DNA from: Prostheceraeus crozeri
Taxonomy: Eukaryota; Platyhelminthes; Polycladida; Euryleptidae
DNA length: 64,000 nt
NCBI GenBank assembly: GCA_907163375.1
Contig: CAJQUW010005318.1
Coordinates: forward strand, 62,001-126,000
Direction of reading: 5' to 3'
This document shows, piece after piece, positions 1-64,000 of the stretch. The translations under genes were made by a program, and so were the position numbers. Numbering within the stretch: position 1 is the first letter of the stretch; every line of letters begins with the position of its first letter. The notes under the pieces are model-generated. The model was not told where the DNA came from. It saw nothing but the letters and a program-made list of their open reading frames with translations, and did not search any database.

Positions 1-2686
1 CTCTTATCACTGAAAAAGCTATCTCTACAAAAGAAGCAACTGCATGTGAAAGATGACTGAGTAATACCCAGAGTGCTGACTAATTAAGTTCACTAGTTGA
101 ATTAACCGACAGTCAATAGCAATTGTGGGACTTGTGCGATGTGCAGGGTAATATCCATTATGCACTAATAACTACATAGGAGTTACCTGCTTACAAAACT
201 ATACATTATATCTCTATATGCGATGTCCCAAGTTAGTCTCCTTAGAAAGCAGAAATGATTGTTGAAGAAGTTGTATATGTGTTGAATTTTGGGAGACCAC
301 TGTATATGTTCCAATCTTTACAAATTTGTGACTAAAGTGATGAACATTATAACACTCTATAACGTCTATGCAGATTCTTATCTATACATACAGTGCATTG
401 CATGTATTTGTGACTAGTGATGAACTACTTGACTCTCTATAACCCATTTGCACTGCAATGTATCTTCGAAAGATGATTGCATGATTACTTCAGGATGACA
501 GTTATTGCACCTTTTCATATACATTTCATCCTTGTTACTTGCACATAGCTCTGAGGTGACAAGCTCCGAAATTTCTTTTAATTTTCACTTATAATTTTGT
601 GAATAGAGAGGTTCGCATGAGAATGCTGTCGAGTATGGGTGTGCTATTATATGAATAGGTAGAATAATGTTGTGTGACTGGATAATCTTATTGCATGAAT
701 TCTTTTGATCATCTTCTATCAAATTGTGTCATATCTATATCTCCCTTGTTGTTGAGAACCATATTTTCATCTACATGTAAATAGAACCATTTCTTTACGA
801 CTTTCGTTTGCTTCGGTATTTGATGTGTACTCGAACAATAGGCCTACCTCTCTCTTTCTGTCTGTAATCTATCAAACATTGTCCACCTCAGCCTCATATA
901 AATGAATGTTCATTGTGCGCATGTTCTTATAAATACTGCATCATTACATGTGTTCCTGACAATTTTATCGCGTATATTTTTATAGCCTCTGCTTTTCTAC
1001 TACGAGACCTCTTCTCTTGATTGTAATCTTCCATCTTCTCTATCAGCAGAGCAATATCATTCATGTGTATCAACCTCTGAACAATTAATTATCTTCCTGC
1101 ATATGATGCTTTCTGTCAATCTGATGACGTGGACGTCATCCTACAAAGGACGAACGTATGTGACCTCTGCTCTATCGTGTATATTTCCATTTATCGGCGA
1201 ACGGAGAGAATTTACACTCTCCTGAATTTTGATATCAGGTTAACGCTTTTGATGACTTGTGAATCAGATGGCGAGACGGAAAGAGAAGATGCACACGGTT
1301 ACTATCGTGGCATCTAAATCTGCTTTGATTGCTGATCCCCATAACGGTCCAATGACGGGCAGAGCAGCTCCGCGGGATCCTCGATGGTCAATACGCGGCG
1401 GTGGTTACCAACGACCAGTACAGAATGATGACCCAAGCCAAATTTCGATATTTAAAGTGAAGCCCAGAAACCTAGACGTCACGGATCTGCTATCCTTCCT
1501 TCCTCTTCCGTATCTTCTCCTTATTACTTGTAAGTCTCGTCGTAGTTGAACTGAGGTTTCAATACACATATATTATTTGAAACGCCTTTTTGTCTTCGGA
1601 TTTCCTTATAGTTGAACCGCATCGGATTTGAACTCGAGGGGATCGAATACCTACCTGTCTTATATATAGAATAAGACGAGGTTGCAATACTTACTCTATT
1701 ATCGGTAGTATATAAATTGGCAAAATTTAGCATTTTTCAAAACTGCTCAAATATTTTTTTGGACCACAGGAACGCATCTTCGCAAAAAACTGAATATTTT
1801 CAAATAAAAAGTTTCACTGTATACAGATACCTTTTTGAGTCGACACTATACCTACATATACTTACTCTATGCTTTTTTGAGTCGACATCATGATTAATGT
1901 TCGATGTCTGTGGTTTGGTTACGTTTTGCTAAGATTATGCGAACATGTTGAAAATTCCATACCCTGAGTAACTGAAACTAGAAGAACCAGGTTGATTTCG
2001 TTGGTTCTTGCTGAGATATCAACTAGGCATGATAACTAGGACTGATAGTATGCAATGGCGTCGCGTGCTCCCAGACCATGGGGCTTCACTCGGCATTGGA
2101 ATACTATTTCTATACCAAACACTTCTATGTTACAACATTAATTTTCGTGAATTTAAATGAATTTTTAATAACAACATCCCGAATAGTTTCCTGTGTTTCT
2201 CACGGCCGGTCAGCCACTCACATGTTCGAAATTTTGATATATTAAAATTCTTTCTCAGTGACTACTTTCATTTTATATCAGGTGTTGACCTACCTTGCTT
2301 GACGACTGTCATCTTTTCAGTATATTCCCTTCAGACGAAAGGCGTGGTTATGATCTCATCTGCAGTACTCAACATAGCGTCTCATCAATCAAATAAAAAC
2401 AAATTATGGAATTCTACCGAATCTGGGTTTTCGAGTCAGATGCATTGCTGCATTCATTGGAGAACGCTCATCATCTGATCACAGTCTTGTCTAAACGTAG
2501 TGATGCAAATGGAAAATTTTCCACTGGAAAATTTTAAAATTTATTTTTCGGTGATTGACGTTTTTTCCTTTGTTTTGGAGACTTATTTTAGTCGTTTGAA
2601 AAGACTATGTAATATTCAAAGACCGAAAACTTCTCTATCATCCCTGTATGTCAACTCCTGTAACCAACTGCACCTTTTCCATGTCT
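1..2686. other. Host-like intergenic DNA, no gene recognised
   Basis: AT-rich sequence on both strands. Open frames here are short. The longest plus-strand one, about 96 codons at 1259-1549, has no motif or family resemblance that I can see. No tRNA, rRNA or transposon ends were recognised. Confidence 0.6.
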
Positions 2687-2844
2687 ATTTCAGATCTTTC
2701 CAAATGAATTTCAGACATAAGATGGATTTCAGATTTCTCTAGCTGAATTTCAGATATCTGTTGGAAGCACAGACGAAAATATGTTAAATTCAATTGGAGA
2801 TTCATCTGGATCATATCTGAAATTCATTTGGGCAGATCTGAAAT
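2687..2844. repeat. Imperfect inverted repeat (hairpin-forming)
   Basis: The arm at 2687-2724 is an imperfect reverse complement of the arm at 2803-2844. Both carry the words ATTTCAGATCT and CAAATGAATTTCAG. About 80 bp separate the arms, and further copies of TTTCAGAT lie between and beside them. It could be a foldback MITE remnant. No target duplication was found. Confidence 0.6.
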
Positions 2845-4820
2845 CGAATTTGAACTATCTGAACCATCTGAACTAGAAATGGAAGATGTGTATCCTCAGC
2901 AAAGATGTTGGACAATAGGCCAGAAGTTAAAGGCTATCATAGATATTCTTTTACTCATCTCAGATATCTTTACTTACCAAATATCTAACGAGTTTACAGT
3001 CTTCATGTCTTCCAAAATGGTCGCTCATGAATGCTGCGTGGACTTGCTTATACTTCACTTGTTCATCAACAAATGAAGAATTTCTTTCACAGATCCACGC
3101 TGCATAATAAAGCTAATAAGTAAACTCCAAAATGAAGTACATTATTTTTGCTCCAGATCTTTCACAGTGCATGAAATTGTACCCTTATTGTAAAGCAAGA
3201 TTCACGTTATCCAAAACGGTGTCTGTGTGATAATTAAAAATGCTAACAAAATGGCACAAATAGCCACTGTGGCAAAGGAATGTTCAAAAATCCGCGGACG
3301 GAACTCGCATTGCTACGATCGCTTTAATCAAAATAATGATGAAATTAAGAGTTTTAGACCCAATTTATTGGTACGCAGCTGCCTCGGCAGTGGAAGCGCT
3401 CAAACTATAAGGCAGCTATCAAAAAAAAATCAAAACTTTCAAAATTTTCCAAATTTTTCCATAATTTTCCACGGAAAATTTTGATTCAAAATTTTCCGGA
3501 AAATTTTCATCACTATCTGAGCGTCAGCCATCTGTTACCGTCGACGTAGTGCCTCTCTAACATTAAGCGAATCCGGGAACAATTGGGTTGCACTTCCCTT
3601 ACTATATTTAGGTACCGTGCCTCGATCAAAAATCGTGTAGAATTTCATTGCAAAAATTGGAGAAGGCAAAGCATTATGTCTATCGGGAAAGCCAACATTG
3701 TCGCGGGCGCGTGCGCTAACTGCCTCACACACACACAGCTCTCTTTCAGTGTCTGAACATCAGTGGTCTGGACACACGACTGGCTTGTGTGTCTAATTTT
3801 TTGAAGAAAACATCTGTGATTCGAGCACGTGCTGCAAAACTGTTCACTCTGAGATTAAGCGTCTGATTTTGAGACGGAAAGCTGTGCACAGCTATCACGA
3901 GAAGCAATCGAATTTAAATGAATGATGACACTTTTCATTTTTATAATTGTTGGAAAATTATTTTTGAGGATGCGCCGAAAGCCTCGCAGGTACGGAGAAG
4001 ACGCCACTGATAGTATGTGATAAATCAGCTGATAGCAAACTGCAGATCCAGGACAACGGTCTATTAAGACCACTTCAAATAGAAGGGAAGCTCCCTTAGA
4101 AGTTCTGATTGTAAACAGAGCAATACTCTAGGCTTCATAAGAGTATACTTTACTGTACAAATTCATTTTCTTGTGCTTCATTATTTATAGAGATCTCTTT
4201 GTTCTTTGTACATGCATTTTTCTTGCAGTATTATAAGACGTAAATAATAGTTTACATGAACTGTTTTTGCTATTTGAAGAAATGATTATACCAGAAAAAG
4301 TAAAGAAAAGTAAATTTTCTTTTACTTATAATTACAATTATCACGCCGAAAAGCAAGGAGACCTTTTTTTTCATCATCAGCCTTCTGGTCTGATCAACAG
4401 AATGAACAATCGCCAACTCCTGTTAACGGCTATCCTCTACAATGATTATACCAGCTGGTATAAATTGCACGTGTCTGTAATTTGGAAATTCTAGACCTGC
4501 ATCACTCTAACATGGACACAGGTCTATGTAATAGACGACATTGGGTGTCTGGGAAGCCTCGAGAACAGATTTAATTTGAGAATGGCATTGAAAAAATTGA
4601 ATCTGCTCGGTCACCAGAATAAACCTTTTTTTTCTTTTTAAGTTGCATCTCTTTCGAACCCACATGGAGAGGACGTCTCCAACTGTATTATTTGACAAAA
4701 ACAACTGCACTGAGGGCGCTTAGATAGTGTTTGATACGCAATTGGCAGCAAAGAATTTGTTGCGTACTCGCGTTCAGATAATCTGTCCTGAGGATTGTAT
4801 ATAATACGCTGAACAGCACA
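2845..4820. other. Intergenic DNA, no gene recognised
   Basis: Nothing with coding support. Local runs of TTTTCCA/TGGAAAATTTT near 2515-2540 and 3440-3510 make short low-complexity inverted words. Short open frames on both strands lack motifs. Confidence 0.55.
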
Positions 4821-4828
4821 GCTAGGCC

Positions 4829-5385
4829 CCTGACTGGAATCTTTACATCAAGCGCGCCGGATTGTGCGCCGGGCTTATGAGCCCGCGCGCGCCGCGCGCC
4901 GGTACCAAATACTATTTATAGATTATTCCAAACTAAGGCGCGCCGGGAGCTAAATCTATTTATAGATCCTTCCGGATTAAAGTGCGCCGGCACCAAATTC
5001 CATTTATAGATTCTACTCAGTAAAAATCCGCATGATGTTTTTAGTGCGCGCCGTAACCGAACACAGTAATTTAACTTGAACGAGTACGTTTTCATCCTTT
5101 CATTCGCAATATTTGTTGCGTTATATTTGCACGAACGAATAGTATCCTAAAATGTACTTCATCAAAGGCCAAAGCGCGCCGCGCCGGCGCGCCGGGAAGT
5201 GCGCTATTTATAGAAATTCCAAGATCCTGGTGCGCCAGCGCGCCGGGAAGTATCCTATTTATAGAAATTCCAAGATCCCGGTGCGCCAGCGCGCCGGGAT
5301 ATGTTCTATTTTTAGAAAATATCGCTTATCGAGCGCGCCGGCGCGCCGGATTAATCCAGCAAAACATGTAAAGATTCCAGTCGGG
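4829..5385. mobile_element. MITE-like non-autonomous element, 557 bp, with 8-bp target duplication
   Basis: The termini are 20-bp inverted repeats (4829-4848 and 5366-5385) with 19 of 20 bases matching; the left one reads cctgactggaatctttacat. They are flanked by a perfect 8-bp direct repeat, GCTAGGCC, at 4821-4828 and 5386-5393. The interior is unusual: GC-rich GGCGCGCC-type blocks alternate with the AT palindrome CTATTTATAG. In the left half these come at about 44-bp spacing. In the right half they form a 51-bp tandem repeat starting near 5187, 5238 and 5289. The 8-bp duplication fits the hAT superfamily, but no transposase is encoded. A frame of 84 codons across the repeats is a repeat artefact. 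Confidence 0.75.
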
Positions 5386-5393
5386 GCTAGGCC

Positions 5394-5697
5394 TCCCATG
5401 AGATGAAAATTTCATGTGTTGGCTTATCAAGGCAAAATGAAATTCAAAAGCATTGCATGGTATAAATTGAATTTAAATATTTGGTGAATTACACATTATT
5501 ATTTGAGATAGAATATTTTTTTTTGTAGGCCTACACACTTAAATGAAAATTTATGTCACACTGACACGCATGTTGGAACATAAGGTGAACTGATTATTCC
5601 AAGTGTACTTATATTTTCAAGCCCACATAGGAGTTTTAAATACCATCTGCAGTGCAATGAGTGATATGTTCTTGAATATGTAATGATAAACTGATAA
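5394..5697. other. Spacer between two small transposons
   Basis: AT-rich sequence between the MITE-like element and the hAT remnant. I see no gene or repeat in it. Confidence 0.5.
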
Positions 5698-5705
5698 CCA
5701 CACAC

Positions 5706-6602
5706 CAAGGGCGGATCCAGGAGCTCATCCTAGGGGGTGCGGTGATTTTAGAAGTCATAGTATAGTTGTAAATACTTACACCCGTAGCGTAGGTCCACTG
5801 TACAAGATTGTTTCAATGTCATATAATGAGTAACTCAGCCAATTTTTCTAGGGATAGGTCGCACATTCCAATGGAAATCATTCTGTATATATTGTATTGT
5901 ACAATGTACATTGTACAAAATTATTATAATAATATCAGTTGAGAAATGAAGCACACGTGAGCTTACTAATTAATCGGCAGTTTATTCAACACACTTGAAA
6001 AACTAAATGACGACAATTAAAAATAAAAAACAACATCAGTGGAAGCTACTTACCAGATCAGATTTTATTTTAATTATAGGACACTATTTCACCGTTGGAA
6101 CCTTGATTGCTTATTCGAAAGCAGTGAAAAGTACAAAACTGTACCGAAAGTATAAAAATTGCATTTTTTGTCTTGCTTTAAGATAACAACGAATACCCGT
6201 GTAAATCGATTGGTCATCGTCGGTCACACTGTCAAATCAGTGATGATAAAACAGGATAAGGAATTACAGAACAAAATTCTTCTTTCGTGATGATGTAGCA
6301 AAAACATCAATTATTTTGTTTGTGTCTGGCAAGCTGTCTCTGTTACCCTGTAACAAGACCAAAGCTTCCAAGCGTTCCTCATGCATAGAACTTCGAATGT
6401 TCGTCAATGTCCGTTCCACCTTACTGAACAATCTTTCAGCCTCGCAAGTTGATACAGGCAAAGTTGCACGAATCGACGGGAGATTCGACTTGCCAGTACA
6501 TATATGAAATTTACCGACTCAAGGAAAGGAGATGTTCAATGTTACTTCTATCTTGAGGGGGGCGACCGCCTATTTCGCCCCCCCCCCTTGGATCCGCCAG
6601 TG
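5706..6602 (-). mobile_element. hAT transposon remnant, 897 bp, with perfect 8-bp target duplication
   Basis: The left end reads CAAGGGCGGATCCAGG and the right end, on the minus strand, reads CACTGGCGGATCCAAGG. These are recognisable hAT-type terminal inverted repeats. An exact 8-bp direct repeat, CCACACAC, flanks the element (5698-5705 and 6603-6610). Inside, the minus strand encodes only the last part of a hAT transposase. The element is therefore an internally deleted, non-autonomous copy. Confidence 0.85.
6264..6509 (-). pseudogene. hAT transposase C-terminal dimerisation domain fragment
   Basis: The readable stretch of about 80 codons contains LPVSTCEAERLFSKV followed by an RSSM...RLEALVLL segment. 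This is the conserved hAT C-terminal dimerisation (hATC) region, as in ZMYM1- or THAP12-like domesticated relatives. The ribonuclease-H-like catalytic core and the BED or zinc-finger N-terminus are absent. Upstream in this frame the coding signal is lost near 6510. It lies wholly inside the element with hAT ends, so it is the remaining tail of that element's own transposase. It is not expected to be active. Confidence 0.8.
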
Positions 6603-6603
6603 C

Positions 6604-6680
6604 CACACACCGCACTCATCAGTCATTTAAGAGGCAGTTCAAAGGAACAGTCATTAAATGGCTGATGAGTGTGGTGTGTG
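6604..6680. repeat. 27-bp-arm hairpin beside the hAT insertion
   Basis: The arms at 6604-6630 and 6654-6680 are reverse complements with two mismatches, separated by 23 bp. The right-hand hAT target duplication (6603-6610) overlaps the left arm, so the hAT element landed at the edge of this palindrome. Confidence 0.75.
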
Positions 6681-7530
6681 TCATTTGAATAATTATTTAT
6701 TTTTATGATAAGTTTATTGCTCCCACATTTTTTAACAACCATAATCTGAATTTTCAGATATAAATTGATCATTATAGATGATCATTTCGAGTGTTAGCAC
6801 TAAAAATACCCGAAGATGATCGTCTGTTTCGACTGAATGATCACACGATTGCCACATCATGTCGCAAGGACTTTTCTCACGCTTTTGCTGATCATGCCAA
6901 GTCTATCATTCAATGAGAGCCCCCATATAATTGTAGTGTGTTGATTAATAAATGGCAAGTGTGCGCCATAAACGCGTCCTCTTTTATCCAGACAAATGTT
7001 TCGCCATTGACAGAGTAAAAAGAGAAGATGGTGCGAGTTATGAAATATAAGGAATCATAGCCTCAAATTAATATGGATTTCTCGTCATTATGGCAGGAAG
7101 CCTGGAATTCATAGTGCTTTTGTGTCAATGATGACATAAAATTATTGCGTGCACGGTGTACAAAATGTTGCGTTATTTTGAGTAGACAAGGGAATACCGA
7201 CCTTTTCGAACCCACTTTCATACTCAAGATAAAACTGTGCATATGTACATGAAATACATGTACATATATAGGCCCCTATCTATCGCAGAATTAAGTTCAA
7301 ACTCAAATACTGTTTACCTCAGGCTGAAATTTCTTTGTAAACATAGATTCTTTGTCCTCTTTATCTAAACAAGTGGAATATGGATGCAATTGATAGAAAG
7401 GTGAAGCAGAAAATCCTTTGCTGCACATAGAAATGTGCGTGCTCACCTTAAGGACTGTGTAGGTGCTGCCAAATATCTGCTGTCTATGAAATGTCATCCG
7501 ATGATGCAAAGTGTCCCCAGTCTAACCTTC
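6681..7530. other. Intergenic DNA
   Basis: AT-rich sequence between the hAT remnant and a second hAT-like end. No coding or repeat signal is recognised. Confidence 0.5.
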
Positions 7531-9140
7531 CAGTGGCGGTCCGAAGGGGGGAGATGCCGGGATGTATCCCCCACTAGCCCAAAGCATTGTGATACAAAAT
7601 TTGAATATTCAATTTATCAATTTAACATCAACATATTCTACATCTAGCTTTCAAGCAATAATTTGGCAATCTATCTCTGCACTGAAATAGTACAAAAGTC
7701 GTGGGGCGAAACGTACTCTATCTCGCTACTTCATTTCCGCTTATGTCACTGATTTAGACCTTATCAACTTAGAGACATGTAAAACCAAGGAATGCAGCGG
7801 CCTGCGCAATAGGTTTGTTTATCCTTGGCAACTCAGATGTTGATGACCTGCTGCGATATTGCGTATCCTACATGATGCACTTGATTTAACAGATGTTCTC
7901 CCCATCAGCTTTGTGATGCAAGAAAGTTGACCAAGTGCTTTCAAATCCGTGCCACATGTGTGATGGAATGCCAATTTGAACGACAACAGCATGTATATGT
8001 CATTCGATTCGCTCTCTATTTCTTAAATGTTGGTGCCGATGGATCACTTAACACATTTCAAGATAGAACTTCTATCGTGATCAATTAGCGGATTTCGTTA
8101 TCCTAACTCTCTGAGATTTTCTGCATTTTGATTGGCACTTGGATTTCGTCGTGCCAACAATTAAAGCCTGGGGTTCGGACAACTCAAATTTTGATGAATG
8201 GTTGGATGAATCACATGGACCATACAAAGCATCGCAAAAGTAAGCGGACTTAATAGGAGTTACATTGAATGTTCCACGCCTCGCATTTCGGCAAGCTCAT
8301 AGAAACAATGTTGCTGCCAAGGATGTAGAACAATACTTCCGAAGAGCTATTTGGTTTCCATATCTAGGTACCATACGTGAATCTTTTCGGACGCGTTCCT
8401 CTACGCACTTCACTCTCGTGTCAAAGATGACTGTCTTAATTCCATCTAATTCGTCTTCAACCTCGTCATGGAATGATCTACTCCCAACCTTCCGGATGTA
8501 TCAAAAATTGCTTGGTTCACCGAATGAGGAGGAAGTGAGAATAGAATTTTTCAACTGGTTCCAGTTTTGCAAAAATGGAGGTCACAAACCATCTACACCT
8601 TTGGAAGCTCTTGACATTGTACCCGAAAGGTTTGTGTACAATATGGGGATATTTCAAAGTGCAGGTTAAACGAAAAATATGATAAAATTCAACCACTTGC
8701 AGTATCATGTGCAATTGATTAATCGTTAGTCAATATTCAAGGAGCTATATATCATGAAGAAGTGATTGAAATCTATAATATTATGTTCCTAAATATACTT
8801 AAGTATATTATGTTAATGCTGGAAGTAGCCTATGCCTCTAAGGCTGAACAAATACATGTTAAGTATGCAACATATGCACAATGCATGCTTCTACAATTAA
8901 CATCATTGCAATATGAATATATGCAGAGTGAATTCTGTCAGTCTTCCGATGTGCGATTCTACTTTCTTGTCTTAACAGCATCTTATATCTATTTCAAACT
9001 GCATTTTCCTTTGTACCTCCTTTCAGGATGCCCAATATCAGGAAAATGCTACAGATATTTAGCACGATTCCAGTGACGACATGCTCTGCAGAAAGAGCCT
9101 TCAGTGCCATGAAGCTGGTGAAAGAATTTAAATATGAATA
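7531..9140 (+). mobile_element. Second decayed hAT transposon copy (partial)
   Basis: The sequence at 7531 begins CAGTGGCGGTCCGAAGGGGGG, which resembles the hAT terminal repeat seen at 5706 and 6602. Plus-strand hAT transposase remnants follow between about 8200 and 9138. No matching right terminal repeat is visible, because AT-rich minisatellite DNA follows directly. The right end has probably been lost. Confidence 0.55.
8265..9138 (+). pseudogene. hAT transposase remnant (ZMYM1/THAP12-like)
   Basis: An open stretch at 8265-8669 contains VEQYFRRAIWFPYL followed by LPTFRMYQKLLGSP, matching the middle of ZMYM1/THAP12-type hAT transposases. After a frame-disrupted interval, a frame near 9026-9138 reads FSTIPVTTCSAERAFSAMKL. 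This is the hATC dimerisation motif. Several stops and frame changes separate the two pieces, and the zinc-finger N-terminus is missing. The assignment rests on the hATC motif and on the order of the blocks. The copy is inactive. Confidence 0.65.
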
Positions 9141-9164
9141 ATAACTTTTAGATATAAAATAATT

Positions 9165-9400
9165 TTTAATATTTCTACTAAGTTAATATTTATTTAGTTA
9201 GTTATACTAAGATAAGTTTCATTTAGTTATACTAAGATAATATCTATTTATTTATACCAAGATAATATCTATTTATTTATACCAAGATAATATCTATTTA
9301 TTTATACTAAGATAATATCTATTTAGTTATACTAAGATAATTTTTATTTAGTTATACTAAATAATTTTTATTTATATTCAAATAATGAATTTATACCCCA
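9165..9400. repeat. 25-bp AT-rich minisatellite
   Basis: About eight or nine degenerate copies of a 25-bp unit containing TACCAAGATAATATC and TATTTATTTA. Adjacent units differ by single substitutions such as TACTAAG for TACCAAG. It sits exactly between the hAT remnant and the AT-rich viral relic. Confidence 0.8.
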
Positions 9401-9583
9401 AAGAGTCTTAAGTATTCCGGAAGAGAAGAGAGTCTCGGAAATACCTCTTATGAGTATAGGAACACAAATTCCGTAATGTTCCGGAGGTCATATAGAGGTA
9501 AAATACACTCAAAAGAGTGTCAGATTATGAGTCCGGACTGCAAATTAATATTGCTATGATTTTTTTTAAAAATTTTTAAAAAA

Positions 9584-10843
9584 ATGGAAAAAGCAAATTT
9601 AGATAAATTATATTCGCCCGTATCATCTAGTTCGTCATATTCGACGAGATCATCGGGATTTGAAAATAAATGTTTTGATAATAACAATAATCCATGTATA
9701 GATGTTAATCTTTTGTTTGAATTACAAGCTGAAATATTTAAAGAACAGAGTAAAGGTTTACCTAATATTGATACCAACTATTGTATATTTCCAGGTGATC
9801 CATTTATAAAATTTATGGATATTGTCAGCAAATATAATGATGTTGCATATGTAGAACTGAATTAGTAATACTGATTGGATTGAAACTAAAATTATCAATT
9901 ATATCAACGAGAATTAGTAAAAAATTAAAATCTTTTTCAAAATCTAAAATTAGATAATTTGTTGATGAATTAAATCAATATAATATTCATATTGAAAGCA
10001 AAAAACATAATGATGAATTATTATGCCAAGTATACTGCATATTGTTATTTATATGCCAAGTATTATGCCAAGTATACCAAGAGATACTGTTTATAAAAAA
10101 GAAACATCTGAAATGCCTCAAAGATATGATAATGATACTTATATAGGATTATATTCAAATTTAAATATTAATTCATTAAAATCATATATCAATGGTTTAG
10201 CACAACAAGAAATAATTTATATGTGGACAACACCTTTTACTATTAACAATGACCATAATCATAATCATAATAATCCTGTGAATCATATTGAAGAGCATAA
10301 TAATCTTGAAGAACATAATTCATCCAATAATGAAAATAGTTCACATGCACAACCCAGTCATGAAGACTATAATAAATTAAATGGTTCTAATAATCTTAAT
10401 AATTCTAATGATTCAAATATTTATAATGCTAGCGTTAAATTTATTTCAGATAATCATTTTGAAACATCTGAAAAAGGTGTAAATGGTAAAAAGATTATGA
10501 AACTTTAAGTGAAGAAAAATTCATATCTCAACATGATATTAATACTACATATAATCAAAATATATCTAAATTTCATTTTCCTACAATTGAAAATAATAAT
10601 GACGGAATAGTCGAAGATCCTATTAAACAATTATGTGTTGGGTCTACAAAATTTAAATTAGGATTTACATCTAATCAATTTAAAATTTTATCATCTTTGA
10701 TAAAAACTAGAAATGATTCAGATTATGATGGTGTTATTAAATTTTCCAAAAGAGATCAAAGACCAATATTTTTCTCTATTATAGAAGGTTATTTAAAAAT
10801 TTTGAATTATATTTTCCTGATCTTTAACAACTTTTCCAAATAA
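9584..10843 (+). pseudogene. Asn-rich proteins of the AT-rich viral relic, broken
   Basis: Three coding-like blocks lie in tandem. The first (9584-9865) is Ser/Asn-rich. The second (10023-10508) has a His/Asn-rich stretch with alternating NH residues. The third runs from about 10503 to 10843 in another frame and stays open to a stop at 10841-10843. Frame changes and stops between them suggest one or two original genes. A short word, ATGCCAAGTAT, repeats three times near 10020-10080. I recognise no family. The final part overlaps a minus-strand coding block. Confidence 0.4.
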
Positions 10844-11191
10844 ATTAATAATTTTACCATTTGTTAAAAGTTTACGTATATCATTTACTACAGTAATAAA
10901 ACATACATTATCATATTTAATTTCATTTGGATTAAAAAGATTTATTAAATCTTCTTCCACTTCATCCTTAATTCTTTCATTTTCAAAAACATCAGTAATA
11001 GGAGTTTCTAATGTTTCTTTTGTTCCACGTTTCTGTTTTTTTAATACTACGTTTCAGTCTTTTAATACGTTTCTGTTTTTCTTTAATCCATTTCTGTTTC
11101 TTTAATGAAGCAATTTCTTCATCAAATTCTACAATTTTTTTATTAATTCATTCATTCTAGCTTCCGAAGCTTTAATCATTTTAAGATTCAT
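10793..11191 (-). pseudogene. Lys/Glu-rich coiled-coil protein of the viral relic, frameshifted
   Basis: The likely start is an ATG at 11191. A charged helical segment rich in Lys, Glu and Arg follows and changes frame at least twice around 11040-11150. A clean block of about 80 codons then reads to a stop at 10793-10795, including LINLFNPNEIKYDNVCF and IRKLLTNGKIINLFGKV. The block has strong codon structure but no family that I recognise. Confidence 0.45.
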
Positions 11192-11258
11192 ATTTTTTTA
11201 AAGAAAATTATGATTTTTTATTCAAAATGAAATTATGATTTTTTTATTCAAAAAGAAA

Positions 11259-11581
11259 TTATGATATTATTTTAAAATTTGAAATAAATAAAGGTATATT
11301 CAATTGTTGTAATGTTTTTAAATCACAAACTGTTAAATGTTCTTTATTTATTAACCACCATAAATTATTAAAGGCTGGAAATACTCTAAAACTTCTCAAA
11401 CGAAGTGGAAACTCATTTGTTCTTTCATAACTTTTTATACCATTTTTTATTTTATAGTCTTTGACGAATTGCATATATCTTCGGTGATAATAAAATTTAA
11501 TTTCTTGTTTAGAAGAGGATTTGTAGGATGCCTATAATCTTTTAGAACTGGTACATGTTCTATCTTGTACTCATTCCACAT
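11259..11581 (-). pseudogene. Unknown protein of the viral relic, frameshifted
   Basis: An ATG at 11581 opens a frame (MWNEYKIEHVPVLKDYRHP...) that must shift near 11510 to continue into the open stretch ending at 11259, which contains PLRLRSFRVFPAFNNLWWL. It is rich in aromatic and basic residues. No family recognised. Confidence 0.4.
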
Positions 11582-11675
11582 TTTGTATTTTTTTAGTAAA
11601 AAATTTCACTACAGCGAAAAGTTCAATGTAGAAACATTATTCATTCACTCCGCAAAAATATTCTCTATAACTCTA

Positions 11676-12421
11676 TCATGTATTTTTTTTATCAATATTA
11701 ATTGTAATGAAACCATAATCTTTTGACCAACAATTACTACACGAATGTTTAAAGTCATCTTTATCTCTTATGCACAAATCTCTTAACAAATCACTTAAGT
11801 TTCTTGAATTAATTTCAAATAGCATAAATATATTCGTATTCTTTCTAATAACACTTCTGTCTAATGAATACATACTTTGCGTTAAATAAAAAACACTACA
11901 GTTATGATGTCTACCTCTTGTAAAATAATTTCTCTGAATTGTCTGATTTCTATCATTAACACAATCATCAAAAATTACACAATGTTTCATTCTTATATCT
12001 AATTTTAAGGATCTTGCATATTACCGCTATCATCTATTAATTGTATCTTTATGTGTTTATTTTTATTAGATTCTACTAATTGTATATTTTTCGCTGCTTC
12101 TTCACAATACGAACTTATTTCCTCTTCATATTCAGATTTTTCATATTCTTCAAATAGGGAAGCAATTGCTGTTTTTTTAAGATCATTTTCAAATCCATAT
12201 TTTAAAAATTGATAAACAGGTTGTTCTGCTGTTGTTGCATAAATTATAAGATTATTATAATCTAAAAAGTTTGGAGTAGTTAGAATTTTAAATAATAGAT
12301 ATGTTTTTCCGCATCCTGATCATCCGCAAATAACTGACAAAACTTTATTGGATAGATTTCGATGATGATTGAATTTCACTTTTTTATTTAATGCTAGGTT
12401 TGTAGACATTTCTTCACTCAT
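11676..12421 (-). pseudogene. Packaging ATPase (FtsK/HerA, A32-like), disrupted
   Basis: The gene would pump the viral genome into a preformed capsid. It starts at an ATG at 12421. The Walker A P-loop is readable as SGCGKT near 12320, but a TGA stop lies in frame just before it. A second break, a frameshift near 12000, separates the N-terminal half from the C-terminal half. That half carries the Walker B segment VIFDDC and a conserved SVFYLTQS sensor-like segment. The remaining length of about 248 codons is normal for Polinton packaging ATPases. Both breaks argue for a dead gene. It belongs with the neighbouring capsid-like gene in the AT-rich relic. Confidence 0.75.
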
Positions 12422-12561
12422 TTTTAATAAAACAATTTTTATTTTTATTTATTTTCTATTTTTCTTAAGAAGAAGAAGAAAATTAAACTTCTCTAACCAT
12501 AAGATCTATCATAATCTTTTCGCCTCCAACATTTATTTCTTGTCCTTTCTCATCCGTAATT

Positions 12562-13270
12562 CTAATGTTTAATGCTGTTAATAGTTTTTCTTGTTATAGG
12601 GAAATATATTAATGTTTGTGGAAACACATTTAATCTATAACCAATGGGTACAGTAAAAGCTGGAAAACTGAATATTAAATTTGACAATTTACCATTTATA
12701 TATCCTCCTTCAATAATGTCACAATGTACAACAATTGAATTTATTTCAGTTATTTTAGGAATCTTCTCACCTAAATGATAACCTTGACTATAGGTTTGTT
12801 TATTAAATCCTAATAGTTTTGACAATGATCTATCATGATTAAAATCAACTTGATGATTTTCGTCTAAAGTAAGAGAAAATTTATTTACTGCTGGTTCAAC
12901 TGCGAAATGCAATTGTTTCTCATCTTTAAATGGTATACCTAAATGTCTCTTAATTTCATTTGATATTGATTCAACTTCGTAAGAACCAGGAAGAAAAGTT
13001 AGTACTTTCCACGTTTTGCCTTTATCAGTAGAATATCTAAATTGATCATTCACATCTTTGATGACGTTTTGAATAGTGTTAAATGTAGAGAAACTAGTCA
13101 ATGCAATTTGATAATTTTTATTATGTTCCAAATGGAGAATGGGTTCTAAATTACAAGCATGTGATGAAGTACTTGTTATAATTTTTAACGTCGTACTGAA
13201 TTTTGATGAACCCAGAATCTGCTAGATTTTCTAAATGATTATTAATTTTTTCTAAATCTGCTGAACACAT
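12562..13270 (-). pseudogene. Minor-capsid-like protein of the viral relic, frameshifted
   Basis: The start is probably the ATG at 13270. Near 13195 the reading frame must change, after which a clean frame runs to 12562. The C-terminal half contains NSIVVHCDIIEGGYINGKLS and a following FPAFTVPIGYRLNVFP segment. I recognise this pattern from Polinton-like minor capsid genes of invertebrates. It parallels the C-terminal halves of the two penton-like genes at 26.9-29.9 kb. The family assignment is from memory of the motif pattern and is not a computed match. Confidence 0.55.
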
Positions 13271-13311
13271 TTTTTAGATAAAAATTTTAAATAAATATTT
13301 TTTTATAAAAA

Positions 13312-14883
13312 TTAAAAACAGCATATTTCAGCTATACTTTTATAATCCTCTTCATTTAGAATCTTCTTTTCTAATAGTCTTTTTAATATAGCATGAATTT
13401 CATTGAAACTGGAATTATGTCCTTCTTTTATTGCAGATATCAAAATCTCTGATCTATTTAGCAATTCTTGTGGATCATCTGGTAAAAATATAGTTGTTTC
13501 TGTTTTAAAACCTTTTTCTACTTTAGGTGCCGTTGGTAATAAATTTTCTAATTGTTTATAACGTCTAAGAGATTTTACTGCACCAACGCTATCTAACATG
13601 GCTTTATATTTTATAAGATCTTCTACGGCATATTTTTTTAAATCTGCTCCTCTTAAAAGATCAACAAAATTTCTATCTAAACTAATAGATGATTTATCTG
13701 GTGAAAAAATTAAACCCCGTAAAGGTTGTGGAAATATTTCTTTTCCGCCAAGATAAAATCTTGCAAATAATTTTTTCTCTAAAAAGAAAGTAGAATGTTC
13801 AAATAACATAGATTTTGGTATTTGTTTCTATATTTGCTTCTAACAATCCATAATCATCTAATAATGTTTTAAGTACTGGATCTGTTATATTTACTCGGTT
13901 ATCCTGATTAGCAATTTCTTTTTCAAGAGTTTTAAATGGTTCAATAGTTTTTCAAAATCAGTTTTTACTTGTTTGGTTTGCTGCATTTTTTCAAACATAT
14001 CAGATTGAATACCAGCTTTTGTCATTCTATGCTGAGTATGATTTTCTTTCATAATATTTTTTTGTTTTATTAACTCATCTAATTGTTGAATTCTTTTTTG
14101 ATTATCAGCTTTAATTTTATCCATTTTTAAAATATAATATTTGAATTTTGTGGTAACATTGGAATACAGCAAAAACATTTTACTGAACAAATTATTTTTT
14201 ATTGCTTTGTCTTCTGACATCTTTTCGTCTAAAGTTTTGTTTAATAAAGTTTTTAGTTCTTCTAAAAAAATTTTATCATTTTCTTCATTAGAAATTTTAC
14301 CAACCTGTTTATTCTTGTCATTAACTTGTGTCTGTAATTGAAATGATATTTGATTTACTTCATTAGCTATTTGATCAGATTTTTCAATCTCATCTAACGT
14401 AATAACATTATCATCACATACTCTTTGAAAGTAGTAATGCAGTTTATCATAAACTTCTTTACCGTGAGAATGTTTATTTTTTAATGATTTTCGTTTCTTA
14501 GTAATTAAATATTTATCTAACATTGTAACAAGTGAAGTTGTAAAAACACCCGTACCTGTTAAAGCAGTAGCAACTAATGGAATTACTAAAACACCCGAAG
14601 TTATTATAATTGTGAATACCCCTAAACTTACTGTTATAAAGATTCCAATTCCTTGTGTTACATTCTTAACTTTAGACCATCTCTTTCTTAATTTTTTATA
14701 ATGTTCTAATCTTAATAATAATTGTGATTCCCTATCTTTCATATACCTAACTCTATCTTTGTGTTTTTCTTTAATCATTTCACTTGTTTTTAATTGTGAT
14801 AACGAAGGATATATTTTCGAAGTTTCCTCCATTTTCGCCGTTTTTTCCATTTCTGAGGTTTCTTCCATTATTGAGGTTTCCAT
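13312..14883 (-). pseudogene. Long coiled-coil membrane protein of the viral relic, frameshifted
   Basis: An ATG at 14883 opens a frame with short MEETSEMEKT-type repeats. A charged coiled coil follows, then a long hydrophobic stretch (about residues 78-125, two membrane-spanning segments), then more coiled coil to 13891. Coding signal continues downstream in other frames: a block near 13810-13940 reads DPVLKTLLDDYGLLEANIET, and an open stretch of 165 codons (13312-13809) follows. The three blocks abut with only frame changes between them, so I infer one gene of about 520 codons with two frameshifts. Function unknown; it could be a virion membrane or spike-associated protein. Confidence 0.5.
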
Positions 14884-15111
14884 TTTTTAATAAATACGTG
14901 TATTTTGATATTTTTAGACTATGTGAAAAGACTACGTAAATTCTTAAACTACGTGAAATTGATATTTGTAATATTTTTCGCAAAAATTGCAAGTGTGTAA
15001 AATTTGTAAAACATTGAAAAATATTCGAAAAAAATCGGGTGGGGATGTCATACCCTATACTACTCCAGAGTCCAGCACGTCATCCAGGTAACAGAAGCCT
15101 TGGGCTCCATG

Positions 15112-16555
15112 CTCATTTATTTTTATTTATTTCAGTGAATTTCTCGTACATGCGAGTGGCGTTTTGTCGATTATCGACTTCAAGGCCATAACATAATGCT
15201 TCAAAAACAATTGTATACAGACAACTCAGCTATCGGTAAAGTAAGCGTCATGCAAAAATGAATATAACATAGAATTGAAGGCGGATAGAGTGGAAGCTTT
15301 CGTGATGGTGGATGGAAGCTTGTTCAACTCGCGAGCAGCATTACACTGGAATGAGCGACCACCAAGAGTACGGCAACGGGATTTAGGTGCAATGAGCTTC
15401 AGCGAGGAGGAAGAACGGAGGCGAGCACGTGTGAAAGAATTGAATGAGAAGTCGAGGCGATCAGTGAGGTAGGAGGGAGCACAGTTATGAAGGCACAAGT
15501 ACACTATAATCGCAAGTCTATACTGAATGCGACCTTCAATAGGGAGCCAACGAAGTACTTTTAGTGAGGTTGAGATGTGGTGGTAGCGTGACAGGGAATC
15601 TACCAGACGAGCAGCGGCATTGATTACATTCTGTAAACGTCTCAGCGTAGACTGAGGTAAGCCAGCTAAGGAAGTGATGCAACAATCAAGTTGACTAAAA
15701 GCTAGCGACACAATGAGCGTTATAGTGAGCGAACGAGAGATAGATCTCCGGATTGACTTTGTTTGACGCAAAACTCCGAAGCAGGTCGATATAGTTCGAG
15801 ACACGTGAGTGTTGAAGGTTAAATGGTTATCAAAGATAACTCCGAGGAGTCTCAGAGAGGCGACAGGAGTTGATGGATGGCCACAGAGGGATACAGGGGC
15901 TGATGGGAGAACTTTCTTTTTTCTCGACGAGAACCATATCACATTTGACTTGGAAGCGTTCAGTTGTAGGTGATTGCTTTTCAGCCAGATATTCACTTCT
16001 TCGATACAGGTGGACATGTGTCTACTTAACTCGTCAGTTTGATGTGGACGAGAGGAACAGTAGACTTGAATGTCATCAGCAAATAGATCAACATTGAGAT
16101 CACTTTGCTCGATGGAGCGAGAGAGGTCGGATATGTACAGGGAGAAAAGGAGGTGACCGAGTACTGAGCCCTGAGGAACTCCGGAGATCACTTGAACGGG
16201 ATGAGACCTGTGTCCACCTGAGACGACTGATTAAGTACGGCCAGTCAGAAAGGAGCGAAAACACTCCAGTGATGTGTCTCTGAAAACAAAAGTCGTGTGA
16301 AATCTTTGGAGGAGTGTTGGGTGATGAATGGTATCGAATGCTGACGATAGGTCCAGGGAGATAAGGAGAGAAATGTTTCCTTTGTCGAGGGAGCTCAGGA
16401 TATCGTTGAGCAGATGTAGAGTCGCAGTTTCGGTGGAATAGTGAGGTCTGTAAGCAGATTGAGTTCGGGGTAGCAGACTGTTGGTATTTAGGTAGATCCT
16501 CACTTGTTTGGCAATAATCCTTTCAAGCAGTTTCATAGCATCACCATCTGTAACA
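15112..16555 (-). mobile_element. CR1/L2-like LINE, 5'-truncated
   Basis: A minus-strand non-LTR retrotransposon fragment. It contains most of a reverse transcriptase and ends in an A-rich AAATAAAT-type tail (plus-strand TTTATTTATT at about 15115-15135). The 5' part is missing and is replaced at about 16555 by a piece of a different LINE. Confidence 0.75.
15226..16545 (-). pseudogene. Reverse transcriptase of a CR1/L2-like LINE, with in-frame stop
   Basis: The frame starts abruptly with KLLERIIAKQV, the usual entry to a LINE reverse transcriptase. It continues through SAYRPHYSTETA and SLDLSSAFDTIHH (motif A), GVPQGSVLG (motif B) and LFADDIQVY, the catalytic FADD of motif C. The thumb and C-terminal region runs to 15226 and includes LGVIFDNHLTF and LRWLPIEGRIQYRLA. 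A TAA stop interrupts the frame near 16220, just before motif B. No endonuclease domain is present. The catalytic residues are intact, but truncation and the stop make it a dead copy. Confidence 0.85.
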
Positions 16556-16960
16556 GCGTCTAACACACCTGCTGCGGGGTTTCGCGGTATTCCCTGGTAC
16601 TTCTTGCTCGGAAAAGATGCTTGTTCTGCTTGAAGGCAGCATTTCACACCCTGCACTTGCCATACACCCAACAATGACACGACGTACAGAGAAGAGAGTT
16701 TGAACCAACGCCTTCAGAGCAAACAACACAAGGATAGCTGTCTGAAGTCACACCTTTACCAAATCCGATGGAAGAAACCATGACTTTCGACTTTGCATAG
16801 TTAAATTTCATACCCTTGGCTCCGAAACCTTCCTTCCACTTATTGATCCTGGACATGATAACCAACTTCGATTCAGCAATCAAAACAAGATAATTTGCAT
16901 AAAGGATCTCCCAGGGCAAGTTACTGTTGGTTGCGGTTGCCACTGCGTTCATCACTAGGA
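16556..16960 (-). pseudogene. Fragment of a different non-LTR reverse transcriptase
   Basis: A minus-strand fragment reads WEILYANYLVLIAES, where a functional enzyme would have a catalytic YADD. Both acidic positions have changed (to N and Y), so it is inactive. A Cys-rich tail follows (YPCVVCSEGVGSNSLLCTSC), typical of a LINE family common in aquatic invertebrates. It joins the CR1/L2-like fragment at about 16555. It is either a nested insertion or a template-switched chimera. Confidence 0.65.
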
Positions 16961-17139
16961 TGAAAAGGAGAGGGCTCAGAACGGAACATTGATAGACTCA
17001 ACGACTATTGTCGACCGAAGTTACAAGAGCTCAGTTATTCGATATTTCAATGTCTTTTCATTGTCATTGTCATAATTGGTTATTCACACATATCTGAATG
17101 CACTTGATTTTTAACATGCTTTGAAGATTGTCCAACTTT

Positions 17140-17145
17140 TTTATT
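17140..17145. repeat. Left target-site duplication of the Polinton (TTTATT)
   Basis: The six bases TTTATT directly precede the left terminus and match 60889-60894 exactly. Six-base duplications are the rule for Polinton/Maverick integration. Confidence 0.95.
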
Positions 17146-17822
17146 AGTAGTAATAAAACGGCGAACACTCGACCGGCGCCCCCCCCCTCTGGAACGACAG
17201 AGTGTCGTGGTCGGCCGCCGTGGTGCTTCGGGTCTGACTCCTCCCCCCCCTGGAACGGCAGAGGTCTGTCGTGGTGTGCCGTCCAGGTTGGTCCACGTTC
17301 ACAAAATGTTCGCTGACTCCCCCCCCTCTGGAACGACAGAGTGTCGTGGTGGTCTTGGGCGACCGCCAGGATTTGTCTTGAGGCTATAGTGTGTGATGTT
17401 TTTCGTACAATCTGCTGAATGTTGGGATGTAAAATGGGCTGTTTCGAGTGCAAGGAGTCCTCGGATGAGGAAACGGAGGCCAGATTCGGATTCAGCGTGA
17501 AATTCTGCATCGGTATGGTGAATTTGAACGCAATCGGAGAGAAAAATTTTCGCTGACGTCCCCCCCCTCTGGAGAGCTCGCTTCGATTTTGGCTTCCAGT
17601 GGACGGATTTTGTCGTGCCATAGCTCGTTTGAAAGCTAAGAGTGAGACAAATTCACTGAAACAAACGGCTTGTTCATATCTGTCTTCGTTTAGATGTGAG
17701 ACGCCATTTAAGATTTTGGGACATTGGCGAAAAACGACAGAGTTAGAATTTGGGACGTTTTGGGCTGTAGCACCAAAACGAAGCATCGGATGGGAAAACG
17801 GATTTCAGATTTGGAATCAGCT
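17146..17822 (+). repeat. Left terminal inverted repeat
   Basis: Inverted match to 60218-60888 with few mismatches. The outer 250 bp hold three copies of a block with a C-run followed by TCTGGAACGACAGAGTGTCG. Each block contains the small palindrome ACGACA...TGTCGT. The inner part holds one copy each of the monomer types that make up the right-hand array. Identity ends sharply at about 17822, where unique promoter sequence begins. Confidence 0.9.
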
Positions 17823-17832
17823 TGATGTTATT

Positions 17833-17883
17833 GTCCAATGAGGGTCATCATCCAATGAGAATCAAGCATTTCTATATAAATAG
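17833..17883 (+). promoter_or_regulatory. Pol II promoter of the leftmost gene: two CCAAT boxes and a TATA box
   Basis: TCCAATGAG occurs twice (near 17834 and 17851), followed by CTATATAAATAG at 17872-17883. The start codon lies about 100 bp downstream. The same double CCAAT plus TATA layout precedes the polymerase gene at the other end. Confidence 0.75.
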
Positions 17884-17982
17884 CGAGCCTTCCACAGTGA
17901 GAATCATTCCATCGTTGAATCACACGAGTGACGGACGCACATTTTCTCTCTCTCTAGTTCCCTATTCTATTATCCAACTAAA

Positions 17983-18757
17983 ATGGTAAGTCGCTACTTT
18001 CCCCCCTCTCCTCCCTTGAAAGTAAACTTAATACAATCTTTTTCATTTTCAGGCATCTACTCCATCTGCTGCACTAGTAGGACAAAATGGCGGTCAAACC
18101 TTACAAGGTTCGCTACGATCAGATCATCTACAACTGAGGGCAGTGGAAGAAACAACCAAGGTACATAATCCTACACCGCTACAGCGTAAATTTAAACAAG
18201 TCTTGCGTTATGACGATCATAGCGTAGTACTCCAAACGGGAATGCTCCCTTCCACGGATGTCAAGATAATGCGCAATCAGTATGGGGACTACATACTGAT
18301 CCCCGTGAGTCCGTACATTCGCCACCAACTTGATATTATTGAGGAGTATGTGACATTAAATATGGACATTCCTACTCCTCTTGCTCAAGAGTGGAAGGCG
18401 AGAGATGACAAGGATACTCCCTATAGAAAGATTTGGGATGGTAATCACATTTGCCTACCAGTATCACATTGGTGTACTTACTATAAGAAGGCTGGAGATC
18501 ATTCAATACCCATCAGATGTGATGAGCTCGGAGAAGGTACTTGGGATATCCTTTTCAAAGTGAATGGGCTATATTATGGTCGGCACAAGGATAATAAAAT
18601 AGCCTCTCTCTCCATGCATATGGAATCCATCCTATATATTCCAAAACCACCCAACGTGGATGACATAATTGATCAAATCCTTAACAGCAGTGGTACGAAG
18701 CGCAAGTCGGAGAAGAATACTGCATCAAAACGCAAATCAAAGAAGGAGAATTACTAG
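17983..18757 (+). CDS. Leftmost Polinton gene, spliced after the ATG; function unknown
   Basis: Exon 1 is only the start codon (17983-17985), directly followed by the donor GTAAGT. The intron is 17986-18052 (67 nt), ending TTTTCATTTTCAG. Exon 2 runs 18053-18757 in frame and gives about 235 residues beginning MASTPS. A promoter with CCAAT and TATA boxes precedes it. The body is globular, with several Trp and Tyr residues. The tail (SGTKRKSEKNTASKRKSKK) is strongly basic and looks like a nuclear localisation signal. I recognise no family. Its position next to the terminal repeat and its separate promoter suggest an early or regulatory protein. The splice sites are read from sequence and no transcript is available. 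Confidence 0.7.
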
Positions 18758-18791
18758 TCCTTTCCTAACTCTACCCTATGACAATTCGTTT

Positions 18792-18917
18792 ATGTGCTTT
18801 GAGTGTCGTAGACGTGGTCTTATTAGATACATTTTACTTCTTCGTTGCCATCATATCATTTGTCTATTTTGTCGTGAAAAGCATCGATGTAATTCTTCAT
18901 TTTGTAATATGTTATAG
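18792..18917 (+). CDS. Mini RING-finger protein, 41 residues
   Basis: A short frame from an ATG at 18792 consists almost entirely of a RING-like cysteine pattern. It has CFEC, then CHH with ICLFC, then two final cysteines (C-x4-C), matching a compact C3HC4 order. RING proteins act as E3 ubiquitin ligases or protein scaffolds. It starts 35 bp after the leftmost gene's stop and could instead be a spliced exon of that gene. The last Cys pair spacing is wider than usual, so metal binding is inferred. Confidence 0.45.
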   Translation: MCFECRRRGLIRYILLLRCHHIICLFCREKHRCNSSFCNML

Positions 18918-18951
18918 AACGCTTCCTTAGATGTGTAAATTTCCGTTTTAG

Positions 18952-19500
18952 GCTTCTATCATCATTTTTATGGATTGTGAGGGTGAACCTGTACAGGAGC
19001 TCAGTGCTATTGCTATGAATAATTGGACATATCAGATTGTTAGTGTCTATCATCAACATGCCAACTGCGATCCCAATGTTGATCAATGGGCGAGAAAACA
19101 CATTCATGGACTTAATCTGAAATATTTGCAAGACTATGGCTTTTCTTGTGAGAGTGCTCTTCTTATTGACTTTAAACGATGGTTAGCTGCTTTCAATGTT
19201 ATACGCATCTTTTGTAATAATCCTGGTAAGGAGAGGAAAGTATTTCCCAATCTAATCATTGATGATATTTTGCTCCCACCTTGGGATAGTAGAGTGAATC
19301 AACATTATCATGAAGTCACGAAACGTTTTAAGGATTTGTGTGTTCCTATTTTGTCTATTCGTTGTAGTAGCTACGTTCATAACCAATGCTTCTTTCCTCC
19401 TTACCTCAACACTGCCAAAGTCCTGTATGGTTATCATTGCTCGCTGTATGATAGTTACCAGCTGTATCTATTTTATCTCTTTCAAACCATTGATTTATAA
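18952..19500 (+). CDS. DEDD (DnaQ-like) exonuclease-like Polinton protein
   Basis: The frame is open from a splice-acceptor-like sequence, CCGTTTTAG, at 18951. The first ATG is at 18970. The protein begins MDCEGEPVQELSAI, with the D-x-E of exonuclease motif I. It then has HIHGLNLKYLQ and a region ending HCSLYDSYQLYLFY, an arrangement I recall from proteins of fish and invertebrate Polintons with a ribonuclease-H-like exonuclease fold. About 176 residues. The upstream part, from 18952, reads A-S in frame, so it could be joined to the ATG-only leader exon at 17983. A poly(A) signal AATAAA follows at 19523. The exonuclease function is inferred from motif order. Confidence 0.55.
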   Translation, partial: ASIIIFMDCEGEPVQELSAIAMNNWTYQIVSVYHQHANCDPNVDQWARKHIHGLNLKYLQDYGFSCESALLIDFKRWLAAFNVIRIFCNNPGKERKVFPNLIIDDILLPPWDSRVNQHYHEVTKRFKDLCVPILSIRCSSYVHNQCFFPPYLNTAKVLYGYHCSLYDSYQLYLFYLFQTIDL

Positions 19501-19587
19501 TGCATGCTTGTTGCCGTTATTCAATAAATGTTACTATGAGAAGAGTTGTTGTTTTCATGCAATGGATGGGTTAGATAAAGGGCGATC

Positions 19588-19997
19588 ATGTCTTTCTCAA
19601 ACGACTGCGGAACATTACATTTTCATAGGCAAAGTTTAAAAGGAGCTGTTCAAGATTATGTGATAAATTTTCATAAAGATGAGACCGACATCGAAGCAGT
19701 GGTCGATGATGCTAGCACTCTATTTCTAGAGTTAATGAATACATTCTCTGATAGCATTATCATGGCGCGATTAGTTGCGAAAATTAAGTTTAGTCATTTT
19801 GGAAAGGAAGAGGTGGAAAGTCGCTCTTTCCATTTTGCTTCTTATTCAATGGAAGTGGTAGATCACTCCCAAGAATTTTTTAAAGACATATGATAAAAAT
19901 TGCTGAACGTCTTAACGCATTTAACCATCATGGTAGCAGTCTAGTGATTGAAGCGATTTCAGATATTCACATTCAACTTTCCATAAAGAAAAATTGA
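19588..19997 (+). pseudogene. Conserved Polinton protein with a frameshift
   Basis: The frame from an ATG at 19588 runs about 101 codons to a stop at 19891-19893. The coding signal then continues in another frame from about 19885 to a TGA at 19995-19997. The second part contains LNAFNHHGSSLVIEAI, which resembles the N-terminal segment of some Polinton polymerase-associated proteins (usually N-x-GSGW). Together about 135 codons. The overlap of the two frames is tiny, so a single-base change is the simplest explanation. Function unknown. Confidence 0.5.
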
Positions 19998-19999
19998 AA

Positions 20000-20323
20000 A
20001 TGCAGTGGTACTTGATTGTAGCACAACTGGTTTTCGAGCTATGTCTGCTCACTCTCGAAGTATATTCCTTCTGTACATGTGTCTATTATTTAGAAAAGGC
20101 TAGCAAATTCATATCTTCAAAAAGACTTGCTATAGACATCAGTAACGGTGAAACTATGTGTTGTGATGTATGTAAGCGAAAGGATGGAAATGAAAAGCGC
20201 ATCTTCAAGAGATGTAAGCATGCTTTTTGTCAACGCTGTTTCATACGTAATTGCATTCAACTTTGCAAATGTAACCACTGTGATATTGCTCATTTCGAGT
20301 GTCACTCATGCCGCAATAGTTAG
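20000..20323 (+). CDS. Membrane-anchored RING-finger protein
   Basis: About 107 residues from the ATG at 20000. The N-terminus (MQWYLIVAQLVFELCLLTLE) is a hydrophobic anchor or signal segment. The C-terminal half is a RING finger: CDVC, then CKH, then CQRC, then a CKCNHC cluster, with further cysteines at the end. Such viral RING proteins (compare membrane-bound MARCH-type ligases) usually ubiquitinate host membrane proteins. That role is inferred here. It overlaps nothing and lies 3 bp after the previous frame's stop. Confidence 0.65.
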   Translation: MQWYLIVAQLVFELCLLTLEVYSFCTCVYYLEKASKFISSKRLAIDISNGETMCCDVCKRKDGNEKRIFKRCKHAFCQRCFIRNCIQLCKCNHCDIAHFECHSCRNS

Positions 20324-20374
20324 TACCTATGGAAATGTGGTAAAGATAGGTTTTAGCAAAGACTAACACGGAAA

Positions 20375-20725
20375 ATGGCGAAACGTAAAAGTCAAAAGTC
20401 TTCAAAGTTTTCTTCAGCCATTCAAGCTCTCCGACGAATGAAAGCAAATCAGCGATACAATGCTATACGACATGCTAACGATAAATTCATTTGTGAAATT
20501 ATTTCTCATGTGAGGAAGTTGAGGACGAAGAAATTAGCGCCAAAACAACGAAAGTTACTTAAGCGATATGCTACGAAATTGCGTTTCATCTCCAATCCTA
20601 AAGTCACCCTTCAAAGAAAGAGGAAAACTCTAACACAAAAGGGCGGTTTCCTTTCAGCAATACTTCCAATGATAGCTCCTGCCGTGGGCAACCTATTGGG
20701 TAATATCTTTGGCTCTAAGCGTTAA
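20375..20725 (+). CDS. Small basic Polinton protein with hydrophobic Gly-rich tail (pX/pVI-like)
   Basis: 116 residues from the ATG at 20375. The N-terminal 90 residues are dense in Lys and Arg. The tail GGFLSAILPMIAPAVGNLLG is a hydrophobic, glycine-rich amphipathic segment. This organisation recurs in Polintons directly upstream of the packaging ATPase and resembles adenovirus core or membrane-lytic minor proteins. It probably binds DNA inside the capsid or helps membrane passage. The stop lies 32 bp before the ATPase ATG. Confidence 0.65.
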   Translation: MAKRKSQKSSKFSSAIQALRRMKANQRYNAIRHANDKFICEIISHVRKLRTKKLAPKQRKLLKRYATKLRFISNPKVTLQRKRKTLTQKGGFLSAILPMIAPAVGNLLGNIFGSKR

Positions 20726-20756
20726 TTATGCAAATGTTGAATCTCAAAGTATTAAA

Positions 20757-21371
20757 ATGGATTTCAGACTTCAATGTGATAAAGTTCTGACTGTATCAGG
20801 TCCATCTCATGCAGGTAAAACTGTTTTCACGCTGAATTTATTGGATAAAAGAAGGGAGTTGTTTAAGGAACCTATCAATCGAGTGATTTGGTGTTATGGT
20901 ATTTATCAACCGTCGCTGTTTCAGGATTTGCAAAGTCGCAACTTTATTCGACATGAAGGAATTATTGCAGTGGATAAACTTCAGTCTAATGATGTTGTTG
21001 TATTGGATGATTTATTAAAAGAAAGTAAGAATTCAAAAGATGTTACAGATATGTTCACTCGCGCAGCACACCATAAAAGGTGCTTCATCTATATCACACA
21101 AAATTTGTTTCCTGATGGAAAAGAAGCTCGTACACGAAACCTGAATACACACTATTATGCTATTTTCAAGAATCCGCGAGATAAAAGTCAATTTGAAATT
21201 TTAGCGCGACAAGTTGCACCCAGAGGATCAAAAGCCTTAATTGAAATTTTTCAAGCAGCTACTGAAAAACCGCACGGTTACTTATTCATTGACTTTACGC
21301 AAGAGTGTCCGGAAGAATTTAGATTTCGAAGTGATATTTTGAAAACTCCCATGATTATCTACAAACTATGA
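20757..21371 (+). CDS. FtsK/HerA-type genome-packaging ATPase
   Basis: 204 residues from the ATG at 20757. An upstream in-frame TTG at 20709 is less likely, because it overlaps the preceding gene. Walker A is GPSHAGKT at residues 15-22, Walker B is DVVVLDDLL at about 79-87, and a conserved YITQN segment follows near 112-116. These are the signatures of A32-like packaging ATPases of Polintons and related viruses, which drive DNA into the capsid. The frame is intact, in contrast to the equivalent gene in the AT-rich relic. Its stop overlaps the next ATG by 4 bp (ATGA), as expected for a tightly packed viral array. Confidence 0.9.
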   Translation: MDFRLQCDKVLTVSGPSHAGKTVFTLNLLDKRRELFKEPINRVIWCYGIYQPSLFQDLQSRNFIRHEGIIAVDKLQSNDVVVLDDLLKESKNSKDVTDMFTRAAHHKRCFIYITQNLFPDGKEARTRNLNTHYYAIFKNPRDKSQFEILARQVAPRGSKALIEIFQAATEKPHGYLFIDFTQECPEEFRFRSDILKTPMIIYKL

Positions 21372-22060
21372 GTTCTTATTCTCGCATGATTGTTATTCCT
21401 CAGGATGAATATGTACAATTGACTGCCATGCAGCAAGTAAAGCAACCTCTTGCAAATCAAATGTATAGGAAAGAAATAGATTATCAGCAAAATGTTCACA
21501 TCAAAGATCCACATCGTGCTGTATTATTACAATCGGAAACTGTTGAGCAATTGAAAAACTTGAAGAATAAGATGCGTGACTCTGCATCGACTGCTACACC
21601 TTTAGCATCTCGCGCACATGCCATATCTCTTTTCAACAGTATTGAACCCCATCTCAATGTAAATGATAGAGGAGAAATCATTACAGATGAAAATAAAGTG
21701 ATTGATGCTTCACGTTATGAAGACTTGATTCAGTATGCGACACGTAGAAAGCGCCGTCAGGGCTATGTTCCACCTGGTTGGACATACTTTCTTAAACTAT
21801 TGAAAAAGCATAATGTACCAAAATTTGCTTTGAATAATGAGACATTGAAATAACTTGATTCAACAGTGGCTACTACTCCAATGCTTCAGACGATGAAAAT
21901 GCCAACAAATTGGTTTAAGGCGTCACCTGCTACATCCCCTCCCACACTCACTAAGCAAACATGAGGAAGAACTCGACGTAGATCTACATCGCCACTAAAA
22001 CTAGTAAAAGGAAAACGTAAAACAGCTCCTCCCAGGAAATACATGTTCTCAGACTATTAA
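21368..22060 (+). pseudogene. Conserved Polinton protein downstream of the ATPase, two in-frame stops
   Basis: The intact part (21368-21853, 161 residues) begins MSSYSRMIVIPQDEYVQL and contains ATRRKRRQGYVPPGWTYFL, a block I know from Polinton proteins encoded beside the ATPase. After the TAA at 21851 the same frame stays coding-like: a Thr/Pro-rich stretch, a TGA near 21960, then a basic tail, to a TAA at 22058. The next gene starts at 22062. The tight packing suggests that 22060 is the ancestral end and that the two internal stops are damage. It may still make the shorter protein. Function unknown. Confidence 0.6.
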
Positions 22061-22061
22061 T

Positions 22062-22277
22062 ATGAAGCAGATGTGTTGCTTGCCATGTAATGAGCCGCCA
22101 GAGGTGAATGTCGTTGTCACTTGCACTTGCTGCGCCAGCTCTCATAATGAAACCCCTAAGCAATGTGAACACGATTGCAAAACCGCTAAAGCTAAATGCT
22201 GCAGTTGTTGTAAATGTAGAAAGGCAAGAAAACAAAAAGATGAGAAGGAGGAAAAAGAGTCAGTCGTCATCGACTGA
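22062..22277 (+). CDS. Cys-rich small protein (13 Cys in 71 residues)
   Basis: The ATG at 22062 lies 1 bp after the preceding stop. The protein has cysteine clusters (MKQMCCLPC, TCTCC, CCSCCKC) and His residues, followed by a charged Lys/Glu tail. The clusters suggest metal binding, metallothionein- or zinc-knuckle-like. The last 38 bp overlap the integrase start in another frame. An alternative is that this is only a shadow of an extended integrase N-terminus (open from 22108), but the position of its ATG and the cysteine pattern favour a real gene. Confidence 0.5.
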   Translation: MKQMCCLPCNEPPEVNVVVTCTCCASSHNETPKQCEHDCKTAKAKCCSCCKCRKARKQKDEKEEKESVVID

Positions 22278-23328
22278 ACGTTTGAAGTCAATCTATTATG
22301 ATGTAAAACATCCGGCAGGATTTGCATCTATCAAGAAATTATCAAAAGCGAGTGGTCTTCCACAATCACAAGTGAAACGATGGTTAAAGGGTCAGGCTAC
22401 CTATACACTCCACAAACAAGCGAAAAAGAAGTACCGCACCCGCCATTATATTGTTCATGACATCGATGAACAGTGGCAAGCAGATTTGTGCGATGTCGCC
22501 TCCATTTCAAAACATAACTCGGGCAATAATTTTATTTTAATCGTCATTGATATTTTCTCGCGTTATGCGTGGGCTCAACCTTTAAAAACTAAAGAAGGGA
22601 AAGGAGTAGCAAAAGCATTCCAAACAATTTTTCGAGAAGGCCGCATTCCAAAAAGAATTCAGAGTGATCAAGGAAAAGAGTTTGAAAATCAGCATGTGAG
22701 AAGATTATTTGAGAGGCATGACATTGAGTTGTTTAGTGTAAAGAGTGCTTATAAAGCTGCATTCGTTGAACGTTTTAATCGCACATTAAAAAATCGCTTG
22801 TGGCGACATTTTACTGCCAACTTGACACAAAATTGGACAAAGGTTCTACAAGATACACTCCATGCCTACAATCACTCTATCCATCGTTCTATTGGACTCA
22901 GACCAGTAGATGTAAATGCTGACAATGTAGATAAAGTGCGCGAATCATTCCAACGTAAACGCACTCATGTGAAAAGTGATGTGAAAATTGGTGATAAAGT
23001 TCGTATCTCAAAAGTGAAAAGTGTTTTTGCTAAAGGGTACCTTCCGAATTGGACAGAGGAGGTATTTACAGTATCAAGGATTAATCAAAAAGACTCTCCG
23101 ACCACCTACAAGTTGAAAGATTACGATAATGAAGAAATTGAGGGTAGCTTTTACCGCGATGAGATTGAGGTAGTCACTGAAAGTGAAACATATTTGGTAG
23201 AGAAAATCATTCGATGTAAAAAACGGCAAGGTGAAGAATGGTGTCTTGTTCAATGGACTGGTTATCCTTCAAGTATGAACTCTTGGATGCGTCGTGCCGA
23301 CATCTTTCATCTAAGTGATCGACAGTGA
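22240..23328 (+). CDS. Retroviral-type (rve) integrase with C-terminal chromodomain
   Basis: 362 residues from the ATG at 22240; the frame is open further upstream to 22108. The N-terminal part has a helix-turn-helix-like block (KKLSKASGLPQSQVKRWLKG). The catalytic core shows the DDE triad: D82 in WQADLCD, D143 in QSDQGKEFEN and E177 in AAFVERFNRTLK. The C-terminal region (about 316-353) is a chromodomain with YLVEKII...LVQWTGYP...W. Polinton integrases insert the element with a 6-bp duplication, which fits the observed TTTATT. The chromodomain probably guides insertion to marked chromatin. The frame and triad are intact. Confidence 0.93.
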   Translation: MRRRKKSQSSSTERLKSIYYDVKHPAGFASIKKLSKASGLPQSQVKRWLKGQATYTLHKQAKKKYRTRHYIVHDIDEQWQADLCDVASISKHNSGNNFILIVIDIFSRYAWAQPLKTKEGKGVAKAFQTIFREGRIPKRIQSDQGKEFENQHVRRLFERHDIELFSVKSAYKAAFVERFNRTLKNRLWRHFTANLTQNWTKVLQDTLHAYNHSIHRSIGLRPVDVNADNVDKVRESFQRKRTHVKSDVKIGDKVRISKVKSVFAKGYLPNWTEEVFTVSRINQKDSPTTYKLKDYDNEEIEGSFYRDEIEVVTESETYLVEKIIRCKKRQGEEWCLVQWTGYPSSMNSWMRRADIFHLSDRQ

Positions 23329-23369
23329 TTCATGCAAAGTTGTAACTAACAATGTTTAGGGTTTGAGCT

Positions 23370-23825
23370 ATGAATCCAACTGCCTCATTTTATTCACGAC
23401 CCTCCTATGTAAGTGGTGGAGGACAAATTTACATCGGCGCTCGCCGCCAACGTGGAGGTAGCATACTTGGTGCACTGAAATCTGTTGTAGCACCTCTCAT
23501 ATCCAATGTCGGTAGATCTTTAAAACGAAATGTTTTAAGTAATGCCGTTGGCTTTGCTGGTGATGTTGCTAGTGATCTTTCTAGAGGTAGAAGTTTTAAG
23601 AGCAGCTTGTTGAATCGTGGGAAGGAACGCGGTTTAAAAACATTGAAGCAGACCTTTGCTGGTGTTACTCAAGGAAAGAAATCACCTAAACGAATGAATA
23701 AAGGAAGGAGGAAACATCGCCGAGCTGGTAAGGTGCGATCTTCAGTCAAAAGGCATTCACGCAAACGTCGCAGAGGCTCTAATCATTCATCAGGTGCTAA
23801 ACGACGACGCTGCTATAACTTCTAA
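23370..23825 (+). CDS. Basic core-like Polinton protein
   Basis: 151 residues. The N-terminus contains GGGQIYIGARRQRGGSILG, a Gly/Arg motif found just upstream of the capsid gene in many invertebrate Polintons. A hydrophobic middle follows, and then a very basic C-terminal third (runs of K and R around KRHSRKRRRGS). This fits a DNA-condensing or capsid-cementing minor protein, analogous to adenovirus core proteins. The capsid gene ATG starts 2 bp after its stop. Confidence 0.65.
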   Translation: MNPTASFYSRPSYVSGGGQIYIGARRQRGGSILGALKSVVAPLISNVGRSLKRNVLSNAVGFAGDVASDLSRGRSFKSSLLNRGKERGLKTLKQTFAGVTQGKKSPKRMNKGRRKHRRAGKVRSSVKRHSRKRRRGSNHSSGAKRRRCYNF

Positions 23826-23827
23826 TC

Positions 23828-25105
23828 ATGGAGTGTAAAACTTCCGGTTTTTGTTTGTTTGATCAACAGGCCATACAGACAGATATTCTTAGTTCAAGTA
23901 TTGTAGATTATCATCCTCGAACAGCTGAGAATGCTGGCCCCATTGAATTTGTTATTCCTGGTGGTAGTGATGACTACATAGATTTGAGTTATGCGATGCT
24001 TGATTTGAGGTTTAGAATTCAGCAAGCAGATGGAACTGCTATTGACGATGCACATAAAGTTGGACTGAACAATTTACCATTGACTACATTACTTCGCGAT
24101 GTTTCTCTAACGATTGGAGAGCAGCAGGTGGAAGGTGGTCAAAGCGATTATCCCTATAAATCATATTTCAATCATGTATCACAGTTTCATCCAGCAGCAC
24201 AAAAAAGTCATATGGAAGCCATGGGATGGTATAGAGATGAAGCAGGAAAATTTGATGTTGAAACAAACAGTGGCTTTGTAAAGCGATCTGCTATGATTAA
24301 AGATAGTAAAGTATGTCAGCTATATGGTCCGCTGAATTTAGACTTCTTTAGACAGTCAAAGTTTTTACTCTGTAATACCAGCATGCGACTCAAGCTGACA
24401 TTGAATAAGCCTGAATTTGCGCTGAATGCATTTGCTAAAGTTGACAATTTTAGAATTCATGTGGAAGATATTGCACTTTACATTCGTCGAGTAGTACCGA
24501 ATCCAAGTGTCATTAGAGGACATGCTGAAGGTCTTAACCGCCAAAATGCCATTTACCCCGTTCAGCATACAAAGCTTCTCACCTTTACAATTCCGAAAGA
24601 TGAAAAGAGTTTCATGAAAGATGGCCTCTTTCCATCGGAAGCACCGAAGCTCCTCATGGTGGCAATGGTTGAAAATGATGCATTTAATGGTAATATAAAG
24701 AAGAATCCTTTCAATTTTAAACACAATCAGTTAAGTGAAATTGCTTTACGTGTAAATGGTGTGAGTCATCCTGGTCCACCCTACAAACCAGATTTTGCTT
24801 CGGATCAATTTATGCGCAGTTATGTTGATTTTATGGATGTCTTTGGCTTTTACAATACGGATGACACCAACGGACTTACTATGAAAGAGTTTAAGAGTGG
24901 ATATACTATTTATGCATTTGTTTTGACTGCTGACAGCGATATTAGTGCACCCTATCGTCAAGCGAACGTGCCTCATAATATTCGTTTGGATTTAACGTTC
25001 AAAAGAACACTACCTGAGACGATCAATGTATTAATTTATGCAGTCTTCGATTCAAATATTGAAATTACAAAGTATCGTGACGTGATTCTTCAGTATAATC
25101 GTTAA
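23828..25105 (+). CDS. Capsid protein, probable double-jelly-roll major capsid (F54H12.2-like)
   Basis: 425 residues, intact. It contains AENAGPIEFVIPGGSDDYID near the N-terminus, then LSLTIGEQQVEGGQSDYPYK-type spacing (DVSLTIGEQQVEGG, YKSYFNHV) and AMGWYRDEAG. These are features of the protein family named after C. elegans F54H12.2 that sits in many invertebrate Polintons. The length matches compact double-jelly-roll capsid proteins such as PRD1 P3. The assignment as major rather than minor capsid is inferred from family knowledge and from the neighbouring protease. Its stop overlaps the protease ATG (TAATG). Confidence 0.75.
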   Translation: MECKTSGFCLFDQQAIQTDILSSSIVDYHPRTAENAGPIEFVIPGGSDDYIDLSYAMLDLRFRIQQADGTAIDDAHKVGLNNLPLTTLLRDVSLTIGEQQVEGGQSDYPYKSYFNHVSQFHPAAQKSHMEAMGWYRDEAGKFDVETNSGFVKRSAMIKDSKVCQLYGPLNLDFFRQSKFLLCNTSMRLKLTLNKPEFALNAFAKVDNFRIHVEDIALYIRRVVPNPSVIRGHAEGLNRQNAIYPVQHTKLLTFTIPKDEKSFMKDGLFPSEAPKLLMVAMVENDAFNGNIKKNPFNFKHNQLSEIALRVNGVSHPGPPYKPDFASDQFMRSYVDFMDVFGFYNTDDTNGLTMKEFKSGYTIYAFVLTADSDISAPYRQANVPHNIRLDLTFKRTLPETINVLIYAVFDSNIEITKYRDVILQYNR

Positions 25106-25566
25106 TGAGTTGGTTGACTGCTGACGATATTAAGACTAAAGTGCAGCATAATGCAGACGAAGCGACGTTGAAAGCTTTCGATAATGTCTATTCACTCGAT
25201 ACCTTACCACCTGCAGTAAATCACTATCCCTTCTTTATTGTACTAAACACTCATTCGCAGAATTTAGGCGGTGAGCATTGGAAAGCGATCTTTATTGGAG
25301 AAGACCGACGTGGTGAACTATTTGACTCTCTTGCTCAACCTCCAAATATACCAACACAGCAGTGGTTGAGAAAACATACGCGTCAATATCAGCGAAATGA
25401 ACGCATACTACAACATCCACTTTCATCAACGTGTGGTGCTTTTGTACTGTACTTCATCTTAAAACGTTTACATGTATCTCGATTTGTATCTGTTATTCAA
25501 AACTTTTCATGTAATCCATCCTCTAATGAAAAAATGATTTGTAAGTTCTATCATGATTTGAAATAA
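25105..25566 (+). CDS. Adenain-like cysteine protease (maturation protease)
   Basis: 153 residues. The catalytic layout matches adenovirus/Ulp1-type proteases: His58 in GGEHWKAI, an acidic residue in ELFDSL (Glu71/Asp74), Gln103 in ILQHPLSS and Cys110 in STCGAFVLYF. This enzyme would cleave capsid and core precursors during maturation. The frame is intact and starts one base inside the capsid stop. It is shorter than adenain, as Polinton versions often are. Confidence 0.88.
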   Translation: MSWLTADDIKTKVQHNADEATLKAFDNVYSLDTLPPAVNHYPFFIVLNTHSQNLGGEHWKAIFIGEDRRGELFDSLAQPPNIPTQQWLRKHTRQYQRNERILQHPLSSTCGAFVLYFILKRLHVSRFVSVIQNFSCNPSSNEKMICKFYHDLK

Positions 25567-25597
25567 AAACATCATGTTGGAAAAATTGTTTTTTATT
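25562..25597. terminator. Bidirectional poly(A) signals between convergent genes
   Basis: AATAAA at 25562-25567 serves the plus-strand genes and overlaps the protease stop. TTTATT at 25592-25597 is AATAAA on the minus strand, 27 bp from the TBP-like gene's end. Confidence 0.65.
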
Positions 25598-25623
25598 TTA
25601 CAATCCGCTGGGTACGTACATAC

Positions 25624-26142
25624 TCAATGAGATAGTCTAGGATCGATCACATTTGCTTGTACATGAGATTTTAGTTCAGTAATGATCACTTTACTATTAT
25701 GAAAGATTGCCACATGCACAGGTAACCAACAACTAATGAGAGCTGCAGGAAAAAGTTCGGGTTCATAACACAAATTGTAACTGCTGGTACGAATCTTCAA
25801 AAATGATAGACTGTCACTCAATTGAGTAGAGATCACCATATTGTCCACAGTCAGATTCGACATCACACACCTCTACCTCTTCCATATCCGACGTAGTAGT
25901 CTTTGTAGCTCTAAGCGCATTGACTGCGCTGATGAATGAGAAAGGGCGCCGAGAATCTGTACAGTCCCATTTGGGAAGAGTTGAAGATTCCGTGAATTGT
26001 TCATCTTCACCACTAACATTTGAGGTCGGCCCGGGTAATACTTGCTGTTTGGAAGGTGTTGGTGTAATGTTGTGAGATCGATTTTGGTGTAGAGTCTGAA
26101 GCGACGGAGAATGTTGACGATGGTGTAGCGATGGCGCTTCAT
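25624..26142 (-). pseudogene. TATA-binding-protein (TBP) homologue, one in-frame stop between lobes
   Basis: TBP seats Pol II machinery on TATA boxes through a saddle of two repeats. From the ATG at 26142, lobe 1 contains YTIVNILRRF, KIDLTTL, NSKYYPGR and LFPNGTVQILGA. These align without gaps to the N-IVSTVNL...DLK...YNPKRF...FSSGKMVCTGA framework of eukaryotic TBP. Lobe 2, in the same frame, contains DNMVISTQL, the TBP signature YEPELFP, and IFHNSKVII. A TAG at 25873-25875 falls in the linker between lobes. Total length of about 172 codons equals a TBP core. A second frame (25814-26464) overlaps it. I know of no well-described TBP in Polintons. The stop may be damage, an assembly error, or may separate two half-proteins. 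Confidence 0.85.
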
Positions 26143-26464
26143 GATGAAAGAATGAGTAAATTGAGCGATGTACCTTCCTTTTATACTTTTCCCAACTACC
26201 TTGATGAAATGTGAAGTTAGTATGAAGTTGGGAATGATAGAGTTGAATTCGCCGATTGTTGACGCGCAGCCAGATGCGATTTCCAATACGTGAATGTCTT
26301 TTCATATAGAAGTATTTCAAATCCTTCATGATATGATGTAGAGATTGAAAATGACGATAAGATAAAGCAAACTCTCTTCTCACATTTCCAGTTGAATCTT
26401 TGAAATAGACGTTTCGATCATGATCCGTTTCAATACGTTGTAGGGAATCTAATTTCCAACTCAT
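25814..26464 (-). CDS. PC4-like single-stranded-DNA-binding protein, copy 1, with a frame running over the TBP gene
   Basis: From the ATG at 26464 the first 100 residues have two blocks of beta-strands followed by a helix. Block 1 is SLQRIETDHDRNVYFKDS...LSYRHFQSLHHIMKDL. Block 2 is IWLRVNNRRIQLYH...SWEKYKRKVHRSI. The arrangement resembles the PC4/p15 coactivator fold (GIxLTxxQWxxL). Residues beyond about 105 are low-complexity and overlap the TBP-like gene in another frame. They are probably an extension through a lost stop, since the sister copy ends at that point. The PC4 assignment is by pattern only. Confidence 0.5.
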   Translation of the reverse strand: MSWKLDSLQRIETDHDRNVYFKDSTGNVRREFALSYRHFQSLHHIMKDLKYFYMKRHSRIGNRIWLRVNNRRIQLYHSQLHTNFTFHQGSWEKYKRKVHRSIYSFFHHEAPSLHHRQHSPSLQTLHQNRSHNITPTPSKQQVLPGPTSNVSGEDEQFTESSTLPKWDCTDSRRPFSFISAVNALRATKTTTSDMEEVEVCDVESDCGQYGDLYSIE

Positions 26465-26486
26465 GATGCGTGGTAGTCATGTCTGA

Positions 26487-26840
26487 TTAAGATTTGCATA
26501 GTAGGGCGATGAACTCACGACGAATAAATGTCATGATGGAGCGATGTATGTATCTTCTATACTTCTCCCAATTGTATTTGCGAAATGAGAAACAGTTTGC
26601 GGAATGAGAATGGCAGATTTGAATTTCATTTCTGTAATGTTGAAGCCAAACTTGATCACCCAAGGAGATGAATCTTAATGTTTCAAAATATTCCAAATCC
26701 CTCATGATATCATTGAGGTTGACAAATTGTCGCCATGTTAATGTAATACCTCTTGATGTATGACCATGAGAATTTTTGAAATGTACGTTTCCATCACGAT
26801 CAACTCTGATATATTGTAGAGAGTCCAAAATCCAAGTCTT
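26487..26840 (-). pseudogene. PC4-like protein, copy 2, start codon changed to AAG
   Basis: A tandem sister of the neighbouring gene: SLQYIRVDRDGNVHF and RGITLTWRQFVNLNDIMRDL align to its sister's SLQRIETDHDRNVYF and the following helix. The RGITLTWRQF segment is the closest match to the PC4 signature. Where the sister has its ATG (MSWKLDS), this copy has AAG (KTWILDS) at 26838-26840, and no upstream in-frame ATG precedes a stop. It therefore either lost its start or uses an unseen exon. It lies 39 bp from the start of the divergent plus-strand gene. Confidence 0.5.
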
Positions 26841-26878
26841 TATGATGTTATGCAAAGTCGCAGATCAGCAATATAAAA

Positions 26879-28292
26879 ATGTCGTTTTATCATATTTTGC
26901 TTAGCAATGCGGCTACAAAGAGATTTGCTAGTAATCGAGCCGCACTCTTTTCTACTCCCATTCATCATGCACAACAGCTAAATGGAAATTGGGAAGTGGG
27001 TGTCACTCAACTTGTTTATAGCAACTGTGTCTATACTTTTGATCATGAGGTGATGACTATTAATATGAGACGTACAGCTGCTTACCAATGTGAAAAGGGG
27101 TGCCGAGTATACATTCCACAGTGGCCAAAGAAAGATCTCTTATCATGTAAAAAGTTTATATATGATAAAAAAAGCGAGTAATAACAGTAATAAAGCGAGT
27201 AAACATATTTTCCAATTTACTCCGCACAATAATGATTATAATTATGTACATCATGTAGTTGAGAAAGATTGGATTGTTGGTTTAAGTCCAAGTTTAAGAA
27301 ATGATTTAGGTTACCTCGCTAGCGCCTTAACAAGCTATGATAATTTTAATGTTAATTACCACATAAGTGGTCATAAACAGTTAATATATCGAGAGGAAGC
27401 TTATTATGTAGATCTTATTCCAAGAAATGAGAAGACGTTGGTGAAGAAGATTGTGATTTAGCCAAGAAAGACAAACATGACTCCTGAAACATTATTGAAG
27501 AAATTTAATTATCTCCTTCGAGTTGATGGTAAACAAGTGGCAACATTGACTTATATCAAATCATCTAATCATATTGCAATAAGTAAATTAAATGATGATG
27601 ATCTAGTATTAGTTTGTTCAAAAAATTTTCATCAGTTCTTACGACATCGTTCTGCAGCTGTTCATGGAAAATCTGATATGCAACATTTACCATGTGAAAG
27701 GTCAAATCAATTTGATACAGAATGGATCGTATCTTTATACAGAAAGTGTGTAGAGCCTTTAGGTGGTATCTTACATGAAACAAGATTGTTGATGCCTCGC
27801 ATTATTATTTCGGTTAAATTGGTTGTAGATTATTTAAATGAAGTGATTAATGACCAACATATTTCATTTTCTGAAAAAGAAGGTACTTTGTCTCTCACTA
27901 TAAGTGGAAAAGGTATTGAACTAATTATGGATAAAACTCTAATGGACATTTTGGGTTTTGATCAAAATATCTTTAAAAGTGGTACTGTAACCAAAGCTAG
28001 CGCAGACATGTCGCTATCGCGTCGTATTAACTATTTTCAGATATATTCCAATATCGGTGAAGATGTACGTGTGGGAGATGCTGAAGCTCCATTGCTAGCA
28101 ATGATACCATACCAGCCAAAAAGCTGCAGTATTTTATCTGAGCATACTTTCAAGAAAGTGCATTATACAAAGCTGAAATCAAACTACATCCCACAAATTG
28201 ATATTGCCATTTATGACGATGCTGGTGCGTTTATTCCTTTTCATAAAGATGCTGTGACAAGTATCACACTCCATTTCCGAATGAAGAGTTAA
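26879..28292 (+). pseudogene. Minor-capsid/penton-like protein, copy 1, one frameshift and one stop
   Basis: The ATG at 26879 opens a frame with LNGNWEVGVTQLVY, the WEVG signature of the N-terminal part of Polinton minor capsid (penton-like) proteins. A frame change occurs near 27090-27110, and the new frame runs to a TAG at 27459. The same frame resumes and ends at 28292 with the family's characteristic C-terminus: DVRVGDAEAPLLAMI, then a final SITLHFRMKS. Total about 470 codons, close to the sister gene. It would form capsid vertices with the F54H12.2-like protein. This copy is probably inactive. Confidence 0.7.
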
Positions 28293-28331
28293 TGCAAAAG
28301 TATGCTAATATATTTTTCCAATGTGAATAAT

Positions 28332-29857
28332 ATGGAAAGTGAAAATAAGGACTCGTTTCTAATCTACTTACCCAGTAATGCTTCTATGAATAAATTTCCC
28401 AAAAATAAACCATCAGACTATCGAGTAGAATTAAATCGCCCACTGCATTTAGAAGGTGAATGGGAGGTTGGCGTTTCTAGTATTTGCGATGATAGCAATA
28501 TTCAGAATGTGAATGATTTGGAAGAAATGATATTGACTCCTCGCACCCATGATGGAATAACGATGAATAATGCATTCCAGTTCCCATACAATTTAACATC
28601 AGATGGAAAGTGGAACTATGAATGGATTCAGATAAAATCAGATTCTTATGAACCATTTGGGAATGAGAAAATTATTAAGGCATTCAACAGTGGTAATACT
28701 TCCATCATGAAGAATAAAAATCAGAAAGCTTATGAGTTTACTATCTATCATTGGAGTGGGAGACAGTTCCTCCGCTTTCATTCTTTTACTAAAGGTCTTA
28801 CGCTGAGGTTGGATAATGAATTCTATCCACATCTTGGTTTTGGTCATGGACTACATCTAACGTCAATTGCTACTGCAAATGTTAAAAAAGTTTATTCAAA
28901 TCGAATCAACAAGTTTCATTATAGATTTAAAATATTTGATGAAGATATTGTAGAATGCGAAGAACGCATCATTTTGAAAAAGCGTGGTGTTCAACCTTTA
29001 TCACTTATTGAGTTAGTAAAACGATGGAATGAGACTGTGGGTAAGAAGTATGGAGAGAAAATTATGGCGGACAAAAATAAGTTGGTTATTCAGAAATATA
29101 ATGACAAACTTACAGTTTATTTCTCTCCAACCTTGCGTCATTTTGTAAGACATCCAACACCTATTATTGGAAGCGGTGTGGTGTACAGTATGCTTCTCAT
29201 GAATATCACACTAAAGCTGATTCAGTTAATGATGAATGGTGGGTGGACATCTATGGCGATCGCATCAAGAAAATTTACCAGTCTTATGAAGAATCTAAAG
29301 TTGCTATCAATATAATGCCGCGTCTATATCATACAGTTGAAAGCTTCATTCATGTAGTAAATCCTTATATACAACAGAAGTTGAAGCATGTGATGAAAAG
29401 TAAATATGATGTAAAGACACACCACATTTCGTTTTCAATTGAAAATCAACGCGTTGTTCTGAAACTGGGTGATGACATTCAATGTCAATTGAGTAAAAAT
29501 TTGAAAAAACTCTTTGGTTTTTCAATGCTACAAACTGTGTTTGCTGCTGCGCATACGATTGGTATAGAAACACCAATGACACTTGATAAACATGAACAGC
29601 ACCTTTACATTCAAAGTGATTTGATTCTACCTATTTCTGTTGGTGAGAAAAAAGAATACATTTTACGTGATTTCATTCATGATAAAGACGCTTCATATGG
29701 AATAGTCGAGAAGATGTTTGAATCTATTTTCTATCATCCCGTCGTCAAACAAACTATACCCTCTATTACTATCAAAATTACCAATGGTTTACAAGAGTGC
29801 ATCCATGTGAAAGATACTAAATCCCTCGTAACTTTAGTGTTTCGGAAAACAAAGTGA
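28332..29857 (+). pseudogene. Minor-capsid/penton-like protein, copy 2, one frameshift
   Basis: The start is the ATG at 28332 or an in-frame ATG at 28302. The N-terminus reads FLIYLPSNASMNKFPKN and HLEGEWEVGVSSI, the full family signature (LPSNxSxxxFPxN ... WEVG). The frame is lost near 29185, after RHFVRHPTPIIGSG. Coding continues in another frame to 29857, ending LVTLVFRKTK, which parallels the LHFR ending of copy 1. About 508-518 codons in all. The two copies are clearly paralogous but strongly diverged, so the duplication is old, while each has its own recent break. Confidence 0.7.
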
Positions 29858-29872
29858 AGTCATTGTGATATG

Positions 29873-29886
29873 TTTATTGAAATAAA
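29873..29886. terminator. Bidirectional poly(A) signals
   Basis: TTTATT (29873-29878, AATAAA on the minus strand) and AATAAA (29881-29886) sit back to back between the plus-strand minor capsid gene and the minus-strand polymerase gene. Confidence 0.6.
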
Positions 29887-30036
29887 AATATGTATATGAA
29901 AAAGTCTTTTCACAGATATAGGGGGAATGGGCTGACTGCAGGCATATATTCACAAGGAAGAAACGATCTCATGCGATACATAAAACAGCAATGTTTATCT
30001 ACAGAAATCAACATGAAAATACTAAGTTAAGGATGA

Positions 30037-33000
30037 TTATGCTAAGACGTCTCCTGAATATGGTAGTGTGAGTTTAATTCTTTTGGGTGGTGGTATGTTT
30101 GTGTCAGGATGTCCATGTGGAAGAGATATGTTGTGTTCTAACCAGCACCTCTTATCCTCCCATGCTGAAAGCGCCCGTTTCCTAAAAGTATGAGTTTTGA
30201 TCTCATGCGACTTAGATTTTAAGATTGTCATATTGACAAACGTTATATTTTTATTTCTATAGGCTTTCCTGAAATTTTTATGTTTCATGTTAGAGACCAA
30301 TGATCTTGATATGCCTTTAGCACGCTTAATACTATCTGCACATTCTTTTCATTTCATGGAATACATTTTAGGGCGGAGGAGAATCATTTCATCTATTTCC
30401 TTCCCTGCTGTCTCATCCTTAAAGCAGCCAAGTTTTGCCTTATTTTTGATGGAGTAGAGTGGGTGATCAGTAGGATAATTTGATGTATCAAAATATCTTT
30501 CTAAAGATTTTCCTACTTCATTGAAATTTAAATCTTTTTGAGTGGTAATACCTAAGAAGAAACTATCTGTATCGCCACCCAACAAACGAACCTCTTTTAC
30601 GAGAGGACATGGTTTTAGTATTTTATAAAAGAGTTGGTACATTTCAAGCTTAGAGTAATCTAGTACAGCTTGACCAATATAGATGGGCTTGCACAACTCA
30701 ACTTCAGATTTTATCATTTTAACACCTACAAGGTCCTCATCGATAATGTCTCCATCGATGAATAGAGGTGATGAGACCAATTTCTTAAATTTTGTAACAT
30801 CATTGACTAGTTTATAGTTTACACGTTTTATAGCATCCTCCATCGTCTTACCAAATAGACTATTATTCTTATACTTATAAAAATCTTTTTCAAAATTATT
30901 TTGGGCTAGTGCACGTTTCTGGCTGTTGCTATCAATATATGGTTTGAGGAAGGCTTTCTGTCTAAATTTAATAATGCGGTGAACTCTTTTTAAAATCATA
31001 CCCATTTCTAAATAAAATTTTAAGATGCTAAAGTGGACTAGATAGTTTTCCTTATCATACTGGGTGAGTAAAAGTTTGCGGCAAGGCTTATAGTCGGGTT
31101 GACCGCATGATTCTAAATCTTTATGAAATTGTTTCATAAAGTCGGAAAACATATCTTTGGTCACTTCACCTGATTCGGGTGCGAGTGGAAAATCTACGGT
31201 TTTATGTTTAATATTATTTGGATCGATTAGATCTATCTCAAAATAATATCCCCAATCACCTTCATCTGGAATTGCTAGTATGTTAGAAGGGTTGGAGAGA
31301 TGCTGAATTTCACTATCATCTAACCAGCTAAACTCAGAGTGAGGGAGTGGTTTGGATAGTGAACTATCATATAAATTATTTTGGTCATAATACTTAGGAT
31401 GAGTCTGATCATCGCCTACTAATTTTGATTTCAACCTATGTTTATTTACAAATGTGAGACCACCGCGAATTCCTCGCTCAAATAAATTATACATCTCTGG
31501 ATCTTGTAAGAGATGAATGGTCTCACCAGTCATTTTAAAAGCAGACTTAAATGACATGGCTGGCAGACTGACAAAGTGTACGGGATCTAACTTATCTTCT
31601 TCTAATGCCACTCGTCGAAACTCCTGAAATACATCAGCCAGCAAAAATACATCTAACTTAAGGTAGGCAATCATATATTCGCCAAATGTATGGCAGTCAA
31701 ATTTTATCCATGCATCTTGTGCATGATCATAATCTTCGGTCTTACCTTCTGCGCCGGTCAAATCATTTTTAAATTTATCTATGGGCGGAAGAGAAGTCTC
31801 GCCGAGTTTACTAATCGCATCAAAATATGCATATGGAAAGACTCCTTTCCGTGTGATGACTTCATCGGTTAGATTTGGATATTGTTTCTTAAGATTTTGT
31901 GTTAGTGGAAGAGACTTTAGATTTTGTACGAGAGAGGCCAGTGATGCAGTCATAAATTGGTAGGAATCTAAAAATTTTATATCAAAATAGACCGTCTTAT
32001 TTTCTTTAGTTTTATCGACAGGCACTTTTGCTGTCATGGCCATAAACTTCTCTCTCGTTTGTGCTATTACATCAAGCTTCCACTCTTTCATTTGACCTAA
32101 ACCTCCTTTTATTATCATATGGCTGTCGTAGCCCTTGAAATTATGGAAAATGACGGGTAATATACGCCGTTTCATCCTAAGTGAAAAATTGCATTTTGAA
32201 CATAGTGCGTTTCTAAATTTACCAGTGATGTGATCATGGTCGCACACTTTCTTAATCTTATCATCATCAAATGTTTTCCTACATTTGGTGCAAGCGTTGC
32301 AACTATCAAATTTTGCTTGATCATCTGCTGTCATATGCAATGATCTGCGATAGAGTTCACTATCGTACTTTTGTTGAAATTTTACAGCCTGTTCGAGGAA
32401 TTGTAGGAATTGGTAAATACAATCCTCACCTTGCCAGACGTGCATTTTATTTTTTCTATTTTGGAAATGGTCATGCCATACTTCATAGCAGGATATGGCT
32501 GCTGGCTTGTGGATGATATCATCGATATAGCATTCGATGTCAACATAGATGACACGAAGAGGACTTAGTTCATCGCCATTCTCTCTATATGAAAACTCCT
32601 TATCTTTGGGCATGCGCTCCATTTGTAGTTTACCTCGCTTACACCATTCGTAATGAGTTTCAAATTTATTTTTACTCCTAAAGTTGCGAATGCATCTGTC
32701 ACAGTAATAAATCTCTGACGAGCTAGAATTTCTTAGGTGGTGGTATAAGCGAGAAATTTTGGGAATACCGCAGTAGTGCCATTCCTCACTATCATCCTGT
32801 CTTAGTAATAAAAGGTTGACAACGTGCTCATAACAACACGAACGCGAGTTGTAGCGGACACCCTTCAATCCCTTTTCCCAAACATGGAGAACTATTTTGA
32901 TGTTGTTCAATTTTTCAAATTTTTCTATATCTTTAATTTTCATATCTTCACTATTGCAGTCATCAAACTTTAATTCATTCTCCCACTGTTGATACTTACT

Positions 33001-34026
33001 CTTACGGTATCGGCTATACTGTACATCATTATAGTGGAGAATGGAGAGGACGGCATACTTAAAACATTGCGATTCGCAATCTACAGAAATAACTGCTGCT
33101 TTATTTCTTAAATTTTTCGGAAGTTTAAAGGAGCCTCGTCCAGAGTAGTTCTCTAATAAAGTGATTTTAATCATGGCAGTCTCAATACCATCAAAAACGA
33201 GACCACTATCACGCTCGTTAAATTTATCTATGTTTAATTTTAACCCTTGGATATGAAAATTTATCCAAGACTCGCAGTCTACAACTTCGGTTGCAGGAGA
33301 GGAGGGTATGTGAAACTCCAACCTCTCTACTATTTGACCAGTATGGTGGTCGATTTTTACATATTTTATTTTGAGATAGATGAGCGCCTTCATTCTAAAA
33401 TTGACTAAATTGTTGAAGAGCGCACCAATCAGAGATGAATTTTGATGAAACCATTCTTCAAAGTCAGTAATGGTTTCTGAGGATTCCATCTGGTAGTTCC
33501 TCACTAAATTATTTATCGACACTTCAGAGAGTCGGATAGAGGAGGCGCTGTTAGTATAACTATCGTCACTGTGTGTATGTCGAAGTCTATGTGAAGATAG
33601 TTCAAAATGTGACTCAAAAGACTGAATGCATAAATCGCAAGAAAAGGAGACATCGTTAACAAAATCATCCCCACCTTCGGAGATTGATGCTGACTTAGGT
33701 CTACAAACACCTCGCTTGATGTGTCGGGCGAGATCACGCTTCCTCGTGAAGATGTGCCCACAGTCAGCACATTCCCGATCGTTGCATTCCCGCGACAATG
33801 TTGACATGGACTCGCTCGAGATGGGACTGGTATCACCTGAAAGAGAAATCATTCTATCATCTCTGTTCAAGTCTCAGTGTATTTTTACAACCTACCTTGA
33901 CTCAACAACTCTAAACTTTCCTCGAGAAGGGAGGGCGTTGGTGATGAAGTTGATGCCTGAAATTGAGGAAGATGCTATTAGCCACACGTTTCAGGGAGAT
34001 GACTGATGAATTCCTTAGCTTACCAT
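30037..34026 (-). pseudogene. Protein-primed DNA polymerase B, three exons, in-frame TGA near the C-terminus
   Basis: Exon 1 is the start codon alone (34026-34024). A 67-nt intron (34023-33957), exon 2 (33956-33896), a 59-nt intron (33895-33837) and exon 3 from 33836 follow, all in frame, with GT-AG borders. Numbering from 33870, there are C2H2-like fingers at about 34-55, 77-99 and 392-413, exonuclease motifs [10 protein letters not shown] (about 443) and [10 protein letters not shown] (about 578), and a Cys/His cluster [18 protein letters not shown] between them. Polymerase motif A is DQNNLY (about 828), motif [11 protein letters not shown] (about 1000) and motif [10 protein letters not shown] (about 1099). 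A TGA at 30349-30351 interrupts the frame. Coding continues a further 103 codons to 30037. All catalytic motifs lie before the TGA. Confidence 0.9.
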
Positions 34027-34076
34027 TTCAACGAAATCAAGTTTAAGGCTGATACTTCAACAAGATAGAGACTTCA

Positions 34077-34158
34077 CTCAAATTTGGAATTCACGAGAGA
34101 GCAGTTCACTTGTACGCCTCAAATATAGAATTCGCTAGAGAACACTTTACTTACACGT
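34077..34158 (-). repeat. Two 41-bp repeats in the polymerase 5' leader
   Basis: Copies at about 34077-34117 and 34118-34158 share CTCAAAT, GAATTC and GAGA words in the same order. A third partial copy starts near 34160. They lie between the TATA box and the start codon. Confidence 0.55.
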
Positions 34159-34194
34159 CTCAAAGACAGAGTGAAATGACACGGATGTCACTTT

Positions 34195-34246
34195 ACATAT
34201 ATACTTTCATATTCATCATTCATTGGCTGTTCATTCTGATTGGTTG
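34195..34246 (-). promoter_or_regulatory. Promoter of the polymerase gene: TATA plus two CCAAT boxes
   Basis: On the minus strand GTATATATGT lies at 34204-34195, preceded by two CCAAT motifs (plus-strand ATTGG at about 34222 and 34240). The layout mirrors the left-end promoter. The CCAAT boxes may also serve the divergent plus-strand gene at 34301. Confidence 0.7.
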
Positions 34247-34300
34247 CTTGTTGATACTTAAGAATTAGAAAACATTTCAAAGTTATTATTCACAGTTAAC

Positions 34301-34606
34301 ATGACAAGCCCTCCGACATCGCCAAATACAAAATTCTCTTCTCCATGCTCAACACCAAAGGCGCTCGTTGCACCAAACGCTCCAACGAAGGGGAAGGTAG
34401 AGAAGGTGTACCGACTGGACAATATCAGAAAGTTGTCATTACCAGCGGACGACGAAGAGGAGAGTGTATGTGAGAAAGAGTGTCCCGACTTAACAGGCGT
34501 GAGGTGGAAGTATCTCCAGTACGATACTGACGATGTGATGGAGATCACCAGCACCAAATTCCTCCACCAATTATGGGAGTGGTACACCCCTAACTCCCAG
34601 CCATGA
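34301..34606 (+). CDS. Pro/Ser-rich acidic small protein, unknown
   Basis: 101 residues from the ATG at 34301, divergent from the polymerase gene. The N-terminal 30 residues are rich in Thr/Ser-Pro pairs (MTSPPTSPNTKFSSPCSTP), potential kinase sites. The middle is acidic with two cysteines (DDEEESVCEKECPDL), and the C-terminus is aromatic. It has the look of a regulatory accessory protein. I looked for an LxCxE retinoblastoma-binding motif, as reported for adintovirus accessory genes, and did not find one. Its stop is 3 bp before the next small gene. Confidence 0.55.
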   Translation: MTSPPTSPNTKFSSPCSTPKALVAPNAPTKGKVEKVYRLDNIRKLSLPADDEEESVCEKECPDLTGVRWKYLQYDTDDVMEITSTKFLHQLWEWYTPNSQP

Positions 34607-34609
34607 ACT

Positions 34610-34750
34610 ATGGCGGAGTGGGAGTATATCGACAAAGTGAGGCTCGCAGTGGAAGAACGATTGAAACAAGTGAACTGCTTTTGTGATCTATGTGAAGCCA
34701 GACTCTGGGACGATATTGACGATGAAGACCTTTTGAAATACATGCCATAA
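34610..34750 (+). CDS. Cys-motif microprotein, copy 1 (46 residues)
   Basis: From the ATG at 34610 (MAEWEYIDKVRLAVEERL). A short helix is followed by CFCDLCEARLWDD and an acidic tail ending KYMP. AATAAA overlaps the stop (34749-34754). The same protein end recurs 356 bp downstream with only synonymous differences, which argues that this tiny frame is real. The C-x-C-x2-C pattern could bind zinc as a dimer. Function unknown. Confidence 0.65.
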   Translation: MAEWEYIDKVRLAVEERLKQVNCFCDLCEARLWDDIDDEDLLKYMP

Positions 34751-35353
34751 TAAATGTTTATTTCGTATTATCTTTGCTTTCATACTGACTTACTTGAATG
34801 GGGCTTCAGTGGATGATTATATCATGTATACTTTTTCATTTGGAAATAGTAGCACGCTTAGTTTAACTTGCAAATCTTATAACATTTCATATGGGTGATA
34901 ATGGTAGATGAAAATGTGTTAAATAAAATTAAGATAGCTTACACTTCTGATACAGGGATAGCAATCGACTGCAATCCATGTGTAAAGAGCTTGTTAGACT
35001 CGCGGTAGAAGAACGATTGAAGCAAGTAAACTGTTTTTGTGATCTATGTGAAGCCAGACTCTGGGACGATATTGACGATGAAGACCTTTTGAAATACATG
35101 CCATAATAAATGTTTATTTCGTATTATCTTTGCTTTCATACTGACTTACTTGAATGGGGCTTCAGTGGATGATTAAATCATATATACTTTTTCATTTGGA
35201 AATAGTATCACGCTTAGTTTAACTTGCAAATCTTATAACATTTCATATGGGTGATAATGGTAGATGAAAATGTGTTAAATAAAATTAAGATAGCTTACAC
35301 TTCTGATACAGGGATAGCAATCGACTGCAATCCATGTGTACAGAGCTTGTTAG
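34642..35353 (+). repeat. 356-bp tandem duplication (two copies plus a start of a third)
   Basis: The segments from about 34642 and 34998 repeat with a 356-bp period. They are nearly identical after the first 60 bp, including the poly(A) signal and the downstream spacer. A third copy begins near 35340 and breaks off at about 35362. Confidence 0.85.
34978..35106 (+). CDS. Cys-motif microprotein, copy 2 (42 residues)
   Basis: A new ATG at 34978 (MCKELVRLAVEERL), contributed by the upstream end of the repeat unit, leads into the same CFCDLCEARLWDD domain and KYMP end. In the first shared stretch (R-L-A-V-E-E-R-L-K-Q-V-N-C) six codons differ from copy 1, all synonymously. AATAAA overlaps the stop. 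The N-terminal residues differ from copy 1. Confidence 0.6.
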   Translation: MCKELVRLAVEERLKQVNCFCDLCEARLWDDIDDEDLLKYMP

Positions 35354-35545
35354 ACTCGCGGAAGAGAGAAGTGTGTTATGTTGCGTGTGGCGCGTGAGTG
35401 TCCTCCCATTTCATTCCATTCATCATTTTTCTTCCCCTCTGCATTCCATATCCGAGGATATGTAGCGGGCTTGGGACTGCTTTAGCTGCATTAGAAGGTT
35501 GGACCTTAAAAGAGCCCATGGGTCGTTCTCCGTCCACCGACACTA

Positions 35546-36690
35546 CTACTGCAAACACTCTGAAAGGAAAATAATAGGAGATTAGATGAGCTACAAAAAT
35601 GATTATGTTGAATAGACTTACTGGGAACCTTCTTTCTAACTTTTCTGACGACGAAGTCATCAAGCTCTCCATTGATGTTCATCGTCATGTGGAGGCAGCG
35701 AACTCCATCCCCCTCGTAACACAACTGTGTTTCATTCAAATCGCTGGAGATTGTGGGGACATCACAGATATTATTTTCAAAGAAGGGAAGATGAACTTCA
35801 TATACTCTCCTTTTTCGACACTTCAAACGCTCATGCAGTCGCTCCACTTCACCCGACAACCTCTTATTAATAGCCTTCACCTCCTCCGTCTCCTTCACCA
35901 CGCTTCGCATCCGCTCTATCTCTTCATCCTTCCTCGAGACACTCGCCTGCAAACTCTCCACCAAACCTGCCTTCCTCATCAACTCGCTCCTTTCCGCCAT
36001 CCATTCCTTCTCCTTCTTTCTCAAGCTCTCCAACTCTTCCCTCGTTGCCCTATACCCCTCAACCTTCACCATCAGCTCTTCATTCTCCTTCAAAACTTTT
36101 CTATTATTACTTTCCAAAGCCATCACACGATCCTTCATCCTCACAAATACCTCCGTATCATACGCCTCTTGCTGGCGTGGCGATGACGCTGCCATCGGCT
36201 TAGCCACTTCCTTCTCCTCCCACTCTTCCTTCAAATCCGCTATATCCCCAAACAAATCTTCCATCACCGCATCCAAATCAACATCAACCTTCTTGTTTAT
36301 TTTCGCTCTCAACTCAACTTCCTCAATCGAACTCCCATCACTCGAACTCCCCTCACTCGCATTCCTCACCACTTTCTCCCCAATCACGTCCTGAATCGTT
36401 GCCACCGCCTTCCTCACCTCTTCCCTTTCCAAAAACTCTCCCTCAAACCACGTCTTGAACCCCTTCTCTCCGATGTTCCCACTCTCACACTGTAAATGCG
36501 CCTTGATGAATTCCTTCTCATCCCCCATCACACATTTCCGACAAGACACACACAACCTCAACATCACTTTCCTCTCATGGCCCATCGTCCCCTCTTTTTC
36601 TTTTAAATGCTTCTTCAGTTCGCTACCTCTGGCAATCTTGCCACAACTGCACTTGCCAACCAACATCTTGGCATTACTCGGTTTTGTCAT
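35546..36690 (-). CDS. Coiled-coil protein with Cys/His zinc-like N-terminus, spliced
   Basis: From the ATG at 36690. Residues 13-70 hold a Cys/His cluster (KCSCGK, H, CVSCRKC, H, C) that could bind zinc. Acidic Ser-rich sequence follows, then a long charged coiled coil (about 190-300). A 62-nt intron is likely at 35621-35560 (GTAAGT...TTTCAG). Spliced, the protein is about 360 residues and ends at a TAG at 35546; unspliced it runs to 35506 (394 residues). A non-coding first exon is supported by a TATA box (37378-37368) and a strong donor, CTACAGGTAAGT, at 37320. The acceptor TTTACAG ends at 36698, giving a 623-nt leader intron. Family not recognised; perhaps a scaffold or regulatory protein. 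Confidence 0.6.
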
Positions 36691-36697
36691 GATAATT

Positions 36698-37397
36698 CTG
36701 TAAAGATAGAGTAAAATTTGATAGCAAGTGTTATTAGGATACTACTTGCTGATGTGCATTGAAAGACTAAGTTACCAAACATTTGATAGCAAGCCAGCAA
36801 CCGTATGGGTGTTAAGCTCTTGAATCCGTTACAGGCATTACTCAGAGGGGATCTTATCCCAGCTCCAAGGCCTCGACCCACAAATCCAACCTCGATCGGA
36901 CAGAGCGTGCGTCATATCACTGTGTTGGTATCCGGGCCCCAGTTTTGACATCAAAACCGGTGGAGTTATTTACAAGAGGAAACGACCCAAGTCACAGAGA
37001 CTCATAAACGACTGCTTTTTATTCAAAAACTTTAATTATTATCATTAAATATGAATTTAAATTTTTCAGTATTTTAGTACTACTCATAAAACGTTTATAA
37101 GTAGTCTGTCACCTACAGCATAGCAAACGCTGTCGAATGTTTTTTTAATCAAGTCTAAAGGACTTGTAGAAGCAAAGTTATAGCCGTTTGAAGATTTCGG
37201 CCTACTATCATCAAATGGTCAGTCATGCTATACTGACTAACCTATAAGTCTGACACCTTAGCTGATATCAGCAATGGAAAGTCAGAAGTCCGATATCGGA
37301 ACTCAAGAGAAACGACTTACCTGTAGTCAGTTTCTCAACTTAGTGAAATTCCTCGCCCGATCCCGTTCTTATATACCCTGTGAATATGCAATCGATA
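36698..37397. promoter_or_regulatory. Leader intron, first exon and TATA promoter of the coiled-coil gene
   Basis: No protein gene is visible here. On the minus strand there is a TATA box (GGGTATATAAG, 37378-37368), a short exon ending CTACAG at 37321, and an intron from 37320 to 36698. The tandem array starts directly upstream of the promoter, at about 37398. Confidence 0.55.
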
Positions 37398-40300
37398 AGA
37401 GGGGCGGGGACGTCAGCGAAAATTTTTCTCTCCGATTGCGTTCAAATTCACCATACCGATGCAGAATTTCACGCTGAATCCGAATCTGGCCTCCGTTTTC
37501 TCATCAGATGGTTCGTTTTGGCGCTACACACCAAAACGTCCCAAATTCTAACTCTGTCGTTTTTTCGAAAAATGTTGAAAATTTTTTCTCTCCGATTGAC
37601 TTGAAACTCACCATACAGATAGAGAATTTCACGCTGATTCCCAATCTGAAATCCGTTTTCCAATCCGATGCTTCGTTTTGAAGCTACAGCCCAAAACGTC
37701 CCAAATTCTAACTCTGTCGTTTTTCGCCAATGTCCCAAAATCTTAAATGGCGTCTCACATCTAAACGAAGACAGATATGAACAAGCCGTTTGTTTCAGTG
37801 AATTTGTCTCACTCTTAGCTTTCAAACGAGCTATGGCACGACAAAATCCGTCCACTAGAAGTCAAGATCGAAGCGAGCTCTCCAGAGGGGGGGACGTCAG
37901 CGAAAATTTTTCTCTCCGATTGCGTTCAAATTCACCATACCGATGCAGAATTTCACGCTGAATCCGAATCTGGCCTCCGTTTTCTCATCCGATGGTTCGT
38001 TTTGGCGCTATAAACCAAAACGTCCCAAATTCTAACTCTGTCGTTTTTCGAAAAATGTTGAAATTTTTTTCTCGCCAATTGCCTTGAAACTCACCATACA
38101 GATAGAGAATTTCACGCTGATTCCAAATCTGAAATCCGTTTTCCAATCCGATGCTTCGTTTTGAAGCTACAGCCCAAAACGTCCCAAATTCTAACTCTGT
38201 CGTTTTTCGCCAATGTCCCAAAATCTTAAATGGCGTCTCACATTTAAACGAAGACAGATATGAACAAGCCGTTTGTTTCAGTGAATTTGTCTCACTCTTA
38301 GCTTTCAAACGAGCTATGGCACGACAAAATCCGTCCACTGGAAGCCAAAATCGAAGCGAGCTCTCCCGAGGGGGGGACGTCAGCGAAAATTTTTTCTCTC
38401 CGATTGCGTTCAAATTCACCATACCGATGCAGAATTTCACGCTGAATCCGAATCTGGCCTCCGTTTTCTCATCCGATGGTTCGTTTTGGCGCTATACACC
38501 AAAACGTCCCAAATTCTCTCTGTCGTTTTTTCGAAAAATGTTGAAAATTTTTTCTCGCCGATTGCCTTGAAACTCACCATACAGATAGAGAATTTCACGC
38601 TGATTCCAAATCTGAAATCCGTTTTCCAATCCGATGCTTCGTTTTGAAGCTACAGCCCAAAACGTCCCAAATTCTAACTCTGTCGTTTTTCGCCAATGTC
38701 CCAAAATCTTAAATGGCGTCTCACATCTAAACGAAGACAGATATGAACAAGCCGTTTGTTTCATTGAATTTGTCTCACTCTTAGCTTTCAAACGAGCTAT
38801 CGCACGACAAAATCCGTCCACTAGAAGCCAAGATCGAAGCGAGCTCTCCCGAGGGGGGGGACGTCAGCGAAAATTTTTTCTCTCCGATTGCGTTCAAATT
38901 CACCATACCGATGCAGAATTTCACGCTGAATCCGAATCTGGCCTCCGTTTTCTCATCCGATGGTTCGTTTTGGCGCTATACACCAAAACGTCCCAAATTC
39001 TCTCTGTCGTTTTTTCGAAAAATGTTGAAAATTTTTCTCGCCGATTGCCTTGAAACTCACCATACAGATAGAGAATTTCACGCTGATTCCAAATCTGAAA
39101 TCCGTTTTCCAATCCGATGCTTCGTTTTGAAGCTACAGCCCAAAACGTCCCAAATTCTAACTCTGTCGTTTTTCGCCAATGTCCCAAAATCTTAAATGGC
39201 GTCTCACATCTAAACGAAGACAGATATGAACAAGCCGTTTGTTTCAGTGAATTTGTCTCACTCTTAGCTTTCAAACGAGCTATGGCACGACAAAATCCGT
39301 CCACTAGAAGTCAAGATCGAAGCGAGCTCTCCAGAGGGGGGGGACGTCAGCGAAAATTTTTCTCTCCGATTGCGTTCAAATTCACCATACCGATGCAGAA
39401 TTTCACGCTGAATCCGAATCTGGCCTCCGTTTTCTCATCCGATGGTTCGTTTTGGCGCTATACACCAAAACGTCCCAAATTCTAACTCTGTCGTTTTTCG
39501 AAAAATGTTGAAAATTTTTTCTCGCCGATTGCCTTGAAACTCACCATACAGATAGAAAATTTCACGCTGATTCCAAATCTGAAATCCGTTTTCCCATCTG
39601 ATGCTTCGTTTTGAAGCTACAGCCCAAAACGTCCCAAATTCTAACTCTGTCGTTTTTCGCCAATGTCCCAAAATCTTAAATGGCGTCTCACATCTAAACG
39701 AAGACAGATATGAACAAGCCGTTTGTTTCAGTGAATTTGTCTCACTCTTAGCTTTCAAACGAGCTATGGCACGACAAAATCCGTCCACTGGCAGCCAAAA
39801 AAGAAGCGAGCTCTCCCGAGGGGGGGGACGTCAGCGAAAATTTTTTCTCTCCGATTGCGTTCAAATTCACCATACCGATGCAGAATTTCACGCTGAATCC
39901 GAATCTGGCCTCCGTTTTCTCATCCGATGGTTCGTTTTGGCGCTACACACCAAAACGTCCCAAATTCTAACTCTGTCGTTTTTTCGAAAAATGTTGAAAA
40001 TTTTTTTCTCGCCGATTGACTTGAAACACACCATACAGATAGAGAATTTCACGCTGATTCCCAATCTGAAATCCGTTTTCCAATCCGATGCTTCGCTTTG
40101 AAGCTACAGCCCAAAACGTCCCAAATTCTAACTCTGTCGTTTTTCGCTAATGTCCCAAAATCTTAAATGGCGTCTCACATCTAAACGAAGACAGATATGA
40201 ACAAGCCGATTCTTTCAGTGAATTTGTCTCACTCTTAGCTTTCAAACGAGCTATGGCATGACAAAATCCGTCCACTGGAAGCCAAAATCGAAGCGAGCTG

Positions 40301-43300
40301 TCCAGAGGGGGGGGACGTCAGCGAAAATTTTTTCTCTCCGATGGCGTTCAAATTCACCATACCGATGCAGAATTTCACGCTGAATCCGAATCTGTCCTCC
40401 GTTTTCTCATCCGATGGTTCGTTTTGGCGCTACACACCAAAACGTCCCAAATTCTAACTCTGTCGTTTTTTCGAAAAATGTTGAAAATTTTTTCTCGCCG
40501 ATTGCCTTGAAACTCACCATACAGATAGAGAATTTCACGCTGATTCCAAATCTGAAATCCGTTTTCCCATCCGATGCTTCGTTTTGAAGCTACAGCCCAA
40601 AACGTCCCAAATTCTAACTCTGTCGTTTTTCGCCAATGTCCCAAAATCTTAAATGGCGTCTCACATCTAAACGAAGACAGATATGAACAAGCCGTTTGTT
40701 TCAGTGAATTTGTCTCACTCTTAGCTTTCAAACGAGCTATGGCACGGCGACGTCAGCGAAAATTTTTTCTCTCCGATTGCGTTCAAATGCACCATACCGA
40801 TGCAGAATTTCACGCTGAATCCGAATCTGGCCTCCGTTTTCTCATCCGATGGTTCGTTTTGGCGCTATAAACCAAAACGTCCCAAATTCTAACTCTGTCG
40901 TTTTTTCGAAAAATGTTGAAAATTTTTTCTCGCCGATTGCCTTGAAACTCACCATACAGATAGAGAATTTCACGCTGATTCCAAATCTGAAATCCGTTTT
41001 CCAATCCGATGCTTCGTTTTGAAGCTACAGCCCAAAGCGTCCCAAATTCTAACTCTGTCGTTTTTCGCCAATGTCCCAAAATCTTAAATGGCGTCTCACA
41101 TCTAAACGAAGACAGATATGAACAAGCCGTTTGTTTCAGTGAATTTGTCTCACTCTTAGCTTTCCAACCAGCTATGGCACGACAAAATCCGTCCTCTGGA
41201 AGCCAAAATCGAAGCGAGCTCTCCCGAGGTGGGGGGGGACGTCAGCGAAAATTTTTTCTCTCCGATTGCGTTCAAATTCACCATACCGATGCAGAATTTC
41301 ACGCTGAATCCGAATCTGTCCTCCGTTTTCTCATCCGATGGTTCGTTTTGGCGCTACACACCAAAACGTCCCAAATTCTAACTCTGTCGTTTTTTCGAAA
41401 AATGTTGAAAATTTTTTCTCGCCGATTGCCTTGAAACTCACCATACAGATAGAGAATTTCACGCTGATTCCAAATCTGAAATCCGTTTTCCCATCCGATG
41501 CTTCGTTTTGAAGCTACAGCCCAAAACGTCCCAAATTCTAACTCTGTCGTTTTTTCGCCAATGTCCCAAAATCTTAAATGGCGTCTCACATCTAAACGAA
41601 GACAGATATGAACAAGCCGTTTGTTTCAGTGAATTTGTCTCACTCTTAGCTTTCAAACGAGCTATGGCACGACAAATCTGCCCACTGGCAGCCAAAATCG
41701 AAGCGAGCTCTCCAGAGGGGGGGACGTCAGCGAAAATTTTTTCTCTCCGATTGCGTTCAAATGCACCATACCGATGCAGAATTTCACGCTGAATCCGAAT
41801 CTGGCCTCCGTTTTCTCATCCGATGGTTCGTTTTGGCGCTATAAACCAAAACGTCCCAAATTCTAACTCTGTCGTTTTTTCGAAAAATGTTGAAAATTTT
41901 TTCTCGCCGATTGCCTTGAAACTCACCATACAGATAGAGAATTTCACGCTGATTCCAAATCTGAAATCCGTTTTCCAATCCGATGCTTCGTTTTGAAGCT
42001 ACAGCCCAAAGCGTCCCAAATTCTAACTCTGTCGTTTTTCGCCAATGTCCCAAAATCTTAAATGGCGTCTCACATCTAAACGAAGACAGATATGAACAAG
42101 CCGTTTGTTTCAGTGAATTTGTCTCACTCTTAGCTTTCAAACGAGCTATGGCACGACAAAATCCGTCCACTGGAAGCCAAAATCGAAGCGAGCTCTCCCG
42201 AGGGGGGGGGGACGTCAGCGAAAATTTTTTCTCTCCGATTGCGTTCAAATTCACCATACCGATGCAGAATTTCACGCTGAATCCGAATCTGTCCTCCGTT
42301 TTCTCATTTGATGGTTCGTTTTGGCGCTATACACCAAAACGTCCCAAATTCTAACTCTGTCGTTTTTTCGAAAAATGTTGAAAATTTTTTTCTCGCCGAT
42401 TGACTTGAAACACACCATACAGATAGAGAATTTCACGCTGATTCCAAATCTGAAATCCGTTTTCCAATCCGATGCTTCGTTTTGAAGCTACAGCCCAAAA
42501 CGTCCCAAATTCTAACTCTGTCGTTTTTCGCTAATGTCCCAAAATCTTAAATGGCGTCTCACATCTAAACGAAGACAGATATGAACAAGCCGTTTGTTTC
42601 AGTGAATTTGTCTCACTCTTAGCTTTCAAACGAGCTATGGCACGACAAATCTGCCCACTGGCAGCCAAAATCGAAGCGAGCTCTCCAGAGGGGGGGACGT
42701 CAGCGAAAATTTTTTCTCTCCGATTGCGTTCAAATGCACCATACCGATGCAGAATTTCACGCTGAATCCGAATCTGGCCTCCGTTTTCTCATCCGATGGT
42801 TCGTTTTGGCGCTATAAACCAAAACGTCCCAAATTCTAACTCTGTCGTTTTTCGCCAATGTCCCAAAATCTTAAATGGCGTCTCACATCTAAACGAAGAC
42901 AGATATGAACAAGCCGTTTGTTTCAGTGAATTTGTCTCACTCTTAGCTTTCAAACGAGCTATGGCACGACAAAATCCGTCCACTAGAAGCCAAGATCAAA
43001 GCGAGCTCTCCAGAGGGGGGACGTCAGCGAAAATTTTTCTCTCCGATTGCGTTCAAATTCACCATACCGATGCAGAATTTCACGCTGAATCCGAATCTGG
43101 CCTCCGTTTTCTCATCCGATGGTTCGTTTTGGCGCTATAAACCAAAACGTCCCAAATTCTAACTCTGTCGTTTTTTCGAAAAATGTTGAAAATTTTTTCT
43201 CGCCGATTGCCTTGAAACACACCATACAGATAGAGAATTTCACGCTGATTCCAAATCTGAAATCCGTTTTCTCATCCGATGGTTCGTTTTGGCGCTATAA

Positions 43301-46300
43301 ACCAAAACGTCCCAAATTCTAACTCTGTCGTTTTTCGCCAATGTCCCAAAATCTTAAATGGCGTCTCACATCTAAACGAAGACAGATATGAACAAGCCGT
43401 TTGTTTCAGTGAATTTGTCTCACTCTTAGCTTTCAAACGAGCTATGGCACGACAAAATCCGTCCACTGGCAGCCAAAATCGAAGCGAGCTCTCCAGAGGG
43501 GGGGGACGTCAGCGAAAATTTTTTCTCTCCGATTGCGTTCAAATGCACCATACCGATGCAGAATTTCACGCTGAATCCGAATCTGGCCTCCGTTTTCTCA
43601 TCCGATGGTTCGTTTTGGCGCTATAAACCAAAACGTCCCAAATTCTAACTCTGTCGTTTTTCGCCAATGTCCCAAAATCTTAAATGGCGTCTCACATCTA
43701 AACGAAGACAGATATGAACAAGCCGTTTGTTTCAGTGAATTTGTCTCACTCTTAGCTTTCAAACGAGCTATGGCACGACAAAATCCGTCCACTAGAAGTC
43801 AAGATCGAAGTGAGCTCTCCAGAGGGGGGGACGTCAGCGAAAATTTTTCTCTCCGATTGCGTTCAAATTCACCATACCGATGCAGAATTTCACGCTGAAT
43901 CCGAATCTGGCCTCCGTTTTCTCATCCGATGGTTCGTTTTGGCGCTATACACCAAAACGTCCCAAATTCTAACTCTGTCGTTTTTTCGAAAAATGTTGAA
44001 AATTTTTTTCTCGCCGATTGACTTGAAACACACCATACAGATAGAGAATTTCACGCTGATTCCAAATCTGAAATCCGTTTTCCAATCCGATGCTTCGTTT
44101 TGAAGCTACAGCCCAAAACGTCCCAAATTCTAACTCTGTCGTTTTTCGCTAATGTCCCAAAATCTTAAATGGCGTCTCACATCTAAACGAAGACAGATAT
44201 GAACAAGCCGTTTGTTTCAGTGAATTTGTCTCACTCTTAGCTTTCAAACGAGCTATGGCACGACAAAATCCGTCCACTGGAAGCCAAAATCGAAGCGAGC
44301 TCTCCCGAGGGGGGGGACGTCAGCGAAAATTTTTTCTCTCCGATTGCGTTCAAATTCACCATACCGATGCAGAATTTCACGCTGAATCCGAATCTGGCCT
44401 CCGTTTTCTCATCCGATGGTTCGTTTTGGCGCTACACACCAAAACGTCCCAAATTCTAACTCTGTCGTTTTTTCGCCAATGTCCCAAAATCTTAAATGGC
44501 GTCTCACATCTAAACGAAGACAGATATGAACAAGCCGTTTGTTTCAGTGAATTTGTCTCACTCTTAGCTTTCAAACGAGCTATGGCACGACAAAATCCGT
44601 CCACTAGAAGCCAAGATCGAAGCGAGCTCTCCAGAGGGGGGGACGTCAGCGAAAATTTTTTCTCTCCGATTGCGTTCAAATTCAGCATACCGATGCAGAA
44701 TTTCACGCTGAATCCGAATCTGGCCTCCGTTTTCTCATCCGATGGTTCGTTTTGGCGCTACACACCAAAACGTCCCAAATTCTAACTCTGTCGTTTTTTC
44801 GAAAAATGTTGAAAATTTTTTCTCGCCGATTGCCTTGAAACTCACCATACAGATAGAGAATTTCACGCTGATTCCAAATCTGAAATCCGTTTTCCAATCC
44901 GATGCTTCGTTTTGAAGCTACAGCCCAAAACGTCCCAAATTCTAACTCTGTCGTTTTTCGCCAATGTCCCAAAATCTTAAATGGCGTCTCACATCTAAAC
45001 GAAGACAGATATGAACAAGCCGTTTGTTTCAGTGAATTTGTCTCACTCTTAGCTTTCAAACGAGCTATGGCACGACAAAATCCGTCCACTGGCAGCCAAA
45101 ATCGAAGCGAGCTCTCCCGAGGGGGGGGACGTCAGCGAAAATTTTTTCTCTCCGATTGCGTTCAAATTCACCATACCGATGCAGAATTTCACGCTGAATC
45201 CGAATCTGTCCTCCGTTTTCTCATTTGATGGTTCGTTTTGGCGCTATACACCAAAACGTCCCAAATTCTAACTCTGTCGTTTTTTCGAAAAATGTTGAAA
45301 ATTTTTTTCTCGCCGATTGACTTGAAACACACCATACAGATAGAGAATTTCACGCTGATTCCAAATCTGAAATCCGTTTTCCAATCCGATGCTTCGTTTT
45401 GAAGCTACAGCCCAAAACGTCCCAAATTCTAACTCTGTCGTTTTTCGCTAATGTCCCAAAATCTTAAATGGCGTCTCACATCTAAACGAAGACAGATATG
45501 AACAAGCCGTTTGTTTCAGTGAATTTGTCTCACTCTTAGCTTTCAAACGAGCTATGGCACGACAAAATCCGTCCACTGGAAGCCAAAATCGAAGCGAGCT
45601 CTCCCGAGGGGGGGACGTCAGCGAAAATTTTTTCTCTCCGATTGCGTTCAAATTCACCATACCGATGCAGAATTTCACGCTGAATCCGAATCTGGCCTCC
45701 GTTTTCTCATCCGATGGTTCGTTTGGGCGCTACACACCAAAACGTCCCAAATTCTAACTCTGTCGTTTTTTCGCCAATGTCCCAAAATCTTAAATGGCGT
45801 CTCACATCTAAACGAAGACAGATATGAACAAGCCGTTTGTTTCAGTGAATTTGTCTCACTCTTAGCTTTCAAACGAGCTATGGCACGACAAAATCCGTCC
45901 ACTAGAAGTCAAGATCGAAGCGAGCTCTCCAGAGGGGGACACGTCAGCGAAAATTTTTCTCTCCGATTGCGTTCAAATTCAGCATACCGATGCAGAATTT
46001 CACGCTGAATCCGAATCTGGCCTCCGTTTTCTCATTTGATGGTTCGTTTTGGCGCTATAAACCAAAACGTCCCAAATTCTAACTCTGTCGTTTTTTCGAA
46101 AAATGTTGAAAATTTTTTCTCGCCGATTGCCTTGAAACTCACCATACAGATAGAGAATTTCACGCTGATTCCAAATCTGAAATCCGTTTTCCAATCCGAT
46201 GCTTCGTTTTGAAGCTACAGCCCAAAACGTCCCAAATTCTAACTCTGTCGTTTTTCGCCAATGTCCCAAAATCTTAAATGGCGTCTCACATCTAAACGAA

Positions 46301-49300
46301 GACAGATATGAACAAGCCGTTTGTTTCAGTGAATTTGTCTCACTCTTAGCTTTCAAACGAGCTATGGCACGACAAAATCCGTCCACTGGAAGCCAAAATC
46401 GAAGCGAGCTGTCCAGAGGGGGGGGACGTCAGCGAAAATATTTTCTCTCCGATTGCGTTCAAATTCACCATACCGATGCAGAATTTCACGCTGAATCCGA
46501 ATCTGGCCTCCGTTTTCTCATCCGATGGTTCGTTTTGGCGCTATAAACCAAAACGTCCCAAATTCTAACTCTGTCGTTTTTTCGAAAAATGTTGAAAATT
46601 TTTTCTCGCCGATTGCCTTGAAACTCACCATACAGATAGAGAATTTCACGCTGATTCCAAAATCTGAAATCCGTTTTCCAATCCGATGCTTCGTTTTGAA
46701 GCTACAGCCCAAAACGTCCCAAATTCTAACTCTGTCGTTTTTCGCCAATGTCCCAAAATCTTAAATGGCGTCTCACATCTAAACGAAGACAGATATGAAC
46801 AAGCCGTTTGTTTCAGTGAAATTGTCTCACTCTTAGCTTTCAAACGAGCTATGGCACGACAAAATCCGTCCACTGGAAGCCAAAATCGAAGCGAGCTCTC
46901 CAGAGGGGGGGGGACGTCAGCGAAAATTTTTTCTCTCCGATGGCGTTCAAATTCACCATACCGATGCAGAATTTCACGCTGAATCCGAATCTGTCCTCCG
47001 TTTTCTCATCTGATGGTTCGTTTGGGCGCTACACACCAAAACGTCCCAAATTCTAACTCTGTCGTTTTTTCGAAAAATGTTGAAAATTTTTTCTCGCCGA
47101 TTGACTTGAAACACACCATACAGATAGAGAATTTCACGCTGATTCCAAATCTGAAATCCGTTTTCCAATCCGATGCTTCGTTTTGAAGCTACAGCCCAAA
47201 ACGTCCCAAATTCTAACTCTGTCGTTTTTTCGCCAATGTCCCAAAATCTTAAATGGCGTCTCACATCTAAACGAAGACAGATATGAACAAGCCGTTTGTT
47301 TCAGTGAATTTGTCTCACTCTTAGCTTTCAAACGAGCTATGGCACGACAAAATCTGTCCACTGGAAGCCAAAATCGAAGCGAGCTGTCCAGAGGGGGGGA
47401 CGTCAGCGAAAATTTTTCTCTCCGATTGCGTTCAAATGCACCATACCGATGCAGAATTTCACGCTGAATCCGAATCTGGCCTCCGTTTTCTCATCCGATG
47501 GTTCGTTTTGGCGCTATAAACCAAAACGTCCCAAATTCTAACTCTGTCGTTTTTCGCCAATGTCCCAAAATCTTAAATGGCGTCTCACATCTAAACGAAG
47601 ACAGATATGAACAAGCCGTTTGTTTCAGTGAATTTGTCTCACTCTTAGCTTTCAAACGAGCTATGGCACGACAAAATCCGTCCACTGGAAGCCAAAATCG
47701 AAGCGAGCTCTCCAGAGGGGGGGACGTCAGCCAAAAATTTTTTCTCTCCGATTGCGTTCAAATTCATCATACCGATGCAGAATTTCACGCTGAATCCGAA
47801 TCTGGCCTCCGTTTTCTCATCCGATGCTTCGTTTGGGCGCTACACACCAAAACGTCCCAAATTCTAACTCTGTCGTTTTTTCGAAAAATGTTGAAAATTT
47901 TTTCTCGCCGATTGCCTTGAAACTCACAATACAGATAGAGAATTTCACGCTGATTCCAAATCTGAAATCCGTTTTCCAATCCGATGCTTCGTTTTGAAGC
48001 TACAGCCCAAAACGTCCCAAATTCTAACTCTGTCGTTTTTCGCCAATGTCCCAAAATCTTAAATGGCGTCTCACATCTAAACGAAGACAGATATGAACAA
48101 GCCGATTCTCTCAGTGAATTTGTCTCACTCTTAGCTTTCAAACGAGCTATGGCACGACAAAATCCGTCCACTGGAAGCCAAAATCGAAGCGAGCTGTCCA
48201 GAGGGGGGGGGACGTCAGCGAAAATTTTTTCTCTCCGATGGCGTTCAAATTCACCATACCGATGCAGAATTTCACGCTGAATCCGAATCTGGCCTCCGTT
48301 TTCTCATCCGATGGTTCGTTTGGGCGCTACACACCAAAACGTCCCAAATTCTAACTCTGTCGTTTTTCGCCAATGTCCCAAAATCTTAAATGGCGTCTCA
48401 CATCTAAACGAAGACAGATAGGAACAAGCTGATTCTCTCAGTGAATTTGTCTCACTCTTAGCTTAGCTTTTTTTTTTTACTTAATGACTTTGCTCTCCTT
48501 TTTCTTTTGCGCAATCCCTAGAGATGTCTTGGACAAATAATGCTCCTCCCTACGTTACCATCGTATTCCTTTTCATATTTCACTGATAATTCCTTGATTT
48601 TTTAATTCCTACAAATTTTTTTTAACTTACTTATTGATCATCATCCTTACAAACATTGAGATAATTTCGATTAATACTAAAGTCCCTGACTGCGCAAATC
48701 TCTTTATCGATTTAACCAAAACTAAATTATATTATCTTTATCTACTATATAAAAGCTAATACTTCCACCCTTTTCGATATTTATCCACTAAACTTATTTC
48801 CCAATTATAGATGCCTCCTTTTTGTTTATTTCGCTTGCCTGCTTTAAATCGGCACACTCGTTTATCATGCCCTAAATGATGTATATAACATTAAAGCTTA
48901 CTACAAGTTTTACCATCTCCTCAACAATCTATTACACAGCCTAGAACACTTTTACCCCATTAAATTAAAACTAGCCATATTATACTTCGATACCCCTCGC
49001 ATTATCCATTTATTCATAATGTTCTATTCCAAGACTACCTTACACTTATCTCCATCCCCCTTATTATCAAGCTCTAAATTTCCTTACCTTAATAACACTA
49101 CATACCGACACATAACCCTTCAAAGCAACCTTACATCGCACCACAAACTATTATATTAATCGTAAATTCTACCTTAGAACATATCGATACCACATCTATA
49201 GCCAATTACAGCTTACCCTTTATCCTTAATACTTATTAATTTATCAACCCTAGACATTATTACACACCACTCCTTAGCTTAAATATAAGACTTAAAAGAA

Positions 49301-52300
49301 CTAAATGCAAACTCCATTCCTTTAGCTTTCGCTTAGTTCTTAATCTCCGTCACTTCGTACATGACTTACACAACACTCTATTTGTCCGCAGAATTTTACT
49401 ATGATTTCCCCGTCATTTTCCCTTAAACTATGAACCATAATAAACTCATACTCAGAGAATTTCTGCCAACCACATAGTCCAGACACGCTTACTATTCCAC
49501 AGTCACCAACAGCAACTTACACCCGCAACGTCAACTCCATATGAATACCCTCCGCAATTCGGTAATCTTTTTCAAACGCGGTCAAACTATACAACCAGAT
49601 ACCCACATAACGCCTGCAACTACTCCTCTATACAACCCCACCACCAAGTGCCCGCCACATTCGTATTCCAACCCACCACCGCTGCAAGTATTATAATATA
49701 AATAAAAATACCATACGGCCACTTTGACCACGAATCACACCGAACATTAGTACACAATCCAAACCTACCCGCCACCCTTGTATCCACCATTTCGCACCTA
49801 ACTAAATATCGGATCATAGTCACTAAATCTCATTACCGAAACACAACCTCCCAACCTTTTTATATATGTTACTTAGACAACGCTAGCTTAATCGTCTTTA
49901 CCCTAACTTCCAAAACTTCTTCCACATTCCTTCAGACTCTAATGCTTTACCTATTATAAACCTATCTAATAATTCCCCTTAGCTTATTAAAAACTTAATC
50001 TAATATCTAGTCAATCACACGAATTATTTCACCACAAAGATGTTGATTTTATTACTTGATCTAAAATTATATCTCTTAACCAGACTATTCTGAAAGAGCA
50101 AACTAAACTTAAATATTGGTATCGCTACAGACTACGAAAAATCCCTCCCATTAACTTTCCACTTTTCCTTAGCTTTACCACTCTGCAATACCCGACCGGT
50201 CACAAGACCTTACCTCATTTAGCTTTAGTACAATTTCATTTTCTATAAGCTCCACTTATAAATGAGTATTTTCATTGACTTAAGGCAATTAGCTATCCTA
50301 AAATACATGTATTACAACTCAATAGCTTGAAATCCCCACATATCACTAAGCTTAATAAACTGACGGGAAAGTTCAAAGAAAAAACATTTTAGCTTGCTTA
50401 TGGCTAAATCTTTAATTTTATAAAACTTATTGTGTTAAATTATTTAGACTTTTTCTCTCCCATACCTCTTAACGCTCTTAAAACATATATAAAAAACTAC
50501 CCTAACACTACCCCGTTTACTTTAGACTTTCTACAAGCCAACTTCCTTAACGGTATATCTATCTATTTTTTATAATTTTTTGTCTTTAACCTACCAACCC
50601 TTTTACATCCAATCAGATCCAATGACAACCCCTCCACACACATTGCCTCACCACCAACGTATCTAGACTACCAATCTCCAGGATCCCAGTCAACCACACC
50701 TAACGCCTCTCCATACCCACCCTCTAAGAATCGCAGAATACTCATATACATAAACAGAATATCTCTACAATCCTGACATACATCTCACCAATAGTCCCAA
50801 ACAACATAATCCCAATCTACCGGCTTATTTCACCATCACCTACATAAGAGCAACTATCACTATCGCAGAAGGACCCAACTTCCATCACCTTCCGTCCACC
50901 CAGAGCTACATGCTCAACCACAAACTTCCTTTAGAATCTTAAAGTCAACAAGAAATTTCATCTAACACATTAATATTATTTACAATCACAGACAACGACC
51001 TTCTCTCCCCAACAACACTTTGCACCAAAAACAAATTCTATATAATATTCTACATTAGTAGCCCGTCAGCGTCCTTCTTCGCATTACTACAATCGTCCCT
51101 CCACCACTACCGGTACTTTCCTTCGCTTACTAGAGAACAGACCACCCACACTCCCCCCCCCCCAAACTAAAATCCACCCATCCCAAACTCCAACGCCATA
51201 ATCAATAACATAACCTACGCGCACCAACTTCTAGTCAAACCACCCCCATCGCATTGAGATAATAACTCTTCCTCATAATGCCCGAACCGAACTAATAAGT
51301 CAATACACTTGCATCTAGTCCCCTACGCCGCTAGGATCGTGAGATACGCATCAAGCTACGAAACATAACTACGAATACTCAAAATGATATTATCGAATAT
51401 AGATTTTCTTCACCGAATAAACATATATCGCCTCCCAAAACCACCGATAACGCCCCTACCCCACCCAGCGCCACCCCACAACACTTCCCATTAAACCCTG
51501 TTCCCCACAACCAAGTCTGCCCGAACCATATACCACCCCTACAAAAGGCTAACTACTATAGCATTTATATATATTAACTATAAATAATGATAGCATAATC
51601 CCCAATCCAAAACCCTCCGCACTGAGCATCCTACGTATTTAGTCATAACTAATACTCTTATCACATATATTCGTCAAACGAGCTATGGCACGACAAAATC
51701 CGTCTACTAGAAGCCAAGATCGAAGCGAGCTCTCCAGAGGGGGGGGACGTCAGCGAAAATTTTTCTCTCCGATTGCGTTCAAATTCACCATACCGATGCA
51801 GAATTTCACGCTGAATCCGAATCTGGCCTCCGTTTTCTCATCCGATGGTTCGTTTTGGCGCTATACACCAAAACGTCCCAAATTCTAACTCTGTCGTTTT
51901 TTCGAAAAATGTTGAAAATTTTTTCTCGCCGATTGACTTGAAACTCACCATACAGATAGAGAATTTTACGCTGATTCCAAATCTGAAATCCGTTTTCCAA
52001 TCCGATGCTTCGTTTTGAAGCTACAGCCCAAAACGTCCCAAATTCTAACTCTGTCGTTTTTCGCCAATGTCCCAAAATCTTAAATGGCGTCTCACATCTA
52101 AACGAAGACAGATATGAACAAGCCGTTTGTTTCAGTGAATTTGTCTCACTCTTAGCTTTCAAACGAGCTATGGCACGACAAAATCCGTCCACTGGAAGCC
52201 AAAATCGAAGCGAGCTCTCCCGAGGGGGGGGACGTCAGCGAAAATTTTTTCTCTCCGATTGCGTTCAAATTCACCATACCGATGCAGAATTTCACGCTGA

Positions 52301-55300
52301 ATCCGAATCTGGCCTCCGTTTTCTCATCCGATGGTTCGTTTTGGCGCTACACACCAAAACGTCCCAAATTCTAACTCTGTCGTTTTTCGCCAATGTCCCA
52401 AAATCTTAAATGGCGTCTCACATCTAAACGAAGACAGATATGAACAAGCCGTTTGTTTCAGTGAATTTGTCTCACTCTTAGCTTTCAAACGAGCTATGGC
52501 ACGACAAAATCCGTCCACTAGAAGCCAAGATCGAAGCGAGCTCTCCAGAGGGGGGGGACGTCAGCGAAAATTTTTCTCTCCGATTGCGTTCAAATTCACC
52601 ATACCGATGCAGAATTTCACGCTGAATCCGAATCTGGCCTCCGTTTTCTCATCCGATGGTTCGTTTTGGCGCTATAAACCAAAACGTCCCAAATTCTAAC
52701 TCTGTCGTTTTTCGAAAAATGTTGAAAATTTTTTCTCGCCGATTGCCTTGAAACTCACCATACAGATAGAGAATTTCACGCTGATTCCAAATCTGAAATC
52801 CGTTTTCCAATCCGATGCTTCGTTTTGAAGCTACAGCCCAAAACGTCCCAAATTCTAACTCTGTCGTTTTTCGCCAATGTCCCAAAATCTTAAATGGCGT
52901 CTCACATCTAAACGAAGACAGATATGAACAAGCCGTTTGTTTCAGTGAATTTGTCTCACTCTTAGCTTTCAAACGAGCTATGGCACGACAAAATCCGTCC
53001 ACTGGCAGCCAAAATCGAAGCGAGCTCTCCCGAGGGGGGGGACGTCAGCGAAAATTTTTTCTCTCCGATTGCGTTCAAATTCACCATACCGATGCAGAAT
53101 TTCACGCTGAATCCGAATCTGTCCTCCGTTTTCTCATCCGATGGTTCGTTTTGGCGCTATACACCAAAACGTCCCAAATTCTAACTCTGTCGTTTTTTCG
53201 AAAAATGTTGAAAATTTTTTCTCGCCGATTGCCTTGAAACTCACCATACAGATAGAGAATTTCACGCTGATTCCAAATCTGAAATCCGTTTTCCAATCCG
53301 ATGCTTCGTTTTGAAGCTACAGCCCAAAACGTCCCAAATTCTAACTCTGTCGTTTTTCGCCAATGTCCCAAAATCTTAAATGGCGTCTCACATCTAAACG
53401 AAGACAGATATGAACAAGCCGTTTGTTTCAGTGAATTTGTCTCACTCTTAGCTTTCAAACGAGCTATGGCACGACAAAATCCGCCCACTGGCAGCCAAAA
53501 TCGAAGCGAGCTCTCCAGAGGGGGGGGACGTCAGCGAAAATTTTTTCTCTCCGATTGCGTTCAAATGCACCATACCGATGCAGAATTTCACGCTGAATCC
53601 GAATCTGGCCTCCGTTTTCTCATCCGATGGTTCGTTTTGGCGCTATAAACCAAAACGTCCCAAATTCTAACTCTGTCGTTTTTCGCCAATGTCCCAAAAT
53701 CTTAAATGGCGTCTCACATCTAAACGAAGACAGATATGAACAAGCCGTTTGTTTCAGTGAATTTGTCTCACTCTTAGCTTTCAAACGAGCTATGGCACGA
53801 CAAAATCCGTCCACTAGAAGTCAAGATCGAAGCGAGCTCTCCAGAGGGGGACACGTCAGCGAAAATTTTTCTCTCCGATTGCGTTCAAATTCACCATACC
53901 GATGCAGAATTTCACGCTGAATCCGAATCTGGCCTCCGTTTTCTCATCCGATGGTTCGTTTTGGCGCTATAAACCAAAACGTCCCAAATTCTAACTCTGT
54001 CGTTTTTTCGAAAAATGTTGAAAATTTTTTCTCGCCGATTGCCTTGAAACTCACCATACAGATAGAGAATTTCACGCTGATTCCAAATCTGAAATCCGTT
54101 TTCCAATCCGATGCTTCGTTTTGAAGCTACAGCCCAAAACGTCCCAAATTCTAACTCTGTCGTTTTTCGCCAATGTCCCAAAATCTTAAATGGCGTCTCA
54201 CATCTAAACGAAGACAGATATGAACAAGCCGTTTGTTTCAGTGAATTTGTCTCACTCTTAGCTTTCAAACGAGCTATGGCACGACAAAATCCGCCCACTG
54301 GCAGCCAAAATCGAAGCGAGCTCTCCAGAGGGGGGGGACGTCAGCGAAAATTTTTTCTCTCCGATTGCGTTCAAATGCACCATACCGATGCAGAATTTCA
54401 CGCTGAATCCGAATCTGGCCTCCGTTTTCTCATCCGATGGTTCGTTTTGGCGCTATAAACCAAAACGTCCCAAATTCTAACTCTGTCGTTTTTCGCCAAT
54501 GTCCCAAAATCTTAAATGGCGTCTCACATCTAAACGAAGACAGATATGAACAAGCCGTTTGTTTCAGTGAATTTGTCTCACTCTTAGCTTTCAAACGAGC
54601 TATGGCACGACAAAATCCGTCCACTAGAAGTCAAGATCGAAGCGAGCTCTCCAGAGGGGGGGACGTCAGCGAAAATTCTTCTCTCCGATTGCGTTCAAAT
54701 TCACCATACCGATGCAGAATTTCACGCTGAATCCGAATCTGGCCTCCGTTTTCTCATCCGATGGTTCGTTTTGGCGCTATGCACCAAAACGTCCCAAATT
54801 CTAACTCTGTCGTTTTTTCGAAAAATGTTGAAAATTTTTTCTCGCCGATTGCCTTGAAACTCACCATACAGATAGAGAATTTCACGCTTATTCCAAATCT
54901 GAAATCCGTTTTCCAATCCGATGCTTCGTTTTGAAGCTACAGCCCAAAACGTCCCAAATTCTAACTCTGTCGTTTTTCGAAAAATGTTGAAAATTTTTTC
55001 TCGCCGATTGCCTTGAAACTCACCATACAGATAGAGAATTTCACGCTGATTCCAAATCTGAAATCCGTTTTCCAATCCGATGCTTCGTTTTGAAGCTACA
55101 GCCCAAATCGTCCCAAATTCTAACTCTGTCGTTTTTCGCCAATGTCCCAAAATCTTAAATGGCGTCTCACATCTAAACGAAGACAGATATGAACAAGCCG
55201 ATTCTTTCAGTGAATTTGTCTCACTCTTAGCTTTCAAACGAGCTATGGCACGACAAAATCCGCCCACTGGCAGCCAAAATCGAAGCGAGCTCTCCAGAGG

Positions 55301-58300
55301 GGGGGGACGTCAGCGAAAATTTTTTCTCTCCGATTGCGTTCAAATGCACCATACCGATGCAGAATTTCACGCTGAATCCGAATCTGGCCTCCGTTTCCCC
55401 ATCCGATGGTTCGTTTTGGCGCTATAAACCAAAACGTCCCAAATTCTAACTCTGTCGTTTTTCGCCAATGTCCCAAAATCTTAAATGGCGTCTCACATCT
55501 AAACGAAGACAGATATGAACAAGCCGTTTGTTTCAGTGAATTTGTCTCACTCTTAGCTTTCAAACGAGCTATGGCACGACAAAATCCGTCCACTAGAAGT
55601 CAAGATCGAAGCGAGCTCTCCAGAGGGGGGGACGTCAGCGAAAATTCTTCTCTCCGATTGCGTTCAAATTCACCATACCGATGCAGAATTTCACGCTGAA
55701 TCCGAATCTGGCCTCCGTTTTCTCATCCGATGGTTCGTTTTGGCGCTATACACCAAAACGTCCCAAATTCTAACTCTGTCGTTTTTTCGAAAAATGTTGA
55801 AAATTTTTTCTCGCCGATTGCCTTGAAACTCACCATACAGATAGAGAATTTCACGCTTATTCCAAATCTGAAATCCGTTTTCCCATCCGATGCTTCGTTT
55901 TGAAGCTACAGCCCAAAACGTCCCAAATTCTAACTCTGTCGTTTTTTCGAAAAATGTTGAAAATTTTTTCTCGCCGATTGCCTTGAAACTCACCATACAG
56001 ATAGAGAATTTCACGCTGATTCCAAATCTGAAATCCGTTTTCCAATCCGATGCTTCGTTTTGAAGCTACAGCCCAAATCGTCCCAAATTCTAACTCTGTC
56101 GTTTTTCGCCAATGTCCCAAAATCTTAAATGGCGTCTCACATCTAAACGAAGACAGATATGAACAAGCCGATTCTTTCAGTGAATTTGTCTCACTCTTAG
56201 CTTTCAAACGAGCTATGGCACGACAAAATCCGTCCACCAGAAGTCAAGATCGAAGCGAGCTCTCCAGAGGGGGGGACGTCAGCGAAAATTTTTCTCTCCG
56301 ATTGCGTTCAAATTCACCATACCGATGCAGAATTTCACGCTGAATCCGAATCTGGCCTCCGTTTTCTCATCCGATGGTTCGTTTTGGCGCTATAAACCAA
56401 AACGTCCCAAATTCTAACTCTGTCGTTTTTTCGAAAAATGTTGAAAATTTTTTCTCGCCGATTGCCTTGAAACTCACCATACAGATAGAGAATTTCACGC
56501 TGATTCCAAATCTGAAATCCGTTTTCCAATCCGATGCTTCGTTTTGAAGCTACAGCCCAAAACGTCCCAAATTCTAACTCTGTCGTTTTTCGCCAATGTC
56601 CCAAAATCTTAAATGGCGTCTCACATCTAAACGAAGACAGATATGAACAAGCCGTTTGTTTCAGTGAATTTGTCTCACTCTTAGCTTTCAAACGAGCTAT
56701 GGCACGACAAAATCCGCCCACTGGCAGCCAAAATCGAAGCGAGCTCTCCAGAGGGGGGGGACGTCAGCGAAAATTTTTTCTCTCCGATTGCGTTCAAATG
56801 CACCATACCGATGCAGAATTTCACGCTGAATCCGAATCTGGCCTCCGTTTTCTCATCCGATGGTTCGTTTTGGCGCTATAAACCAAAACGTCCCAAATTC
56901 TAACTCTGTCGTTTTTCGCCAATGTCCCAAAATCTTAAATGGCGTCTCACATCTAAACGAAGACAGATATGAACAAGCCGTTTGTTTCAGTGAATTTGTC
57001 TCACTCTTAGCTTTCAAACGAGCTATGGCACGACAAAATCCGTCCACTGGAAGCCAAAATCGAAGCGAGCTCTCCAGAGGGGGGGGACGTCAGCGAAAAT
57101 TTTTCTCTCCGATTGCGTTCAAATTCACCATACCGATGCAGAATTTCACGCTGAATCCGAATCTGGCCTCCGTTTTCTCATCCGATGGTTCGTTTTGGCG
57201 CTATACACCAAAACGTCCCAAATTCTAACTCTGTCGTTTTTCGAAAAATGTTGAAAATTTTTTCTCGCCGATTGCCTTGAAACTCACCATACAGATAGAG
57301 AATTTCACGCTTATTCCAAATCTGAAATCCGTTTTCCCATCCGATGCTTCGTTTTGAAGCTACAGCCCAAAACGTCCCAAATTCTAACTCTGTCGTTTTT
57401 TCGAAAAATGTTGAAAATTTTTTCTCGCCGATTGCCTTGAAACTCACCATACAGATAGAGAATTTCACGCTGATTCCAAATCTGAAATCCGTTTTCCAAT
57501 CCGATGCTTCGTTTTGAAGCTACAGCCCAAATCGTCCCAAATTCTAACTCTGTCGTTTTTCGCCAATGTCCCAAAATCTTAAATGGCGTCTCACATCTAA
57601 ACGAAGACAGATATGAACAAGCCGATTCTTTCAGTGAATTTGTCTCACTCTTAGCTTTCAAACGAGCTATGGCACGACAAAATCCGTCCACTAGAAGCCA
57701 AGATCGAAGCGAGCTCTCCAGAGGGGGGGGACGTCAGCGAAAATTTTTCTCTCCGATTGCGTTCAAATTCACCATACCGATGCAGAATTTCACGCTGAAT
57801 CCGAATCTGGCCTCCGTTTTCTCATCCGATGGTTCGTTTTGGCGCTATAAACCAAAACGTCCCAAATTCTAACTCTGTCGTTTTTTCGAAAAATGTTGAA
57901 AATTTTTTCTCGCCGATTGCCTTGAAACTCACCATACAGATAGAGAATTTCACGTTGATTCCAAATCTGAAATCCGTTTTCCAATCCGATGCTTCGTTTT
58001 GAAGCTACAGCCCAAAACGTCCCAAATTCTAACTCTGTCGTTTTTCGCCAATGTCCCAAAATCTTAAATGGCGTCTCACATCTAAACGAAGACAGATATG
58101 AACAAGCCGTTTGTTTCAGTGAATTTGTCTCACTCTTAGCTTTCAAACGAGCTATGGCACGACAAAATCCGCCCACTGGCAGCCAAAATCGAAGCGAGCT
58201 CTCCAGAGGGGGGGGACGTCAGCGAAAATTTTTTCTCTCCGATTGCGTTCAAATGCACCATACCGATGCAGAATTTCACGCTGAATCCGAATCTGGCCTC

Positions 58301-60580
58301 CGTTTTCTCATCCGATGGTTCGTTTTGGCGCTATAAACCAAAACGTCCCAAATTCTAACTCTGTCGTTTTTCGCCAATGTCCCAAAATCTTAAATGGCGT
58401 CTCACATCTAAACGAAGACAGATATGAACAAGCCGTTTGTTTCAGTGAATTTGTCTCACTCTTAGCTTTCAAACGAGCTATGGCACGACAAAATCCGTCC
58501 ACTAGAAGTCAAGATCGAAGCGAGCTCTCCAGAGGGGGGGACGTCAGCGAAAATTCTTCTCTCCGATTGCGTTCAAATTCACCATACCGATGCAGAATTT
58601 CACGCTGAATCCGAATCTGGCCTCCGTTTTCTCATCCGATGGTTCGTTTTGGCGCTATACACCAAAACGTCCCAAATTCTAACTCTGTCGTTTTTCGAAA
58701 AATGTTGAAAATTTTTTCTCGCCGATTGACTTGAAACTCACCATACAGATAGAGAATTTCACGCTTATTCCAAATCTGAAATCCGTTTTCCAATCCGATG
58801 CTTCGTTTTGAAGCTACAGCCCAAAACGTCCCAAATTCTAACTCTGTCGTTTTTCGCCAATGTCCCAAAATCTTAAATGGCGTCTCACATCTAAACGAAG
58901 ACAGATATGAACAAGCCGTTTGTTTCAGTGAATTTGTCTCACTCTTAGCTTTCAAACGAGCTATGGCACGACAAAATCCGTCCACTAGAAGTCAAGATCG
59001 AAGCGAGCTCTCCAGAGGGGGGGGACGTCAGCGAAAATTCTTCTCTCCGATTGCGTTCAAATTCACCATACCGATGCAGAATTTCACGCTGAATCCGAAT
59101 CTGGCCTCCGTTTTCTCATCCGATGGTTCGTTTTGGCGCTATACACCAAAACGTCCCAAATTCTAACTCTGTCGTTTTTTCGAAAAATGTTGAAAATTTT
59201 TTCTCGCCGATTGCCTTGAAACTCACCATACAGATAGAGAATTTCACGCTGATTCCAAATCTGAAATCCGTTTTCCAATCCGATGCTTCGTTTTGAAGCT
59301 ACAGCCCAAAACGTCCCAAATTCTAACTCTGTCGTTTTTCGCCAATGTCCCAAAATCTTAAATGGCGTCTCACATCTAAACGAAGACAGATATGAACAAG
59401 CCGTTTGTTTCAGTGAATTTGTCTCACTCTTAGCTTTCAAACGAGCTATGGCACGACAAAATCCGTCCACTGGAAGCCAAAATCGAAGCGAGCTCTCCAG
59501 AGGGGGGGACGTCAGCGAAAATTTTTCTCTCCGATTGCGTTCAAATTCACCATACCGATGCAGAATTTCACGCTGAATCCGAATCTGGCCTCCGTTTTCT
59601 CATCCGATGGTTCGTTTTGGCGCTATACACCAAAACGTCCCAAATTCTAACTCTGTCGTTTTTTCGAAAAATGTTGAAAATTTTTTCTCGCCGATTGCCT
59701 TGAAACACACCATACAGATAGAGAATTTCACGCTGATTCCAAATCTGAAATCCGTTTTCCAATCCGATGCTTCGTTTTGAAGCTACAGCCCAAAACGTCC
59801 CAAATTCTAACTCTGTCGTTTTTCACCAATGTCCCAAAATCTTAAATGGCGTCTCACATCTAAACGAAGACAGATATGAACAAGCCGTTTGTTTCAGTGA
59901 ATTTGTCTCACTCTTAGCTTTCAAACGAGCTATGGCACGACAAAATCCGTCCACTGGCAGCCAAAATCGAAGCGAGCTCTCCCGAGGGGGGGGACGTCAG
60001 CGAAAATTTTTTCTCTCCGATTGCGTTCAAATTCACCATACCGATGCAGAATTTCACGCTGAATCCGAATCTGGCCTCCGTTTTCTCATCCGATGGTTCG
60101 TTTTGGCGCTACACACCAAAACGTCCCAAATTCTAACTCTGTCGTTTTTTCGAAAAATGTTGAAAATTTTTTCTCGCCGATTGCCTTGAAACTCACCATA
60201 CAGATAGAGAATTTCACGCTGATTCCAAATCTGAAATCCGTTTTCCCATCCGATGCTTCGTTTTGAAGCTACAGCCCAAAACGTCCCAAATTCTAACTCT
60301 GTCGTTTTTCGCCAATGTCCCAAAATCTTAAATGGCGTCTCACATCTAAACGAAGACAGATATGAACAAGCCGTTTGTTTCAGTGAATTTGTCTCACTCT
60401 TAGCTTTCAAACGAGCTATGACACGACAAAATCCGTCCACTGGAAGCCAAAATCGAAGCGAGCTCTCCCGAGGGGGGGGGACGTCAGCGAAAATTTTTCT
60501 CTCCGATTGCGTTCAAATTCACCATACCGATGCAGAATTTTACGCTGAATCCGAATCTGGCCTCCGTTTCCTCATCCGAG
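37398..60580 (+). repeat. Satellite-like array of about 45 units derived from the right terminal repeat
   Basis: Three monomer types of about 160-165 bp alternate. A starts at GGACGTCAGCGAAAAT, B at AAAATGTTGAAAATTTT and C at CCAATGTCCCAAAATC. A and B are related to each other. Units occur as A-B-C (about 485 bp, most common), A-C (about 324 bp) and A-B-B-C (about 645 bp, near 54.66-55.30 kb). Each unit junction carries a G-run of variable length (5-9). The same monomers occur once in each terminal repeat. Open frames recur on both strands in every unit, but they are by-products of the repeat. One deletion lies at 40745. The array is interrupted at 48465-51673. Confidence 0.95.
48465..51673. 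other. 3.2-kb strongly G-depleted segment inside the array
   Basis: The array is interrupted between CTCACTCTTAGCTT (ending 48464) and TCAAACGAGC (from 51674). Those two ends would be contiguous in an intact monomer, so this is an insertion without loss of array sequence. Most of the insert has only about 5-10% G on the plus strand, with abundant A, C and T. The left edge has a run of about 11 T (a poly-A on the minus strand), which could mark a retro-insertion, but no target duplication is visible. I see no coding sequence. Low-quality long-read consensus is another possibility. Confidence 0.6.
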
Positions 60581-60888
60581 CACTCCTTCCACTCGAAACA
60601 GCCCATTTTACAACCCAACATTCAGCAGATTGTACGAAAAACATCACACACTATAGCCTCAAGACAAATCCTGGTGGTCGCCCAAGACCACCACGACACT
60701 CTGTCGTTCCAGAGGGGGGGGAGTCAGCGAACATTTTGTGAACGTGGACCAACCTGGACGGCACACCACGACAGACCTCTGTCGTTCCAGGGGGGGAGTC
60801 AGACCCGAAGCACCACGGCGGCCGACCACGACACTCTGTCGTTCCAGAGGGGGGGCGCCGGTCGAGTGTTCGCCGTTTTATTACTACT
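60218..60888 (-). repeat. Right terminal inverted repeat
   Basis: The reverse complement matches 17146-17822 with few differences, such as the length of C/G runs and single substitutions. Its inner part grades into the tandem array. The outer 300 bp are single-copy. Confidence 0.9.
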
Positions 60889-60894
60889 TTTATT
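60889..60894. repeat. Right target-site duplication of the Polinton (TTTATT)
   Basis: Identical to 17140-17145 and directly abuts the right terminus ...ACTACT. Confidence 0.95.
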
Positions 60895-63619
60895 AAATTA
60901 ATTTTTTCTATACATTGTGATATTTCTTCTCTGTCAACGTTCACGATATTCATGAATCACTGTACCCAATGCAAACAGATTGATTTGATTGATCAAGAAA
61001 TAACAAACTTATATATTGGAAAATACAGCGCCATTTCCTCATTGAATTTGATTGTTTTTGCATTTATTGCTTTTTGGCAAGGAATTATCCGCTAGCGCTA
61101 TAAAAGCTTCACCTGTGAGGCTGTACATTGCGAAACTATGTGAATTAAAGTAGTACGTGAATATCCAAATTTGATTGATCTACGCAAGATATTGTGTTGT
61201 GCTCAATCTTACACATGCTGTATGTAGCTCATAGAAATCAATACATTTTGTTTATCCTTCTCGTGTAGCATTGTCTGTTTCTGTGATACAGCTACCTACC
61301 GATATATGCCTACATTAGGTTACAGTATCGATCATGTAATTATATTATCAGCGATATGTTTCACATCGAGGTCGAAGTCGGAAAAAGTTATCGAGGACGC
61401 GAGGTCGAGGTCGAAACGCTGGGTGTAGCTGTAAGTATGGCATGATAATCAAATTGAATTAAGACACGACACCAGTGTTGCCACTTGCTGCGTAAATTAC
61501 GCAATGCGTATTTTTCTTGAAAATTGCGTAAAAAAGTTGCTTTTTTTTGTCTTCCTGCGTATTTTTTTGTTGAAACAGAAAAGTGGGAAAGTTGTACTCT
61601 ATTGCAAGTCTATTGATTTTATAGATCATAGAAAATTAACCCTAATTAACTTAAAGAGATTCTAATTGTGTTATCAATCAAAAATTTACCTTTCCAGCTT
61701 ATTTTCCGAGAAATAAATTCAAGAAAACTCTTCCGTCTTATCTCATGTTGTCTTTTTGGAAATTGGCAGTGCATGAACACATCTTGGATCGGACTATGTT
61801 ACAAAATGACAAGTGAATCTGTGAATTGACCAATTTGTTATTCCATCAATAATTTACGTGGTTCATTTGAATGGACGACAATAATTGTCTACTATAAATT
61901 ATTATTATCTCTTTCAATAAAAATTCTGGGAAACCTGTCTTTTTAATTCCTTTCCATGTTCAATATTGTCATTATACGGACTACAAATATGCATACTTTA
62001 GGTCTTCGACTGTGAACGTGTAAGTATGCTATCATGATAACCCTGAACTTTGGAACCTTCCAAGGCATCAATGTCAAAGTTGACGGATTTCTTGATTCAG
62101 TGAGATTTATCCTGAAATGTAGGGAGCCCTGACATGCATCTTTGATGCAATTTAAATTAACCTATATAAAATGAACCGATGTATGTATAGCTACTTTATT
62201 ATCATGTATCATCGACCGAGTTTCGGAAATTTAATGAAATATGTTTGCTGCATTGTTTCGAATATCTCGACACTATTCCTCAAAAGTGCATAACGAAAGT
62301 TATGAATAAAAGCCATCGTTACATTCCACGGACGTCGACGATCCATGATCCTTATGGTCGATCAATTTCTCTCAACATTGCTTGCTATGGTCAGTCTTTG
62401 CTTTGATTTCTTCATCTTACATAGTAAAAGTAAAATAATATAGGCTACTAGCATAAAGTAAATAGGCTACACGTCAACGTATTTGTGTCTCGAGGAGTAC
62501 GTCATGTACTGTTCTTTTGTTCAATTGTAAGTCATCAAGTAATGCAACATGATCGTTGATAGTTACGTATGCCTATATCAGCCAAACGCTTTGATATCAG
62601 CATATTCACCCAGTATGTGAAAGACCCAGGTTCATCTCCTGATAGGCCTATAATATTTTGATGGTTCTATTCCTTGATTTCATTAACATTGTTCTTACTT
62701 CTTAGGTATACTTAATTTTCATTTACTTAATACTTAATTCATTAATCATATCATATCTTATTCAGACTACATCCTTGTTCGAATAGAATTTTCCAACTGT
62801 ACCCGACAGACAATTATGGATTATCGATATTTATTGTGCGTCAGTTGATTACACGTATTCCATAATTTTACATGACATATTTCAGCCTTTAAGTTTTCAC
62901 AAACTTTTACATCGATGTCATTTTCATTTCATGCTACAATAGATTCGAACAAAGATGTAATTGTAAAGTATCAGAGTCACAGTAAAACACTTTGATCAGA
63001 GTACTGCATCATGGCTACTTAATGTATCGTATCGTATCTATTACTTGTATTACATGTATCGATATTATGACCATTCAGTCTTAGTTTGGAGTCGTTATTG
63101 CAAATCCAAGAGTAATATTATAAATCATTGATGCCTGTCAAGTAGGGGAATTTTTGGGTTACTCTTAGTTTATTTGAAGTAAATTTCTTGAATTTTAGTA
63201 AAGTTCCTCTGCCCCAGAATTTCATATTTGTTTCTTGTTGTTTTATGCCCTACCCTATCCGAGGTACTCAGTCATACTACAATGTAGGGGGTTGGAAACA
63301 TTGATAAAACATATAGACATTCTTTTACAGATTTTACATAAGATTTTTAGTTGATTTTCTCATAGAACCTCAATATTAAGTAAACTCGGGACACCAAAAT
63401 TTTGTACTTTATAATGAGGTTTACTAATTTTTAACTAAAATTGGATACTATTGAAGCTCAAAAGCAAGTTTCAGTTCGGATATTTGAGTAGTACGTGCAG
63501 GCCTACATGATTAATCTATCTAATTGATCGAAAATTGACAAAGTTCTGTGTCGGCATATTTTTGATTGTTTACCATTGAGTCCATTTCTTCACGTACTGT
63601 AAATATTGTGGCATCATTT
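60895..63619. other. Host-like intergenic DNA right of the element
   Basis: AT-rich, with words such as TAGGCCTA scattered. A Thr/Lys-like low-complexity patch near 61480-61570 has repeated TGCGTA words. No gene or clear transposon end recognised. Confidence 0.55.
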
Positions 63620-63770
63620 CATCAGTAAGATTAAAAAATTCATACCTTCTATCGAGGTTATACTGTACGTTATAATGAGGTTAAAAATATGTGTAAAAGA
63701 TAAGAAAATTACCCTACACGGGGAAATGTTCGGTATATCAGGGTACGTTATATCGAGGTCTTACTGTAGG
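63620..63770. repeat. Possible pogo/Tigger-like repeat fragment
   Basis: Contains CGTTATAATGAGGTT and ACGTTATATCGAGGTCTTACTGTA, words typical of terminal repeats of pogo/Tc1-type elements (ACCTCGATATAACG). A related TATAATGAGGTTTA occurs near 63410. Boundaries and target duplication were not resolved. Confidence 0.35.
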
Positions 63771-64000
63771 AGTATTCTTTCGGTGGTACCATGCAGGTTG
63801 TGGTGTAATTCACGTGTATCTTAATATTCCTCACTCCAGTTTTGAGATAAAAACTACAATGAGATATGAAGGAAGGTTTACTATTGACTTACATTTATGC
63901 TGATATGATTCCTTTGCTTTGATTTCTTACAATATTTTTCTATATTTTTCAGCTTGTCGACAGCTTATCCAATGACAGTCGAAGCCGCGATCGACAAAAT

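Follow-up and report, generated by a model that had tools for sequence, protein, structure and literature searches.

Does a Polinton, a class of virus-like mobile element placed close to the origin of many eukaryotic DNA viruses, encode its own TATA-binding protein (TBP), and to what end? The question is raised by a minus-strand gene of the polyclad flatworm Prostheceraeus crozeri, lying in a stretch of 64,000 nucleotides that was analysed at full length (here, the window). The evidence given below leads us to propose that this is probably a conserved Polinton gene for a divergent, element-specific TBP with a promoter element of its own. The element encoding it is roughly 20 kb in size, and its relatives in the genome fall into three diverged lineages (A, B and C), the window copy belonging to lineage A. 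The following genes characterise the element in the window:

20757..21371, plus strand: A32-like packaging ATPase, with weak Pox_A32 and AAA matches under the cut-off; 67% identical in lineage C
22108..23328, plus strand: retroviral-type integrase with chromodomain (PF00665, E 1.5e-10; PF00385, E 4.8e-6)
23828..25105, plus strand: major-capsid-like protein, with at least 98 further near-identical copies in the genome and a 54% identical relative in lineage C
25105..25566, plus strand: Ulp1/adenain-like cysteine protease, the convergent neighbour of the TBP gene (PF02902, E 0.0016, under the curated cut-off)
30349..33852, minus strand: large polymerase-like protein with an endonuclease VII domain (PF02945, E 2.5e-6)

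The integrase with its chromodomain is as expected of a Polinton/Maverick. The matches of the protease and the ATPase (PF02902, E 0.0016; PF00770, E 0.051; PF04665, E 0.023) all lie under the curated cut-offs. From motifs seen by eye, we take the polymerase-like protein to be a family-B DNA polymerase; Pfam returned endonuclease VII and a weak C2H2 zinc finger for it and nothing else. The capsid-like protein is, by its signature, presumably a double jelly-roll major capsid protein (MCP), and it gave no Pfam match, no PDB sequence match and only a weak, unrelated PHROG match. No RNA polymerase was found among the window ORFs scanned. At 20375-20725, a small basic protein weakly resembles the mu core protein of adenoviruses (PF05829, E 0.0025, under the cut-off).

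The TBP gene itself converges on the protease gene and consists of the following parts:

25627..26142, minus strand: TBP homologue, broken copy (PF00352 for each lobe, PDB matches, open siblings)
26142-25876, minus strand: TBP lobe 1 (frame 26301-25876, Met at 26142)
25873-25875, minus strand: in-frame stop between the lobes
25872-25627, minus strand: TBP lobe 2

The initial annotation had placed both lobes in one minus-strand frame. The lobes and their place are confirmed by PF00352; the open frame is not, since the stop at 25873-25875 interrupts it. The C-terminal frame also differs from that of the sibling copies, and with both changes the window copy is broken. Scored alone, lobe 1 matches PF00352 with an E value of 1e-10 and 41.7 bits (profile positions 2-84 of 85) and lobe 2 with 7.7e-7 and 29.3 bits (positions 2-72 of 85), so that each lobe separately surpasses the curated cut-off of 22.9 bits in the profile comparison that had been suggested. 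The archaeal TBP models of NCBIfam match both lobes as well, with scores under their full-length cut-offs. The PDB sequence matches were TBPs for both lobes, the exception being a weak nicotinamidase match of lobe 2 (E 0.56). YEPELFP, which had been named as the mark of lobe 2, occurs a single time in a six-frame translation of the window, within that lobe (25767). The window sequence is a TBP homologue, as had been claimed.

For the proposed structure prediction, the intact relative P0001 was used, which matches PF00352 with 72.8 bits in two stretches. Its AlphaFold2 model (pLDDT 91.5, pTM 0.84) has the predicted saddle fold of TBPs (Foldseek E 4.9e-12, TM 0.76). TBP-domain proteins include RNase HIII and DNA-glycosylase types, and the short, diverged lobes could be read as another such protein or as a chance resemblance. 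However, there are two lobes, each above the Pfam cut-off, and all 44 PDB structures matched by the model at E ≤ 0.001 are TBPs or TBP fusions. The profile scores and PDB sequence matches of both lobes exclude chance, and we reject this reading as extremely improbable. Against BFVD, the first named match of the model was the TBP of Heterosigma akashiwo virus, and others came from Terrestrivirus and further giant viruses.

The gene is not confined to the window. A PF00352 profile search of the 2.05-Gb genome gave at least 150 scored hits out of 10,983 first-look candidates. Four of these 150 lie at host loci, namely the canonical TBP locus L001, of which L003 holds one more exon, and a TRF2-like locus (L002, name inferred); of the other 146, 138 have no stop in the matched lobe. 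When the relative P0083 served as query, at least 150 matches (144 without a stop) were obtained, which, judging from frame length, probably represent lineage B. Around 20 of the PF00352 hits, 10-kb stretches were searched for element genes. A relative of the polymerase-like protein was present at all 20 loci, and protease, capsid-like and integrase genes surrounded the TBP gene at ten, nine of lineage A and one of lineage C. At the other ten, all of lineage B, no protease, capsid-like or integrase gene was found within 10 kb; seven of them carry relatives of the window ORFs 18242 and/or 18970. Sampling in the reverse direction, from 20 of the at least 98 further capsid-like copies, recovered a TBP gene in 20/20, with both lobes open in 19/20. 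The exceptions among these copies were a frameshift (L119), a changed C-terminus (L120) and a shorter upstream frame (L125). The TBP gene is mostly open in the siblings. The earlier assignment to a Polinton is borne out by all 20 TBP-selected loci, which lie beside Polinton-type genes, and the predicted recurrence of the gene next to the protease was found in lineages A and C.

The capsid-like copies listed, from 19,156 first-look candidates, match that of the window at 99-100% identity. This suggests a recent Polinton burst, probably a very large one. Several of the capsid-selected copies are exactly identical in the central 300 nt. Being near-identical, such copies show the state of the copies and not independent evolution. 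About 27 kb ahead of the window, its contig carries another TBP gene (G000:C4420:34811-35311), probably a lineage B copy. Queries of IMG/VR with the TBP, the MCP-like and the polymerase-like protein retrieved zero relatives; a host TBP query retrieved no giant-virus TBPs from this collection either, so the collection seems to be without such elements and the null result says little.

A family search, for which three database relatives and the lineages A, B and C had been combined in one alignment (A1), found 173 proteins at E ≤ 0.001 among 4,501 candidates; the best 120 of the 173 all carry PF00352. These database relatives were compared as proteins. The mean identity of the family to the host TBP is 23% (22-23% to cellular TBPs), as against 44% between the host TBP and 12 archaeal TBPs (14 loci requested of 80, with a usable frame in 12). 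In a tree, 21 Polinton-type TBPs (one from each lineage plus 18 database relatives) share a mean identity of 45% among themselves, and a branch of 2.67 separates them from the cellular set, in which the host TBP is the only eukaryotic TBP beside the archaeal ones. Mean dN/dS values were 0.37 for A (21 pairs), 0.53 for B (28 pairs) and 0.49 for C (3 pairs from three distinct copies, L005 being the same copy as L009). They refer to unbroken, distinct copies, a selection that biases them somewhat downwards; the broken or fused frames excluded were the window copy, L011 and L016 in A, and L006, L008, L012 and L023 in B. Between lineages, dS is near saturation. The family thus comprises divergent TBPs far from the host TBP, with dN/dS below 1.

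These values bear on the reading of the gene as a fragment of the host TBP or TRF2, recently captured and now decaying in one element. The stop and the changed C-terminal frame of the window copy would fit such a history. However, the family is only 23% identical to the host TBP, which itself is 44% identical to archaeal TBPs; at least 146 further PF00352 hits lie beyond the host loci, 138 of them without a stop in the match; and the gene is common to three diverged lineages. With the linkage to Polinton genes in addition, a captured host fragment is rejected as having next to no probability.

Contact residues were counted in an alignment of 120 relatives (A2), gaps being set aside. Both minor-groove Asn are invariant (83/83 and 119/119 sequences), and so are three of the intercalating Phe (108/108, 120/120 and 120/120). 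The fourth position, the first Phe of lobe 1 (human F193), is Pro in 101/103 and sits within a GRP motif. As almost every member lacks this Phe, the protein may bind DNA differently; the replacement is a natural experiment on DNA recognition by TBP. The stirrup YExELFP, which we take to be the TFIIB-contact site of TBP, is strongly conserved (E127 in 116/120, E129 in 120/120, L130 in 105/120, F131 and P132 in 120/120).

Two other functions of the protein have to be weighed against this pattern. It might be a mimic directed against the host, binding TFIIB or other partners of TBP so that host promoters are deprived of them, without serving promoters of the element. The stirrup is indeed among the best-kept parts (E129, F131 and P132 in 120/120), and the exchange of one DNA-kinking Phe of lobe 1 for Pro in 101/103 would suit such a role. 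However, the two minor-groove Asn and three Phe are invariant in the non-gap rows, although a protein acting only as a decoy for TFIIB could do without them, and a start-proximal box is common to two lineages (see below); we consider the mimic unlikely. Alternatively, the TBP fold might have been re-used as a structural DNA-bending protein in replication, end recognition or packaging rather than transcription. The gene adjoins those for the protease and the capsid-like protein in A and C, and in B it is found close to the polymerase. These positions would agree with such a role, as would a neighbour with a single-strand-binding-like fold (up2). It would, however, leave the conservation of the TFIIB-contact stirrup over 120 relatives unexplained, and is in our judgement likewise unlikely.

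This neighbour, up2, overlaps the TBP gene on the same strand and is preceded by a paralogue of its N-terminal domain:

25817..26464, minus strand: up2, 216 aa (open frame, synonymous-shuffle test, homologues with the same tail, model and VIA-align)
26490..26843, minus strand: up1, paralogue of the up2 N-terminal domain, directly upstream (matches sibling up1 genes)

Modelling and VIA-align predict for the N-terminal domain of up2 (approximately the first 108 aa; 26141-26464) a Whirly/PUR-like fold of the single-strand-binding type. PC4 was rejected as the family of up2, having no Pfam support and being absent among the best 50 structure matches, where Whirly/PUR folds were found instead. The C-terminal half is predicted to be disordered and overlies TBP lobe 1 out of frame; the overprinting of a general-transcription-factor fold by a second gene would be unusual. 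In the sibling L013, up1 is 42% identical to up2 (alignment A3). Lineage A has two paralogous domains in tandem before TBP, with the overlapping tail in up2 only (the fold was modelled for up2 only). Values of pS in the overlap and in the rest were 0.051/0.054 (A), 0.041/0.050 (B) and 0.032/0.016 (C) in a first set, and 0.046/0.068, 0.043/0.063 and 0.032/0.041, respectively, in a second set with L026 and L017 added, L004 replacing L005 and another alignment mode. Between lineages pS is saturated, and between A and B it is higher in the overlap than in the rest. The overlap of TBP and up2 therefore rests on the open-frame test and the homologues.

Which promoters would such a TBP serve? TATA promoters of the element had been proposed at 17872, 34195 and 37368. 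TATA-like strings do exist near these positions; their service by the viral TBP is not supported, as TATA hexamers are not enriched before the element genes (4/19 upstream stretches of 150 nt; the background, about 0.17 sites per stretch, predicts about 3/19). On this ground, a general use of canonical TATA promoters by the element was rejected. A de novo 6-mer test within 60 nt of the starts gave ATGCAA as the best word in lineage A (5/15 starts, expected 0.35; reached by 12 of 1,000 random same-strand sets) and AAGCAA in lineage C (6/9 starts, expected 0.36; reached by 0 of 1,000). The A set excluded three frames (two nested, one a 101-aa ORF with ATGCAA at about -31), and with a looser gene set ATGCAA precedes 6/18 starts; the C set, which stands for one element (L009), excluded the ATPase, which is truncated there, and an alternative, later TBP start. 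The boxes lie mostly 28-46 nt before the start codons. Combined as AWGCAA, a pattern chosen post hoc, they occur in the zone from -50 to -20 at 4/15 starts in A and 6/9 in C, which 2 and 0 of 20,000 random sets reach, respectively. In lineage B no word was significant (the best was equalled in 99 and 359 of 500 random sets), and AWGCAA was present at 1/8 and 1/7 starts. The signals in the window are:

20728..20733, plus strand: candidate promoter box ATGCAA, before the packaging-ATPase-like gene (start 20757)
23332..23337, plus strand: candidate promoter box ATGCAA, before the ORF at 23370
26850..26855, plus strand: candidate promoter box ATGCAA, before the ORF at 26879
26494..26499, minus strand: candidate promoter box ATGCAA, before up2
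28292..28297, plus strand: ATGCAA only 10 nt before the ORF at 28302, included in the k-mer count and outside the -50 to -20 zone
26177..26185, minus strand: TATA box TATAAAAGG, 43 nt before the TBP start and within the up2 coding sequence

The last of these is the only canonical TATA box that all three lineages share. Located 43 nt before the TBP start (46 nt in C), TATAAAAGG was found in 10/10 distinct copies of A, 10/11 of B and 2/3 of C (22/24 in total, including the window), and it is present in 20/20 MCP-selected copies. It also encodes Tyr-Lys-Arg of up2; codon usage alone would produce it with P 0.053 per lineage and 0.003 for two further lineages. At the corresponding place in up1 it is absent.

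Based on these observations, we propose the following hypothetical sequence of events, in which (i) upon activation of the element, the host TBP would read TATAAAAGG before the TBP gene as an early step; (ii) the viral TBP would then bind the AWGCAA boxes, mostly 28-46 nt before the start codons, bending the DNA with three intercalating Phe instead of four; (iii) its conserved YExELFP stirrup would recruit host TFIIB and Pol II; and (iv) the packaging and capsid genes would thereby be switched on by the viral TBP, with up2 and its paralogue up1 probably assisting by holding melted or single-stranded DNA. The data show that the protein is a TBP, linked to Polinton genes and conserved; the early/late switch and the pairing of this TBP with the AWGCAA box are our inference. 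Both lobes, the P0001 model, the contact residues, the linkage, dN/dS, the independent discovery of the words ATGCAA and AAGCAA, TATAAAAGG in three lineages, and a partner with a predicted Whirly/PUR-type fold count in favour of the proposal. Counting against it, lineage B has the TBP but no AWGCAA box, the box precedes only part of the genes (5/15 within 60 nt in A, 6/9 in C), and a different factor could read it instead of the viral TBP; the fourth Phe is lost, TATAAAAGG doubles as codons of up2, the window copy is broken and the copies of a lineage are not independent. That animal Polintons carry a complete private core-promoter system, with the TBP expressed from a host-readable TATA box, AWGCAA read by this TBP and an overprinted Whirly/PUR-like partner, we put forward tentatively, as plausible and still somewhat doubtful. 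If true, it would provide a small mobile element with a temporal early/late gene switch through rewired host Pol II. A dedicated TBP and promoter box would explain how the genes of an integrated element are controlled apart from host promoters.

With the cellular TBPs of archaea and eukaryotes, the Polinton TBP shares the two-lobed saddle, the Asn pair, three of the four Phe and the YExELFP stirrup. In contrast to them, it is only 22-23% identical, has Pro at the first Phe position of lobe 1, and its lobe 1 is overlapped by another gene in three lineages. TRF2/TLF, a metazoan TBP paralogue used at non-TATA promoters, is likewise a TBP relative with altered DNA-contact residues; however, the TRF2-like host locus (L002, name inferred) stands separately in this genome. 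Virophages and Polinton-like viruses are small DNA viruses with a short promoter motif before their genes, and virophages copy the promoters of the giant virus they parasitise. The Polinton element shares the short motif, but brings its own TBP.

The TBPs of giant viruses are also virus-encoded and have the TBP fold, as the BFVD matches of the P0001 model show. A TBP is described for a megavirus with RNA polymerase subunits of its own (PMC11464507), and TFIIB and TBP of CpV-BQ1 are suggested to redirect the host RNA polymerase (PMC12085832). Giant-virus genomes, however, comprise hundreds of kb (437 kb in CpV-BQ1), whereas the element has about 20 kb and no RNA polymerase in the ORFs scanned. 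TBP is reported for 59% of mirusvirus genomes (Gaia et al. 2023, PMC10132985) and in elements of putative mirusvirus origin (PMC10675990). The mirusvirus TBP, likened here by description, is likewise virus-encoded, but comes from large plankton viruses. Virus-encoded TBPs are thus known from giant viruses and mirusviruses; for Polintons, Mavericks or adintoviruses, no earlier report was found in the passages of open-licence PMC texts consulted, among them passages of PMC11640650, PMC10120064, PMC12220804, PMC6431247, PMC9952930, PMC8363768 and PMC7786948, nor does PMC11071308 mention one, which agrees with the initial remark that no case had been established. The element-encoded TBP suggests that Polinton genes may have a private promoter code.

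Candidate terminal repeats of the element are an inverted pair of 374 nt (17452-17825 and 39078-39451, 97% complementary), the right side of which is, however, part of a tandem array. This array extends over 37398-60579 in units of approximately 160 and 483 bp, with the inverted copy across the element at 17452-17825, and may represent Polinton terminal repeats expanded into a satellite. Within it, the GC skew at 48001-52000 is -0.45 to -0.47, compared with about -0.17 on either side, and a different sequence seems to have been inserted there. Near the right end of the element, at 34643-35370, a 356-bp unit occurs in two tandem copies (97% matches).
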